DNA from: Mya arenaria | Lineage: Eukaryota; Mollusca; Bivalvia; Myida; Myidae | DNA length: 64,000 bases | NCBI RefSeq assembly: GCF_026914265.1 | Contig: NC_069126.1 | Span: 23,165,473 to 23,229,472, forward strand | Direction of reading: 5' to 3' | Shown: piece by piece, positions 1-64,000 of the stretch | Layout of the letters: every line of letters starts with the position of its first letter | Position numbering within the stretch: position 1 is the first letter of the stretch | Made by a program: the position numbers and the translations under genes | The notes under the pieces: model-generated | What the model saw: only the letters and a program-made list of their open reading frames with translations | The model's database searches: none | Told to the model about the DNA's origin: nothing

Positions 1-2063
1 ACGAAAATGAATGTCATGGGAAGAAACCAATCTTCTGTGAACCATGCCAGTATGATGACTCATTTGTAGAAGCAACGGGATTTTGTGTGACATGTTCCGA
101 GTATTTGTGTCAGACCTGTTGTCGCGATCACAAAAGAAACAAAGTAACAAGAGAACACTCACTATTAAAGAATGATGATATTCCCGTGGACAAAACGCCG
201 TTCACGACCATAAAGCAACTGTCGACCTGTGAAACTCATCCTGATAATGACATCGCATACGAATGCGGAGACCATGAAGTCTTCGTTTGCGTTTTCTGTC
301 TCACTGAGACTCATCGGAAATGCGAAAATGTCCATGATCTAGGGGCTGTTGATTCTTTCGATTCGGATATTAACATAATGGCAGAACTTCAAGACAGAAT
401 ACAGGCTTTACAATCACAAAAGGAAAAGCAACGAAAGACAATTGAAATAGAGCAACAAGAGATTAAAACCAACATTCAAAGTTTGGAAGAGAAATGGAAG
501 GACCATATAACCGGCTTGGGAAATGACCTTGAAACACAGTTAAGCGAAATGTCGATCTCCGAGACGAAGAAACTGATCGAACATATTAACGGCTGTCAAG
601 AAATCCAGACTGAGATAAACAGGAATAAGTCATTGATAGACACGCTTATGAAACACGGAACTAAGCGTCAAATCTCTGTTGTTCTGAGTCGAACGACCCA
701 TGCACGCGCTAATCTGAAAGAGAAACTTCAGACACTGGAACGTCAGCGTCAACAAAGTATCGTCCTTATGAACGTCAAAGAACTTTATTTGCTAACAACG
801 ATCGCCGAGTTATCTATAGAAGAGGAGGGCAAAAATGAACTTGACGTCTTGGAACACACAAGCGATGAAGTGCTTGTCACTTTACATTCTGAAAATGAAC
901 CAAGGGAGACAATCGATAAATCCATACAGACCAGTTTTGATGCCGCAAACTGCGATGCAAACAAAAGGTCGCCAAAAACGCCAAAGAAAATAGATAAATC
1001 CATACAGGCCAGTTTTGATGCCTCGAATCCTGGTGCAAACAAAAAGTTGCCCAAAACGCTAAAGAAAATAGATAAATCCATACAGGCCAGTTTTGATGCC
1101 TCGAACCCTGGTGCAAACAAAAAATTGCTCAAAACGCTAAAGAAAATAGATAAATCCATACAGACTGTCTCTCATGTTGCTATCCCTGATGCAAAACAAA
1201 GGTCATCCAAACGGTTTTTAGAAAGACAAATCGGGCAAAAAATAACTATATTCAATGTTAAAACAGAGACTGACGTATACACGTGCAGTATTTTTGCCGT
1301 TTACTTAACGGAGTACGGAGTCCTCGTTGCTGATTATGGCAACAGCAAACTTAAGCTCATCAATCGTAAATTTGAATTAATTTGTGAACACTCGCTGCCC
1401 GGACAGCCGGTCGATATGTGCTGCGATGGAGAGAATTGCTATGTCTGTTATTCAGACCTAAAGAAAGTGACAGCACTGTGCATAAACAAGACATCCATTT
1501 GGAGTTGTTATGAATATTACACCAAATATCAACCCCTTAGTCTGACTGTGTTCGACTCTCGACTTATGATTTTGTTTGCGTGTGATAAGAATTTTGACAA
1601 CACTGAAGCTGACGATGTACATATTGAAATTCGAAAGGGAAGTTCAATAAATGTTTTCATCTATAAACCCTATAACAACGGTTTTAAAGAAATAAAAGAG
1701 GCAAAGCGAATTTTTCTCTTCGATGCGTCTTCCATAGTTCTATCGGAAAACACGAGGGTGTCCTGCTATACGGTTGACACTGAAACAGAAGAACTACCAG
1801 ATCGAAAATGGTTCTACAAATCATATCAACAAAACGTTCTGGAAAAATCGAAAGGGGTCGCGAAAGATAGTGAAGGGAATGTCTATATTTGTGGTGAAGA
1901 TTCCAACAACGTTCATCAGGCGTCGTCTGCAAATTACAGACGTAACCGTGTGATTGTTCAGAACATCAATAGCCCAATGTGTGTTGCTCTGGACGATCAG
2001 AAAGATAGACTCATAATCGGATGTCGCGATGATAATTATCTGCATGTATACTCCTTCAAATAA
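1..2063 (+). CDS. BBX1: RING-less B-box/coiled-coil protein with propeller-like C-terminus, 5' end outside window
   Basis: The frame is open from the first complete codon (GAA at 3) to the TAA ending at 2063, about 686 residues. By comparison with its paralogs only about 19 N-terminal residues lie outside the window. The order is: B-box 1 (FCEPC, FCVTC, LCQTCC, then His), B-box 2 (CETH, YECGDH, CVFC, ESHRKC), a long charged coiled coil, a linker, and a beta-rich C-terminus with LVADYGNSKLKL and KDSEGNVYICGEDSNNVHQ. There is no RING. Compared with paralogs one glycine codon is missing after CHGKK. The linker carries four 26-residue repeats, against one unit in most paralogs, which makes it the longest copy. 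Family knowledge: TRIM-like proteins oligomerise through the coiled coil and use the C-terminal propeller for recognition. Ligand and function are unknown. No introns are visible. Confidence 0.85.
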   Translation, partial: ENECHGKKPIFCEPCQYDDSFVEATGFCVTCSEYLCQTCCRDHKRNKVTREHSLLKNDDIPVDKTPFTTIKQLSTCETHPDNDIAYECGDHEVFVCVFCLTETHRKCENVHDLGAVDSFDSDINIMAELQDRIQALQSQKEKQRKTIEIEQQEIKTNIQSLEEKWKDHITGLGNDLETQLSEMSISETKKLIEHINGCQEIQTEINRNKSLIDTLMKHGTKRQISVVLSRTTHARANLKEKLQTLERQRQQSIVLMNVKELYLLTTIAELSIEEEGKNELDVLEHTSDEVLVTLHSENEPRETIDKSIQTSFDAANCDANKRSPKTPKKIDKSIQASFDASNPGANKKLPKTLKKIDKSIQASFDASNPGANKKLLKTLKKIDKSIQTVSHVAIPDAKQRSSKRFLERQIGQKITIFNVKTETDVYTCSIFAVYLTEYGVLVADYGNSKLKLINRKFELICEHSLPGQPVDMCCDGENCYVCYSDLKKVTALCINKTSIWSCYEYYTKYQPLSLTVFDSRLMILFACDKNFDNTEADDVHIEIRKGSSINVFIYKPYNNGFKEIKEAKRIFLFDASSIVLSENTRVSCYTVDTETEELPDRKWFYKSYQQNVLEKSKGVAKDSEGNVYICGEDSNNVHQASSANYRRNRVIVQNINSPMCVALDDQKDRLIIGCRDDNYLHVYSFK
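912..1166 (+). repeat. 78-bp in-frame coding repeat in BBX1, four DKSIQ(T/A) motifs
   Basis: The codons for I-D-K-S-I-Q recur at 912, 990, 1068 and 1146, exactly 78 bp (26 codons) apart. Between them lies a Ser/Asn/Pro/Lys-rich spacer. Motifs 1 and 4 read DKSIQT; motifs 2 and 3 read DKSIQA. Neighbouring units are nearly identical in DNA, which suggests recent amplification. The core resembles the dynein light chain LC8 site (DKSTQT in Bim); that reading is an inference. Confidence 0.9.
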
Positions 2064-4140
2064 ATAACATGACGAGCCACTCCGTCATAAATTTTACTAC
2101 TAGTGTGCAAGATTTTACAACACGTCTTCTGGTTTCGCGGTTTGGGGTATTTGCAGAATGTTTATCGATGTAAGCTTTATGTACATAATGAAGGAAGTTT
2201 AATCCTGCATTATGAACATTAATTGCACGAGATTATTTCTATTAGAAATACAAACGTGCTTGGATTGCAAAAGGAGTACTTTGTTTATGAAGTCGAGCTA
2301 GATAAGCTCCATGTTTTATATTGTGATTTGAAGTAAATAGATAGAAATAAAATGTTTTTACCATTTTTGTTAATTAAAGAAGGCATACAAATGATTTATT
2401 CATTATTATACCATTTGAAATTTTATTTTTAAATCTTTAATGTAGGAATGCTGATTTTGTATATCTGTATCGTACCTTAAAAGGGACTCGCTCAAATTAT
2501 TTTTCAGGTTATTCATCTGAAAACATTTATTTTATAGTTATTTTACTTGATGATACCAAAATTGCAGGAAAAAATAATACTTTCGTATGAAAAATAAATG
2601 TTCCGGTAAAAGTGGTGAACGTGCACAGTTCACAGTGCAGTCAAGAAAAAAAAAACCTGAGCGCCTGCACCACTCGGCCACAAGGACTTTTGCAATAGTT
2701 GATGTATATTTTTACCTTTATCGAATACATTGGTTGCATCACGTCATAATATCCATCAACCAATCAGGCTGCTATAATTTGCTGGAATGCCTTACTAACG
2801 GAATTCAAAATTGTGGTCTATAAACAGAGGCGGAATTGAAGTACGAGGAAGCATCATTTGAGGGCAGAACCTTTTAAGTTCGCCCATACCTCATATACGA
2901 CATTTTCATGGTTTGAAATGTTAGCAGGGGATTATTTGGGTACTCCTTAATTTTGTATGGTGCATTTTGAGCCTATTTTATTACCCTTTTCCCGATATAA
3001 ACATAACATATGTTGTTTCGTAATAAACTTTATGAACAAACCGTAAAAATGCATTTTGCAATCAATGAGCGAATCCCTTTAAAAAGTTGGTACTCTTGTT
3101 TCGGCTGGAATCATTCGTTTGCACTTGAAGTTTGTATCTGATGGCTGAGTATTTGAACTTTAATATTGAAAATTATTTGTTTTACTATATTCTTCATTGT
3201 CTTCAAGTTGATTCCTTCTCCGATGCTTCCATGTTGGGACAAGTGTGAGAGTGAGGGTGCGTAAACTGGCTGGCTTAAACATGAATACAATAACCCCAAT
3301 ACTTTGTGTTTATAATCAAACTGTATATGATGCATGTGTGTTGCCTATTTTGCTTGTATATTATGTGGCTCTAGTTTATTTAAGTATTTGTTGAGCCTTA
3401 TTGCTTTCTGATGTACAACAGGTCATTCGTTTTTTTTTGCTTCTGGGTTTTACCCTATTTTCAACTATATTATTATTATATATATTATATTTATAATTAT
3501 ACATGGACAAGGTTAGATATGAAAAAAGGTATGTTTGTTTTAAAATGGTATTAGAATGTTAATTGCACTCTGACGTAAAAATGACTGTTACATTGTGTGT
3601 ATGATTAAAGCTGAATGTGTGCAAATTGTCTCTGTAACCTTCTTAGTAGAACACATTAACTCCTGTATTGGGGCATTAAAAAGAATTGAGGAACTAGCAC
3701 GTGCAATACCTTTCGTACGGATACTATTATTTATAGTTAATTTACGTCTCATCAATATTATCAACTATAGAGTTCATAACAATAATAAAATACATAACCA
3801 CTCAGAATAGAGTTATAGGAGACTATAAAGAATAATAAAAAACGAAAATGCTTCAATGTTAGAAATGTTAAAATTATAAAAAGAACATAATTTTCTAATT
3901 TTATTTGTTACCTGAACTTAAATTATTTTTTAAATTGTTAAACATAGCCTAAAACTGAGCCCGACTAAGTAATAGTTGCTATTGTATATGAGGACTGTAT
4001 TAAATTTTCTGTTTTATCCAAACTAAAACTTAAAAAGTGAGCCATATTCACATATCTTAAATGTCTGCATATTTAATTCAGACATATCACTTATCAAGTC
4101 ATTTTCATCTTTTAAAAGAGTATAATACATTTTTCGGAAA
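2064..4140. other. BBX1 3' flank and spacer, no gene seen
   Basis: AT-rich spacer. An AATAAA at 2346-2351 could be the BBX1 polyadenylation signal. The stretch to about 3.7 kb is closely similar to 38.27-39.98 kb (after BBX7) and more distantly to 28.2-29.6 kb and 41.5-43.3 kb. The part from about 3.73 kb resembles 11.75-12.1 kb and 43.4-43.75 kb. The short open frames here have no recognisable protein features. Confidence 0.7.
2659..2690 (-). mobile_element. tRNA-derived SINE relic, A-box half only
   Basis: On the minus strand this reads GTCCTTGTGGCCGAGTGG followed by TGCAGGCGC. That matches the start of a Ser/Leu-type tRNA, with the RNA polymerase III A box TGGCCGAGTGG at 2670-2680. A T-run follows. 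No B box or complete cloverleaf was found, so this is not a functional tRNA. Related copies are at about 38866-38892 and, more decayed, near 28781-28805. Confidence 0.45.
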
Positions 4141-4985
4141 ATGATCCCTTAATGGCACAATGCTTCGAAGTTAAGTGGTATAAATACTTCCTTCTTTGAA
4201 TAAACCTATTTGGTCATGATTTGGCATGATTTTGAAAAGCTCTCTCGCCAGATAACATATATCATTATACGAGTAAAAATGATTTTATACTTCAAGATTT
4301 TGGAAGCCATAACTCAGTGTGTGTATACCACGTGATATATTGCGTCATAAATGCTAAGTCGGAAGGCAATATTTTGCTTAGAATGCAGACTTTAAACAAA
4401 GATAAGTTCACTATTTCTTCACCATTTTAAATGAAACATAGCGCAGTCTACGCCTCTTACGAAGCCCTGTCTTTGGTCTTTTACCAGAATTTGATTGAGA
4501 GTTTAGTTTTTTAAAACACTTCGACCAACCTTTTCACAATACGGCCGTCTGACGGAGCATTGTCAAAACAATATTTTGGAAAAAGGTTTGTCGAAGTGTT
4601 TGATGAAACTAATCACTTTATTAAACTTTGGTACTAAAACAAAGGCGGGGCTTTTTAAGTGTCGTAGACTGGCCTTTGTTTTTATTTAAAATGCTGTAGT
4701 AAAAGAAAAGTTATCTTTGATTTAAGTCTTCATTGAAAGCAAAATGTTGCCTTCCGACGTAGCATTTATGACGCAATATATCACGTGGTATGCACACACT
4801 GTAACTGACAAATTTGGGAAAAATATAAAAAATGGTCTAAATGTCAAGTAGCACATTCATTTCATCTTTTATTCCAATAGTACAGATTGGGCAGGTCTTA
4901 TTATAAACATCTAGTCTTTCATATCGACCTGTCTCTTACCTTATTGGCGCTACGCCACTTCTGAACTTTGTAACAAGCAGAAAGA
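4141..4985 (-). mobile_element. LINE reverse transcriptase C-terminal fragment, split by a MITE
   Basis: The minus strand encodes pieces of the conserved C-terminus of a non-LTR retrotransposon polymerase. FRSGVAPIR and ETGRYERLDVYNKTCPICTIG lie near 4985-4870, and the tail lies between 4313 and 4141. A MITE at 4315-4801 separates the two parts. At least one in-frame stop is present. The same fragment without the MITE lies at 43799-44135. The LINE clade was not assigned. Confidence 0.6.
4315..4801. mobile_element. Fold-back MITE, family A, copy 1
   Basis: The 487-bp element begins CAGTGTGTGTATACCACGTG and ends with the inverse. The whole element is one large imperfect palindrome with arms of roughly 240 bp. 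It is flanked by TAACT at 4310-4314 and 4802-4806. The paralogous spacer at 43967-43971 has a single TAACT and no element, so this is an insertion. It carries no open reading frame of its own. The superfamily is not assigned because the termini and the 5-bp duplication do not clearly fit one family. Confidence 0.88.
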
Positions 4986-5097
4986 GTTTTAATGTGAATT
5001 AACGTTTATGCAGATATATAACACACTAATGTATTCCTACGCGCTGTCAAAATATGTAGACAAACATTAGAAACGATGTTTCAAAATAAATCACGTC

Positions 5098-5950
5098 GAT
5101 GTCAACAAACTCAATTCCATGATTAAACGAATGGTAAAGAAGGCTGGGCTTAATCCAAACAAGCAACACCCTGATCACAGCACCAGGAAATACCGCGACC
5201 ACGTCCAGAATTGCATCTATAAACAACTATAACCACATAAATCCAAATCAACACAAGGAATTGTCCAGCATCCTGTACTCCAGTCAAAATACCCGTCTAC
5301 TTCCTTGCAAAATGAGCATTTTAGGTACAGTGTGTGTATACCACGTGATAAATTGTGTCATAAATGCTACGTCGGAAGACAATATCTTGCTTCGAATAAA
5401 GACTTAATAAACAAACAAAAAAAATAAACAAAGATAACTTCACTCATTTAAACGATACATAGCGCAGTCTACGCCGCTAACGGAGCCCCATCTTCGGCAA
5501 TTTACCAGAGTTTGATTGAGAGTTTAGTTTCTTTAAACACTTCGACAAACCTTTTCACAATACGGCAATCTGACGGAGCACTGTCAAAACATTATTTTGG
5601 AATCAGATAAGTCGAAGTGTCTGATGAAACTAATCACCTTATCAAACTCCGGTAATAAAACGAAGGAGGAGCTCTTCAAGCGGCATAGACTGCCTTTTGT
5701 TTGCTTTAAATTTGTTGTTGTATAACAAAAGTTATCTTTGTTTTAAATAATCATTTTAAGCAAAATGTTGCTTTCCGACGTAGCTTATATGACGTAAATT
5801 ATCACGTGGTATACACACACTGTAGGTAGTTCGCCAGCAATGCTCAAGTTCACACACTGACACAGTCACTGATTCCACATCAAATCCCACTTTTCTGGTG
5901 GATTTTACAACATTTATGGTGTTCCAATTGTGTCCTTGTGCACATCCATC
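5098..5950 (+). mobile_element. DUF3504/Crypton-type tyrosine recombinase relic, interrupted by a MITE
   Basis: From 5098 the plus strand reads DVNKLNSMIKRMVKKAGL and then a conserved-looking HSTRK. After a gap and frame change it reads ASINNYNHINPNQHKELSSI from about 5210. This matches the last part of DUF3504-type tyrosine recombinases: H-x-x-R box, NNY catalytic tyrosine region, then a tail ending in a Ser/Gly-rich stretch. More tail-like coding (ASNAQVHTLTQSL) resumes after the MITE at 5328-5822. The segment between the HxxR box and the tyrosine, which normally holds the GH box, is missing. It is decayed and non-functional. Confidence 0.6.
5328..5822. mobile_element. Fold-back MITE, family A, copy 2
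   Basis: The 495-bp element has the same CAGTGTGTGTATACCACGTG terminus and full-length palindromic design as the copy at 4315. It is flanked by TAGGTA at 5322-5327 and 5823-5828. It sits inside the recombinase relic, so it is younger than that relic. It has no coding capacity. Confidence 0.88.
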
Positions 5951-6375
5951 AAAATTCATGCTGAAATTGACCAGCTACAATGCGAATTCGCACTATTGAA
6001 AGCGATTGTGACGCTGACTTTTGTTCTTTTTAAACTTCAACCGCCAAATGACATGTACACACTCGTGTGATTACGTATGATGTCACGCAGTTATGACATT
6101 GCTTCTTTTATTGATTTGCTTGATTTAAATGGTTTGAAATATGCATTTTTGTTGTTTTAAGTAAATCATTTGATTATCGGTCGATAATTGAGACATGATT
6201 TATGTTTTTTATTGTTAATTCTTTTTTATGTCGGGTTATTTTCTTTCCTGCGGATGAAGCATACTGAAAACACACAATGTAAATACTTCGGACTATGACA
6301 AGAAAAGTGTATTGAAGCAACTCTGACCTAGATTTCGATCGTAAATGAGTTATGTTTTAATAGAATCTTAAATTC

Positions 6376-6493
6376 GTGTTATTTTGTATGAAGTTTATTA
6401 AACTCGTCATTTAAAGCGATAAATTCTCGGCCGAGCCTCGTTTTTATCGCTTTTAAATGAACTCGTTTAATAAATTCGATACAAAATAAACAC
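6376..6493. repeat. 118-bp near-perfect inverted repeat
   Basis: The left arm starts GTGTTATTTTGTATGAAGTT and is mirrored by the right arm ending in AATAAACAC. The arms are about 50 bp, and the centre is CTCGGCCGAG. It lies about 430 bp beyond the recombinase relic. It could be a terminal structure of that old element or a separate fold-back repeat. Confidence 0.7.
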
Positions 6494-7671
6494 TCATTTG
6501 TGATCCTCTATTTAACACATTCCTAATTGAAACAAATATTAAGCAAATCTAAAGGACACTGATCAATTTACATGTAAAACGTTCGTACCATTTTGCAAAT
6601 TCTGTTTCGTTTTTATTAAATAATGCACATATCAATGTGTTGCCGAACCGGGAATGAGGGTGACGGGCGTATAAGGATCTTAAGACAGCGTATGATTTCC
6701 AACAGACGGGTGTTTGACAGGCCCAGTAAAACAATTTTGCTACAGACAATGTACGCCTAAAAAAGCCTTACACTATATTATTGGCATAGGCTTCGTGAAA
6801 AACGGACCCGAGAAATGTTGTTTTGAAAAGTATTTGCATAAGACTAATTAAAATACGTAGGTATATTTTTAATTATAACAAGTTGTCAGTGATTTCTGGT
6901 CTCAATACCACAACAATACTTAAGTCATAACATGAGCGCAATCTTTCAAACAAGTTTTATCTCATAAAAGAATAAAATGACACAACATCGTACATGTTTT
7001 TACTTGTTCTCTTGGGTTATACTGATGGAAACATTTTGGTCAATATTTTGAAGAAAAAAAGTTCCAGTGCAAATATTGTACTCGAGTTTTTTCTTAAGCA
7101 TATTTTGTTTGCTGAAATTCACAAGTACTCTTGATCAATGATACTTATCAACATACAACATACATAAGGCTAATTAAAAAAGAGAAAATGTATGTGATTT
7201 TAATTCCTGATATGTTGTTCTGTCGGAGACCTGAGATGTATTGAGAGTCAACTAAAGTATTCTCGTGAAATTGAGGCCTGAACTTATATGTTTGTGTGCA
7301 CATGAATGTTTATCGCTTTATCACACATAGTAACCAACAAAAGAATATCATTTTCAGCTAACACGCCTCAAGCTTAATTCAATTACTTATTGATGGTTTA
7401 GTGTATAAAAATCAGGTTTTTCGTTTGCATTTTTGTGCCCAAAATGTTTCTCAATATAATGTTTTTGTCACAACTATAAATTTAAAAAAACGAACCAAAC
7501 TTCCTTCCATGTTAAATTATATCAGTATGTTAGCAAAACCTCACGAGGCCTTATACCATATTACACAGACCTTAAGCAAAGTAAGTTTGCAATTATCTAC
7601 GCTCTAGTTATTTAATGGGTACATAGCTGAATGAATAGTTCTTTAAGATTACAACTCTTCTCCTACAAGCG
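6494..7671. other. Spacer upstream of BBX2, no gene seen
   Basis: This AT-rich region resembles the spacers before BBX3 (12.48-13.5 kb), BBX6 (30.3-30.95 kb) and BBX9 (45.05-46.2 kb). It is part of the duplicated unit that carries the B-box genes. No coding or RNA gene was recognised. Confidence 0.6.
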
Positions 7672-7720
7672 TATCGGCATGTATTGGATTTCCGATAACA
7701 ACGATAAAAGCATGAAATGA
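7672..7720 (+). promoter_or_regulatory. Conserved upstream block of BBX2 with TATCGG/CCGATA inverted repeat
   Basis: TATCGG at 7672-7677 and CCGATA at 7692-7697 form a spaced inverted repeat around an ATTGG (inverted CCAAT-like) core. A similar block lies upstream of BBX3, BBX6 and BBX9, always some 225-295 bp before the ATG. A second shared patch, TATTGTCAGC(G/A)AATA, follows about 120 bp downstream and looks TATA-like in some copies. A promoter role is inferred from position and conservation only. Confidence 0.45.
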
Positions 7721-7934
7721 CACTTGAAAAGGCTGATTTAAAACACGAACTGTTTTTGCGGTATGATCTGACGTATTCTGATTAAGTGTAGAAGTATTGT
7801 CAGCAAATACATATTTTGACAAGGACTTCAGTAAGTAATCTTTTATCGCATTTGCCTATATTTCGAACAGAGTTTCACTTCAATAGCGTTCTTGTGTGTG
7901 GATACATTATTATTTAGTGTATAACTTGAAAATA

Positions 7935-8012
7935 ATGATCTGTGAAAATGGCAACGCACCGTCAGGAAAATGTTCAGTGCCAGGAAACGTCAGCGGAAAA
8001 GAACGAAAATGA
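7935..8012 (+). promoter_or_regulatory. Upstream ORF overlapping the BBX2 start
   Basis: An ATG at 7935 lies 13 bases before the main ATG in another frame. It opens a 25-codon ORF that ends at TGA 8010-8012 inside the coding region. The same upstream ATG is present before BBX5 (26325), BBX6 (31248) and BBX9 (46533) but is lost in BBX3. Whether it is in the mRNA is not known. Confidence 0.4.
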
Positions 8013-9837
8013 ATGTTATGGGAAGAAAGGACCAATCTTCTGTGAAGCATGCCAGTATGATGATTCGTTTGAAGAGGCAACGGGATTTTGTGTGGCATGT
8101 TCCGAGTATCTGTGTCAGACCTGTTGCCGTGATCACAAAAGAAACAAGGTAACACGAGAACACTCGCTGTTAAAGAATGATGATATTCCCCCAGACATAT
8201 CGCCGTTTAAGACAATTAAGCAACTATCGACCTGCGATATTCATCCCGACAATGACATCGCATACGAATGCGGGGACCATGAAGCCTTGGTTTGCGTTTT
8301 CTGTCTAACTGAGAGCCATCGGAAATGCGAAAATATCCATGATCTAGGAGTTGTTGATTCTGTCGATTCGGATATAAACATTATGGCAGAACTTCAAGAC
8401 AGAATGCATGCGTTAAAAGCACAAAAGGAAGAACAACGCAACACGATCGTGATAGAACAAGAAAAAAATAAAATTGATGTTCAATGCCTGGTAGCCAAAT
8501 GGAAGGATCATATAACCCGCTTAGGAAATGACCTTCAAGCACAATTAACCGAAATGTCGCTTTCCGAGACAATGCAATTGAAAGAATATATTGATGACTG
8601 CCACGAAATCGAGATTGAAATACAAAGAAACAAGACATTGATAGAAACACTTATGATACACGGAACCAAGCGACAAATAGCTGTTGTTCTGAGACGAACA
8701 AACGATTCGCGCGCTAATCTTAAAGAGAAACTGCATACACTGAAATGTCAGCGTCGACGAAATATCGCGCTCATAAATGTCAAACAACTTGATTTGCTAA
8801 CAACGATCGCCGAGTTATCTTCAGAAGAGAAGGAAAACAGCAATACTGACATCTTGGAACACACAAGCGATGAAGTGAATGACAATGTGGATTTGAAAAA
8901 CAAACCTACGGTGAAAATTGATAAATCCATACAGACTAATTCTTCTTACTCAACATCTGATGGAAAACAAAGATCATCCAGACCGTTCTCAGAGAGAGAA
9001 ACCGGACAAATTATCAGTTTATTTAAAATCAAAACAGAAACAGACACGAGTACTTGCAGTATTTTTGGGGTTAAGCTATCTCAACATGGAATTCTGTTGG
9101 CTGATTTTGGCAACCGTAAGCTTAAACTCTTTAGCCGTAAATTCGACCTCATGTGCGAACAATCGCTACCTGGACAGCCGGTCGATATGAGTTTCGATGG
9201 AGAATATGCGTATGTGTGTTATTCAGACCTGAAAAAAGTAACCAAACATCCTATATACGATTCTTCGATAGGGGTTCCAATAGGATTTCAAACTCGGCTC
9301 CAGCCAATTAGTCTGACTGTGTTTGACTCTCGACTGATGATTTTGTTTGCGACCAAAGAGAGTTTTGACAGTACGACAGTAGATGATGTACATATTGAAA
9401 TCCGACGAGGAAATGCAATAGCTGCTACCATCTCATATAATACCGATAATAAAAGATTCAAGCATGTGAGAGCGGCAAAGCAGGTTTCTGTAGTCGATGG
9501 CTTGTCAATTGTTTTCTCAGAAAATACACGAGTAACCTGCTACACGGTTGATTCTCAGGAAAGTAAACTTCAAGATCGTGAATGGTATAACGAATCGAAT
9601 AAAGAAAACGTTCTCAAAAAAGCGAAAGGATTCGCAAAAGACAGTGAAGGAAATGTATATATTTGCGGTGAAGATTCCAACAACGTTCATCAAACATCAT
9701 CTACAAATAACAAAGGTAACCGTGTGGTTGTACACAATATCAATCGCCCCGTGAGTGTCGCTGTGGACGAACGGAAAGAAAGACTCATGATCGGGTGTCG
9801 CGCTGATAACTACCTGCATGTATTATCCTTCAAGTAG
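7948..9837 (+). CDS. BBX2: intact RING-less B-box/coiled-coil protein
   Basis: 629 residues in one exon. The start is the ATG at 7948 (AAAATGG context). B-box 1: Cys32, Cys35, Cys48, Cys51, Cys56, Cys59, His63, His72. B-box 2: Cys96, His99, Cys108, His111, Cys116, Cys119, His124, Cys127, His131. A coiled coil spans about 140-290, including WKDHITRLGNDL and IETLMIHGTKRQ. An acidic linker (DILEHTSDEV) leads to DKSIQT at 325-330. The C-terminus, about 352-629, is beta-rich with NHL-like strands (LLADFGNRKLKLFS, VDMSFDGEYAYVCY, KDSEGNVYICGEDSNNVHQ). Without RING or a clear effector domain, it is most likely a cytoplasmic TRIM-like scaffold or sensor. TRIM2/3/71-type proteins are the nearest architecture recognised. 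Substrate unknown. Confidence 0.92.
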   Translation: MATHRQENVQCQETSAEKNENECYGKKGPIFCEACQYDDSFEEATGFCVACSEYLCQTCCRDHKRNKVTREHSLLKNDDIPPDISPFKTIKQLSTCDIHPDNDIAYECGDHEALVCVFCLTESHRKCENIHDLGVVDSVDSDINIMAELQDRMHALKAQKEEQRNTIVIEQEKNKIDVQCLVAKWKDHITRLGNDLQAQLTEMSLSETMQLKEYIDDCHEIEIEIQRNKTLIETLMIHGTKRQIAVVLRRTNDSRANLKEKLHTLKCQRRRNIALINVKQLDLLTTIAELSSEEKENSNTDILEHTSDEVNDNVDLKNKPTVKIDKSIQTNSSYSTSDGKQRSSRPFSERETGQIISLFKIKTETDTSTCSIFGVKLSQHGILLADFGNRKLKLFSRKFDLMCEQSLPGQPVDMSFDGEYAYVCYSDLKKVTKHPIYDSSIGVPIGFQTRLQPISLTVFDSRLMILFATKESFDSTTVDDVHIEIRRGNAIAATISYNTDNKRFKHVRAAKQVSVVDGLSIVFSENTRVTCYTVDSQESKLQDREWYNESNKENVLKKAKGFAKDSEGNVYICGEDSNNVHQTSSTNNKGNRVVVHNINRPVSVAVDERKERLMIGCRADNYLHVLSFK

Positions 9838-12800
9838 ATAACCTGTCGAACCACTGCGTCGTAAAATTTGAACTCATTGTATGCAAGATCTTACACTTTT
9901 TGCTTTGGTTACGCTGTTTTGGGGTATCCGTCAACTGTTAATCGATGTTATCTATATGTGCATAATAGAGGGAGTTTCATCCTGCTATTTGCTCATAAAT
10001 TGCGCGAAATTATTCCTATATGAAGTGTTTACTTTTGCTTGGAATGCAAAAGTATTTCTTTTTTATAAACTCGAGCTAGATAAACTCGATGTCCTATATT
10101 GTGATTTAAACTATCATTGTTGAAGTAATAAGATAGAAATCTAGTGTAGGCATACAAATGATCATTCATTATTCTACTATATCAACGCAAAGATTTAAAT
10201 ATTGAATTAACTCAAGTAAGCAGTGTAGCGTTTTGCTTTTGTATGATTGTATCGTACTTTTGAAGGAACTCAAACATATGCTTTTACCAACGATTATGTT
10301 TCAAGGTAATGCATCAGAAAACACTAAATTATTTTTCTCATTGATAACAGAATTACAGAGAAAATACAATTGATTTATATACTGGTTGAAGTGGTGAACG
10401 ATGATGATAATGATGATCACTTCCCTCCGATATCGTCCACTCCCACCCCCTCGAACCCGCTAGTGTTAAATAGAATATTTGAGCGAATATAGTTGTTGCA
10501 CGGTTCCAGCTGTCAGAATCGTAGTTTTGACACTCCTTATGATTTGCCACATTTTATTTTGGAGTGAATTAAAAAAAAACCCGTAACAATTGCAGATGAT
10601 AAAACCATGAGCGAGTCCTTATAAGAAGTTGGTACTTTTGTTTCGGCTTTATTTATTCGATTGCACGTGACGTTTGTATCTACTGGCTGCGTACTTGAAC
10701 TTTAGTATTTATTTTAATAGGCGCTGTGATCTATAACAGGACATTCGTCGACTTTTTTGCTTCTGGGGTTTACCCTGTTTTCAATTATGTTATTCATAAG
10801 ATTTTATAAAAATGCATGGACGATGTTGAATGTGAAAGATGTATATTTGTTTAGGATGTAACAGAACAATGTAAAATTGAATATTAAATAAGAGTGTCGG
10901 AAAGTGTTTTCTTTTCTTTTTAAACACATAAACTCCAATATTTGACAGTTGATTGGTATTAATCAACTGATCGGGATATATAACTCAACCAGTATTGAAA
11001 TTGTCTTTGTAACTTTACAAGGCAAAACAATGGAACGACTCCCAAAATATTGTGATTGAGTCTTATGGCTTTTGTCACCAAGAACCTTACAACAGTATTA
11101 ATTGGAGAAGCTGGAATATTTTGACACGAAACATCTTCATTTTCAAGAAATATTTTTATCCGTTTAATACTTACGGAATATTAACAAATCACAGATTAAA
11201 AAGTCCTTCTTAATCTGCTCAACTCCTTATTTTTACACCCAAACATATCATTACGCTGTTTTACTATAGCAAAATATTTTACATTTCAACTAAATGATAA
11301 TCCAATTTTGAAACACTTTTTGGCCTTCCTCACCCTCTTTATATAGTTGAAGACCCATAAGTACATTATTAAGTGTGTTTATATTCAAAGTATATGCATT
11401 CATGTTTACCATCCATCCTTCCATCCATCCATCCATCCATCCATCCATCTGCATCAAACAGGGATCATCATCATCATTCATTCCACACATTTAATGTTGT
11501 TTTTTTCTTGAACGTTTTAACGAGGTATCGGGTAAGATAAGATTTAAACTATAGTACCATGTCAGAGAGTGATTTTGTTTGTTTCAAACACAATAACTCC
11601 CGTATTGGAATGGCAAAAAGAAGGAGGAGTTAATACATGCAATAACGATCATACGGATACATAATAACGCTGTTAGAGAGTTTTTCCTTGTTTTTCGTTT
11701 AATCTTAACTCCCTTATTTGAACGTAATTTCCTTAAACTAAACTTTATAGTTTATTTACGTCTCATCAATATACATCAAATATACAGTTCGTTACAATAA
11801 TAAAATACATATCCACTCAGATAAGAGTTATAGGAGACTATACAGAATAATCAAAAACGAAAATGGTTGAATGTTACAAATGTTAACATTATAAAACGAC
11901 TACAAAAACCGTTTACTTATCGCTGAAACCCTAAGAACATTTTTCTAATTTAATTTGTTGCCTGGACGTTTATAAAATGTTTTAAACTGTTAAGCATAGC
12001 GTAAAACTTAGTCCGACTTAGTAAGAGTTGTAATTGTATATGTTGACTGTTTTAAATTGCCTGTTTGATGCAACCATCACTTAAGTATGTGAGCCATATA
12101 AACATATCTTAAATTTCTGGATACAAAAGTAATATGATTAGCCGCATTTTCTTCCCAAAGGGTTTCTATGCGAGCCTTTGATAGCAACAGCTATTGATTA
12201 CACAGTAACAGCTTGAAAAATGTAACCGAAATGTAAAGCTAAAATGACAAATCGAACTTATTGAACGTTGCCTTGGCAGACAACAGCCAGATCTTGGGTC
12301 CATTTAACCATTTCCTTCATAATGAAATCGCAAACTAAATGGCAGGTACACAAGTCATTATTAAAAGAACATTGCACCTACAAAGTATCATAATTTTGTT
12401 TCAAACGCTTTTGACCATACTCAGACAAGAACAGTTCCAGATTATTGTTTACAAAGTCTAGGGGTATGTATATTTAACACCTTCCTTATTGAAACAAATA
12501 TCAAGCAAATCTAGGGGACATCGATCAATTTACATGTAAAACGTTCTTACCCTTTATAAATTATTTTCCGTGTTCCTTCAATAATAAACATGTCAATGTG
12601 TTGCCGAAACGGAAATAAGGGTAAGAGGCATATAAGGATCTTTAGACTGCTTATGATTCCCAACAGACGGGAGTTTGACAGGCCCGGAAAGACCTTCGAG
12701 TGATATACATACAGGAAGAGCTGGGAAAAGATTACCGACAATGTAAAGTTAAAATCAAGAAACAATCGCCTTGCATACACAATATTATTGGCATTCGTTT

Positions 12801-13681
12801 TGTAAAAAACGGAAGTTTATTTAAATTATATGACGTTGTCGGTGATTTCGGGTCCAAATATCGCAACAATATATTCGGTCAATATTTTAAAGAAAAATAA
12901 TTCCAGTGCAAATATTTACTCGAGTTGTTACTGTATAGTACTGTAAAGTATATTTTGTTTGCATTGAAATAGTACGTTTCTTAAGTGATGATTTTGATCA
13001 ATGATGCTAATTAAAATACAACATAATGCTATGTTAAAAAAAAAGAGAAAGTGTATATGATTTAAGTCATGTCTTGTTGTTCTTCGAAGATCCGAGGGTC
13101 AACTTAAGTATTTTCGTGATATTGGTCCCTGAACTTATAATTTTGTGTGTACATGTATGTTTATTGCTTTGTAACACAAATTAACAGATAAAAGAATATC
13201 TGTTTTAACCAACTTAATCAAGCTTTATTTAATTAATTAGTGATGTTTCAGGTTATTAATTTAAGGTCTTCCATTTACATTTCCTGTGACCAAAATGTTT
13301 CTCAATAGGACGTATTTTGTTACAAGTATGAACATAGAAATGAGACAAAGTTTCTTCCGTGTCAATTTATATCAGTTTGTTTACGAGGCCTAATAACATT
13401 TAAACAGGTCTTAAGCAAATGCAGTTTGCAGTTATCTTTACGGTCTATTTAGTTCTCAACCAAAACATTCTTAAATACAATTGTAATCAAACTGTTTTTC
13501 TTCCTAATTGTAATTGCAAATCAGTAAAGTGTTTGAATATTTTTTTTTAAATGGGTACATAGATGAATGAATATTTTTTGAGGTTATAACTCTTGCATTG
13601 TATACGAATGAAAGCATGAGAAAGTTAACACTTTGCTAGCCACTTTGCTAACACTCAAGTCTATGCTCGTTCTTACAAGCG
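9838..13681. other. BBX2-BBX3 spacer, no gene seen
   Basis: The first kilobase resembles the 3' flanks of the other B-box genes. The rest (about 11.0-13.6 kb) resembles 29.6-31.0 kb, and parts resemble 43.0-46.2 kb. The TTAA at 12474-12477 is the empty site matching the MITE insertion at 44681. The short open frames show no recognised domain. Confidence 0.6.
11409..11449. repeat. (ATCC)n microsatellite
   Basis: About ten imperfect ATCC units. The corresponding tract in the duplicated block is at 30001-30036, also imperfect, and gives a marker for the paralogous spacers. Confidence 0.9.
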
Positions 13682-13730
13682 TATCGGCATGTATAGGTTT
13701 CCGATAACAACGACAAAGGCTTAAACATGA
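13682..13730 (+). promoter_or_regulatory. Conserved upstream block of BBX3
   Basis: TATCGG at 13682-13687 is followed by CCGATA at about 13701-13706 and then AACAACGACAAAGGC. The block matches those of BBX2, BBX6 and BBX9 and lies 225 bp before the ATG. A TATATA-containing patch follows near 13785. Confidence 0.45.
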
Positions 13731-13906
13731 AATATGGCACTAGATAGCAGTTGTTCTGACTCAGTTTATAAATATTGTGAGTGAATATATATGTTCACAC
13801 GGACTTAAGTTATCTTAATAGCATTTGCCTGTTTCGTTCGGATTTTCATTTAAAAAGCAAAAATATCTCATCATTGAGTATATAATTTGACAATTGATCT
13901 GTGAAA

Positions 13907-15796
13907 ATGGCCACGAACCGTCAAGACAATGTTCAATGCCTGGAGACGTCAATGGAAAATAAAGAAAATAAATGTCATCCGATGAAAGGACCAATATTCT
14001 GTGAACCCTGCCAGTATGATGAATCATTTGAAGAAGTAACGGGATTTTGTGTGACATGTTCCGAGTATTTGTGTCAGACCTGTTGTCGCGATCACAAAAG
14101 AAACAAAGTAACAAGAATACACTCGCTATTAAAGAATGCTGAAATTCCTGCGGACATAACGCCGTTCACGACCATAAAGCAACTATCGACCTGCAAAATT
14201 CATCCTGATAATGACATCGCATACGAATGCGAAGACCATGAAGCCTTGGTTTGCGTATTCTGTCTCACGGAAAACCATCGAAAATGCGAAAATGTCCATG
14301 ATTTAGGAGATGTTATTTCTGCGGATTCAGATGTTAACCTTATGGCTGCACTTCAAGAAAGAATACATGTGTTAAAAGCACAAAAAGAAGAGCAAAGGAA
14401 GACAAGCGAAATGGAGCAAGAAGCGATAAAAAACAACATTCAAAGCCTGGATGTCAAATGGAAGGATCATATAACTAGCTTGAGAAAAGACCTTGAGACA
14501 CAATTAAGCAAACTTTCGCTCTCAGGGACAACGCAGTGGAAAGAATCGATTGATGACTGTCATGAAATCGAGACTGAAATAACAAGAAACAAAATGTTGA
14601 TAGAAACACTTATGAAACACGGAACTAAACGACAAATAACTGTTGTTCTGCGACAAACCAAACATGCACGCGCTGATCTTAAAGAGAAACTGCAATCACT
14701 GGAATGTAAGCGTCAGCGAAATATCGCGCTCATTAACGTGAAACAATTTGATATGTTAACAGCTATAGCAGAGCTATCTTTAGAAGAGAAGGACAAAGAT
14801 AATATTGATATCTTGGAACACACAAGCGATGAAATGCATGACAATGAAGAATGTGAAAACAAACTTCCGGAGAAGATTGATAAATCGATACAGACTACTT
14901 CTCCTGTCTCGACATCTGATGCAAAACAAGTGCCATCAAAACCGTTATCAGAGAGAGATAGCGGACAAATTATAACGCTTGTAAATGTCAAAACAGCCAC
15001 AGACAGGAATATTTGCAGTATTTTTGGAGTTAACTTGCCTCACTATGGAATTCTGTTAGCTGATTTTGGCAACAGTAAACTCAAACTTTTCAGCGATAAA
15101 TTCGATTTAATTTCCGAACAATCGCTACCAGGAAAGCCGATTGATATGACTTTTGATGGAGAGTATGCTTATGTTTGCTATTCAGACCTGAAGAAAGTCA
15201 CCAAACATAGCATAAACAAAACCTCGATAGGGGGTTTAATGGAATTTTCAACCAGACTACGACCGATAAGTCTGACTGTGTTTGACACCCGACTGATAAT
15301 TTTGTTTGCGACCAATGAGAATTTTGACAGTACGGAAGTTGATGATGTACATTTAGAAATCCGAAAAGGAAGTTCCATAGATGCCACAATCTCCTACGAT
15401 TCCGACGACGAATGTTATAACTATGTAGAAGACGCAAAGCAAGTCTCTGTTTTCGATGAGTCATCAGTAGTTTTTTCGGAAAACACACGAGTTACATGCT
15501 ATACAATCGATGCACAAGATGGTGAACTCCTAGATCGAAAATGGTATTACAAATCGCATAATAATAAGGTTCTCAAAAAAGCAAAAGGGGTCGCGAAAGA
15601 CAGTGAAGGGAATATTTATGTTTGCGGTGAAGATTCCAACAACGTTCATCAGACATCATCTACAAATTACAGACGTAACCGTGTGGTTATCTCGAACATC
15701 GATAAACCCATTTGTGTCGCCGTGGATGAGGCAAACGATAGACTTATAATCGGATGTCGCAGTCATAACTATCTACATGTATACTCTTTCAAATAG
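13907..15796 (+). CDS. BBX3: intact RING-less B-box/coiled-coil protein
   Basis: 629 residues, single exon, start ATG at 13907 (AAAATGG). The order is as in BBX2: B-box 1 from about residue 32 (FCEPC, FCVTC, LCQTCC), B-box 2 (CKIH, YECEDH, CVFC, ENHRKC), coiled coil, one DKSIQT motif (codons from 14876), and the propeller-like region ending in CRSHNYLHVYSFK. All putative zinc ligands are kept. Its nearest relative in the window is the broken copy BBX6 at 31261. The two share flanks on both sides and define a duplication with an offset of about 17.4 kb. Unlike other copies, it lacks the overlapping upstream ATG. Function is inferred only from architecture. Confidence 0.92.
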   Translation: MATNRQDNVQCLETSMENKENKCHPMKGPIFCEPCQYDESFEEVTGFCVTCSEYLCQTCCRDHKRNKVTRIHSLLKNAEIPADITPFTTIKQLSTCKIHPDNDIAYECEDHEALVCVFCLTENHRKCENVHDLGDVISADSDVNLMAALQERIHVLKAQKEEQRKTSEMEQEAIKNNIQSLDVKWKDHITSLRKDLETQLSKLSLSGTTQWKESIDDCHEIETEITRNKMLIETLMKHGTKRQITVVLRQTKHARADLKEKLQSLECKRQRNIALINVKQFDMLTAIAELSLEEKDKDNIDILEHTSDEMHDNEECENKLPEKIDKSIQTTSPVSTSDAKQVPSKPLSERDSGQIITLVNVKTATDRNICSIFGVNLPHYGILLADFGNSKLKLFSDKFDLISEQSLPGKPIDMTFDGEYAYVCYSDLKKVTKHSINKTSIGGLMEFSTRLRPISLTVFDTRLIILFATNENFDSTEVDDVHLEIRKGSSIDATISYDSDDECYNYVEDAKQVSVFDESSVVFSENTRVTCYTIDAQDGELLDRKWYYKSHNNKVLKKAKGVAKDSEGNIYVCGEDSNNVHQTSSTNYRRNRVVISNIDKPICVAVDEANDRLIIGCRSHNYLHVYSFK

Positions 15797-18645
15797 ATAA
15801 CATGTCGAACCAAAGTAGCATGCACTAGAACAATGTCACTCCGCTTGTTTGTAAACAGTTTAGTTTGAAACAATATTGCTTAATTGTTAATATTCCAGTA
15901 AGTAAAACGTTTATTGTTTTTTGTTTTGTTATGATGATAGAGAAATGATTGATTAAAGTAGTTATAATTTATTTTAATTAGACAGTGGTGGTGACCTTGA
16001 GTTGCAAAGAACGGTTTCCGCACAAAATCTAAATAACGTATAGGCACAGGCACATTATATTTGGTTTGCGAGTTGAGCGTTACAATTGAACGACCCCTAT
16101 TGATTATGTAAGCGGTAAGTCAAAGGTCATGGTCAAAGTGACATTTGAGGTGAGAGAAGGGTTTCTGCTCTATAGATGAATAAAGTTTAGGTCCCTGAAC
16201 TTCATACCCGTAATGTGTGTTTGTCACGACTAGTAGATGCCTCATATTGATTTTAATATCAGTAGGTTAAAGGTCGAGGTCACGGTAACCTCAGGTTAAA
16301 AACGTGTGGTGGTGTCCTTAAGCTAAACACTGATTTTTGCTCAATATTTAAAGAACGTATACAACCAGGACTATTATACTTGGTATGCAAGTTGGTCATG
16401 ATAATAAGATGACACTTTTAATTTTAAGATAAGTAGGTCAAAAACCAAGGTCGCGGTGACGTTGAGGTGAAAGAAAACGGTTTCCGCACAATAACAAAAG
16501 AACGCTTAGGATCAGTCGGTCAAAAGTCTATGTCAAAATGATTTTTGTAACACATGAACTCCCATATTTGAACGGAAAAAAGTAGAAGCTTAGCCGAACA
16601 GTAACTATCATACGGATTCATAACAACGCTATTGATGAGCGTTTTCCTACCTTTCGTTTAAACATGAACTCCCATAATGAAACGGTTACAGGTAAAATGA
16701 TCTTTACCGTGCACCAACACTTGTGCGGATAAAAAGCAAACACTATTCATTTATACTTATACACATGTACTAGTTATTGAACGTTGCCCTTGACAACAGA
16801 AAGATCTTAAATGCTACAAAGATCAAGCCAATCTACAGGACACTGATAAATATTCATGTGGAATTTCATAAGCCTACTGTAAATCTATTTTGAAGAAACA
16901 TGAAAGACATTGTTTTTTTTTCATTTCCACTAAATAATGCACATGTCTTTGATTTGCAAACCGGGGATGCCAATGGGGGCGTATAGGGATCTTAAGATTA
17001 CATGTATTGAGAAGTGGATTGCGGGATTTGGGCTGGCCCAGTAAAACCGCCATTCGGGAAATACACATGGCACCTATCTTTTTCAAACATATTCTGATGC
17101 CTAAAATAGCCAAAATTTTGTGTCCTTCATTCAACCTTTGAGATATAAATACAGCAAGAGATTGGAAAATATATTGTACCTGTACAATTGTTTTTTCATT
17201 AAACACATCCCATAGGACAATACTTTTCTTATATTCTAGAATTTTGATCAATGATGTTTATCAACATTGAACATAAATAATGCAATTTTAAAGATAGTAA
17301 CCTATACGTAATTTTTATGGGGGGCATTTACACAACATCATTTAAATAATACTTTCATGAACATTTTCAAAACTGTTCCTGGAGGTCTCTGCGATTTTCA
17401 TTATATTAAGTTAAATGCAAGAACGTGGCAACACGTATAACGTGTCTACTAATCATGAAGCCTTATACCAGTTAATGTTAAAGTTAAGTTTTGGGAATAT
17501 TTATGGGTTTTTTGTCCTGATTTGTTTCTTTTCACGTTTTTGCAGTACGACTAATCTAAAAACAGATTTTGCCCATATATACCAGGTCAAATACAATAAT
17601 CACCCATACATAAACTTATTTATGATAACTGGTATTGTAATTTAACATTTTCACGATAAGATCAAAATCGTGAAAATCAATGTGATAAAGAATCGGTATA
17701 ATATTGGGAAGATTGCGGTAACGTGCACAAATTCCTTTCACAATTTGTTATCATAATTTGTTAATGATTGTTTTATTGCCTTGTCCTGATCAATAGCTTG
17801 AAATCCGCCAAGGTTTTCATGAAACTGTTATTTATGATGTTGTGTATGTATGCCACCATATATATTGAATGATGTCTTGTCATTCTGTCAATGAAATGAG
17901 TTGAGAGAGCGATTGAGAAACAATCAAGTATTTTCGTTATATTGGATCCTGATATTGTAGTTTTTATAAATGTAATTGTTTTGCTTTATCACAAGTAGCT
18001 ACCAATAAAAGAATACCCCTTTTCCCTAACAGACTAAATGAAGATTAATTTAAATTAATAACGATGGTGTAGTATATAAATTAAAAGTTTTGTGCGTGCA
18101 CTTTGTGCCCAAAAGGCTTCACAATAGGATAGTTTGTAAAGTATGAAACGAGATTCCTTCAGTGCCAAGTTATCTTTGCATGTAATCGATAAATTGTAAG
18201 GTGAATCAAAGTATTTATACGATGTATAGAAATAACAAATCTTCAAACCGTTTCAATAAGGTTATTAATGGGCAAATCGATACCTTTTGTAAGCTACGGA
18301 TTGAACGTTGCTCGCCGAGTGATTTAGCCCAATGATGCGTTAGGATATTCGTTTTTTACAATCTTGTTCTGCATGTTATGGTTTCCATTAACAACGACAA
18401 AGGCTTAAACAGAAAATATGAATTAGATAAAAAGACACAAATCTAAGTATGTCTTTAAAATTTAGAGGCCGTTGTTGGTCTTGGACTGATATAACTAATT
18501 AGGGATTATTGTATTCAGCGAATAGATACGTGGACACGGAATTGAGTTATCTAAACTATATGTGTCGTACCAATTTGCAATCGAATCACGTGTTTTTTTA
18601 AAATAATATCTTTTTTATAAAGTGATAAAATATATATGTGATTGG
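15797..18645. other. BBX3-BBX4 spacer, no intact gene
   Basis: The whole spacer is paralogous to 33148-36228 (BBX6-BBX7). It starts with a dispersed tandem repeat (see 15985-16540). The TTAA at 16318-16321 is the empty site for the MITE inserted at 33617. Open frames such as 16874-17251 on the minus strand have no recognisable features. Confidence 0.6.
15985..16540. repeat. Dispersed repeat of roughly 145-175-bp units with GGTCA half-sites
   Basis: Three or more diverged units share GACCTTGAG, AAGAACGGTTTCCGC, TATTGATT and GTCAAAGGTCA. I recognise the type as a common metazoan or molluscan interspersed repeat but cannot name it. The units carry repeated GGTCA/TGACC half-sites. The paralogous copy is at about 33320-34190. 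Confidence 0.6.
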
Positions 18646-20520
18646 AAACATACATTGCGTAAAATCTTCAATATCATGGAAAAATGACGGAATGCAATGA
18701 GCCTAAATGCAATATGAAGAAAGGACCTATCTTCTGTGAACCATGCCAGTATGACGATTGTTTTGAAGAGGCAAAGGGATTCTGTGTGGCATGTGCCGAG
18801 TATTTGTGTTAGACCTGTTGTCGCGATCACAAAAGAAACAAAATAACACGAGAACACTCGCTGTTAAAGAATTATGATATTCCCGCGGACATAACACCGT
18901 TTACGACCATAAAGCAACTATCGACCTGCGATATTCATACTGATAACGACATCGCCTACGAATGTGGAACACATAAAGTCTTGGTTTGCGTTTTTTGTCT
19001 CACGGAGAGCCATCGGAAATGCAAAAATGTTCATGATTTAGGAGTTGTTGTTTCTGCCGATTCTGATATTAACATTATGAAAGAACTTCAGACCAGAGTT
19101 CATGTGTTAAAAGCACAAAAAGCAGATCAATGGAAGTCAATCGAAATGGAGCAAGTAGAAGTTCAAAACAATATTAAAGGCCTTGTAGCCAAATGGAAGG
19201 ACCATATAACCAACTTTGGAAGTGAACTTGAAACAAAATTAAGCGAAATGTCGCACTCCGAGACAATGCACTTGATAGAATCTATTTATGGCTGTCAAGA
19301 AATCGACACGGAAATAACAAGAAACAATGCGTTGATAGAAACACTTATGAAACACGGAACAAAGCGACAAAAAGCTATTGTTTTGCGGCCAACAAACATG
19401 CACGCGTTGATCTTAAAGAGAAACTTCAAACACTCGAATGTCAGCGTCAACAAAGTATCGCGCTCATTAACATGAAACAGTTTGATGTTCTAACAATGAT
19501 CGCAGAGTTATCGTTAGTAGAGAAGAGCAAATATAAAATTGACACATTGGAACAGACCAGCGATGAAGTGCATGACAATTTGGAAAATATACCAAGGGAG
19601 AAAACTGATGAATGCACACACACACGAATTTTGCTGTCTTGAGCCCTGATGCAAAACAAAATTCCTCTAAGCCGTTCTCAGAAATAAAAAGCGGACAAAA
19701 GATAACTTTGTTTAAAGTTAAAACAGAAACAGACACAAACACTTGTGGTATCTTTGCCGTTAAAATACGAGGTTCTTGTTTCTGATCATCGTAACCAAAA
19801 ACTTAAGCTTTTCAGTCGAAAAACTGACTTACTTTGTGAACAATTGCTACCCGGACAGCCAGTAGACATGTGTTTTGATGGAACCTTTGCCTATATCTGC
19901 TATTCAGACCTAAAGAGAGTGACGAAATACTTCATAACCAAAGTTGCGATTTGTCTTTTTGACAGAATTTCCAACCAAGCTCCAACCGATAAGTTTAACT
20001 GTTTTTGACTCCCGACTGATGATTTTGTTTGCAACTAAAGAGGACTTTGACAGTACCTCAGCTGACGATGTTCGAATTGAAATCCGAAATAGAAGGTCAA
20101 TAGATGCCACCATCTCGTACGATTCCGACGATGATAGTTTTAACTAAGTAGAAGATGCAAAGCAAGTATTTGCATTCGATGAGTCGTCTGTTGTTTTCTC
20201 GGAAAACTTGCGGATGTCCTGCTATACCGTCGGTAAGCCGACTTGAAAACCAATACATCGACAATGGTTTTACCAATCACATGCCAATCACATTCTAAGA
20301 AAAGCGAAAGGGGTTGCGAAAGACAGTGAAGGGAATATCTATATTTGCGGTGAAGATTCCAGCAACATACACCAGGTGTCATCTATAAACCACATGCGTA
20401 ACCGTGTGATTATCTCGCGCTGTGATCGTCCTGTTTGCATCGCCGTAGACGAACTGAAAGATAGACTCATAATCGGATGTCGGATTGGTAACTATTTGCA
20501 AGCGTACTCATTTTTCAGGT
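18645..20520 (+). pseudogene. BBX4: broken B-box/coiled-coil paralog, mosaic
   Basis: All domains of the family can be followed, but the gene is disabled. The ATG equivalent to that of BBX7 is directly followed by TGA. A TAG at 18810-18812 replaces Gln in B-box 1 (LCQTCC). A one-base loss near 19397 shifts the frame in the coiled coil. There are more shifts near 19620 and 19765, and a TAA near 20145. The normal stop is lost at the end (CATTTTTCAGG). The 5' flank and N-terminus (CAEYLC, ITREHS) match BBX7, while the 3' half and downstream flank match BBX9 (TDECT motif region, RIGNYLQAYSF). The gene is therefore a recombinant between two lineages. The LC8-like motif has decayed to TDECTHT. Confidence 0.9.
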
Positions 20521-22710
20521 TTTCTTAGTTGATAATTTGCTTTTTGTTTGTATATCCAGGATTAATGTTGTTATTTCATAGCTTGTAGTTTGATTATTCA
20601 GGTGTACATATGGTCAAAAATCATATTAAAAATTAAAAGCTGAATAATGATTCCAAACTCCCAACAATATTTCGTTTCTTGTCCTTTATTTATAACACAG
20701 AGAAACAAAAATTTTAACAGCCTCAGTCCTGTCCTTCACGTTATACTTCAACTCTTCATATTCAGTGATTAAACAGGCTCCATCAGAAGAGAACAAGACC
20801 GTACAGGTTAATATATCAAATACAAAACGAGTGACTACAATCTTCATTCCTTTCTCACTCTTGTTCCTGTTCTGGCACTTGGTCTCGCACTCTCTCGAGC
20901 TCCGTCTCTCTTTTCAGCAATTAGCTCGTATTTTGCACATATTTATTAAACTAAATTAGAAATAATATATATCTTTCTAAACACCTTTGAGAAACAAAAC
21001 ATTGACACTGTTTCTGGTTTTAAATAGTATCTTAAGTCGAATAATTCAAAACCAAATACTCTGTTTTCTTATGGAAAACGTCCATTATAGGTCATGCACA
21101 CTCGCTTACGGAACGAATGCAGAACCATCACCTTTTTGTTAAAAATAGTGTTCCTTCATCCCTCTGTACGTGTCATTATCTTTTTATCTGTCTCCTTTAT
21201 ACTGCCCAAAGAAGACTTCTGCTCAACTCTGTGGAGGCTTTGACTGACGTAACTTTTCGCAATTTACTATACAATGATACTGCCCTTACGGAAGACCAAA
21301 ATAAGACATTGTTTGATGCAGTTCACCTCTTTATTCAAATGAAATATTTTATTTAAAAGCCAGTGACAGTCACTTCCTACTACTAATAGTTAACCCCACC
21401 CAGGATTGTCTCCTTTCTGTAAACATCTGATATTCAGCACTACCAACCAGGGCTCAGCGAAAAATAGGCACTGGAAGTAGTTCATTTAAACATACCACCA
21501 TACCCTCTTTCTGCTCTATTATCCTCTTTTACATTCTTATTCTGTTCTCAAACGGAATTAGCGACTTTTGTATTCGATAGGTGAAAATAAACTAAGCTTA
21601 CAGTAGCATTGTTAATCACACAAAATGTTTAACTTTTACCCACTATCTATTCTGTGTACGTCGTCTGAAAACAAATCTTTAATTATGTGATAATATTAAA
21701 GGAAGCCAAATCACGTTAAACACTACCACTTGATTCAGTTCAACAAAATCAATATCATTGTCTCATCTTCATTGTAAACTGTACAAATGTCCGTCCTTAA
21801 ATATGTACTTTTGCTTAGGCTTAGAGTAGAACATTTTAAGATATACTTATATTTCGTTCTAATCCCTTTCTAGATTGTACATATGTTTTCTGTTTGTCTT
21901 TATGTTATGTGTGTATTCGCTAATGAATAAAATATGTTAAAACAAAACACCTTCAGTTGTGTTCACCAAAGTCGATTCAATGAAAACAGTATAGAGACCT
22001 AATAAAACACACACAATTGTTTCGGTTACTTTTCAATGATGTAGAAATTGTAGTTTAGTTAGATTTGTTCTTTTTTATGCTGGAATTCACTAAATGTATC
22101 GTTATTGGCCAGTTTCAATACTCATGACTTAAGATTAACTCTCTGATACAATTACTCTTAACGATAAAACCCCATTTATACATTGTCACATCCTATTTTA
22201 AACTTATATGACATTTATAAAGATATCATTTTTTCAATTGCTTGACAAAAAAGCTCGCACGTCAAATATTTTCAAAAACATGTGATAATTTTAAAACGTC
22301 GCTTTTGTTGCATGAAGGTCATGCACTGGTACCCGGGTACCCGCCCGGTTGGTTACGTATTGGCAGGTACCCTGCTACAAGATCATTAGTTCAGCATATA
22401 AATAATGCTTTTGTTCATCTCCGTATAGGATATACAATTTATTTTTCACGTTTCATGGTTATATGTTTAAAATACCTTCATGTAAACATGTGATATTAAT
22501 TATGCTTTACACTCAAACTTATCCAAAATGAATGGCAACTTTTGTGCCGTGTAGTTGGCGAAGCATGAAGCATTCTTTGCGCTCTAGTTGCATGACGGGA
22601 TACACACCAGTAATAACACCCAAAACTAAATTTAGTAAAAAACAAACACACAAGCCGGTGAACAATTGTCAGTTGACTCACTGAAACAAATGTTCCCAAA
22701 AAACTAACAG
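20521..22710. repeat. Segmental duplication paralogous to 48.48-51.04 kb
   Basis: This flank follows BBX4 and matches the flank following BBX9, from the BBX stop to the start of the minisatellite array. It includes the same LINE fragment. The two differ by indels, notably a MITE at about 48793-49115 that is absent here near 20828. The last part (from about 22.0 kb) also matches 60.24-60.62 kb. No intact gene was seen. Confidence 0.8.
21070..21356 (+). mobile_element. LINE reverse transcriptase C-terminal fragment
   Basis: The plus strand encodes HTRLRNEC, then HHLFVKNSVPSSLCTC, a decayed Cys/His knuckle (YLFICLLYTAQRRLLLNSVE) and the terminal LTEDQNKTLFDAVHLFIQM, followed by a stop. This is the typical end of a non-LTR polymerase. 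It is truncated and frame-damaged. The paralogous copy is at 49375-49690. Confidence 0.7.
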
Positions 22711-24850
22711 TTGAAATGTGTTCGGTAGCATTGAGGTGACATGTGTACGGTATCACGAATGTGACATGTGAACGAAAACATGAAGGTGACATGTGTACGG
22801 AAGAATGAAAGTGACATGTGTACGGTAGCATGGAGGTGACATGTGTACGGGTGCATGGACGTGACATGTGTACAGTAGTATAGAGGTGACATGTGTACGG
22901 TAGCATAGAGGTGACATGTGTACGGTAGCATAGAGGTGACATGTGTACGGTAGTATAGAGGTGACATGTGTACGGTAGCATTGAGGTGACATGTGTACGG
23001 GTGCATGGACGTGACATGTGTACGGTAGCATAGAGGTGGCATGTGTACGGTAGCATGGAGGTGATATGTGTACGGTAGCATAGAGGTGACATGTGTAAGG
23101 AAGCATAGAGGTGACATGTGTACGGTAACCTGGAGGTGACATGTGTACGGTAGCATAATGGTGACATGTGTGCGGTAGCATTGATGTGACATGTGTACGG
23201 TAACATGTAGGTGACATGTGTACGGTAGCACTGAGGTGATATGTTTACGGTAGCATAGAATTGGCATGTGCACGGTAGAATATAGGTGACATGTGTACGG
23301 TAGCATGGAGGTGACATGTGTACGGGAGCCTGGAGGTGACATGTGTACGGTAGCATGGAGGTGATATGTGTACGGTAGCATAGAGGTGGCATGTGTACTG
23401 GAGCCTGGAGGTGACATATGTACGGTAGCATAGAGCTGACATGTGTACGGTAGAATAGATGTGGCATATGTACGGGAGCCTTGAGGTGACATGTGTACGG
23501 TAGCATGGAGTTGACATGTGTACGGTAACATAGAGGTGACATGTGTACGGTAGCATTGAGGTGGAATGTGTACGGAAGCATAGAGGTGACATTTGAACGG
23601 TAGCATAATGGTGATATGTGTACTGTAGCACAGAGGTGACATGTGTATGGAAGCATAGAAGTGGCATGTGTAAGGTAGCATAGAGGTGACATGTGTACCG
23701 TAGCATAGAGGTGACCTGGGTACGGGAGCCTGGAAGTGACATGTGTACGGTAGCATTGAGTTAATATGTGTACCGTTGCATAGAGGTGGCATATGTACGG
23801 TAGCATGGAGGTGACATGTGTAAAGGAGCCTGGATGTGACATTTGTACGTTAGCATTGAGGTGATATGTGTACGGTGGTATTGAGGTTGCATAATTACGC
23901 GAGCCTGGAGGTGACATGTGTTCGGTAGTATAGAGTTGAAATGTGTACGGTAGCATAGAGGTGACATGTGAACGGTAGCATAATGGTGATATGTGTACGG
24001 TAGCACAGATTTGGCATGTGTACGGAAGCATAGAGTTGACATGTTAACGGTAGCATAATTGTGACATGTGTACGGTAACGTAGAGGTGACATGTGTACGG
24101 AAGCATAGGTGTGACATGTGTACGGTAGCATAGTGGTGACATGTGTACGGAAGCATAGAGATGACATGTGTACGGTAGCTTAGATGTGACATGTGTACGA
24201 TGGCATAGACGTGACATGTGTACGGCAGCATAGAGGTGAAATGTGTACGGTAGCATGGAGTTGACATGTGTACGGTAGCATAGAGGTGACATATGTACGG
24301 TAGCATAAAGGTGGCATGTGTACGGTTGCATGGCGGTGACATGTGTATGATTGCATAGAGGTGAAATATGTACGGCAGCATAGAGGTGACATGTGTACGG
24401 GAGCCTAGAGGTGACATGTGTATGGTAGCATAGAGGTGACATGTGTACGTTCGCATAGAGGTGACATGTGTACGATAGCATTGAGATGACATATGTACAG
24501 TAGCATGGAGGTGACATGTGTAAGGTAGCATGTAGGTGACATGTGTACGGTAGCATGTAGGTGACATGTATACGGTAGCATGGAGGTGACATGTGTACGG
24601 TAGCATAGAGGTGTCACATGTACGGTATCGTAGAGGTTACATTTGTACGGTAGCATGGAGGTGACATGTGTACGGGTGCATAGAGGTGACATTCGTACGT
24701 TAGCATAGAGGTGACATGTGTACGGTAGCATGGAGGTGACTTGTGTACGGTATCATAGAGATGACATGTGTACGTTAGCATAGAGGTGACATTTGTACGG
24801 TAGCATAGAGGTGAAATGTATACGGTAGCATTGAGGTGACATGTGTACAT
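22711..24850. repeat. 25-bp minisatellite array 1, about 85 units
   Basis: Tandem units of 25 bp with the core ACATGTGTACGGTAGCATAG. Unit borders fall on an exact 25-bp grid over long stretches. Variant units (GGGAGCCTGGAG, GGGTGCATGGAC) recur at multiples of 25, often 75 or 150 bp, giving a weak higher-order pattern. The period is not a multiple of three and the minus strand has no stop in any frame. It therefore yields overlapping minus-strand ORFs up to 511 codons that encode permutations of one 25-residue repeat (MLPYTCHLYATVHMSP...). These are not genes. Confidence 0.97.
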
Positions 24851-26337
24851 TTTCTAGCTGTATTAAGTTGGAAAGAAATCTCAAAAAAGGTAATTTGTGC
24901 AATGGAAAAGTCATAATATGTCAACGTACATACAATACAAAGGGATAACCGGTAGTTTCTGTGTACTTGGGATATGCTACACAGTTCTACATTTGTTTTA
25001 TTCGAAACTGACAATTCTCGTTTTATGCCCTTTCAATTTATAATTTATTTTCATTTTCACGCCGACATCTTACACATATTTTAAAAGTAGTTGTTGCAAA
25101 TAAAAATCGCGACAAAACTCGTACAATAATGTCTATACCTGTAAAATATCTTCCGCCTATCTTTAAATGATGCAATATCCGTTGAATTTAAGATTTAGAC
25201 GCACAAAATGCATTATATCATGCCTATTTTGCATTGTCTGTCACTAGTAATTAATAAAGAGGTGGGAACATAAGCAATAATTCAATAATTGCTCAGTGTC
25301 ATGTTTTCACACCTTGAAATGCAATATCTCAAGTTCTGCTCTTTGTCATGTTTTCACACCTTGAAATGCAATATCTCAAGTTCTGCTCTTTGTCATGTTT
25401 TCACACCTTCATGTAGAAATGTAATATCTCAAGTTCTGCACTTTGTTATGTTTTCTCAGCTACATGTGGAAATGTAATATCTCAAGTTCTGCTCTTTGTC
25501 ATGTTTTCTCACCTAGATATCGAAATAACTCATCATTTGATATGACACTTATTACAACCTTATTATACTGTCCACACTTATTACAACGAATATTTTGACG
25601 AAATTATGAGTGTAATGTACAAAACGAAATGTTATATTGTATATTTGTTAAGGGAAACACAGACACAATAAATATGGACGTGAAGCATAAATGAATAAGT
25701 GAATGAATATAATTTCTTGTAATATATAAACTTAAAATGGAATAATTCAAATTCCCAAACATAACCTTCGGATTTCCCTATTCAGAAAAAAAAATCAATA
25801 AAAAAACAATACATTCGAAAGGAAATCCCAAACAAAATGCAATAATTTCAATTTCATTATGTCTTTATTTGTAAAACAAGCAAAGCTGTTGAATGAACGG
25901 GCGTAGGGCTATCGGGAATAGGTTTTTGATTTACTATATTCTGCATAACCTGGGATTGACTTTACTCAAATAAGTTTTGGAAAATCCAGAATGACTCAGG
26001 AATCAAGTTATTGAAACACAAGTGTCTACATTTAAGCAGAAGAAGAAGGTATGATTTATTCCATTTCGACGTATCAGCAGGTATAGTTTCCGATGACAAC
26101 CATTTCAGATACAGCTGTTTGTTGTATAATGTACGATGTGAAATAACTGATTCCGACTCAATTTATCAATATAGTCAGCGAATAGATGAAGTTGAAGAAA
26201 CGGACGCAAGTTATCTGTAATGGACATGTTATCTTTAGAGGACTTAATTATCTGTTTCGAACTGATATTCACTTGAATGGCGTGTTTGTAAATGTGTGAT
26301 TATTTAGTTTATAACTTGACAATAATGATCTGTGAAA
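24851..26337. other. Array 1 right flank and BBX5 upstream region
   Basis: The part from 24973 to about 25560 is a duplicate of 56731-57175. The stretch from about 26040 resembles the promoter-proximal region of the other B-box genes, with a diverged block (GTATCAGC...TTCCGATGACAACC near 26070) and TCAGCGAATAGATG near 26175. No gene was recognised. Confidence 0.6.
25290..25530. repeat. 47-53-bp tandem repeat, about five units
   Basis: Units start at 25290, 25337, 25384, 25437 and 25490 and share TGCTCTTTGTCATGTTTTC and ATATCTCAAGTTC. The first two are 47 bp, the next two 53 bp. A three-unit version is at 57016-57150, in the duplicated flank. Confidence 0.9.
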
Positions 26338-28224
26338 ATGGACATGAACCGTCAAGAAAATATTCAATACCAGGAAACATCAACGGAAAATAACGAAAAT
26401 GAATGTAATGGGAAGAAAGAACCAACCTTCTGTGAACCATGCAAGTATGATGATTCGTTTGAAGCAGCAACGGGATATTGTGTGACATGTGCAGAGTATC
26501 TGTGCCACTCCTGTTGTCGGGATCACAAAAGAAACAAAGTTACAAGAGAACACTCGCTGTTAAAGAATGATGAAATTCCTGCTGACATAACACCGTTTAA
26601 GACCATTAGGCAACTATCAACATGCGAATATCATCCTGATATTGACATCGCATACGAATGCGAAGACCATGAAGCCTTAGTTTGCGTTTTCTGTCTCACG
26701 GAGAGCCATCGGAAATGTGGAAATGTCCATGATCTAGGAGTTGATGATTCTGCTGTTTCGGATGTTGATGTGATGGGAGCACTTCAAGAAAGAATACAGG
26801 CGTTACAACTACAAAAGGAAGAGCAACGGAAGACAATCGAAATAGAGCAACAAGAGGTGAAAACAAACATTCAAAGTCTGGTAACCAAATGGAAGGACCA
26901 TATAACCGGTTTGGGAAATGACCTTGAAACACAGTTAAACGAAGTGTCGCTCTCCAAGACAAAGCAATTGATAAAAGATATTGGCGGCTGTCAAAAAGTC
27001 GAGACTGAAATAACAATAAACAAGACGTTAATAGAAACACTTATGAAATACGGAACTAAGCGACACATATCTGTTGTACTGAGACGTACAAGCCGTGCAC
27101 GCTTTGATCTTAAAGAGAAACTTAAAACACTGGAATGTCAACATCAACAGAATATTGCGCTCGTGAACGTAAAACAATTAGAAGCACTAACAACGATGGC
27201 TGAATTATCTTTAAACGAGCAGGACAAAGATAACAACGACATCTTGGAAAACACAAGCGATGAAGTACATGTCACTTTAGATTCGGAAAATAAAACAACG
27301 GAGAAAATTGATCGATCCATACAGACTATACTACCTGTCTTGATCAATGAGCCCAAACAAAGGTCATCCAAGCTGTTCGCAGAAAGAAAAAGCGGACAAA
27401 AAATAACTTTATTCAAAGTCAAAACAGAAACAGATGTGAGCATGTGTGGTATTTTTGCCATTAACTTAGCGGAGTACGGAGTCCTCGTTGCTGATTATGG
27501 CAACAGAAAACTTAAGCTTTTCAGTCGTAAATTTGACTTTATTTGTGAAAACTCGCTGCCAGGACCGCCTGTCGATATATGCTGCGATGGAGAGTATGCT
27601 TATGTCTGCTATTCAAACCTAAAGAAAGTGACGAAATATCGCATAAACACGACATCCATTTGGCGTTGTAATGAAATTTCCACTAGCTACCAACCATTAA
27701 GTCTCACTGTATTCGACTCTCGACTTATGATTTTGTTTGCGAATACTGAAAATTTTGACAGCACGGCAGATGACGACGTACATATTGAAATTCGAACCGG
27801 AAGTGCTATAGATTGTGCGATATTTAAATCCGATTACGAAGGTTTAGAAGATGTGAAAGACGCAAAGCGAGTTTTTCACTTCGATGCGTCGTCCATAGTA
27901 CTCTCTGAAAACACGAGGGTGTCCTGCTATGATGTTGACACTCAAGCCAAAAAACTAACATGTCGAAAATGGTTCTACAAATCGTATCACCAAAACGTTC
28001 TTAAAAAAGCAAAAGGGGTCGCGAAAGACAGTGAAGGGAATATCTACATATGTGGTGAAGATTCCAACAACGTTCATCAGGTGTCGTCTACTTATTACAG
28101 ATGTAACCGTGTGATTGTTCAGAACATCAATAGCCCCGTGTGTGTCGCAGTGGACGACCAGAAAGATAGACTCATCATCGGATGTCGCGATGATAATTAT
28201 CTGCATGTATACTCCTTCAAATAG
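26338..28224 (+). CDS. BBX5: intact RING-less B-box/coiled-coil protein
   Basis: 628 residues in one exon, start ATG at 26338 in the shared AAAATGG context. B-box 1 (FCEPC, YCVTC, LCHSCC) and B-box 2 (CEYH, YECEDH, CVFC, ESHRKC) keep all ligands. The coiled coil follows (WKDHITGLGNDLETQL, IETLMKYGTKRH). The linker has a single DRSIQT. The C-terminal region resembles those of BBX1 and BBX7 (LVADYGNRKLKLFS, CRDDNYLHVYSFK) and keeps KDSEGNIYICGEDSNNVHQ. The upstream ATG at 26325 overlaps the start as in BBX2. It is the only B-box gene directly downstream of a minisatellite array. Function as for BBX2, by architecture only. Confidence 0.92.
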   Translation: MDMNRQENIQYQETSTENNENECNGKKEPTFCEPCKYDDSFEAATGYCVTCAEYLCHSCCRDHKRNKVTREHSLLKNDEIPADITPFKTIRQLSTCEYHPDIDIAYECEDHEALVCVFCLTESHRKCGNVHDLGVDDSAVSDVDVMGALQERIQALQLQKEEQRKTIEIEQQEVKTNIQSLVTKWKDHITGLGNDLETQLNEVSLSKTKQLIKDIGGCQKVETEITINKTLIETLMKYGTKRHISVVLRRTSRARFDLKEKLKTLECQHQQNIALVNVKQLEALTTMAELSLNEQDKDNNDILENTSDEVHVTLDSENKTTEKIDRSIQTILPVLINEPKQRSSKLFAERKSGQKITLFKVKTETDVSMCGIFAINLAEYGVLVADYGNRKLKLFSRKFDFICENSLPGPPVDICCDGEYAYVCYSNLKKVTKYRINTTSIWRCNEISTSYQPLSLTVFDSRLMILFANTENFDSTADDDVHIEIRTGSAIDCAIFKSDYEGLEDVKDAKRVFHFDASSIVLSENTRVSCYDVDTQAKKLTCRKWFYKSYHQNVLKKAKGVAKDSEGNIYICGEDSNNVHQVSSTYYRCNRVIVQNINSPVCVAVDDQKDRLIIGCRDDNYLHVYSFK

Positions 28225-30967
28225 ACAACCTGACGAGCCACTCCGTCATAAAATTTGAACTTCTGATGTGCAAGATTTTACAACATGTACAATGTTATCG
28301 CTGTATATGGGTATTCGTCAACTTTGTATCGATGTTATCTATTTGTACTTAATGAAGAGAGTTAAATCCTACAGTTTGCACATTAATTGCGCGAAAACAT
28401 TCCTATTAGAAGTATTCACCTGCTCGGAATGCAAAAGTAATATTTGTTTATGAAGTCGAGCTGGATAAGCTCTATATTCTATATTGTTTTTTGAAATATC
28501 ATTAATGAAGTAGTTAGATACACATATATTGTTTTACTATTTTTGTTCATTAAAAAGGCATTAATTATTTACTAATTATTCTACTATATTAACACATAGT
28601 TTTAATTCACGAATTTACGCAGGCAAGCAATGTAGGATCGCTGCTTTTGTATGACTGTATCCTACCTTTAAAGCGACTCGCTAAAATTATTTTTCCAGGT
28701 TATGCATCTGAAAGAACTTATTTGATAACTATATTACTCTTTGATAACAAAATTGCATAAAAATACCATTTAAGTGTAAAGTACGCCTGCACCACTAGGC
28801 CAAAATGACATAAATAGTGCATTTGGAAGTACGCCCCGCCCCTGAGCCCGCTAGTGTCAAAACCAATATTTGAGAGAATATTTTTGTTATTACATTTGTT
28901 TCAGAGTTACAGCTGCCAGTATCTTAGTTTTGACACTCTTAATATTTTTACACACAATAGTTCGTACTAAATTTAATTATTTTTCTGTAAAAGTGCATTT
29001 CACAAATAATGAGCGAGTTCCTTTAAGAAGATGGTACTATTTCGGCTGGATTCATTCGTGTGCACACGATGCTTGTACCTAATTGCTGAGTATTTGAACT
29101 TGGATATTTATTTTACTATATTCTTCATTGTCTTAATGTTGATCCTGTCTCCGATTTTGCTTCCATGTTGGGACTAGTATGGGGTTGAGCGTGCGTAAAC
29201 TTGCTAAAACCTCAAGGCAGTAACCCCAAAACATTGTATTTATAAAAGATTGTATCTGATGCATGTGTGATGCATGTGTGATTGCCTATGCTGTTTGTAC
29301 ATTATGTGTTTCTCGTTTAAGTATTTATTGAGCCCTATGTAGACGTATTAAGGACTTTCTTAGGTTTTCTTTGCTTCTGGGTTTACCCTGTTTTCAATGA
29401 TAATATTAAGATTTTAGAATTATGCATGGACGAGGTTGAATGTGAAAGATGTTTGTTTTAAGATGTATTAGAACGGTAATTGTACTATGACGTAAACAAT
29501 GACTTACAACAAATTACATTGTGTGTATTATTTAAATTTATTGTATGCAAATTGTCTTTGTAACTTACATAGTAGAAGAATGAAAACAAAAATTGTGGAT
29601 TGAGACTTGTTGCTTTTTGTCACCAAGAACGTTAAAATAGTCTTGATTGGACATGCTGGAATATCTTGACAGGAAACATCTTCATATTTTAGAACTATTT
29701 TTTCCGTTTGAATATTAACAAAACACCGACTAAAGAGTCCTTCTTGACCCGCTCAACTTCTTATTTTAACATCAAAACATATAGTTACGATTTTTTTACG
29801 TTAACAAAATATTTTACAGCACAACTAAATTATAATTAAAATTGGAAACTCTTTTTGGCCTTCCTATATTTACTTTATATAGTGGAGACTCATAAGTACA
29901 TTATTATGTGTATTTATATTCAAAGTTTATGCATTTCCATAATCGGTACAATGTTCATAAAGTCATCCACACCCTACCCACATATCAATCCATGCATGCA
30001 CCCATCCATTCACCTATCCATTCCATCCATCCATCTGCATCAAACGGGGATCATCATCATCATTATATCCTCACCTTTAATGGGGGTTTTCTTGAAGTTT
30101 TTACGAGGTAAAGGAACAATCAAGTTTCAGACTATTATACCATGTCGGAGAGAGTTGTTTTGGTTTCGAACACATTTACTCACGTATTACACCTACAAAG
30201 TGTCATAATTCTATTTCAAACGCTTTTTTCCTTAATTAAACAAAAACAGTTCTAGGTTATTGTTTACAAAGTCTAGGGATATGTATATTTAACACCTTCC
30301 TAATCGAGACAAATATCAAGCAAATCTAAAGGACATTGATCAATTTATATGTAAAACTTTCTTACCCTTTCTTAAATTATTTTCCATTTCATTAAATAAT
30401 GCACATGTCAATGTGTTGCCGAACCTGGAATGAGGGTGAGGGGCATATAAGGATCTTAAGACTGCGTATGATTCCCAAAAGGCGGGAGATTGACAGGCCC
30501 GATAATGCCTGCGATACAGGAAGAGATGGGATATGCTACCGACAGTTTAAAGTTAAAATAAAAGCCTTACATTATAATACTGGCATTGGCTTGGGCAAAA
30601 CTCGCTTTATCACACATAGTAACCAATAAAAGAATATCATTTTCAGCTAACACGCCTCATCAAGCTTAATTCAATTACTTATTGATGTTTTAGTTCATAA
30701 ATTTAAGGTTTTACATTTGCATTTTTGTGCCCAAAATGTTTCTCAATATAATGTTTTTGTCACAACTATGAATTTAAAAAACGTACCAAACATCTTTCCT
30801 TGTTAAATTTTATCAGTATGTTTGCAAAAACTCACGAGGCCTTCTAACATATTACACAGACCTTCAGCAAATTAAGTTTGCAATTATCTTAACGCTCTAG
30901 TTATTAAATGGGTACATAGATGAATGAAAAGTTCTTTAAGGTTACAAATATTTCATTCTTACAAGCG
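28225..30967. other. BBX5-BBX6 spacer, no gene seen
   Basis: The first 1.3 kb is the family 3' flank. From about 29.6 kb it matches 11.0-13.6 kb, but with a deletion, so the spacer is shorter. The imperfect (ATCC)n tract is at 30001-30036, and the empty TTAA site for the 44681 MITE is at 30289-30292. The frames at 29855-30208 are low-complexity by-products of that tract. Confidence 0.6.
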
Positions 30968-31015
30968 TATCGGCATGTATTGGTTTCCGATAACAACCTC
31001 AAAGGCCCAAACATG
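30968..31015 (+). promoter_or_regulatory. Conserved upstream block of BBX6
   Basis: TATCGG at 30968-30973 and CCGATA at about 30988-30993, with the ATTGG core between, 293 bp before the ATG of the broken gene BBX6. It is still close to the blocks of BBX2 and BBX9 although the gene is dead. Confidence 0.4.
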
Positions 31016-31260
31016 AACTATGACACTAGATAAGGCTGCCTTTATAAAACACAGATAGTGTTTTAGAGACAGTTGTGTGTTACGGTTTGGTCTTACTAAT
31101 TTGGACTAAGTTTATGAATATTGTCAGCGAATATATATTTTGATATCTTAAGTTATCTTTATAGCATCTGACTATCTGTTTCGTATCGATTTATACTGAG
31201 CTGCGTACTTGTTTGGAATATATTATCATTTAGTATATAATTTGACCATGAGCTGTGAAA

Positions 31261-33147
31261 ATGGCCGCAAACTGTCAAGACGATGTTCAATGCCAGGAAA
31301 CGTCAATGGAAAATAACGAAAATAAATGTCATGGGAAGAAAGGATCAATATTCTGTGAACCATGCCAGTATGATGAATCATTTGAAGAAGCAACGGGATT
31401 TTGTGTGACATGTTCCGAGTATTTGTGTCAGACCTGTTGTCGCGATCACAAAAGAAACAAAGTTACAAGAATACACTCGCTATTAAAGAATGCTGAAATT
31501 CCTGCGGACATAACACCGTTTACGACCATAAAGCAGCTATCGACCTGCAAAATTCATCCTGATAATGACATCGCATACGAATACGAAGACCATGAATCCT
31601 TAGTTTGCGTTTTCTGTCTCACGGAGAGCCATCGGAAATGCGAAAATGTTAATGATTTAGGAGATGTTTTTTCTGCGGATTCAGATGTTAACCTTATGGC
31701 TGCACTACAAAGAAAGAATACATGTGTTAAAAGCATACAAAGAAGAGCAAAGGAAGACAAGCGAAACTGAGCACGAAGAGGTGAAAACCAACATTCAAAG
31801 CCTGGATGCCTAATGGAAGGATCATATAACCAGCTTGAGAAAAGACCTTGAGACACAATTAATCAAGCTTTCGCTCTCATAGACAACGCAATGGAAAGAA
31901 TCGATTGATGACTGCCAAGAAATCGAGACTGAAATAACAAGAAACAAAATGTTGATAGAAACACTTATGAAACACGGAACTAAACGACAAATAGCTGTTG
32001 TTCTGCGAGAAATCAAACATGCACGCGCTGATCTTAAAGAGAAACTGCAATCACTGGAATGTAAGCGTCAGCGAAATATCGAGCTCATTAACGTTAAACA
32101 ATTTGATATGTTAACAACTATAGCGGAGCTATCTTTAGAAGAGAAGGACAAAGATAACATTGATATCTTGGAACACACAGGCGATGAAATGCATGACAAT
32201 GAAGAAAGGGAAAAACACTTACGGAGAAAAATGATAAATCGATACAGACTACTTCTCCTGTCTCGACATCTGATGCAAAACAAGTCCCATCAAACCGTTC
32301 TCAGAGAGAGGTAGCGGACAAATTATAACGCTTGTAAATGTCAAACAGCCACAGACAGGAATATTTGCAGTATTTTTGGAGTTAACTTGCCTCACTATGG
32401 AATTCTGTTAGCTGATTTTGGCAACAGTAAACTCAAGCTTTTCAGCGATAAATTCGATTTAATATCCGAACAATCGCTACAAGGAAAGCCGATTGATATG
32501 ACTTTTGATGGAGAGTATGCTTATGTTTGCTATTCAGACCTGAGGAAAGTCACCAAACATAGCATTAACAAAACCTCGATAGGGGTTCAATTGCATTTTC
32601 AACCCGACTTCGATCTATAAGTCTAACTGTCTTTGACTCCATACTGATGATTTTGTTTGCGACCAATGAGAAATTTGAAAGTACGGCAGTTGATGATGTA
32701 CATATTGAAATCCGAAAAGGAAGTTCCATAGATGCCACAATTTCGTACGTTTCCAACGATGATAGTTTTACCTATGTGGAAGATGCAAAGCAAATCTCTG
32801 TTTTCTATGAGTCATTAGTTGTTTTTTCGGAAAACACACGGGTTACTTGCTATACAGTCAATACACAGGATAGTAAGCCCCTAGGTCGTAAATGGTATAA
32901 CAAATCGCATAATAAAAACGTTCCCAAAAAAGCGAAAGCAGTCGCGAAAGACAGTGAAGGGAATATTTATGTTTGCGGTGAAGATTCTAATAACGTTCAT
33001 CAGACTTCATCTAAAAATTACAGACGTAATCGTGTGGTTATCTCGAACATCGATAAACCCATTTGTGTCGCCGTGGATGAGGCAAACGAAAGACTTATCA
33101 TCGGGTGTCGCAGTCATGACTATATGCATGTATACTCTTTCAAATAG
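31261..33147 (+). pseudogene. BBX6: broken copy of BBX3
   Basis: The start (ATG 31261, AAAATGG) and both B-boxes are readable, and the sequence is close to BBX3 throughout. One B-box 2 ligand is already changed (YEYEDH for YECEDH). An extra A near 31710 shifts the frame in the coiled coil. In-frame TAA (31811) and TAG (31880) follow in the original frame. Further single-base shifts lie near 32215, 32295 and 32345, with another near 32590. The C-terminal 166 codons (32647-33147) are open again and end CRSHDYMHVYSFK. The lesions are spread over the gene, so this is an old relic rather than an assembly slip. The flanks match those of BBX3. Confidence 0.93.
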
Positions 33148-33616
33148 ATAAAATGTCGAACAAAAGTATCATGTACTAGAAAAATGTCACTCCGCTTGTT
33201 TGTTAGCAGTTTAATTTGAAACAATAATTGCTTGATTGTTAATATTGCAGTAAGTAATACTTGTATTGTTTATTTTGTTCTGAAGATTTGATCGAAAAAA
33301 GTAGTTATAAATAATATAAATTAGATAGTGACGGTAACCTTGAGGTTAAAAAAACTGGTTTGCGAGTTGAGAGTTACAAGTGAATAACCCCTATTGATTA
33401 TGCGATCGGTACGTCAAAGGCCATGGTCAAAGTGACATTGAGGTGAGAAAAGGGTTTCTGCACTATAAATGAAACTATTTTAGGTCCCTGATCTTTATAC
33501 CGGTAATGTGGGTTTGTCACGACAAGTAGATGCCTCATATTGATTTTACTATCAGTAGGTCAAAGATCGAGGTCACGGCAACCTCATGTTAAAACGATAT
33601 GTGACGTAGACCTTAA

Positions 33617-33968
33617 AGCTGCACTCTCACAGATTTACCGTTTTGACAACTTTTTATTTTTTGCCTTTGAATGAGCTATTTTCTGCGTAAATATCAAACA
33701 GTTATATAAGACTGCTGACAAAATATCATATTGCACATTTTCATATATCTGTAATAAAATTAATGTTTTATGGCTAAAGGCGTTACTAACGGTGTAAGAA
33801 AAATGCACAAAACATCATTTTTTGAAATTAAATGTAAAATTCCGCGATCTAATGTATTGTCAGCAGTCTTATATCTCTGGTTTCCATGGATTTTAGCAGA
33901 ATAATCTCGTTCCAAGACAAATAAAATAAAAGAAGTTGTCAAAGCGTTCCATCTGTGCGAATGCAGCT
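33617..33968. mobile_element. TTAA-flanked MITE, family B
   Basis: The 352-bp element starts AGCTGCACTCTCACAGAT and ends ATCTGTGCGAATGCAGCT, giving imperfect terminal inverted repeats of about 18 bp that extend inward (GTTTTGACAACTT near the left end, AAGTTGTCAAAGC near the right). It is flanked by TTAA on the left and TTCA on the right. The paralogous spacer has a single TTAA at 16318-16321. TTAA duplication is typical of piggyBac and also Kolobok elements. Non-coding. Confidence 0.85.
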
Positions 33969-34097
33969 TTCAGCTAAAAATGTTTTTCGCTCAATAACTA
34001 AAGAACGTATGCCCCAGGACTGTTATACTTTGTTTGCAAGTCGGTTATGACAATTATACGACCCTTTTTGATTTTATGATCAGAAGGTCAAATACCA

Positions 34098-34112
34098 AGG
34101 TCACGGTGACCT
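34098..34112. promoter_or_regulatory. Perfect palindromic estrogen-response-element-like site in a repeat
   Basis: AGGTCACGGTGACCT matches the nuclear receptor palindrome AGGTCA-n3-TGACCT at every position. It lies in the dispersed repeat, and the matching place in the paralogous copy (near 16448) is degenerate. Activity is unproven. Confidence 0.35.
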
Positions 34113-36228
34113 TGAGGTGATAGCGCTCAATAACTAAAGAACGCTTAGGACCAATAGGTCAAAGCTGAATGTCAAACTGATTTGTGTTTTCGTTAACACA
34201 CGAACCCCCATATTTAAACGGTAAAAAGTAGGAGGAGCTTATCCGAGCAGTAACTATCATACGGATACATTGCAACGCTATTGATGAGTGTTTTCCTACC
34301 TTTCGTTTAAACATGAACGCACATATTGAAACGGTTACATGTAAGAGGAGCTTAACCGTGCAGTAACTACCGTGCGGATAATATGCAACACTATTCATTT
34401 ATACTTATAGAAGTTATTGAACGTTGCCCTTGACAACAGAAAGATCCTAAATACAACAAGATCAAGCCAATCTACAGAACACTGATAAATGTTCATATGG
34501 AAATTCATTAGTCTAATGTAAATACTTTTGAAGAAACTTGAAAGACGTTTTGACTAAAAAGTGCACATGTCTTTGAAAGCCGGGGATGCGAAAACGGCCA
34601 TATAGGGACCTTAAGACTACAAGCAATGCGTAGTGTATGGTGAGATTTGGGCTGTGTCAGAAAAACCGCCATCCGGGAAATAATACACATGGCAGCTTTC
34701 TTTTTCCAACATATTTCGATTCCTCGTGTACATTTTATCCAATGTAATTATACTTTTCTTAAGAATACTGATCAATGATGTTTATCAACATTATACATTA
34801 AGAATGCGATTTTAAAGATAGCCAACTATATGTGATTGTTATGAGGGCATGCATACAACATCAGATAAATAATAGTTTTGCATATTTTATGATATTTAGT
34901 TGAATACAAGAACATGGCAACACAGAAAGTCTAATATCTTAATAGGAAGATTTGCCCGTGACTGCGATTTTTTTATAACCTTATACCAGTTAATGTTAAA
35001 TTTAGGTTTTCGAAATATTTCTGATTTTTTTTCTGATTTGTTTCTTTTAATATTTTTGCAGTACGAATATTCTAAAAAAACAGATTTGGCGCGTTTTTAC
35101 AAGGTTAAACACAAAAATCACCCAAACATAAAATTATTGATGATAACTGGTATTATAATACAACATTTTCACGATAAGATCAAATATCGATTTGATATCA
35201 TGTCACGATTTGTGATCAGAATGTTTTGATTATTGTTATTATTTTCTTGTCATGGCCAATGGCGTGAAATTCGCCAAGGAGTTTCATGAAAACTGTTATT
35301 TATGTTGGGGCGTATGTATAGATTTAAATCATGTCATTTCTTTTCTGGCAAAGGAATGAAATGAGATAGAGATTGAAAAACAAGCAAGTATTTTCGTGAT
35401 ATTAGAGCCTGATATAATATTTTTTGTACATGTATTTTGAATAGCGTTATCATATAAAGCTCCAAATAGAAGAATAGATGTTCCTCTAACCAATCAATAA
35501 AGCATTATTCAAATTAATAACGATGTTGTAGTTTATAAATTTCAAGCTTCCAAAATAGTGCCCAAACGGGTTCACAATAGGATATTTTGTAACGTATGAA
35601 ACGAGATTCCTTCAGTGTAGAATTATCTTTGCATGTAATCGTTAATTTGTAAGGCGTTTTGCAAAGTTTGCAAATGTCTATAATGTATACAAATAACAAA
35701 TCTTCAAACGGCTTCAATGGTGTATTAAAATGATTCAGTCAGTATCAAATTATCTCTGCATGTAATCCAGAATGTATAAGGCGTAACAAAGAGCTTTGTA
35801 AATATCTTTACTGTGTAAATAAATTATAAATCTTCAACCCGCTTCGTTGTGGTTATTAATGTGCAAATCAATATTGTTTGTAAGGCAGAGTTTGAACGTT
35901 GTTCGCCGAACAAGCTAGCCCATTGTCCTGAACAAATATTCTTTTTTTTTCAATATTGTCTTCATGTAAAGGTTTTCGATAACAACGACAAAGGCTCAAA
36001 CAGTAAATATGAATAAGATAAACAGACACAAATCAAAGCATGTCTTTAAAATTAAAGAGACCGTTGTTGTTCTTGGTCTGACATAACTAATTCATGCTCC
36101 TTGTATTCCGCGAATAGAAGTGTGGACATTAAATTAAATTATCTTACTAAACTATCTGTGTCGTACCGACTTTCAATCGAATAACGTGTTTTTATAATTA
36201 TATATGTATACAGAGCGAAACAATATAT

Positions 36229-38268
36229 ATGAGAATGGAAACAAGCATTGCGAAAAATCAAGAACAATTGACGGAATGTAATGAGACTGAATGCACTAAG
36301 AAAAAAGGACCTTTCTTCTGTGAACCATGCCAGTATGACGATTGTTTTGAAGAGACAACGGGATTCTGTGTGACGTGCGCCGAGTATTTGTGTCAGACCT
36401 GTTGTCGCGATCACAAAAAAAAAAAATAACACGAGAACACTCGTTATTAAAGAATGATGATATTCCTGCAGACCCATCGCCGTATAAGACTATTAAGCAA
36501 CTATCGACCTGCGATATTCATCCTGATAACGACATCGCATACGAGTGCGGAGACCATGAAGCCTTGGTTTGCAATTTTTGTCTCACTGAGAGTCATCGGA
36601 AATGCGAACATGTCCATGAAATAGGTGTATTTGATTCTTCCGATTCGGATGTTGACATTATGGCAGAACTTCAAGACAGAATACAGGCTTTTCAATCACA
36701 AAAGGAAAAGCAACGGAAGACAATTGAAATAGAGCAACAAGAGGTTAAAACCAAAATTCAAAGTTTGGTAGAGAAATGGAAGGATCAAATAACCTGCTTG
36801 GGAAATGACCTTGAAACACAGTTAAGCGAAATGTCGCTCACCGAGACAAAGAAACTGATAAAACATATTGATGGCTGTCAAGAAATCCAAACTGAGATAA
36901 ACAGGAATAAGTCATAAGATAGACACGATTATGAAACATGGAACTAAACGGCAAATCTCTGTTGTTCTGAGACAAACGAACCATGCACGCGCTAATCTGA
37001 AAGAGACACTGCAGACACTGGAACTTCAGCGTCAACAAAGTATCGTGCTTATGAACGTCAAAGAAAACGATTTGCTAGCAACGATCGCCGAGTTATCTTT
37101 AGAAGAGAAGGGCAAAAATGAACTTGACGTTTTGAAACACACAAGCGATGAAGTGCTTGTCACTTTAGATTCTGAAAATAAACCAAGGGAGACAATCGAT
37201 AAATCCATACGGACCAGTTTTCTTGCCCCAAACTCTGATACAAACCAAAGGTCGCCCAAAACGCTAAAGAAAATAGATAAATCCATACAGACCAGTTTTG
37301 ATGCCTCGAACCCTTGTGCAAACCAAAAGTTGCCCAAAACGCTAAAGAAAATAGATAAATCTATACAGACTGTCTCTCATTTTGCGACCCCTGATGCAAA
37401 ACAAAGGTCATCCAAACGGTTTTTAGAAAGACAAATCGGGCATAAAATGACTATATTCACTGTTAGATCAGAGACTGACGTAAACACGTGCAGTATTTTT
37501 GCCGTTTACTTAATTGAATATGGAGTTCTTGTTGCTGATTGTAGCAACAGAAAACTTAAGCTCTTCAGTCGTAAATTTGACTTAATTTGTGAACACTCGC
37601 TGCCCGGACAGCCGGTCGATATGTGCTACGATGGAGAGAATTGCTATGTCTGTTATTCAGACCTTAAGAAAGTGACAAACCATCGCATAAACAAGACATC
37701 CATTTGGGATGTTACTGCATTTTTGACCCGTAATCAACCACTTAGCCTAACTATGTTCGACTCTCGGCTGATGATTTTGTTTGGGAATAATGATAATTTT
37801 GACAGCACGGCAGTTGACGATGTACATATTGAAATTCGAACGGGATGTTATATAGATGTATCCATACATCAATCCGATGACGAAGGTTTGGAATACATCA
37901 AACACGCAAAGAAAGTTTTTGTGTTCGCTGTGTCGTCCATAGTTCTCTCGGAAAACACGAGGGTGTCCTGCTACAAGGTCGATACTCATGCAAAAAAACT
38001 AACAGATCGAAAATGGTTCTACAAACCATATCAACAAAACGATCTCAAAAAAGCGAAAGGGGTAGCGAGAGACAGTGAAGGAAACATCTACATATGTGGT
38101 GAAGATTCCAACAACGTTCATCAGGCATCGTCTTTAAATTACAGTCGTAACCGTGTGATTGTTCAGAACATCAATAGCCCCATGTGTGTTGCTCTGGACG
38201 ATCAGAAAGATAGACTCATAATCGGATGTCGCGATGATAATTATCTGCATGTATACTCCTTCAAATAG
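36229..38268 (+). pseudogene. BBX7: nearly intact B-box paralog with two frame breaks
   Basis: ATG at 36229 opens METSIAKNQEQLTECNETEC and B-box 1. In the run of twelve A at 36415-36426, where paralogs have AAAAGAAACAAAA, one base is missing and the frame shifts just after CCRDHKKKK. The rest of B-box 1 and B-box 2 continue in the shifted frame to TAA 36915-36917, where an extra base restores the first frame. The 445 codons from 36931 to 38268 are open: end of the coiled coil, three 26-residue linker repeats and the full propeller-like region ending CRDDNYLHVYSFK. The two breaks cancel in frame. It is close to BBX1, including the 3' flank. It could be a young pseudogene, a null allele or a consensus error in the A run. 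Confidence 0.8.
37195..37371 (+). repeat. 78-bp in-frame linker repeat in BBX7, three motif copies
   Basis: I-D-K-S-I codons recur at 37195, 37273 and 37351, spaced exactly 78 bp. The three cores read SIRT, SIQT and SIQT. The arrangement is the same as in BBX1 but one unit shorter. Confidence 0.9.
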
Positions 38269-39990
38269 AGAACATGACAAGCCACTCCGTCATAAATTTT
38301 ACTACGAGTGTTCAAGATTTTACAACGCGTCTTCTGGTTTCGCTTTTTGGGGTATTCGCCAACTGTTTATCGTTGTTAGCTTTATGTACATAATGAAGGA
38401 AGTTTAAACCTGCATTCTGCACATAAATTGCACGAGATTATTTCTATTAGAAATATAAACATTCTTGGATTGCAAAAGGAGTACCAAGTTTATGAAGTCG
38501 AGCTTGATAAGCTCTATGTTTGATATTGTGATTTGAAGTAAATAGATAGAAATTAAATGATTTTACCATATTTTTTTTTAATTAAAGAAGGCATACAAAT
38601 GATTTATTCATTATTATACTATTTGAAATTTTATTTTTAAATCTTTAATGTAGGAATGCTGATTTTGTATGGCTGTATCGTACCTTAAAAGGGACTCGCT
38701 CAAATTATTTTTTCAGGTTATTCATCTGAAAACATTTATTTTATAATTATTTTACTTGATGATACCAAAATTGCAGGAACAAAATAATATTTTAGTATGA
38801 TAAATAAATGTTGCGGTAAAAGTGGTGAACGCGCACAGTACACTGTGCAGTCAAGAGAAAAAAACTGAGTGCCTGCACCACTCGGCCACAAGGACTTATG
38901 CAATAGTTGATGTATATTTTAACCTTTATCGAATACATTGGTCACATCACGTCATAGCATCCATCAACCAATCGGGCTACTATAATTTGCTGGAATGCCT
39001 TACGAACGGAAATCAAAACTGTGGTCTTTAAACAGGGGCGGCTCCAAGAATTGAAGTACGGGGAAGCGTTATTTGGGGGCACAACCTTTTACGTTCGCCT
39101 GTCCCTCAGATACCAAATTTAAATGGTTTAAAATGTTAGCAGGGGGTTATTTCGGTACTCCCCAATTTTGTATGGTGCACTTTGAGCCTATTTTATTACC
39201 TTTTTATCCGATATAGACATAAACTATGTTGTTTCGGAATAAACTTTAAAAAAATCGTAAAAAATGCATTTTGCAATCAATCAATGAGCGAATCCCTTTA
39301 AGAAGTTGGTACTCTTGTTTCGGCTGGATTCATTCGTCTGCACTTGGTGTTTGTATCTAATGGCTGAGTATTTGAACTTAAATATTGAACATTATGTGTT
39401 TACTATATTCTTCATTGTCTTCAAGTTGATGCCGTCTCCGGTGCTTCCATGTTAGGACAGGTGTGAGAGTCAGCGTGCGTAAACTAGCTTAAACCTCAAT
39501 ACAATAACCCCAATACATAGTATTTATAATCAAACTGTATATGATACATGTGTGGTTGCCTGTGTTGTTTGTATGCTGTGTGGCTTTCGGTTAAGGATTT
39601 GTCGAGCCTTATTGCATTCTGACGCATAACAGGACCTTCAAAGGCTTTTTTTGCTATTGGGTTTTACCCTATTTTTTAACTATATTATTAATTAGATGGA
39701 CAAGGTTGGATATGAAAGATGTCTGTTTGTTTTAAAATGTATTAGAACGGTAATTGCACTCTGACGTAAAAATGACTGTTACATTGTGTGTATAGTCTGT
39801 TAACTAAAGTTGATTGTGTGCAAATTGTCTTTGTAACCTCCATAGTAGAAGAACACATTATCTCCCGTATTGGGGCCTTAAAAAGAATGAGAAACCACGT
39901 GCAGTACCTACCGTACGGATACAGTACAACGTTGTTGGAGAGTGTTTTCTTTGCATTCGCTTGCACTTAACTCCCATATTGGAAAGTTAT
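38269..39990. repeat. Segmental duplication of the BBX1 3' flank
   Basis: Closely similar to 2064-3720 in order and length. It ends abruptly at about 39990, where sequence like ACTCCCATATTGG in other spacers joins mid-gene sequence of BBX8. No gene was recognised in it. Confidence 0.8.
38866..38892 (-). mobile_element. tRNA-derived SINE relic, duplicate of 2659-2690
   Basis: The A-box sequence TGGCCGAGTGG lies on the minus strand at 38878-38888, in the same context as the copy at 2659. It is a passenger of the segmental duplication. Confidence 0.45.
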
Positions 39991-41472
39991 TGAGCAACGG
40001 AAGACAATCGAAATAGAACAACAAAAGGTTAAAACCAATATTCAAAGTCTGGTAACCAAATGGAAGGACCATATAATCGGGTTGGGAAATGACCTTGAAA
40101 CAAAATTAAGCGAAATGTCGTTGTCCGAGACAACGCAATTGATAGAACATATCGATGGCTCTCAAGAAATCCAGACTGAGATAAAGAGGAACAAGTCATT
40201 GGTAGACACGCTGATGAAACATGGAACTAAACGGCAAATCTCTGTTGTTCTAAGACAAACGAACCATGCACGCGCTAATCTGAAAGAGACACTGCAGACG
40301 TTGGAACGCCAGCGTCAACAAAGTATCGTGCTTATGAACGTCAAAGAATTCGATTTGCTGACAACGATCGCAGAGTTATCTTTGGAAGAGGAGGGCAAAG
40401 ATGAATTTGGCATCTTGGAACACACAAGTGATGAAGTGCTTGTCTTTTTAGATTCTGAAAATAAACCAAGGGAGAAAATTGATGAATCCATACAGACCAG
40501 TTTTACTGCCTCGAACCCTGATGCAAACCAAAGACCGCTCAGACCGGTAACGAAAAAAGATAGATCCATACAGACTGTCTCTCATGTTGCGGTCCCTGAT
40601 GCAAAACAAACGTCATCCAAACGGTTTTTAGAAAGACAAATCGGGCAAAAAATAACTCGTTTCATTGTAAGAACAGAGACAGACGTAAACACGTGCAGTA
40701 TATTTGCAGGTTACTTAACGGAGCACGGAGTCCTCGTTGCTGATTATGGCAACAGCAAACTTAAGCTTTTCAGTCGTAAATTTGACTTAATTTGTGAACA
40801 CTCGTTGCCCGGACCGCCGGTCGATATGTGCTGCGATGGAGAGAAATGCTATGTCTGTTATTTAGACCTAAAAAAGTGACGACACTGTGCATAAACAAGA
40901 CATCCATTTGGATCTGTAATGAATATTACACCAAACATCAACCACTTAGTCTGACTGTGTTCGACTCTCGACTTATGATTTTGTTTGCGTGTGATGAGAA
41001 TTTTGACAACACTGAAGCTGACGATGTACATATTGAAATTCGCAAGAGAAGTTAAATAGATGTTTCCATCTATGAACCCTATAACAACGGTTTTAAAAAC
41101 GTGAAAGATGCAAAGCGAATTTTTCGCTTCGATGCGTCTTCCATAGTTCTATCGGAAAACACGAGGGTCTCCTGCTATGAGCTTGACACTCAGGCACAAC
41201 TACTAACAGATCGAAAATGGTTCTACAAATTATATCAACAAAACGTTCTCATAAAAGCAAAAGGGGTCGCAAAAGACAGTGAATGGATTGTCTATGTTTG
41301 CGGTGAAGGCTCCAACAGCGTTCATCAGGCGTCGTCTACTAATTACAGACGTAACCGTGTAGTTGTACAGAACATCAACAGCCCCGTTAGTGTCGCAGTG
41401 GACGAACAGAAAGATAAACTCATCATCGGTTGTCGCGATGATAATTACCTGCATGTATTCTCTTTCAAATAG
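39991..41472 (+). pseudogene. BBX8: 5'-truncated B-box paralog lacking both B-boxes
   Basis: Homology starts abruptly at about 39991 inside the coiled coil (EQRKTIEIEQQKVKTN) and runs to the family stop at 41472. Promoter, start codon and both B-boxes are absent. The upstream DNA is the 3' flank of BBX7 up to the junction, so an unequal exchange or deletion fused the two. The linker has two 26-residue units (DESIQT codons from 40478, DRSIQT from 40556). A base lost in the A run at 40869-40875 shifts the frame, a TAA is at 41053-41055, and the normally invariant KDSEGN is KDSEWI. The C-terminal 123 codons are open. Confidence 0.93.
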
Positions 41473-41711
41473 ATTACCTGACGAATCACTCCGTCATAAA
41501 ATTGAACTTCTAGTGTGTACATAATGAAGGTAGTTTCATCTTGCATTTTGCACATTACTTGCAGGAAATTATTCCTATTAATAGAAATATACTCATGTTC
41601 GGAATGCAAAAGTAGTAGTCTTTTATAAAGTTGTGCTACATTTAGATTAGCACAGTTATATGTTCTACACTGGATTTTAACTAGCATTGTTGAAGTTATT
41701 AGATATAAATA

Positions 41712-42388
41712 CAGTGGAAACTCACTCAACCGGACAAGGTCCAGACTGGGCAAAATTTCCGGTTTAGTGAGGATTCCGGTTTAGTGAGGATATGATGTAC
41801 GGAGTAAGTTTACTCAAAATATTAACTGAGTTAACCTTTAAAGGGAAGTTGATTTAATGCTTGTTAAGTATGTTTGATAATTAACGCACCGCTCTAATTT
41901 GATTCAGTCATAGAAGTCTTAAGATAAAACAACCCCAAAAAATGATCACTTAATAACCGTTTCTAGTTCTTTATTTTCTGCAACAAACAAATTAATGTTT
42001 CAATCAATTTTCTTTTCACAAGTTTGATTATCGCGCGGCAGTCAATCCACAGCCCAATCATCGATGATCGAGTTAATACAACATCACAGGTGCAATATTT
42101 AACAATGCATCGGCTGTCAAAACAAAGTGACACGCGATTCGCGAATTCCTAATACACAAAATCATTTTGACATGTTTGAACAAATATACGTCCGGTTTTG
42201 TGAGGTAAAATTACGTTGACAACTAACAAATTTTCTCGATTTTTTGTCCGGTATCCGGAATTCCGAGGTACCAGTTTTGTAGGGATTATTTTACATTGAA
42301 AATAGAAGGGGAAATCGGGACTCTGAAAAAAGTCCGGTATCCCGAGGATTCCGGTTTTGTGGAGATCCAGTTTAGTGAGTTTCCACTG
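41712..42388. mobile_element. pogo/Tigger-like MITE with TA duplication
   Basis: The 677-bp element begins CAGTGGAAACTCACT and ends AGTGAGTTTCCACTG, flanked by TA at 41710-41711 and 42389-42390. Sub-terminal copies of CCGGTTT(A/T)GTGAGGAT-like sequence occur near both ends. Termini and TA target fit non-autonomous pogo-like members of the Tc1/mariner superfamily. It has no transposase. Confidence 0.85.
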
Positions 42389-43798
42389 TATACAGTTTCG
42401 GCTAGATTCATTTGTTTGCACATTATCTTTGTGATTCTTTGTATCTAATGCCTGAGTACTTGAACTTTATTATCGAACATTATCTGTTTTACTAAAATCT
42501 TCATTGTCTTCAAGTTGATGCTTTTTCCGATGCTTCCACGTTAGGACAAGTGTGGGTTTGAACTTGTTTAAACCTCAGGTCGGTAACCTACTTACAATGT
42601 ATTAATAAACAAACTGATCTGATGCTTGTGTGGTTGCTTGTATATTGGGTGTCTCTCGTTTTAGTATTTGTTGAGCCTTATTGCCTTGAGAAGTATAACA
42701 GGACATTTGGAGACTGCCTTGCTTCTGGGTTTTACCGTGCAGTTTCAATTTTATTATTAACAAGATTTTATACATATGCATGGACGATGTGGAACGTGAT
42801 AGATGCGTGTTTGTTTTAAAATATTTTATATTAGTAAGTGCACAATAACGGTAATGTAAAATTGACTATTAGATTGTATGTATAATTAATCATTTTATGG
42901 AAATTGTCTTTTTATCTTTTCATAGTAGATGAACATATTGTGGATTGAGACTTGTGACTTTTGTCACCAATAATTTTAAAACAGTCTTCATTGGACAGGC
43001 TGGAATATTTTGACACGAAACATCTTCATACCTTAGAATATTTTTTTTTCCGTTTGAATGCCAACGAAATTTTACCAATCTCCGATTTAAAGGTCCTTCT
43101 TAATTTGCTCAAATCCCTATTCTTACACCCAAACATATAATTAAGGGTGTTTGTTTTACTCTTACAAACTATTTTATATCAAAACTAAATGAAATGAAGT
43201 TTTGAAACACTTTTTTGGCCTTCCTCACCCATTTTGTATAGTTGAAGACCCATAACTGTATTCTGTATGAACATTTACTCCCGTATTGGAACGGTAAAAA
43301 GTAGGTGGAGCTTACAGATCGTCAGATACATTTTAACGCTGTTGGAGAGTATTTTATTTGCTCCCGTTTGCACATTAACTCCCATACTGAAAGGGTTTTT
43401 CAACCATTATTTATAGTTAATTTACGTCTCATCAATGTACATAGCGTATATACCATTCATTACAATAATAAAAGTCATATCCACTCAGATTAGAGTTATA
43501 GGAGACTATACAAAATAATTAAAAACGAAACTGGTTGAATGTCACGAATTTTATTTGTTACCTGAACGCTAATATATGTTTTCAACTGTTAAACATAGCC
43601 TAAAACTGAGTCCGACGAAGTAAGAATTGTTATTGTATATGTGGACTGTTTTTTATTGCTAGTTTAATGCAAACCAGTACTTAAAATGTGAGCCATGTTC
43701 ACAGATCTTAAATATTTGGATATTAAATAAGACATATCACTAATCCTGCCATATTCATCTTTAGAAGGGGTATAATTAATATTTCGGTAAATGATCCC

Positions 43799-44135
43799 TT
43801 AATGGCACAATGCTTTTAAGTTTAGCGGAAAAGATTCTTTTTGACATGTTTCGGCAGAATTTGACATGCTATTGAAAAGCTCTCTCATCAAATGGGAGGA
43901 CGCAAAGCTTGTCAATATCATTATACGAGTAAAAACTTTTTGAACACTTCTAGCTTTTTGAAGCAGTAACTGACGAATTTCAGTATATGTCGAACAATAA
44001 AGTAGCACATGCTTTTCATATTTTATTCCATTATTACACATTGGACAGATTATATTATACACATCTAGTCTTTCTTATCTACCTGTCTCTAATCTTATTG
44101 GCGCTACGCCAATTCTGAATTTGTTACAGGTAGAA
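43799..44135 (-). mobile_element. LINE reverse transcriptase C-terminal fragment
   Basis: The minus strand encodes FRIGVAPIRLETGR, then ERLDVYNIICPMCNNG, EKHVLLYCSTYTEIRQLLLQ and a tail ending in a stop at 43799. This is the C-terminal CCHC-like segment of a non-LTR polymerase. One stop lies upstream of ERLDV. It is the uninterrupted counterpart of 4141-4985. Confidence 0.7.
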
Positions 44136-44680
44136 AAAGCTTAATCATGCAATAATAACTATCATACGGAAATATAACACACTATTCAAAAGTTCAAATG
44201 TCGTTGTTTTGACAAACTGGGAAGGACGGAATGGAATGAAACTCGAGTGAGATACATATAGATAACTTAAGACAGCGGGTGATTATGACAGCCCCGGTGG
44301 CAATAAAGCAACACAGGAAATATGCTTGGCCGCATTTTCTTCCCAAAATATTTATATGCGAGGTTATTATGCTTATGTCAGCCTTTGATGGTTTTACACA
44401 GCAACAGCTTGGAGAATGTAACCGACACTGTAAAGCTAAAAAGAAAAAAATCGAACTGATTGAACGTTGCCTTTGAAGACAATAGAAAGACGATCTTAGG
44501 TCCATTGATTATGTCATGCAGAATGAAATCCCAAATTAAATGGCAGGTGCACAAGTCATTATTGAAAATAAACACTACACCTTCAAAGTGTCATTATTCT
44601 TTTTCTAGCGCTTTTGACCATACTCAAACAAAAACAGTTCTTGGTTATAGTTCACAAAATCTAGGGATATGAATATTTAA

Positions 44681-45048
44681 AGTGACACTCTTATTCAAAA
44701 TCAATACATACACATGTATAACAAACATAAATTATGACTGATATACCTCTAACTACTTACTAAATAATGAGTTTATAGAAAATATTAATTACTGATAACA
44801 ATTTTGTAACCGTGTATTTAATAGCAGAAAGCGCGAAAATATTAAATGACTGGTGAATGCTAAAAGATTTACTGTGGTCAACTATATTCTCATAAGGTAG
44901 AAATACCGTGTTTTATGCTCATTTCTTTCAAATTAAACCCGGTATTCTTCATAAGAAACATTGTTTTCGACATTTATTCATCATTTTTGGAATATTAAAA
45001 CAATATTATTGATTGTGGTAAATCTCATCTGGGAGTAAGAGTGCATCT
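44681..45048. mobile_element. TTAA-flanked MITE, family B relative
   Basis: The 368-bp element starts AGTGACACTCTTATTC and ends with the inverse of AGATGCACTCTTACTC. It is flanked by perfect TTAA at 44677-44680 and 45049-45052. The paralogous spacers have one TTAA at 12474-12477 and 30289-30292. The terminal sequence resembles that of the element at 33617 (AGnTGCACTCT), so both probably used the same transposase type. Non-coding. Confidence 0.85.
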
Positions 45049-46259
45049 TTAACACCTTTCTAATTGAAAATAATATCAAGTAAATATAAAACACACTGAT
45101 CAATTTACTTGTAAAACGTCCTTAACCTATTTCAAATTATTTTCCGTTTTCACTATGCTGATGTCAATGTGTTGCAGAATCGGGAATGAGGGTGAGGAGC
45201 ATATTAGGATATTCAGATTGCGGGTGATTTCAAACAGGCGGGAGTTTAGCAGGTCCTGTAAGACCATTTTGATACGAGATAATTATCCTTTATTCAGCCT
45301 TCAAAAGATATACACAGGAATTGCTGGGAAAATGTTACCGACAATGTAAACCTTAAATAAAAGCCTTACACTATATTTTTGGCATTGGTTTCGTGAAAAA
45401 CGGACCCGAGAAATATTGTGTTGTAAAGTATTTTCATTAGACTCATTAAATCTATGTAGGTATATTTTTAATTACAAGAAGTTGTCGGTGATTTCGGGTA
45501 AACATATCACAACAATACTTAAGTCATTACTTAAGCACAATCTTTCAAACAAGTTTATCTCATTAAAGGATAAAATGACACAGCATCGTACATGTGTTTA
45601 CTTATTCTCTACGGTGATATTGATGGAAACATCTTTGGTCAATATTAAAAAAATAGTTCGAGTGCAAATATTGTACTCGAGTTATTACTTACGTATTTTT
45701 TGTTTGCTGCAATTGAGAAGTATTGTTGATCAATGATGCTTATCGACATACATAATGCTATTTTAAAAAAGAGAAAATGTATGTGATTTTAAGTCCGTGT
45801 ATGTTGTTCTGTCGAAAACCTGAGAGATATTAAGAGACAACTGAAGTATTCTCGTGAAATTGGAACCTGAGCTTAATATGTATGTGTTCACATGGATGTT
45901 AATGCCTTTATCAGACAAATAAAAGAATATCTGTTTCAGCTAACCCGCCTCATCAAGCTTAATTCAATTAACTATTCATGTTGCAGTTTATAAATTTAAG
46001 GTTTTGCATTTTCATTTTTTTTTTGCACAAAATGCTTCTCAATAGCATGTTTTTGTCGCATCTATGAATTTAAAAAACGAAACAAACTTCCTTCCATGTT
46101 AAATTATATCAGTATGTAAGCAAAAACTCACAAGGCTTATAACATTAGATAGACCTTAAGCAAATAAGAGTTTAAAATTATTTACGCTCTAGTTATTGAA
46201 TGGGTACATAGATGAATGAATAGTTCTTTCAGGTTACAACTCTTTCATTCTTACAAGCG

Positions 46260-46310
46260 TATCGGCCTGTATTGGTTTCCGATATCGACGACAAAAGCTC
46301 AAACATTAAA
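46260..46310 (+). promoter_or_regulatory. Conserved upstream block of BBX9
   Basis: TATCGG at 46260-46265 and CCGATA near 46279-46284 with the ATTGG core between, 286 bp before the ATG. A TCAGCGAATATATAATA patch near 46410 offers a TATA-like site about 130 bp before the ATG. Confidence 0.45.
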
Positions 46311-46545
46311 TATGACACTTGAAAGGGCTGATTTAAAACACGAATAGATTTTTAGAGACAGTTTTCTTTACAGTATGATCTGTCTTCTTCGGATTAAGTT
46401 TATAAATATTGTCAGCGAATATATAATACACGGACTTAAGTTATCTTTATAGCATTTGCATGTTTTACCGAGTTTCACTTAAATAGCATTCTTGTTTGTA
46501 AATACATTTTTATAGATTTTCACTTCGCAATAATGATAAGTGAAA

Positions 46546-48423
46546 ATGGCAATGAACCGTAAAGAAAATATTCAAGGCCAGGAAACGTCAACGGAAAAGA
46601 ACAAAAATGAATGTAATGGGAAGAAAATACCAATCTTGTGTGAAGCATGCAAGTATGATGATTCGTTTGAAGAGGCAACGGGATTTTGTGTGACATGTTC
46701 CGAGTATTTGTGTCAGACCTGTTGTCGCGATCACAAAAGAAACAAAGTAACAAGAGAACACTCGTTGTTAAAGAATGATGATATTCCTGCGGACATAACG
46801 CCGTTTAAGACCATTAAGCAACTATCGACCTGCGATATTCATCCTGACAATGACATCGCATACGAGTGCGGAGACCATGAAGCTTTGGTTTGCGTTTTCT
46901 GTCTTAATGAGAGTCATCGGAAATGCGAAAATATCCATGATCTAGGAGTTGTTGATTCTGCTGATTCAGGTATTAACATGATGGCAGAACTTCAAGACAG
47001 AATACATGCGTTAAAAGCACAGCGGAACGAGATCGAGATTGAACAAGAAAAAAATAAAATTAATTTGCAATGCCTGGTAGCCAAATGGAAGGATAATATA
47101 ACCGGCTTAGGAAATGATTTTGATACACAATTAAGCGAAATGTCACTCTCCGAGACAACGCAATTGAATGAATATATTGATGGCTGTCAGGAAATCGAGA
47201 CGGATATAACTAGAAACAAAGCGTTGATCGAAACACTTATGAAACACGGAACAAAGCGACAAAAGGCTGTTGTTCTGCGACGAATAAACCATGCACGCGT
47301 TGATCTTAAAGATAAACTACAAAAACTCGAATGTCAGCGTCAACAAAGCATCGCGCTCATTAACGTGAAACAGTTTGCTGTTCTAACAATGATTGCAGAG
47401 TTATCGTTAGAAGAGAAGAGCAAATATAATACTGACACATTGGAACAGACCAGCGATGAAGTGCATGACGATTTGGATTCGGAAAATATACCAAGGGAGA
47501 AAATTGATGAATGCACACAAACGAGTTTTGCTGTCTCGAACTCTGACGCAAAACTAAGGTCCTCTAAGCCGTTCTCAGAAAGAGAAAGCGGACAAAAAAT
47601 AACTTTGTTTAAAGTTAAAACAGAAACAGACACAAACACTTGTGGTATTTTTGCCATTAAATTAACAGAATATGGAGTTCTTGTTGCTGATCATCGTAAC
47701 AGAAAACTTAAGCTCTTCAGTCGAACATTTGACTTAATTTGTGAACACTCGCTTCCCGGTCAGCCGGTAGACATGTGTTTTGATGGATCCAGTGCCTATG
47801 TCTGCTATTCAGACCTAAAGAAAGTGACGAAACACAAAATAACCGAAAATACGATTTTGAATGAAATGGAAACTCCAACTCGGCTCCAACCGATAAGTCT
47901 AACTGTTTTTAACTCCCGACTGATGATTTTGTTTGTAACTCAAGAGAACGTTGACAGTTCGGCAGCTGACGATGTTCAAATTGAAATCCGAAAAGGAAGT
48001 TCAATAAATGCCACCATCTCGTATGATTCCGACGATGATAGTTTTAACTATGTAAAAGATGCAAAGCAAGTTTTTGCATTAGGTAAGTCGTCCATTGTTT
48101 TCTCAGAAAACTGGCGGGTGTCCTGCTATACCGTCGGTAAGCAGACTAGAGAACTAATTCATCGACAATGGTTTTACCATTCACATGCCAATCAAATTCT
48201 AAAAAAAGCGAAAGGGGTTGCGAAAGACAGTGAAGGGAATATCTATATTTGCGGTGAAGATTCTAACAACATTCACCAGGTGTCGTCTAAAAACTACAAG
48301 CGTAACCGTGTGATTATCCCTCGCTGTGATCGTCCTGTTTGCATCGCCGTAGACGAACAGAAAGATAGACTAATAATCGGATGTCGGATTGGTGACTATT
48401 TGCAAGCGTACTCATTTAAATAG
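46546..48423 (+). CDS. BBX9: intact RING-less B-box/coiled-coil protein
   Basis: 625 residues, single exon, start ATG at 46546 (AAAATGG). A second in-frame ATG is two codons later. B-box 1 (LCEAC, FCVTC, LCQTCC) and B-box 2 (CDIH, YECGDH, CVFC, ESHRKC) are complete. The coiled coil is about four residues shorter than in BBX2 because of an in-frame loss after ALKAQ. The linker motif is DECTQT, which keeps the TQT core. The C-terminus differs from the other intact copies: it ends CRIGDYLQAYSFK and has ENWRVSCYTV for ENTRV. It is the nearest relative of the 3' half of BBX4. The upstream ATG at 46533 opens a nine-codon overlapping ORF. Function as for BBX2, by architecture only. Confidence 0.92.
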   Translation: MAMNRKENIQGQETSTEKNKNECNGKKIPILCEACKYDDSFEEATGFCVTCSEYLCQTCCRDHKRNKVTREHSLLKNDDIPADITPFKTIKQLSTCDIHPDNDIAYECGDHEALVCVFCLNESHRKCENIHDLGVVDSADSGINMMAELQDRIHALKAQRNEIEIEQEKNKINLQCLVAKWKDNITGLGNDFDTQLSEMSLSETTQLNEYIDGCQEIETDITRNKALIETLMKHGTKRQKAVVLRRINHARVDLKDKLQKLECQRQQSIALINVKQFAVLTMIAELSLEEKSKYNTDTLEQTSDEVHDDLDSENIPREKIDECTQTSFAVSNSDAKLRSSKPFSERESGQKITLFKVKTETDTNTCGIFAIKLTEYGVLVADHRNRKLKLFSRTFDLICEHSLPGQPVDMCFDGSSAYVCYSDLKKVTKHKITENTILNEMETPTRLQPISLTVFNSRLMILFVTQENVDSSAADDVQIEIRKGSSINATISYDSDDDSFNYVKDAKQVFALGKSSIVFSENWRVSCYTVGKQTRELIHRQWFYHSHANQILKKAKGVAKDSEGNIYICGEDSNNIHQVSSKNYKRNRVIIPRCDRPVCIAVDEQKDRLIIGCRIGDYLQAYSFK

Positions 48424-48792
48424 ATTCTTTTTTGACGCACAATTTTATCAGACATTTTTTCTGAATATGATATACTATTTAGCGATTTAGATTTTTTAGT
48501 TGATAATTTGCCTTTTATTTGTATATCCAGGATTAATGTTTTGTTATTTCATAGCTTTCATGAACAGCTGCGTAATGATTCCAAACTGGCAACAATGTTT
48601 CGTCTCTTATCCTTTATTTATAACACAGAGAAACAAATTTATTAACAGCCTCAGTCCTGTCCTTCACGATATACTTTAACTCTTCCTATTCAGTGATAAA
48701 ACAGTCTCCATCAGAACGCACAGGTTTATATATCAAATACAAAACGCTTTAAGCGTTAAATCCAGACCGACATGGAATACCCCTCGTCTCTG

Positions 48793-49115
48793 TTTAGGCC
48801 ATAAAAAATGTTTGTTTAAGGTAACCTGTCCAAAATTTCTAGGTAGGGTAGGTAGGTTTTTTTTTCAAAATCTGTCGTAAGTTCAGAGTGTTTTCTTGCA
48901 CATGGCAGTCTTTCCTACATTACTGTCATTGCCTGACTCTGTTTTATCATATAAACAATAATTCTGATTAAAATCTGCATCTATCCGCCCTTCGTAACTC
49001 TCTTTTCGCTAACGAATATTTTTTTTGCTCAGAAACGGAAAAAAATAGTTAGGGTCGGCGCATTTCTATAGGTAGGGTCGGGTTACCCGAAACAGACATA
49101 TTTTTTAGGCCTTAT
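48793..49115. mobile_element. Short inverted-repeat element (MITE)
   Basis: The left end reads AGGCCATAAAAAATGTTTG and the right end is the inverse of AGGCCTAAAAAATATGTCTG, followed inward by GGTAACC-type and GGTAGGGT-rich sequence on both sides. The insertion (with about 45 extra bases to its left) is absent at the paralogous position near 20828. The target duplication is unclear and the superfamily is not assigned. Confidence 0.7.
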
Positions 49116-49374
49116 ACGAGTGACTTCTATCTTCATTCCGCTCTCGCTCTTGCTCTGGCTCTTGGTCTCACACTCTAACGATCTCCTTCACTCTTTTCAG
49201 CAATTATCTCATATTTTGGACATATCTATTAAACTTTACGGAAATAAATCCACAGTTTTGACCTAGAAATAATCCAGATTATTCTTAACACATTTGAAGC
49301 ACAAAACATTGACACTGTTTCTGGTTTTAAAGCGTACCTTAAGTCGGATAATTCAAAACCAAATACTCTGTTAT

Positions 49375-49690
49375 ATTATGAAAAACGTCGATTACAGGTC
49401 ATTCAAACTCGCTTACGGAACGAATGCAGTTCATTTAACCATCACCTTTTTGTAAAAAAAATGTTCCTTCTTCCTCTGTACGTGTGGAGTTCAGGAAACA
49501 ACGTATTATTATCTTCTAATCTGTCCCCTTAATACTGACCAAAGAAGACTTCTGCTCAACTCTGTGGAGGCTTTGACTGACGTAACGCTTCGCAATTTAC
49601 TATACGGTGATACTGCCCTTACAGAAGAAAAAAATAAGACGTTGTTCGATGTTGTTCTCCTCTTTATTCAAATGACAAAAAATATTTGAT
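49375..49690 (+). mobile_element. LINE reverse transcriptase C-terminal fragment
   Basis: The plus strand reads RRLQVIQTRLRNECSSFNHH, then after a frame break CTCGVQETTYYYLLICPLNT and DQRRLLLNSVEALTDVTLRN, ending FDVVLLFIQMTKNI and a stop. The knuckle and C-terminus are better kept than in the paralog at 21070-21356. Confidence 0.72.
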
Positions 49691-51038
49691 AGCCAGTGAC
49701 CGTCACTCCCGCTTTCTAATAACTAACCCACCCAGGATTGTCTCCTTTCTATAAACATGTGATATTCAGCACCAGTAATCAGGGTCCAGTGGAAAATAGC
49801 CGAAGGAAGTAATTCATTTAAACATACCACCCTACCCTCATTCTTTTCTGTGAACCTCTTTTGTCGTCTTGTTCTGTTCTCAAACAGAGTTAGCGACTTT
49901 TGTTTTCGATAAGTGAAAATAAACTAAGCTTACTATAGAGTTGTATATCACACAAAATGTTTAACTTTTAGCTTCTATATTGTCTGTGTACGTCGTCTGT
50001 AAACATATCTTTAAATATTTAATAATATTAAATAAAGCCAAAACAGCACGTTAAACACTCCCACTTGAATCAATTAAACAATGTCAATATAATTGTGTCA
50101 TATGCATTGTAAGCTGTGTGTATACGCTGATGAATAAAATATGTTTGAAATTAAACACCTTTGTCGATTCAATGGGAACAGTATAGAGACCTAGTAAAAC
50201 ACCCACAATTGTTTCGGTTACTTCTCAATTATGTAGAATTGATTGTTTAGTTAAGGCTTGTTCTTATTTATTCGAAACTTCACCATATATAAAATGTATC
50301 GTTATTTGCCAGTTTCAAAACTCATGACTTATAAATTAACTGTCTGATACAAATACTATTAACAATAAAATTATAAAACCCCATTTATACATTGCCAGAT
50401 CCTATTTGCTGCTTTTATGACATTTATAAAGAATATTAGATCTTCAATTGCTTGACAAAATAGATCGCACATCAAATATTTTCAAAAACATTATGCGAAT
50501 CTTTTAGATCGTCGCTTTGGTTCCATAAAGGTCATGCACTGGTACCTGGTTACCCGCCCGGGTAGTTACGTGTTGGCAGGAACTCCGCTACAAGTTTAGT
50601 AGTTCACCATATAAATATATATAATGCTTTCGTTCATCTTCGTATTGGAAATACAATTTATCTTTATAATCACATTTCATGTGTATATAATTAATTTAGT
50701 ATATGTTTAAAAAACCTACATGTAAACATGATATATTTATTATGCTTTACACTCAAACTTATCCAAAATGAATATTGTGTAGCATCACTATTTGCAAAAA
50801 TTTGATTACATTAAGTATTTGAATGATGTTAAGTCAAATGTATCTAGACGGGTAAGGAGTTTTATGGCGGTCCGTGTAGTTAGCGAATCGAGAAGCATTT
50901 GTTTGCGCTCAAGTTGCATGACGGGATACACACTTCAGTAATAACATCCAATATTGAATTTAGTAAAAACAACAACACGCAAGCTGGTGGAAAATTGTGA
51001 AATGACTCACTGGGACAAATGTTCCCACGACACTAACA

Positions 51039-52684
51039 GTTGAAATGTGTTCAAAGCATTGAGGTCACATGTGTACGGTACAACGAAGGTGACATGTATA
51101 CGATAGCAAAGAGATGACAAGTGCGAGGTAGCATAGATGTGATATGTGTGCGGTACCACGAAAGTGATATGTGTACGGTAGCACTAAGTTGATATGTGTA
51201 CGGTAGCAAAGAGATGACATGTCTGCGAGAGCATAGAGGTGGCATCTGATGGTAGCACGTAGGTGACATGTATACGGTAGCACGAAGGTGACATGTGTCC
51301 GATGGCATAAAGGTGACATGTGTACGGTAGCATGAATGTGACTTGTGTACGGTAGCATGTAGATGGCATATGTGCGGTAGCATAGTGATGACATGTGTAC
51401 GGTACCTCGAAGGTGACAGGTATACGATAGCACGAAGCTGACATGTGTACGATAGCATAGAGGTGACATGTGTACGGTAGCACGAGGTTGACATGTGTAT
51501 ATCAGAATAGAGATGACACGTGTGCGGTAGCATAAAGGTGATATATGTACGGTAGCATAAAGGTAACATGTGTACGGTAGCATAGAGGTGACATTTGTAC
51601 GGTAGCATAGAGGTGATATGTGTGCGGTAGCATACAGGAGACATGTGTGCGGTGACATTGAGGTGACAAGTGTAAGGTAGCATAGAGGTGACATGTGTGC
51701 GGTAGCATAAAGGTGACATGTGTACGGTAGCATAAAGGTGACATGTGTACGGTAGCATAAAGGTGACAAGTGTGCGGTAGCATAGAGGTGACATGTGTAT
51801 GGTAGCATGGAGTTGACATGTGTATGGTGGTATTTAGCTGACATGTGTACGGTAGCATAAAGGTAACATGTGTACGGTAGCATAAAGATGACATTTGTAC
51901 GGTAGCATAGAGGTGATATATGTGCGGTAGCATAGAGGTGACATGTGTACGTTAGCAGTAAGGTGACATGTGTACGGTAGCATAAAGGTGACATGTGTGC
52001 GGTAGCATAAAGACGACATGTGTGCGGTGGCATAGAGGTGACATGTGTGCGGTGGCATAGAGGTGACAAGTGTACGGTAGCATAGAGGTGACATGTGTGC
52101 GGTAGCATAAAGGTGACATGTGTACGTTAGCATAGAGGTGAAATGTTTACGTTACCATAGAGGTGACATGTGTGCGGTAGCATAGAGGTGATATGTGTGC
52201 GGTAGCATAGAGGTGATATGTGTGCGGTAGCATAGAGGTGATATGTGTGCGGTAGCATAGAGGTGACATGTGTACGTTAGCATAGAGGTGACATGTGTAC
52301 GGTAGCATTAAGATGACATGTGTACGGTAGCATAGAGGTGACATGTGTGCGGTAGCATAGAGGCGACATGTGTGCGGTGGCATTGAGGTGACAAGTGTAC
52401 TGTAGCATAGAGGTGATATGTGTGCGGTAGCATAAAGGTGACATGTGTACGGTAGCATAAAGGTGACATGTGTACGGTAGCATAAAGGTGACAAGAGTGC
52501 GGTAGCATAGAGGTGACATGTGTATGGTAGCATGGAGGTGACATGTGTATGGTGGTATTTAGCTGACATGTGTACGGTAGCATAGAGGTGACATGTGTTC
52601 GGTAACATAGAGTTGACATGTGTAAGGTGGTATTGAGCTGACATGTGTACGGTATCATTAAGGTGACAAGTGTATGGCAGCATG
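51039..52684. repeat. 25-bp minisatellite array 2, about 66 units
   Basis: Same monomer as array 1, with a local variant (GTGTGCGGTAGCATAAAGGTG). A block ending in GTATGGTGGTATTTAGCTG occurs near 51821 and again near 52547, about 29 units apart, pointing to an internal duplication of about 725 bp. The left edge matches array 1; the right edge matches array 3. Minus-strand ORFs up to 347 codons here are products of the repeat. Confidence 0.97.
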
Positions 52685-53275
52685 AGTAAATCTTGTAATC
52701 GTATAGTCTTTAATATTTTTATCAATTACAATGAATTGTGTGAAGCAAATATACATATGCATCTCGGCGCTGAAATGAAGGTGTCAAACATTGTTTTAAC
52801 ATTATACTTTTATAATGAAAACTACTCGATACCATTTATTTTCACTTCCCAGTCAGCTGGGTGATATCGTACGATGAACCGAAAGAAAATGAAGAAACAT
52901 CACATACACAAGACTCAGACTTAAGGTTATAATGAGATTTAACAAGATAACAGCTCAAGGGGTTCTAAAGTAAAAAAGGGGGTCGTTTGCGGAAATTTAA
53001 GTGAAGGAAATGTAAGATGAGGAAAAAAATGGCGATTTGTGAAAGTATTTCGGTGTTTGTTTGTTTTGTGTTGTTTTATTTATTTTATCATTTATTTATT
53101 TTTAGGGGGGGGGGGATTTGCATCGGTATGTAAGTTTATATCGCAATATATATATACGCTTACCCTGCGGTCAGTCGTATTAGCTTCTCTAGTTTTTTTA
53201 ATCTATGATTTTCTAGAGGCCTTCACAAAAAAGTTACTGAACGATAACTTGTTAACATAGTCAAGGTAGAAAATT
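52685..53275. repeat. Right flank shared by arrays 2 and 3
   Basis: Nearly the same as 63266-63862 from GAGTAAATCTTGTAATCG to TGAACGATAACTTGTT. It includes an eleven-G run at 53105-53115. The short open frames are not conserved in a protein-like way. Confidence 0.85.
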
Positions 53276-53977
53276 GCGTGACTTAAAACTGTGTTTTTCT
53301 GTGCACTTTTTTTCTTTTCGACAGCATATGCACTTAACAATGGTACTATATGACCATTATTAGTATGATTAAACACTTTTTATGTCTGGCGTGGTAATTT
53401 GATGCCATTTTTGTTCGATGCAGAGTAAAAAAAGCATGCGTTAATATAAGTGTGTTCAAGACACGAGCTGTAAGCAACATAATTTTATTAATTTATAACA
53501 AAAGGCAACTTGTTACACAATAAGAACGTACTGCGTCTTTGTCGTGCATTTTTTTACAGATACACGTGTAAACTATTAGCTAGGAAATGAAACGTGTTGA
53601 TTGGTTTACAGTTGAGCCGGTGAGACTATCAGAGGCACTTATAAGATGAAGTTTTGAAATAGCTTTTTTCCCAAATACCTACTTCTTTTTGTTTTTCGTG
53701 TGAAAACACTTTAATTATTACATCTATATGATACATATTAAATTATTTATAAAAATGAATTTTTATTAATATTTTAATAAGTTATTTATCGTCAAAAGAG
53801 ACTAAAAGTAATATGACGTATCCTTCAAACGGGAAATTCTTGGTAATTTATTAATAGAAAACAAGCGACGGACCCTGGTTTTTCTTCCTAAATACTTAAT
53901 ATTTTATAATTGCAAGTGAACCCAAATATATCAGACATACATAAGACAAACATCATCATTATACTCATCATTATAGT

Positions 53978-54018
<41 letters not shown>

Positions 54019-55050
54019 CCACTACCATCACCATCATCATCATCATCGACTTAATCTGAGGTACATGTAAAACATTAGTATGATTCTGTGTATGGCAATG
54101 TTTGCAGTTGACTATATTCGCTTATATACAATCCAAAAACTAAAAGATATGTCAACCTTGAAAAAAAATGTTAGAAACCAAACAAAAACTAATAACTTAT
54201 GTAGGCAGGCTCATAAAAATCAACATAAGCAACAACGTAAGCGATTTTACTTGTGATCAATCGAAATGCTTAATGACGTTATAAATATTATAATATCCCC
54301 TAACTGTAGGCTCTTTTTCAAATGATATTTAGTCTTAGTAAAAGCCTGCTTGCTTTTTTTCATCGAAATACTAAATATGCAAAAAATACGCTTTTTTTTA
54401 AAAGACACCCTTTTCATGAAATATCGAATATTGTGTTTTAATGAAATTGTTTATATTAAAAGAATAGCATACATATAATAATTAAAGTTTACATTAACAA
54501 ATGTCCTTCATACATGTCTTTTGTTAAAGAGGGTTCAGAAAACAAGAAAATACTGTCAGAAATTTCCTTCTTTTAAGTTAAGAGCAAAAGCTTGTTTTCA
54601 AAATACTATAAAAAGCAATGTTTGCTTAACTCAATTCATAACATTCGGAGCTTCTCGGCCATTTTTTTATCTCGGATGTATTTGGACGCTTTGCATACTA
54701 AAAAAGCGGTACGTTTAAGTCCGCTGCAAGTAGATCGCATAGTAATTGTATTTAGCTGTTAAACTTAATGACTGAACACTTGTGAATCTTAATTATGTTT
54801 GCACTTCACTGGCAATCGATTTTAACTAAGATCAATAAACTCTTAAACACTAAATTTAATTCATGATATAGTTCAAAAAATTACAAACTACTTCAACTGA
54901 TGTACCGCCATACATCCGAGGTTGTTTTTGATAAAAATGGCCGAGGAGTTCCGAATGAATTCACAACTCACAATTGCATTTTTTCTCTCATGTGTACACT
55001 CTCATATCTATTTGTCGATTATTTTTAAATGAGAAATAAGAATCCCAGTT
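53276..55050. other. AT-rich region without a recognised gene
   Basis: Apart from the CAT tract nothing recognisable was found. The small plus-strand frame at 54521-54718 has no features. Confidence 0.6.
53951..54048. repeat. (CAT)n microsatellite
   Basis: An interrupted CAT/ATC tract; the longest pure run starts near 53981. Confidence 0.93.
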
Positions 55051-55059
55051 TCACTTCTG

Positions 55060-55673
55060 CTGCTTCTTTTCTTGTGCATTATCATAAATGTCTTTCTCAT
55101 CCCAATCCAGCATCACATGTCTTATGCCTATGCGACTCGTAAATGCCTCTCTGAATTACTTTTTAGATGAAATTAATCACATACATCACACGTGTTTGTC
55201 TCTACTCTTGTATGTATTATGAACCAGTCAATTATAACCACGGTCCCCTCAGACCCGGGGAATAGCGGGGACTTTGACTTTCGGTCCAGCCAAACCCTGG
55301 TAAGATCTCAGCCCTGCGGGGACTGACTGCTGGATAAATCCCCTCCAAATGCCCCCGAACCCCTGGGACCCTAGATTAGGCCCATTCCCCGCTATTGTTG
55401 GCGTGAAGACAAAACCACCGTATTTGCCCGTCACTGCGAGGCCACCTAGAAAGTAAAAACACGGCCCATTTCCTTGGCTATCCCCGGTATAACCCAGGAC
55501 CTGGGAGGGCCGTGGTTACAATACACTGGCGCATTCGTATATGTGTCTTTAAACTATGTATTGGATAGAGCATGACCGGTGCATGTCTTTCATTCAGTTT
55601 TGGTTTTTAAATGATTCTGGTAAAGACTGTTTCAAGAGAGACCAGCAGAACATGCACCACGCATATACGGCTA
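55060..55673 (-). pseudogene. Decayed zinc fingers continuing the C2H2 array
   Basis: Beyond the stop of the finger exon, the minus strand still reads finger-like pieces: SLKTHIRMRQC near 55545 and IHTRVETNTCDVCD, then FHLKSNSERHLRV, near 55220-55130. These are broken by stops and frame changes. A GC-rich short transposon (55235-55518) sits between them. The array was therefore longer before it lost its end. There are at least two relic fingers and possibly a third near 55650. Confidence 0.65.
55235..55518. mobile_element. GC-rich short inverted-repeat element inside zinc-finger relic
   Basis: The left end TAACCACGGTCCCCTCAGAC is mirrored by a right end that inverts to TAACCACGGCCCTCCCAGG. 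CAAT occurs just outside both ends. The element is conspicuously GC-rich in an AT-rich setting. It has no coding capacity. The superfamily is not assigned. Confidence 0.72.
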
Positions 55674-56372
55674 CTATCCAGTTTGTATTCGCATATTCCT
55701 CTGTAGATTACTTTTCTTAGATAAATCAGAACAACAAAGATCACACTTGTACGGCCTTTCTCCTGTGTGTATTCGTAAATGTGCCTGTAAATTACTTTTC
55801 ACAGCAAAATCCGCATCACATGTCTCACACTTGAATGGCCTTTCTCCTGCATGTATTCTCATGTGTGTCTGTAAATGACATTTCTGAGGGAAAGCAGCAT
55901 CACATGTATCACATTTGTATAGATTCTCACCTTTGTGCATTCGTATATGCATCTGTAATGAGTGTTCATGAGAGAAAGTAGCATCACATATGTAACACGT
56001 GAATGGCTTCTCTCCTCTGTGTTTTCTCTTGTGATTATGTAAGGCATTTATGTAAGAGAACATTTCATCACATTCATCACACATGTATGGCAATTCACCT
56101 GTGTGAATCCTTTTATGGCTCCGTAAAGTACTTTTCCGAGAAAAAGCCGCATCACACACATCACATTTGTATGGCTTCTCGCCTGTGTGTATTCTTTTGT
56201 GCTCTTGTTGAGATCTTTTCCGACAGAAGGTAGCCTCACACATGTCACACAAGTACGGCTTCTCTCCTGTGTGTATGAGATTATGTCTTTGTAAATTATG
56301 CTTCTTAGAAAAAGAAGCATCACAAATCACACACTTGTATGACTTATTTCTCTTGTGCTTATCCATGTGAAA
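55674..56372 (-). CDS. C2H2 zinc-finger protein, 3' exon with seven intact fingers
   Basis: The minus-strand exon runs from about 56372 to the TAG at 55674-55676, about 232 codons. It is preceded by a good splice acceptor (CTATTTTCAG, AG at 56374-56373) and begins FHMDKH, the His-His half of a finger whose Cys-Cys half must be on an upstream exon. Seven canonical fingers follow (C-x2-C-x12-H-x3-H) with TGEKP-type linkers; linkers 4 to 6 diverge (RGEKP, KGENL, AGERP). The eighth finger has lost both histidines (NMRIQ for HMRIH) and the frame stops two codons later. Such arrays bind DNA in the nucleus; the target is unknown. The upstream exon was not found. It may be a gene still in use or one decaying from its 3' end. 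Confidence 0.75.
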   Translation of the reverse strand, partial: FHMDKHKRNKSYKCVICDASFSKKHNLQRHNLIHTGEKPYLCDMCEATFCRKRSQQEHKRIHTGEKPYKCDVCDAAFSRKSTLRSHKRIHTGELPYMCDECDEMFSYINALHNHKRKHRGEKPFTCYICDATFSHEHSLQMHIRMHKGENLYKCDTCDAAFPQKCHLQTHMRIHAGERPFKCETCDADFAVKSNLQAHLRIHTGERPYKCDLCCSDLSKKSNLQRNMRIQTG

Positions 56373-57302
56373 CTGAAAATAGAATACGTGTAAATGATTG
56401 TAAATTGTACACAACCAATGGTTTTGGAATTATGAAATTTGTCTTAAAACAACACACCATCAAACTAACATAATCGCGAATGGTTTGTATACAGTGGGGA
56501 AACGAGAAAACTTCATTGTGATATATAATAAGACTAAAGCCCGCTTGCTTAAAACTATCGTTAAATTAATTACGCTTACGATGAAGTGTAAGCATAAAAG
56601 GATCTAAAGTAAAACTCATATTATTCTAAATAAAAGTTAACGCAAAGGATCTAATGTAATAATCGTATTCATGAAATTTTACGAAACGAGGGAAAGCTGA
56701 TCGTCCTGATTTAATTATTAATGACTATTTTATGCTACACAGTTCTTCATTTGCTTTAGTCGAAACTGACAAATCTCGGGTTATGCCCGTTCAATTTATA
56801 AGTAATTTTCATTGGCACGGCGACATCTAACACATATTTTAAATGTAGTTGTTTAATATAACAGTCGTGACAAAACTCGCACAAAAATGCCCATACCTGG
56901 AACAAATCCTCTGCCTATTTTTAAATGATGCAATGTCCGTTGAATGTAACAAGTACACTGGCACTTGTAAATAATAAAGAAGTGGGAACATCGCAAATAA
57001 GTTATAATCAATAATTGCTCATTGTCATGTTTTCACACATAGAAGCCAGATGTCTCATGATCTGCTCATTGTCATGTTTTCACACCTGAAATGTGATATC
57101 TCAAGTTCTGCTCTTTGACAGGTTTTCTCACCTAGATATCGAAATAACTTTGCGTCACCTTTTGATATGGAACTAATTACAAACTTAGTATACCAACGGT
57201 TTGTTCCAACGTTCCCAACCGCCAATTTTCTCTCTTACCAAATTATCACCAATTATCTCTTCGCACCTCAAACTTACCTGTATTTTCTATACTGATCAAC
57301 AA
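56373..57302. other. Upstream intron/spacer of the zinc-finger exon
   Basis: The first part should be intron if the finger exon is real. 56731-57175 is a duplicate of 24973-25560. No upstream coding exon was recognised. Confidence 0.5.
57016..57150. repeat. Tandem repeat, three units, related to 25290-25530
   Basis: The units share TGCTC(A/T)TTGTCATGTTTTC. The third ends in the same CACCTAGATATCGAAATAAC as the copy at 25.5 kb. Confidence 0.85.
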
Positions 57303-57645
57303 TAAATAAACGTCTACAAACATTTGCTGAGAATAAAGACCTTATAAATGAATTTCAAGCTGGATTTCGCTCAAACTACTCAACAACCGAAAATATGTTT
57401 GTACTGCACTGTTAATAAAAAATATTAAGTGCTAAAAAGAAGAAATTATTCTGTGCGTCTATTGTGACACTTCCCACATTCTGTTACACTGTGACACTTA
57501 CAGGGGCCAGAGGGCAGAACTAAGGATTTCTGGTTTAGATTTTAATATAAACAATATTCTGAACCCCCGCAAGGCCCCCGAGAGATTTGTCTTCAGGTCA
57601 CTTGTCAAATTCCTGGTTGACTGCCATATAACCGACAAGATTTAG
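57303..57645 (+). mobile_element. LINE fragment with reverse transcriptase and C-terminal pieces
   Basis: The first piece reads INKRLQTFAENKDLINEFQA and GFRSNYSTTENMFVLH, the classic early motif of a LINE reverse transcriptase, then a stop. The second reads CVYCDTSHILLHCDTY and ends KFLVDCHITDKI with a stop at 57643-57645, the C-terminal knuckle and tail. The catalytic middle is deleted. It differs in sequence from the other LINE fragments in the window. Confidence 0.78.
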
Positions 57646-59486
57646 ACCTCATATAAAATTGTTGTGTAATGTAGTGTGTTGTATATTATTGGGGTTAGGA
57701 TATTTTAATAAGTCAGGAACAGTTTATTTTATGTGTCGTTTAATAATGAACGTCATATCTAATTTAAGCTATCAATTATATATTTTTTAATTATGATTTA
57801 TTTAATTGTTAGTTTTACCCATTTAACCGGCAGCTTTATCCTACCCAGGCCAGGTGTCAGGAAGGTTCCGTTCAGTACACCCAGATTCCTAGCAAAATTA
57901 ACATAAAATTTTCTATTAGAAATATAATAACTAAATGAGTAATATAAAATCTTAATAGCCAAATATGTTTTGGCAATACATTTTTATTTATTTACAAATA
58001 TCAGATCTATAGCACTAACAACTGTTTAAATAAAGAATAGTATTAAAACCATGACCGATCACAGGTTAATTTAAAGTTAAAACATTAGCCTTACAATTTT
58101 TTTAATAATCATTATAGTAATTACCGTGGGAAACATTCAAACGGTCACGTGACTCCCATCGATCAAGTTTGTGTGTACTCTCGTTTGTGAGAAATACCTA
58201 TCGGTCAGAAGTATATATCGTACTCTCATAATAGAGCACACTTCTGGTAATAATAATAGTACTAGTAGTGCGTGTTTCATTGAACAATTAAAGTGAATAT
58301 AAGGTTACACACCACCGTTGTCATTTCCTCTATAATTCAATGTGAAATGATTATTTTTAGACAGCATTTAAAGGCATTTCGAGCGAATGCAGACTATGAT
58401 AAACATATATATTCTTAAAGTACAAGCTTTAAATTACCTTTTAAGCCAATAAAAAAGTTATTCCTAAGAATAATCTCTCCACTTGAAAAACAAACTCTAA
58501 AAATTGCACAGTCCGCCATGACAGTTTTTCCAAAATGACCTTTCAACTATAGGGCAGTAGTTTATGCTTAAATCTCTATTCTAAATGATAAATCAAGCAA
58601 TAATAGATACTCAATGTACAAACGTTTCAGGAATACTGATATTTTTGATTTACAGTGTATTGAGCATGTGAAAACATGTCTATCAGTCATAAAAACATTA
58701 ATTTTTTTATTGAAAATTTTCCACACAACGGAAGTACATATGATGCAATGGTGATTTCATACCTATAACGACAAACTGACCTTTTAATAGTTCGTCTGTT
58801 TATCCTTCCTCCATTGACTGGATTTGTCACGTGACACTTTCTCCTCAATATTACCTCCATTAGGGGAGAGTGTCAGGTAACACAACCAATGGCAACTCTC
58901 GAACTCGTTCTTCTCTCTATCCCGGAGCGAAAGAATAATTAATTAATGAAACTGAACGGAGCCATCCATGTAGAATAGCACAAACATTCACCCTTTTTAT
59001 ATTTTCATTTTCTATTATAAAACCCCACACAATTAAGGGGAGAAGGCTTCGTGGAGTTTGTTTCTATGTTGTTTTAATTATTCACCAGCCGTTGCATATA
59101 ATCTATTTATCGTTCCTCCGGGTGAGAATCCATTTTTTATGTAAATAATGTATATAACATTTTAAAATACTATTTAAAATTTCAACAGTGGCCCTGAAAA
59201 GGATCGTTTTCAATTTAAAAATAAGTACAGTCTTTGTTTATGCCAGCATTAAAATACCATCCGGAAACGGTTTTAGTGTATATTTTAAATTCACCCTGGA
59301 GGATCAACCATTTTCTATTTTATTTATTTTGTTAATAAATCCTTGGCAAGCCTATCACATATTGTAACACCATATGGTGGAGTCTTATGCTGGGATTGGC
59401 TACATTCTCCATCCTGGTTTGCCTGATTACACACCGACACAAGCTCTACTGTCAATAAAGTATTAACTTGTCATATACTATCATGC

Positions 59487-59636
59487 CTCAATAAACCTGG
59501 GGCGGCCCCTGTGGTAAATTAACACTGGGCTTCGTAGATTCACTGTTCTATATTGCTACATACCAGCACCCTATTTCGATCCAAATTTAGTGAGAACCGG
59601 TGTACAAACCCCATGGGTAGCCCCAGGTTCAATAAG
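59487..59636. repeat. Possible 150-bp fold-back element
   Basis: CTCAATAAACCTGGGGC at 59487-59503 is the near inverse of GCCCCAGGTTCAATAAG at 59620-59636. The inner sequences are less similar. It could be a small MITE. Confidence 0.35.
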
Positions 59637-59680
59637 TCCAAAAAAATAAAAAAATAAAAACACAACAACAGTTGGACACT

Positions 59681-59706
<26 letters not shown>
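59681..59706. repeat. (TA)n microsatellite
   Basis: About twelve TA units followed by GTGTGTATA. Confidence 0.95.
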
Positions 59707-59711
<5 letters not shown>

Positions 59712-60190
59712 ATAACATACCTTTATCTTTTTTGTTGAATGTCGCTGTTGTATAACAAAAAAAAAGAGATAACAAAAAAGAAATCACCAATTAAAAATAT
59801 ATAATAATAATAGTATCATAAAATCCAGGCAAACGCACTGAGGCATAGTCCTCAGTGCAAACCAGCACATACCGCCCCCATCACTGATAGGGGTAGTTTA
59901 AGAAACTAGCTAGTGAGAAATCCGTCATTTTAAAAACAAAAAATAATTTCAAACTAGCTAGTTGATATAATGCCAAGGATACATTTTATCTAAAAACAAA
60001 TATGAAACATTGATTCTCGTAGACTATTTTATAATTTAGACATCTTCTTTATATAAATGTAGGCTTCTTTCTAGTAGAATTTCTATTTATGTATTTGAAG
60101 TGTTCGATTTTAATATGTATGTGATAGATTCTTAAGACGTTATTTAAATATTGAACTTTTAACCGTAGATTTTTACTTATTGGAAGAATA

Positions 60191-60242
60191 ACACACACAC
60201 ACGCACGCACGCACACACACACACGCATACACACACACACAC
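60191..60242. repeat. (AC)n microsatellite at the left edge of array 3 flank
   Basis: AC repeats with a few ACGC interruptions. Homology with the left flanks of arrays 1 and 2 begins just to the right, so the tract marks the border of the shared unit. Confidence 0.93.
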
Positions 60243-60618
60243 GGTTATGGTCTTTGGTCGAAACTGTTTTTGTTATTTCTCAATGATGTAGAAATTGTAG
60301 TTTAGTTAGATTTGTTCTTGATAATACTGGAATTCACCATATATCAAATTTATCGTTATTGGTCAGTTTCGATACTCATGACTTATGATTAACTGTCTGA
60401 TACAAATACTGTTCAACAATAATACTCCATTTATACATTGTCATATACTATTTGCTGCTTATATGAAATTTATAAAGAATATCAGTTCTTTAATTACTTT
60501 GCAAAAATGATCGAACGTCTAATATTTTCAAACAAATATGCGATTTTTTCAGAGCATCGCGTTGGTTGCATGAAGGTCATGCACTGGTAACCGGGTACCC
60601 GCACAGTTGGTAACGTTT

Positions 60619-63265
60619 TGGTGACATGGGTACAGTAACAGGCAGGTGTCATGTGTACGCTTTCCTGAAGGTGACATGCGTACGGTAGCATAGTGGTGAT
60701 ATGTGTACTGTAACATGAAGTATAGATGTGTACGATAACATGAAGTCGACATGTGTACGGTAGCATGAAGGTGACAATTGTACAGTAGCATGTGGGTGAC
60801 ATGTGTACGGTAGCATGAAGGTGAAATGTGTACGGTAGCATAGAGGTGAAATATGTACAGTAGCATGAAGTTGAAAATATGTACGGTAGCATAGAGGTGA
60901 CATGTTTACGGTAGCATGAAGGTGACATATATACTGTGGCATGAAGGTGACATGTGTACAGTAACATGAAGGTGGCATTTGAACGGTAGCATGAAGGTAA
61001 TAATTGTACGGTAGAATGAAGGTGACATGTATACGGTAACTTAAGGTGACATGTTTACGGTATCATGAAGGTGACATGTGTACGGAAGCAAAAATATGAC
61101 ATGTGTACGGTAGTATTGAGGTGACCTTTGTACGGTAGCATATGGGTGACAAGTGTACGGTAGCATGAAAATGGCATATGTACGGACGCATGGAAGTGAC
61201 ATGTGTTCGGTAGCGTAGAGGTGACATGAGTACGGTAGCATGAAAATGTCATGTGTTCGGTAGTATTGAGGTGACATGTGTACGGTAGCTTAGATGTGAC
61301 ATTTTTAGCGTTGTATGTAGGTGAAATTTGTACAGTAGCATGAATGTGAAATGTGTACAGTTGCATGAAGGTGAAATGTGTGCGGTAGCATGATGGTGAC
61401 ATGTATTCCGTAGCATTGAGGTGACATGTGTACGGTAGCATGAAGGTGATATTTGTTCGATAGCATGAAGGTGACATGTGTATGATAGTATGCATGTGAC
61501 ATTTGTATGCTACCATAGAGGTGACATGTGTACGATTTCTTGAAGGTGACATGTGTATGGTAGCATGAAGGTGACATATGTACGGTAGCATGAAGGTGAG
61601 ATTTGTACGGAAGCATAATTATGACTTAAATACGTCAGCTTGAAGGTGACATGTTTTCGGTAGCAAAGCGGTGACATGTGTACGGTAGCATTGAGGTGAC
61701 ATGTGTACGGTAGCATGAAGGTGACATGGGTACGGTAGCATTGAGGTGATATGTGTACGGCAGCATTGAGGTGACATGTGTACGGTAGCATGAAGGTGAC
61801 ATTTGTACGAAAGCACTGAGGTGACATGTGTACGGTAGCATTGAGGTGATATGTGTACGGCATCATAGAGGTGACATGTGTACGATAGCATTGAGTTGAC
61901 ATGTACACGGTAGCATAGAGGTGACATGTGTACGGTAATATCGAGGTGACATGTGTACGATAGCATTGAAGTGACATGTATACGGTAACATTGAGGTGAC
62001 ATATATACGGTAGCATAGAGGTGACATGTGTACGGTAGCATTTAGGTGACATGTGTACGATAGCATAGAGGTGACATGTGTAGGGTAGCATAGAGGTGAT
62101 ATGTGTACGGTAGCATAGAGATGCCATGTATACGGTAGCATAGAGGTGATATATGTAGGGGAGCATAGAGGTGACATGTGTACGGTAGCATAGGGGTGAC
62201 ATGTGTACGGTAGCATAGAGGTGACATGTATACGATAGCATAGAGGTGACATGTGTACGGTAGCATAGAGGTGGTATGTGTACGATATCATAGAGGTGAC
62301 ATGTTTAGGGTAGCAAAGAGGTGACATGTGTACGGTAGCATAGAGGTGACTTGTTTACGATAGCATAGGTGTAACATGTGTATGGTAGCATTGAGTTTAA
62401 ATGTGTACGATACCATAGAGGCGACATGTATACGGTAGCATTGAGTTGACATGTATACGATAGCATTGATGTGATATGTGTACGGTAGCATTGAGGTGAC
62501 ATGTATACGGTAGCATAGAGGTGACATGTGTTCGGTAGCATTTAGTTGACATGTATACGATAACATAGAGGTGACATGTGTACGGTAGCATTGAGGTGAC
62601 ATATATACGGTAGCATTGAGGTGACATATGTACGGTAGCATAGAGGTGACATGTGTAGGATAGCATAGAGGTGACATGTGTAGGGTAGCAAAGAGGTGAT
62701 ATGTGTACGGTAGCATAGAGGTGACATGTGTACGGTAGCATAGAGGTGACATGAGTACGATAGCATAGAGGTGACATGTGTACGATAGCATAGAGGTGAC
62801 ATGTGTACGGTAGCATAGAGGTAACATGTGTACGATAGCATAGAGGTGACATGTGTAGGGTAGCAAAGAGGTGACATGTGTACGGTAGCATACAGTTGAC
62901 ATGTTTACGGTAGGATAGAGGTGACATGTGTACTGTAGCATTGAGTTTAAATGTGTACGATACCATACAGGTGACATGTGTAGGGTAGCAAAGAGGTGAC
63001 ATGTTTACGGTGGCATGAAGGTGACATGTGTTCAGTAGCATGAAGGTGACAGGCGTACTGTAGCATGGGGTGACATGTTTACGGTAGCATGAAGGTAACA
63101 TGTTTACGGTAGCATGGAGGTGACATGTTTACGGTGGTATTTAGCTGATATGTGTACGGTAGCATGAAGGTGACATGTGTTCGGTAGCATGGATTTGACA
63201 TGTGAACGATGGTATTGAGCAGATATATGTACGGTAGCATTGAGATTACAAGTGTAAGGCAGCAT
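60619..63265. repeat. 25-bp minisatellite array 3, about 106 units
   Basis: The largest array. The left third uses more diverged units (GCATGAAGGTGACAT...), while the right two thirds are more uniform. The minus strand is open in long stretches (up to 243 codons) for the reason given for array 1. The right edge, TAAGGCAGCATGAGTAAATC, equals that of array 2. Confidence 0.97.
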
Positions 63266-63862
63266 GAGTAAATCTTGTAATCGTATGGTCTTTAATATAT
63301 TTTTATCAATTACAATGAATTATTTTAAGCAAATATACAAATGCATCTCGGCGCCGAAATGAAGGTGTCAAACATTGTTTTAACATTATACTTTTATAAT
63401 GAAAACTACTCGATACCTATTATTTTCGCTTCCCGGTCAGCTGTGTGATATGGCACGATGAACCGAAAGGAAATGAAGAAACATCGCATAAGCAAGACTC
63501 CGACTTAAGGTTATAATGAGCATTTAACAAGATATCAGCTCAAGGGGGTCAACCCTAATTTGTTTTTCGTTTGCGGAAATTTAAGTGAAGGAAATGTAAG
63601 ATGCGCAACAAAATGGCGATTTGTGAAAGTATTTCGGTGTTTGTTTGTTTTATTTATTTTATTATTTATTTATTTTTTTTAGTGTGGGGGGGGGGGGAGA
63701 GAGAGAGAGAATTTGCATCGGTATGTAAGTTTATATCGCAATATATAAACGTTTACCCTGCGGTCATACGTAATAGCTCCTCTAGTGTGTTTTTTTAACC
63801 TTTGTTTTTCTAGAGGCCTTCACAAAAAAGGTACTGAACGATAACTTGTTTACAAAGTCAAA
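63266..63862. repeat. Right flank of array 3, copy of 52685-53275
   Basis: It matches the flank of array 2 throughout. A run of twelve G followed by (GA)n lies at 63686-63711, where the other copy has eleven G. It ends directly at another minisatellite array. Confidence 0.85.
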
Positions 63863-64000
63863 GTTTCATTTGTGTACGGTACTATAGAGGTGACATGTGT
63901 TCGGAAGCATGAACATGGCCTTTGTGCGATGGTATTTAGACGCCATTTGTGCGGTAGAATAGAGGTGATATGTGTATGGTACCACGAAGATGACATGTGT
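63863..64000. repeat. 25-bp minisatellite array 4, start only
   Basis: Five or six diverged units begin at about 63863 and run off the window. The array, flank, array order suggests that arrays and flanks repeat as a larger unit. Confidence 0.85.

Follow-up and report, generated by a model that had tools for sequence, protein, structure and literature searches.

The described systems closest to the locus reported here are clients of LC8 and a protein of the TRIM type. In Drosophila Swallow, an LC8 motif is positioned 15 residues C-terminal of a self-associating coiled coil, and its binding has been measured (200 nM). In the cited sections on 53BP1 and ASCIZ, several LC8-type motifs of unequal strength lie in one stretch, and the complexes formed depend on both spacing and motif strength. 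Multi-site LC8 clients are studied to learn what effect the distance between sites, and the strength of each, has on the size of the complex; in the cited part of Walker 2023, linkers of 6 and 9 residues give uniform complexes and those of 30 and 41 residues give mixed ones, while 12 and 16 residues may already count as long. TRIM28/TIF1beta has a RING, B-boxes, and a coiled coil. Among the literature titles listed, which can test absence only weakly, none pointed to an LC8 site within a TRIM protein.

The window (the whole 64,000-nucleotide stretch that was analyzed, C5:23165473-23229472 of a 1.216-Gb, 18-contig genome) carries a cluster of genes called BBX here. Their products are predicted to be RING-less TRIM-like proteins in which two B-boxes are followed by a long coiled coil, then a linker, and finally an NHL-like propeller. 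The reading toward which we lean, with modest confidence, is that the linker would be an LC8 client that is weak singly and depends on avidity in a dimer, the repeats found in some members changing the spacing of the sites. The features are given below. Motif coordinates in BBX1 span positions −5 to +2, with the anchor numbered Q0 and T+1, and scores are those of the home PSSM described later.

BBX1, 3..2063, forward strand: open frame truncated at its 5' end by the window border, encoding a pair of B-boxes, a coiled coil, the repeat linker, and an NHL-like propeller.
BBX1 repeat unit 1, 909..986, forward strand, TIDKSIQTSFDAANCDANKRSPKTPK: motif IDKSIQTS at 912-935, home PSSM 12.9.
BBX1 repeat unit 2, 987..1064, forward strand: degraded motif IDKSIQAS at 990-1013, home PSSM 6.0.
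BBX1 repeat unit 3, 1065..1142, forward strand: degraded motif IDKSIQAS at 1068-1091; 3 of 78 bases differ from unit 2.
BBX1 last unit, 1143..1220, forward strand: motif IDKSIQTV at 1146-1169, home PSSM 8.9.
BBX2, gene 7939-9837, forward strand: intact; single motif DKSIQT at 8920..8937.
BBX3, gene 13898-15796, forward strand: intact; single motif DKSIQT at 14879..14896.
BBX4, frames 18813-19475 and 19232-19642, forward strand: broken; motif DECTHT (Q0 lost) at 19607..19624.
BBX5, gene 26329-28224, forward strand: intact; single motif DRSIQT at 27310..27327.
BBX7, frames 36351-38268, forward strand: broken; DKSIRT, DKSIQT, and DKSIQT at 37198..37371 with a 78-bp period.
BBX8, frames 39971-41472, forward strand: broken; DESIQT and DRSIQT at 40481..40576, 78 bp apart.
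BBX9, gene 46540-48423, forward strand: intact; single motif DECTQT at 47506..47523.

The start codon of BBX1 is just upstream of the window, and the complete gene (locus L019) encodes 705 amino acids from the first ATG. Since BBX7 and BBX8 lie in broken frames, BBX1 is the only intact array gene in the window. A second BBX cluster in the opposite orientation is found at C5:41.55-41.79 Mb. The copies found in the genome are lower bounds, since 70 of 1866 candidates were scored. Twenty-five C5 rows were read as frames, 19 of which are intact; these 19 are not independent observations, because near-duplicate pairs are among them. L013/L014 and L015/L016 (both 99.8% identical) and L021/L024 (99.9%) are near-duplicates in DNA over 4-5 kb, and L006/L009 and L001/L002 have 15 coding-base differences per pair.

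The domain assignment is based on several searches. In Pfam, BBX1 matches zf-B_box and an ANCHR-like B-box, both below the cut-offs, whereas zf-B_box is above the cut-off in three of the six proteins scanned. When seven window proteins were combined into a profile, it matched the B-box/coiled-coil chains of TRIM28 (6h3a, E 3.2e-6) and, over ~54 residues, NHL-type chains (PknD 1rwi and Pizza designs). The Pfam scores of the propeller (NHL, SGL, and SBBP) are all below the cut-offs. Scanning these six proteins with an E threshold of 0.1 gave no RING family; three of the six are incomplete (two pieces of broken genes, and BBX1 minus its first residues). An AlphaFold model built from the 7-row window alignment is poor (mean pLDDT 37.3). 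It has a long helix at window-protein residues 122-280, with pLDDT of 52-74 by blocks over residues 131-250 and lower values beyond. Over residues ~281-412, where pLDDT is 23-33, the model contains three short helices but no strand. Because the model is poor, disorder of the linker is only suggested.

A sequence-only reading of this DNA had counted four motifs in BBX1, three in BBX7, two in BBX8, and one in the other intact paralogs, and our recount gave the same numbers throughout, the single-motif genes being BBX2, BBX3, BBX5, and BBX9. The 26-codon spacing of the BBX1 motifs also stands, being borne out alike by the sequence, the reading frames, and Tandem Repeats Finder (907-1163, period 78, 3.3 copies, 90% matches, score 402). 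The 78-bp repeat had been called exact, which is correct for its period but not for its sequence, the BBX1 copies differing pairwise at 3 to 28 of 78 bases. The motif of the last BBX1 unit is followed by the downstream linker common to the single-motif genes. Counting just the copies whose QT is intact gives two in BBX1, BBX7, and BBX8 alike, the others being two IQA copies in BBX1 and one IRT copy in BBX7. Among the intact array genes read in the genome, L019, L020, L021, and L024, none has three or more motifs with an intact anchor. Each has two QT motifs, which are 78, 52, 26, and 26 residues apart, respectively. All three middle units of these genes are IQA (two in L019 and one in L020).

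The history of the array can be partly traced. L019, L020, and L021 form one clade in the tree (support 100/100); BBX7 and BBX8 are outside the row set. The first and last units within a gene differ at 28 to 30 of 78 bases, which indicates that the first duplication is old. This duplication is present in both BBX8 and L021 and thus predates their split from BBX7/BBX1. The third unit is common to BBX7, BBX1, and L020, whose second units are 3 to 7 bases apart, and the fourth is found in BBX1 only, among the genes read. Despite a DNA identity of 98.1-98.3%, BBX1 has four units and L020 three. L019 and L020 both have IQA in their middle units, whereas the second unit of BBX7 does not, so that the change is most simply older than the copying of the fourth unit. 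Since units 2 and 3 of BBX1 both carry IQA and are so close in sequence, the newest unit most simply appears to have copied a motif that was already degraded.

The anchor is the invariant part of the motif. In the last or only motif of the 19 intact C5 copies, Q0 and T+1 are present in 19/19; loss of Q0 was found in none of them and is seen in the broken BBX4. The residues at the other positions are as follows: I (15), M (2), or N (2) at −5; D (16) or E (3) at −4; K (10), E (4), R (3), or Q (2) at −3; S (14), C (4), or I (1) at −2; and I (12), T (4), M (2), or L (1) at −1. Position +2 is occupied by T (5), S (5), V (4), I (2), N (2), or L (1).

We obtained dN/dS values from pairwise Nei-Gojobori counts among 18 paralogs, the pairs of which share ancestry and are not independent. 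These are 18 of the 25 rows; L002, L009, L014, and L024, each near-identical to a kept row, the near-identical pair L015 and L016, and L017 were omitted. The ratio is 0.16-0.17 for the motif core (−1 to +1) and 0.31-0.32 for the motif (−4 to +1), against 0.59 and 0.96 for the nearest 15 codons upstream and downstream, respectively. By region, it is 0.22 for the B-box, 0.39 for the coiled coil, 0.31 for the propeller, 0.49 for the upstream linker, and 0.82 for the downstream linker. The contrast held when L015 was added (19 rows; flanks 0.58 upstream and 0.90 downstream), and the 14 intact rows by themselves gave 0.11-0.13 for the core, 0.31-0.33 for the motif, and 0.56 and 0.76 for the flanks. 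Six-codon linker windows more conserved than the motif number 6 of 60 for the last motif and 9 of 60 for the first, which makes the motif one of several islands in the linker. The TSDE block is another conserved island.

The comparison of the first and last units of BBX1 is a sharper control, since both units had equal time to diverge. In the seven motif codons, the differences are 0/16.7 nonsynonymous and 2/4.3 synonymous, versus 17/41.8 and 8/12.2 in the other 18 codons; Fisher's test on the rounded nonsynonymous counts (0/17 versus 17/42) gives p 0.0012. When five array genes, which are not independent and two of which are broken, are pooled, nonsynonymous and synonymous differences are 10% and 47% in the motif and 42% and 51% in the rest of the unit. 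Synonymous divergence is similar in the two parts, which speaks against gene conversion confined to the motif. The contrast is weaker in L021 (motif nonsynonymous 4.0/16.7) and BBX8 (3.5/16.6). These codon comparisons show purifying selection on the first and last motifs, most clearly in BBX1.

The motif characterizes the C5 clade and a pair of C8 paralogs rather than the family as a whole, since it is missing in 13 of the 15 distant tree rows (L059 and L061 on C8, and the C14 and C15 rows). Each of these 13 keeps a reading frame open over 595 residues or more. The motif is also missing from two C17 frames and from another C14 frame, and the best home PSSM score anywhere in the motif-less distant proteins is at most 8.8. 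The C8 pair has SDKGTQTD (L058) and SDQGTQTD (L060) in the linker, with scores of 21.5 and 19.7. These would be near-ideal LC8 sites. Shuffles of the whole L058 protein reached 19.7 in 0 of 5000 cases, and shuffles of its 90-residue linker reached 19.7 in 2 and 21.5 in 0 of 20000. L058 and L060 are 73% identical over 396 residues and are not independent. Both the C8 and the C5 sites lie between the coiled coil and the propeller (residue 324 of 637 in L058 and 324 of 629 in L007), and MAFFT places them in different columns. A single gain of the motif followed by losses would be compatible with the tree, as would two separate gains.

The motif agrees with the LC8 consensus (Q0, T or V at +1, and T, V, or I at −1) in its invariant Q0 and T+1 and in position −1, which is I or T in 16/19 intact C5 copies, the other 3/19 having M or L. 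The canonical TQT anchor is found in 4/19 intact C5 copies, in L028 (C5, partial frame), and in L058 and L060 on C8. In the cited part of Rapali 2011, VDKSTQTD binds LC8 with a Kd of 0.07 uM, apolar residues are selected at −5, where I predominates in the C5 copies, and zipper-dimerized peptides reach a Kd <0.01 uM; the portion of Jespersen 2019 cited here gives for −5 just a slight bias, towards positive charge. As for the IQT anchor, it is among the anchors given in the cited section of a review. The 53BP1 variant T1171I, which creates it within an oligomer, is described in the cited passage as having a complex population like that of the wild type, and the TLK1 sequence SFKIIQTD is cited as a mapped LC8 site. 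Contrarily, Table 2 of Jespersen 2019, in the part cited, lists three SIQT peptides examined by ITC, DAZL VDRSIQTV, FMN2 EAKSIQTS, and a TMV peptide, none of which bound (0/3). DAZL VDRSIQTV is close to the last motif of BBX1 (IDKSIQTV) and to KDRSIQTV of BBX8. According to the same cited portions, V, I, or L at +2 is unfavorable; in the 19 intact C5 last motifs, +2 is V, I, or L in 7/19 and P, D, or E in 0/19. Multivalent display is also reported there to be able to rescue weak sites.

The training set of the home PSSM comprises 36 binder motifs and 27 nonbinder peptides taken from papers; amino-acid frequencies served as background, and the leave-one-out AUC is 0.82. The set omits 16 of the 43 nonbinder rows in Tables 1-2 of Jespersen 2019, including the TMV SIQT peptide, which have no xQT/xQA anchor, have the anchor at the extreme start, or are non-human. 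Two viral binders, four weak binders, and the second MUC4 row of the same paper, one duplicate Hippo row, and the weak dASCIZ QT3 are also omitted. IDKSIQTS and IDECTQTS both score 12.9; 14 of the 36 binders are below this value, and 2 of the 27 nonbinders are at or above it. Other scores are 8.9 for IDKSIQTV, 5.5 for IDKSIRTS, and 19.7 for KDKSTQTS (L028). Except in L028, the last or only C5 motifs score 2.1-12.9, a zone in which binders and nonbinders overlap.

The genome contains 15 matches to PF01221, the LC8 family, and 11 of these are open exons sharing one C-terminal segment of 32 residues, which we take to line the peptide groove. One host LC8 (L031) has two substitutions in 84 residues relative to the solved LC8 1rhw. 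The proposal that these proteins recruit LC8 is retained to the extent that LC8 is the best candidate ligand, given the conservation, the invariant anchor, the TQT paralogs, and an ordinary LC8, binding itself being a prediction from sequence. The case for affinity in that proposal is weaker than it was put, in view of the SIQT peptides in the cited table. It is plausible that the C5 linker motif is an LC8-type docking site. The TQT members are likely to bind LC8, and for the IQT members binding is plausible when they are dimeric. The IQA copies, which had been expected to be weak, score 6.0 (IDKSIQAS) and 0.6 (IDKFIQAS), and LC8 binding by them is unlikely.

How the repeats would act depends on these degraded copies. 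It had been proposed that multivalency was tuned by repeat expansion, and in its strongest form BBX1 would be a scaffold for LC8 with a valency of four, much like ASCIZ. The four 26-residue units, each with a recognizable motif, are in favor of this, as is the statement in the cited part of Jespersen 2019 that clients with several sites can help weak motifs. The middle copies in L019 and L020 are nevertheless IQA with the low scores given above, a QA peptide (PPP2R3A SSQAN) is listed as a nonbinder in the cited part of Table 1 of the same paper, the first copy of BBX7 is IRT in a gene that is itself broken, and the newest unit of BBX1 seems to descend from a degraded motif. Two QT motifs are kept whatever the repeat number. 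Higher valency through expansion is therefore set aside as the main reading because of the IQA middle units of the intact array genes (3/3), and we consider a tetravalent BBX1 improbable.

A partner other than LC8 that recognizes [IM][DE]xS[ITLM]QT is a more serious contender, though we still regard it as unlikely. Position −1 is I, L, or M in 15/19 intact C5 copies, whereas T is found in 28 of the 36 collected binder motifs, and the nonbinding SIQT peptides in the cited part of Jespersen 2019 point in the same direction. On the other hand, the TQT forms of L028 and the C8 pair (D at −4, K or Q at −3) match LC8 closely, and the pattern of a fixed Q0/T+1 beside a variable +2 agrees with LC8. 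We know of no other xQT-binding domain. It is also conceivable that the motif has no ligand and is kept for folding, as a propeller strand or a coiled-coil cap, with the repeats being neutral slippage. The difference in repeat number between the near-identical L019 and L020 is what slippage predicts. However, the retention of two copies 26 to 78 residues apart with diverging flanks misfits a single structural slot, the AlphaFold model (low confidence) has no strand at the motif, and the 13 motif-less distant rows are long open frames, so that we give this explanation very little weight. A further reading, which we consider doubtful, is a molecular ruler, in which a coding minisatellite in a lineage-specific B-box family sets the distance between two selected LC8 sites at 26, 52, or 78 residues. 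There are at least 11 open LC8 exons in the genome, so that in this reading the client family and the LC8 hub may have co-expanded, possibly as immune sensors. In the cited table of Regan 2021, whose title refers to expansions of immune gene families in bivalves, a B-box-type orthogroup is annotated with interferon-beta production and has values of 8.9 and 0.1 in two columns.

In the avidity-dependent reading that we favor, the coiled coil would dimerize the BBX protein and present paired linkers, which an LC8 dimer could clamp with one beta-strand in each groove, as in Swallow and 53BP1. LC8 clamped in this way might stiffen the link between coiled coil and propeller, or might bridge dimers. 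Single IQT sites are probably weak and would depend on avidity. In one clade, the motif and its downstream residues appear to have been duplicated as a 26-residue unit, and expansion would have lengthened the gap between two kept motifs with no site added. The gaps between the kept 8-residue motifs are 18, 44, and 70 residues, for which mixed, dynamic complexes are expected in light of the cited part of Walker 2023.

The family would offer a natural series (one site, and two sites at 26, 52, or 78 residues) in which spacing is testable with little engineering. If LC8 binds, a TRIM-like family is joined to the LC8 hub, a link absent from the literature titles listed. If it does not, the conservation of the QT motif still points to selection for some other partner.

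Compared with the known systems, BBX shares the B-boxes and coiled coil of TRIM28/TIF1beta, but no RING was found. BBX1 resembles Swallow in that its motif lies ~24 residues past the last helix (in the low-confidence model). It differs in that the BBX anchors are mostly IQT, that B-boxes and a propeller flank the site, and that the sites are recognized here from sequence, whereas Swallow has a measured affinity. The likeness to 53BP1 and ASCIZ is in the several motifs of unequal strength within one stretch. The cited sections do not present the motifs of those proteins as a coding repeat copied exactly in tandem, and in the BBX arrays, unlike 53BP1 and ASCIZ, two motifs are retained and those in the middle are degraded.

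The B-box gene cluster of the window has a counterpart in the opposite orientation 18 Mb off (C5:41.55-41.79 Mb), and the two clusters share ~98% identical genes, namely the locus pairs L001/L002 and L019/L020 (L019 is the complete BBX1). Within this second cluster, three further pairs of loci show 99.8-99.9% identity across 4-5 kb, with the members of each pair located ~90 kb apart. These pairs represent either an assembly duplicate or a recent tandem duplication.

C5:41.65 and 41.74 Mb, near-identical pairs L013/L014, L015/L016, and L021/L024

Other elements are also found inside the window. A 25-bp minisatellite, related across three large arrays, lies within the B-box gene cluster, and an open frame with apparent repeated C2H2 zinc fingers was recognized by eye.

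Window 22712-24848, 51055-52683, and 60620-63267, 25-bp minisatellite arrays
Window 55674-56429, (-) strand, open frame, apparent C2H2 zinc fingers

In the linkers of the C5 copies, a second conserved island, LE[HN]TSDE[VM], is located ~25 residues upstream of the LC8-like motif, and the distant C8 relatives possess a similar stretch, SSDDV. The linkers of three distant C15 relatives contain SKSIETN (L047), SKLIETN (L048), and APIETNV (L056), which loosely resemble the motif with its glutamine replaced by Glu; SKSIETN scores 2.8 with our matrix built from published binder motifs and nonbinder peptides.

As for the candidate ligand, the genome gives 15 matches to PF01221, 11 of which are open exons sharing a common C-terminal segment, and two matching blocks on C4 hold six of these exons.

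C4 16.19-17.09 Mb and 11.38 Mb, C1 2.78 Mb, and C11 53.6 Mb, LC8 open exons L031-L041 (PF01221 matches)

LC8 seems to be expanded in this genome; most animals have one or two copies.
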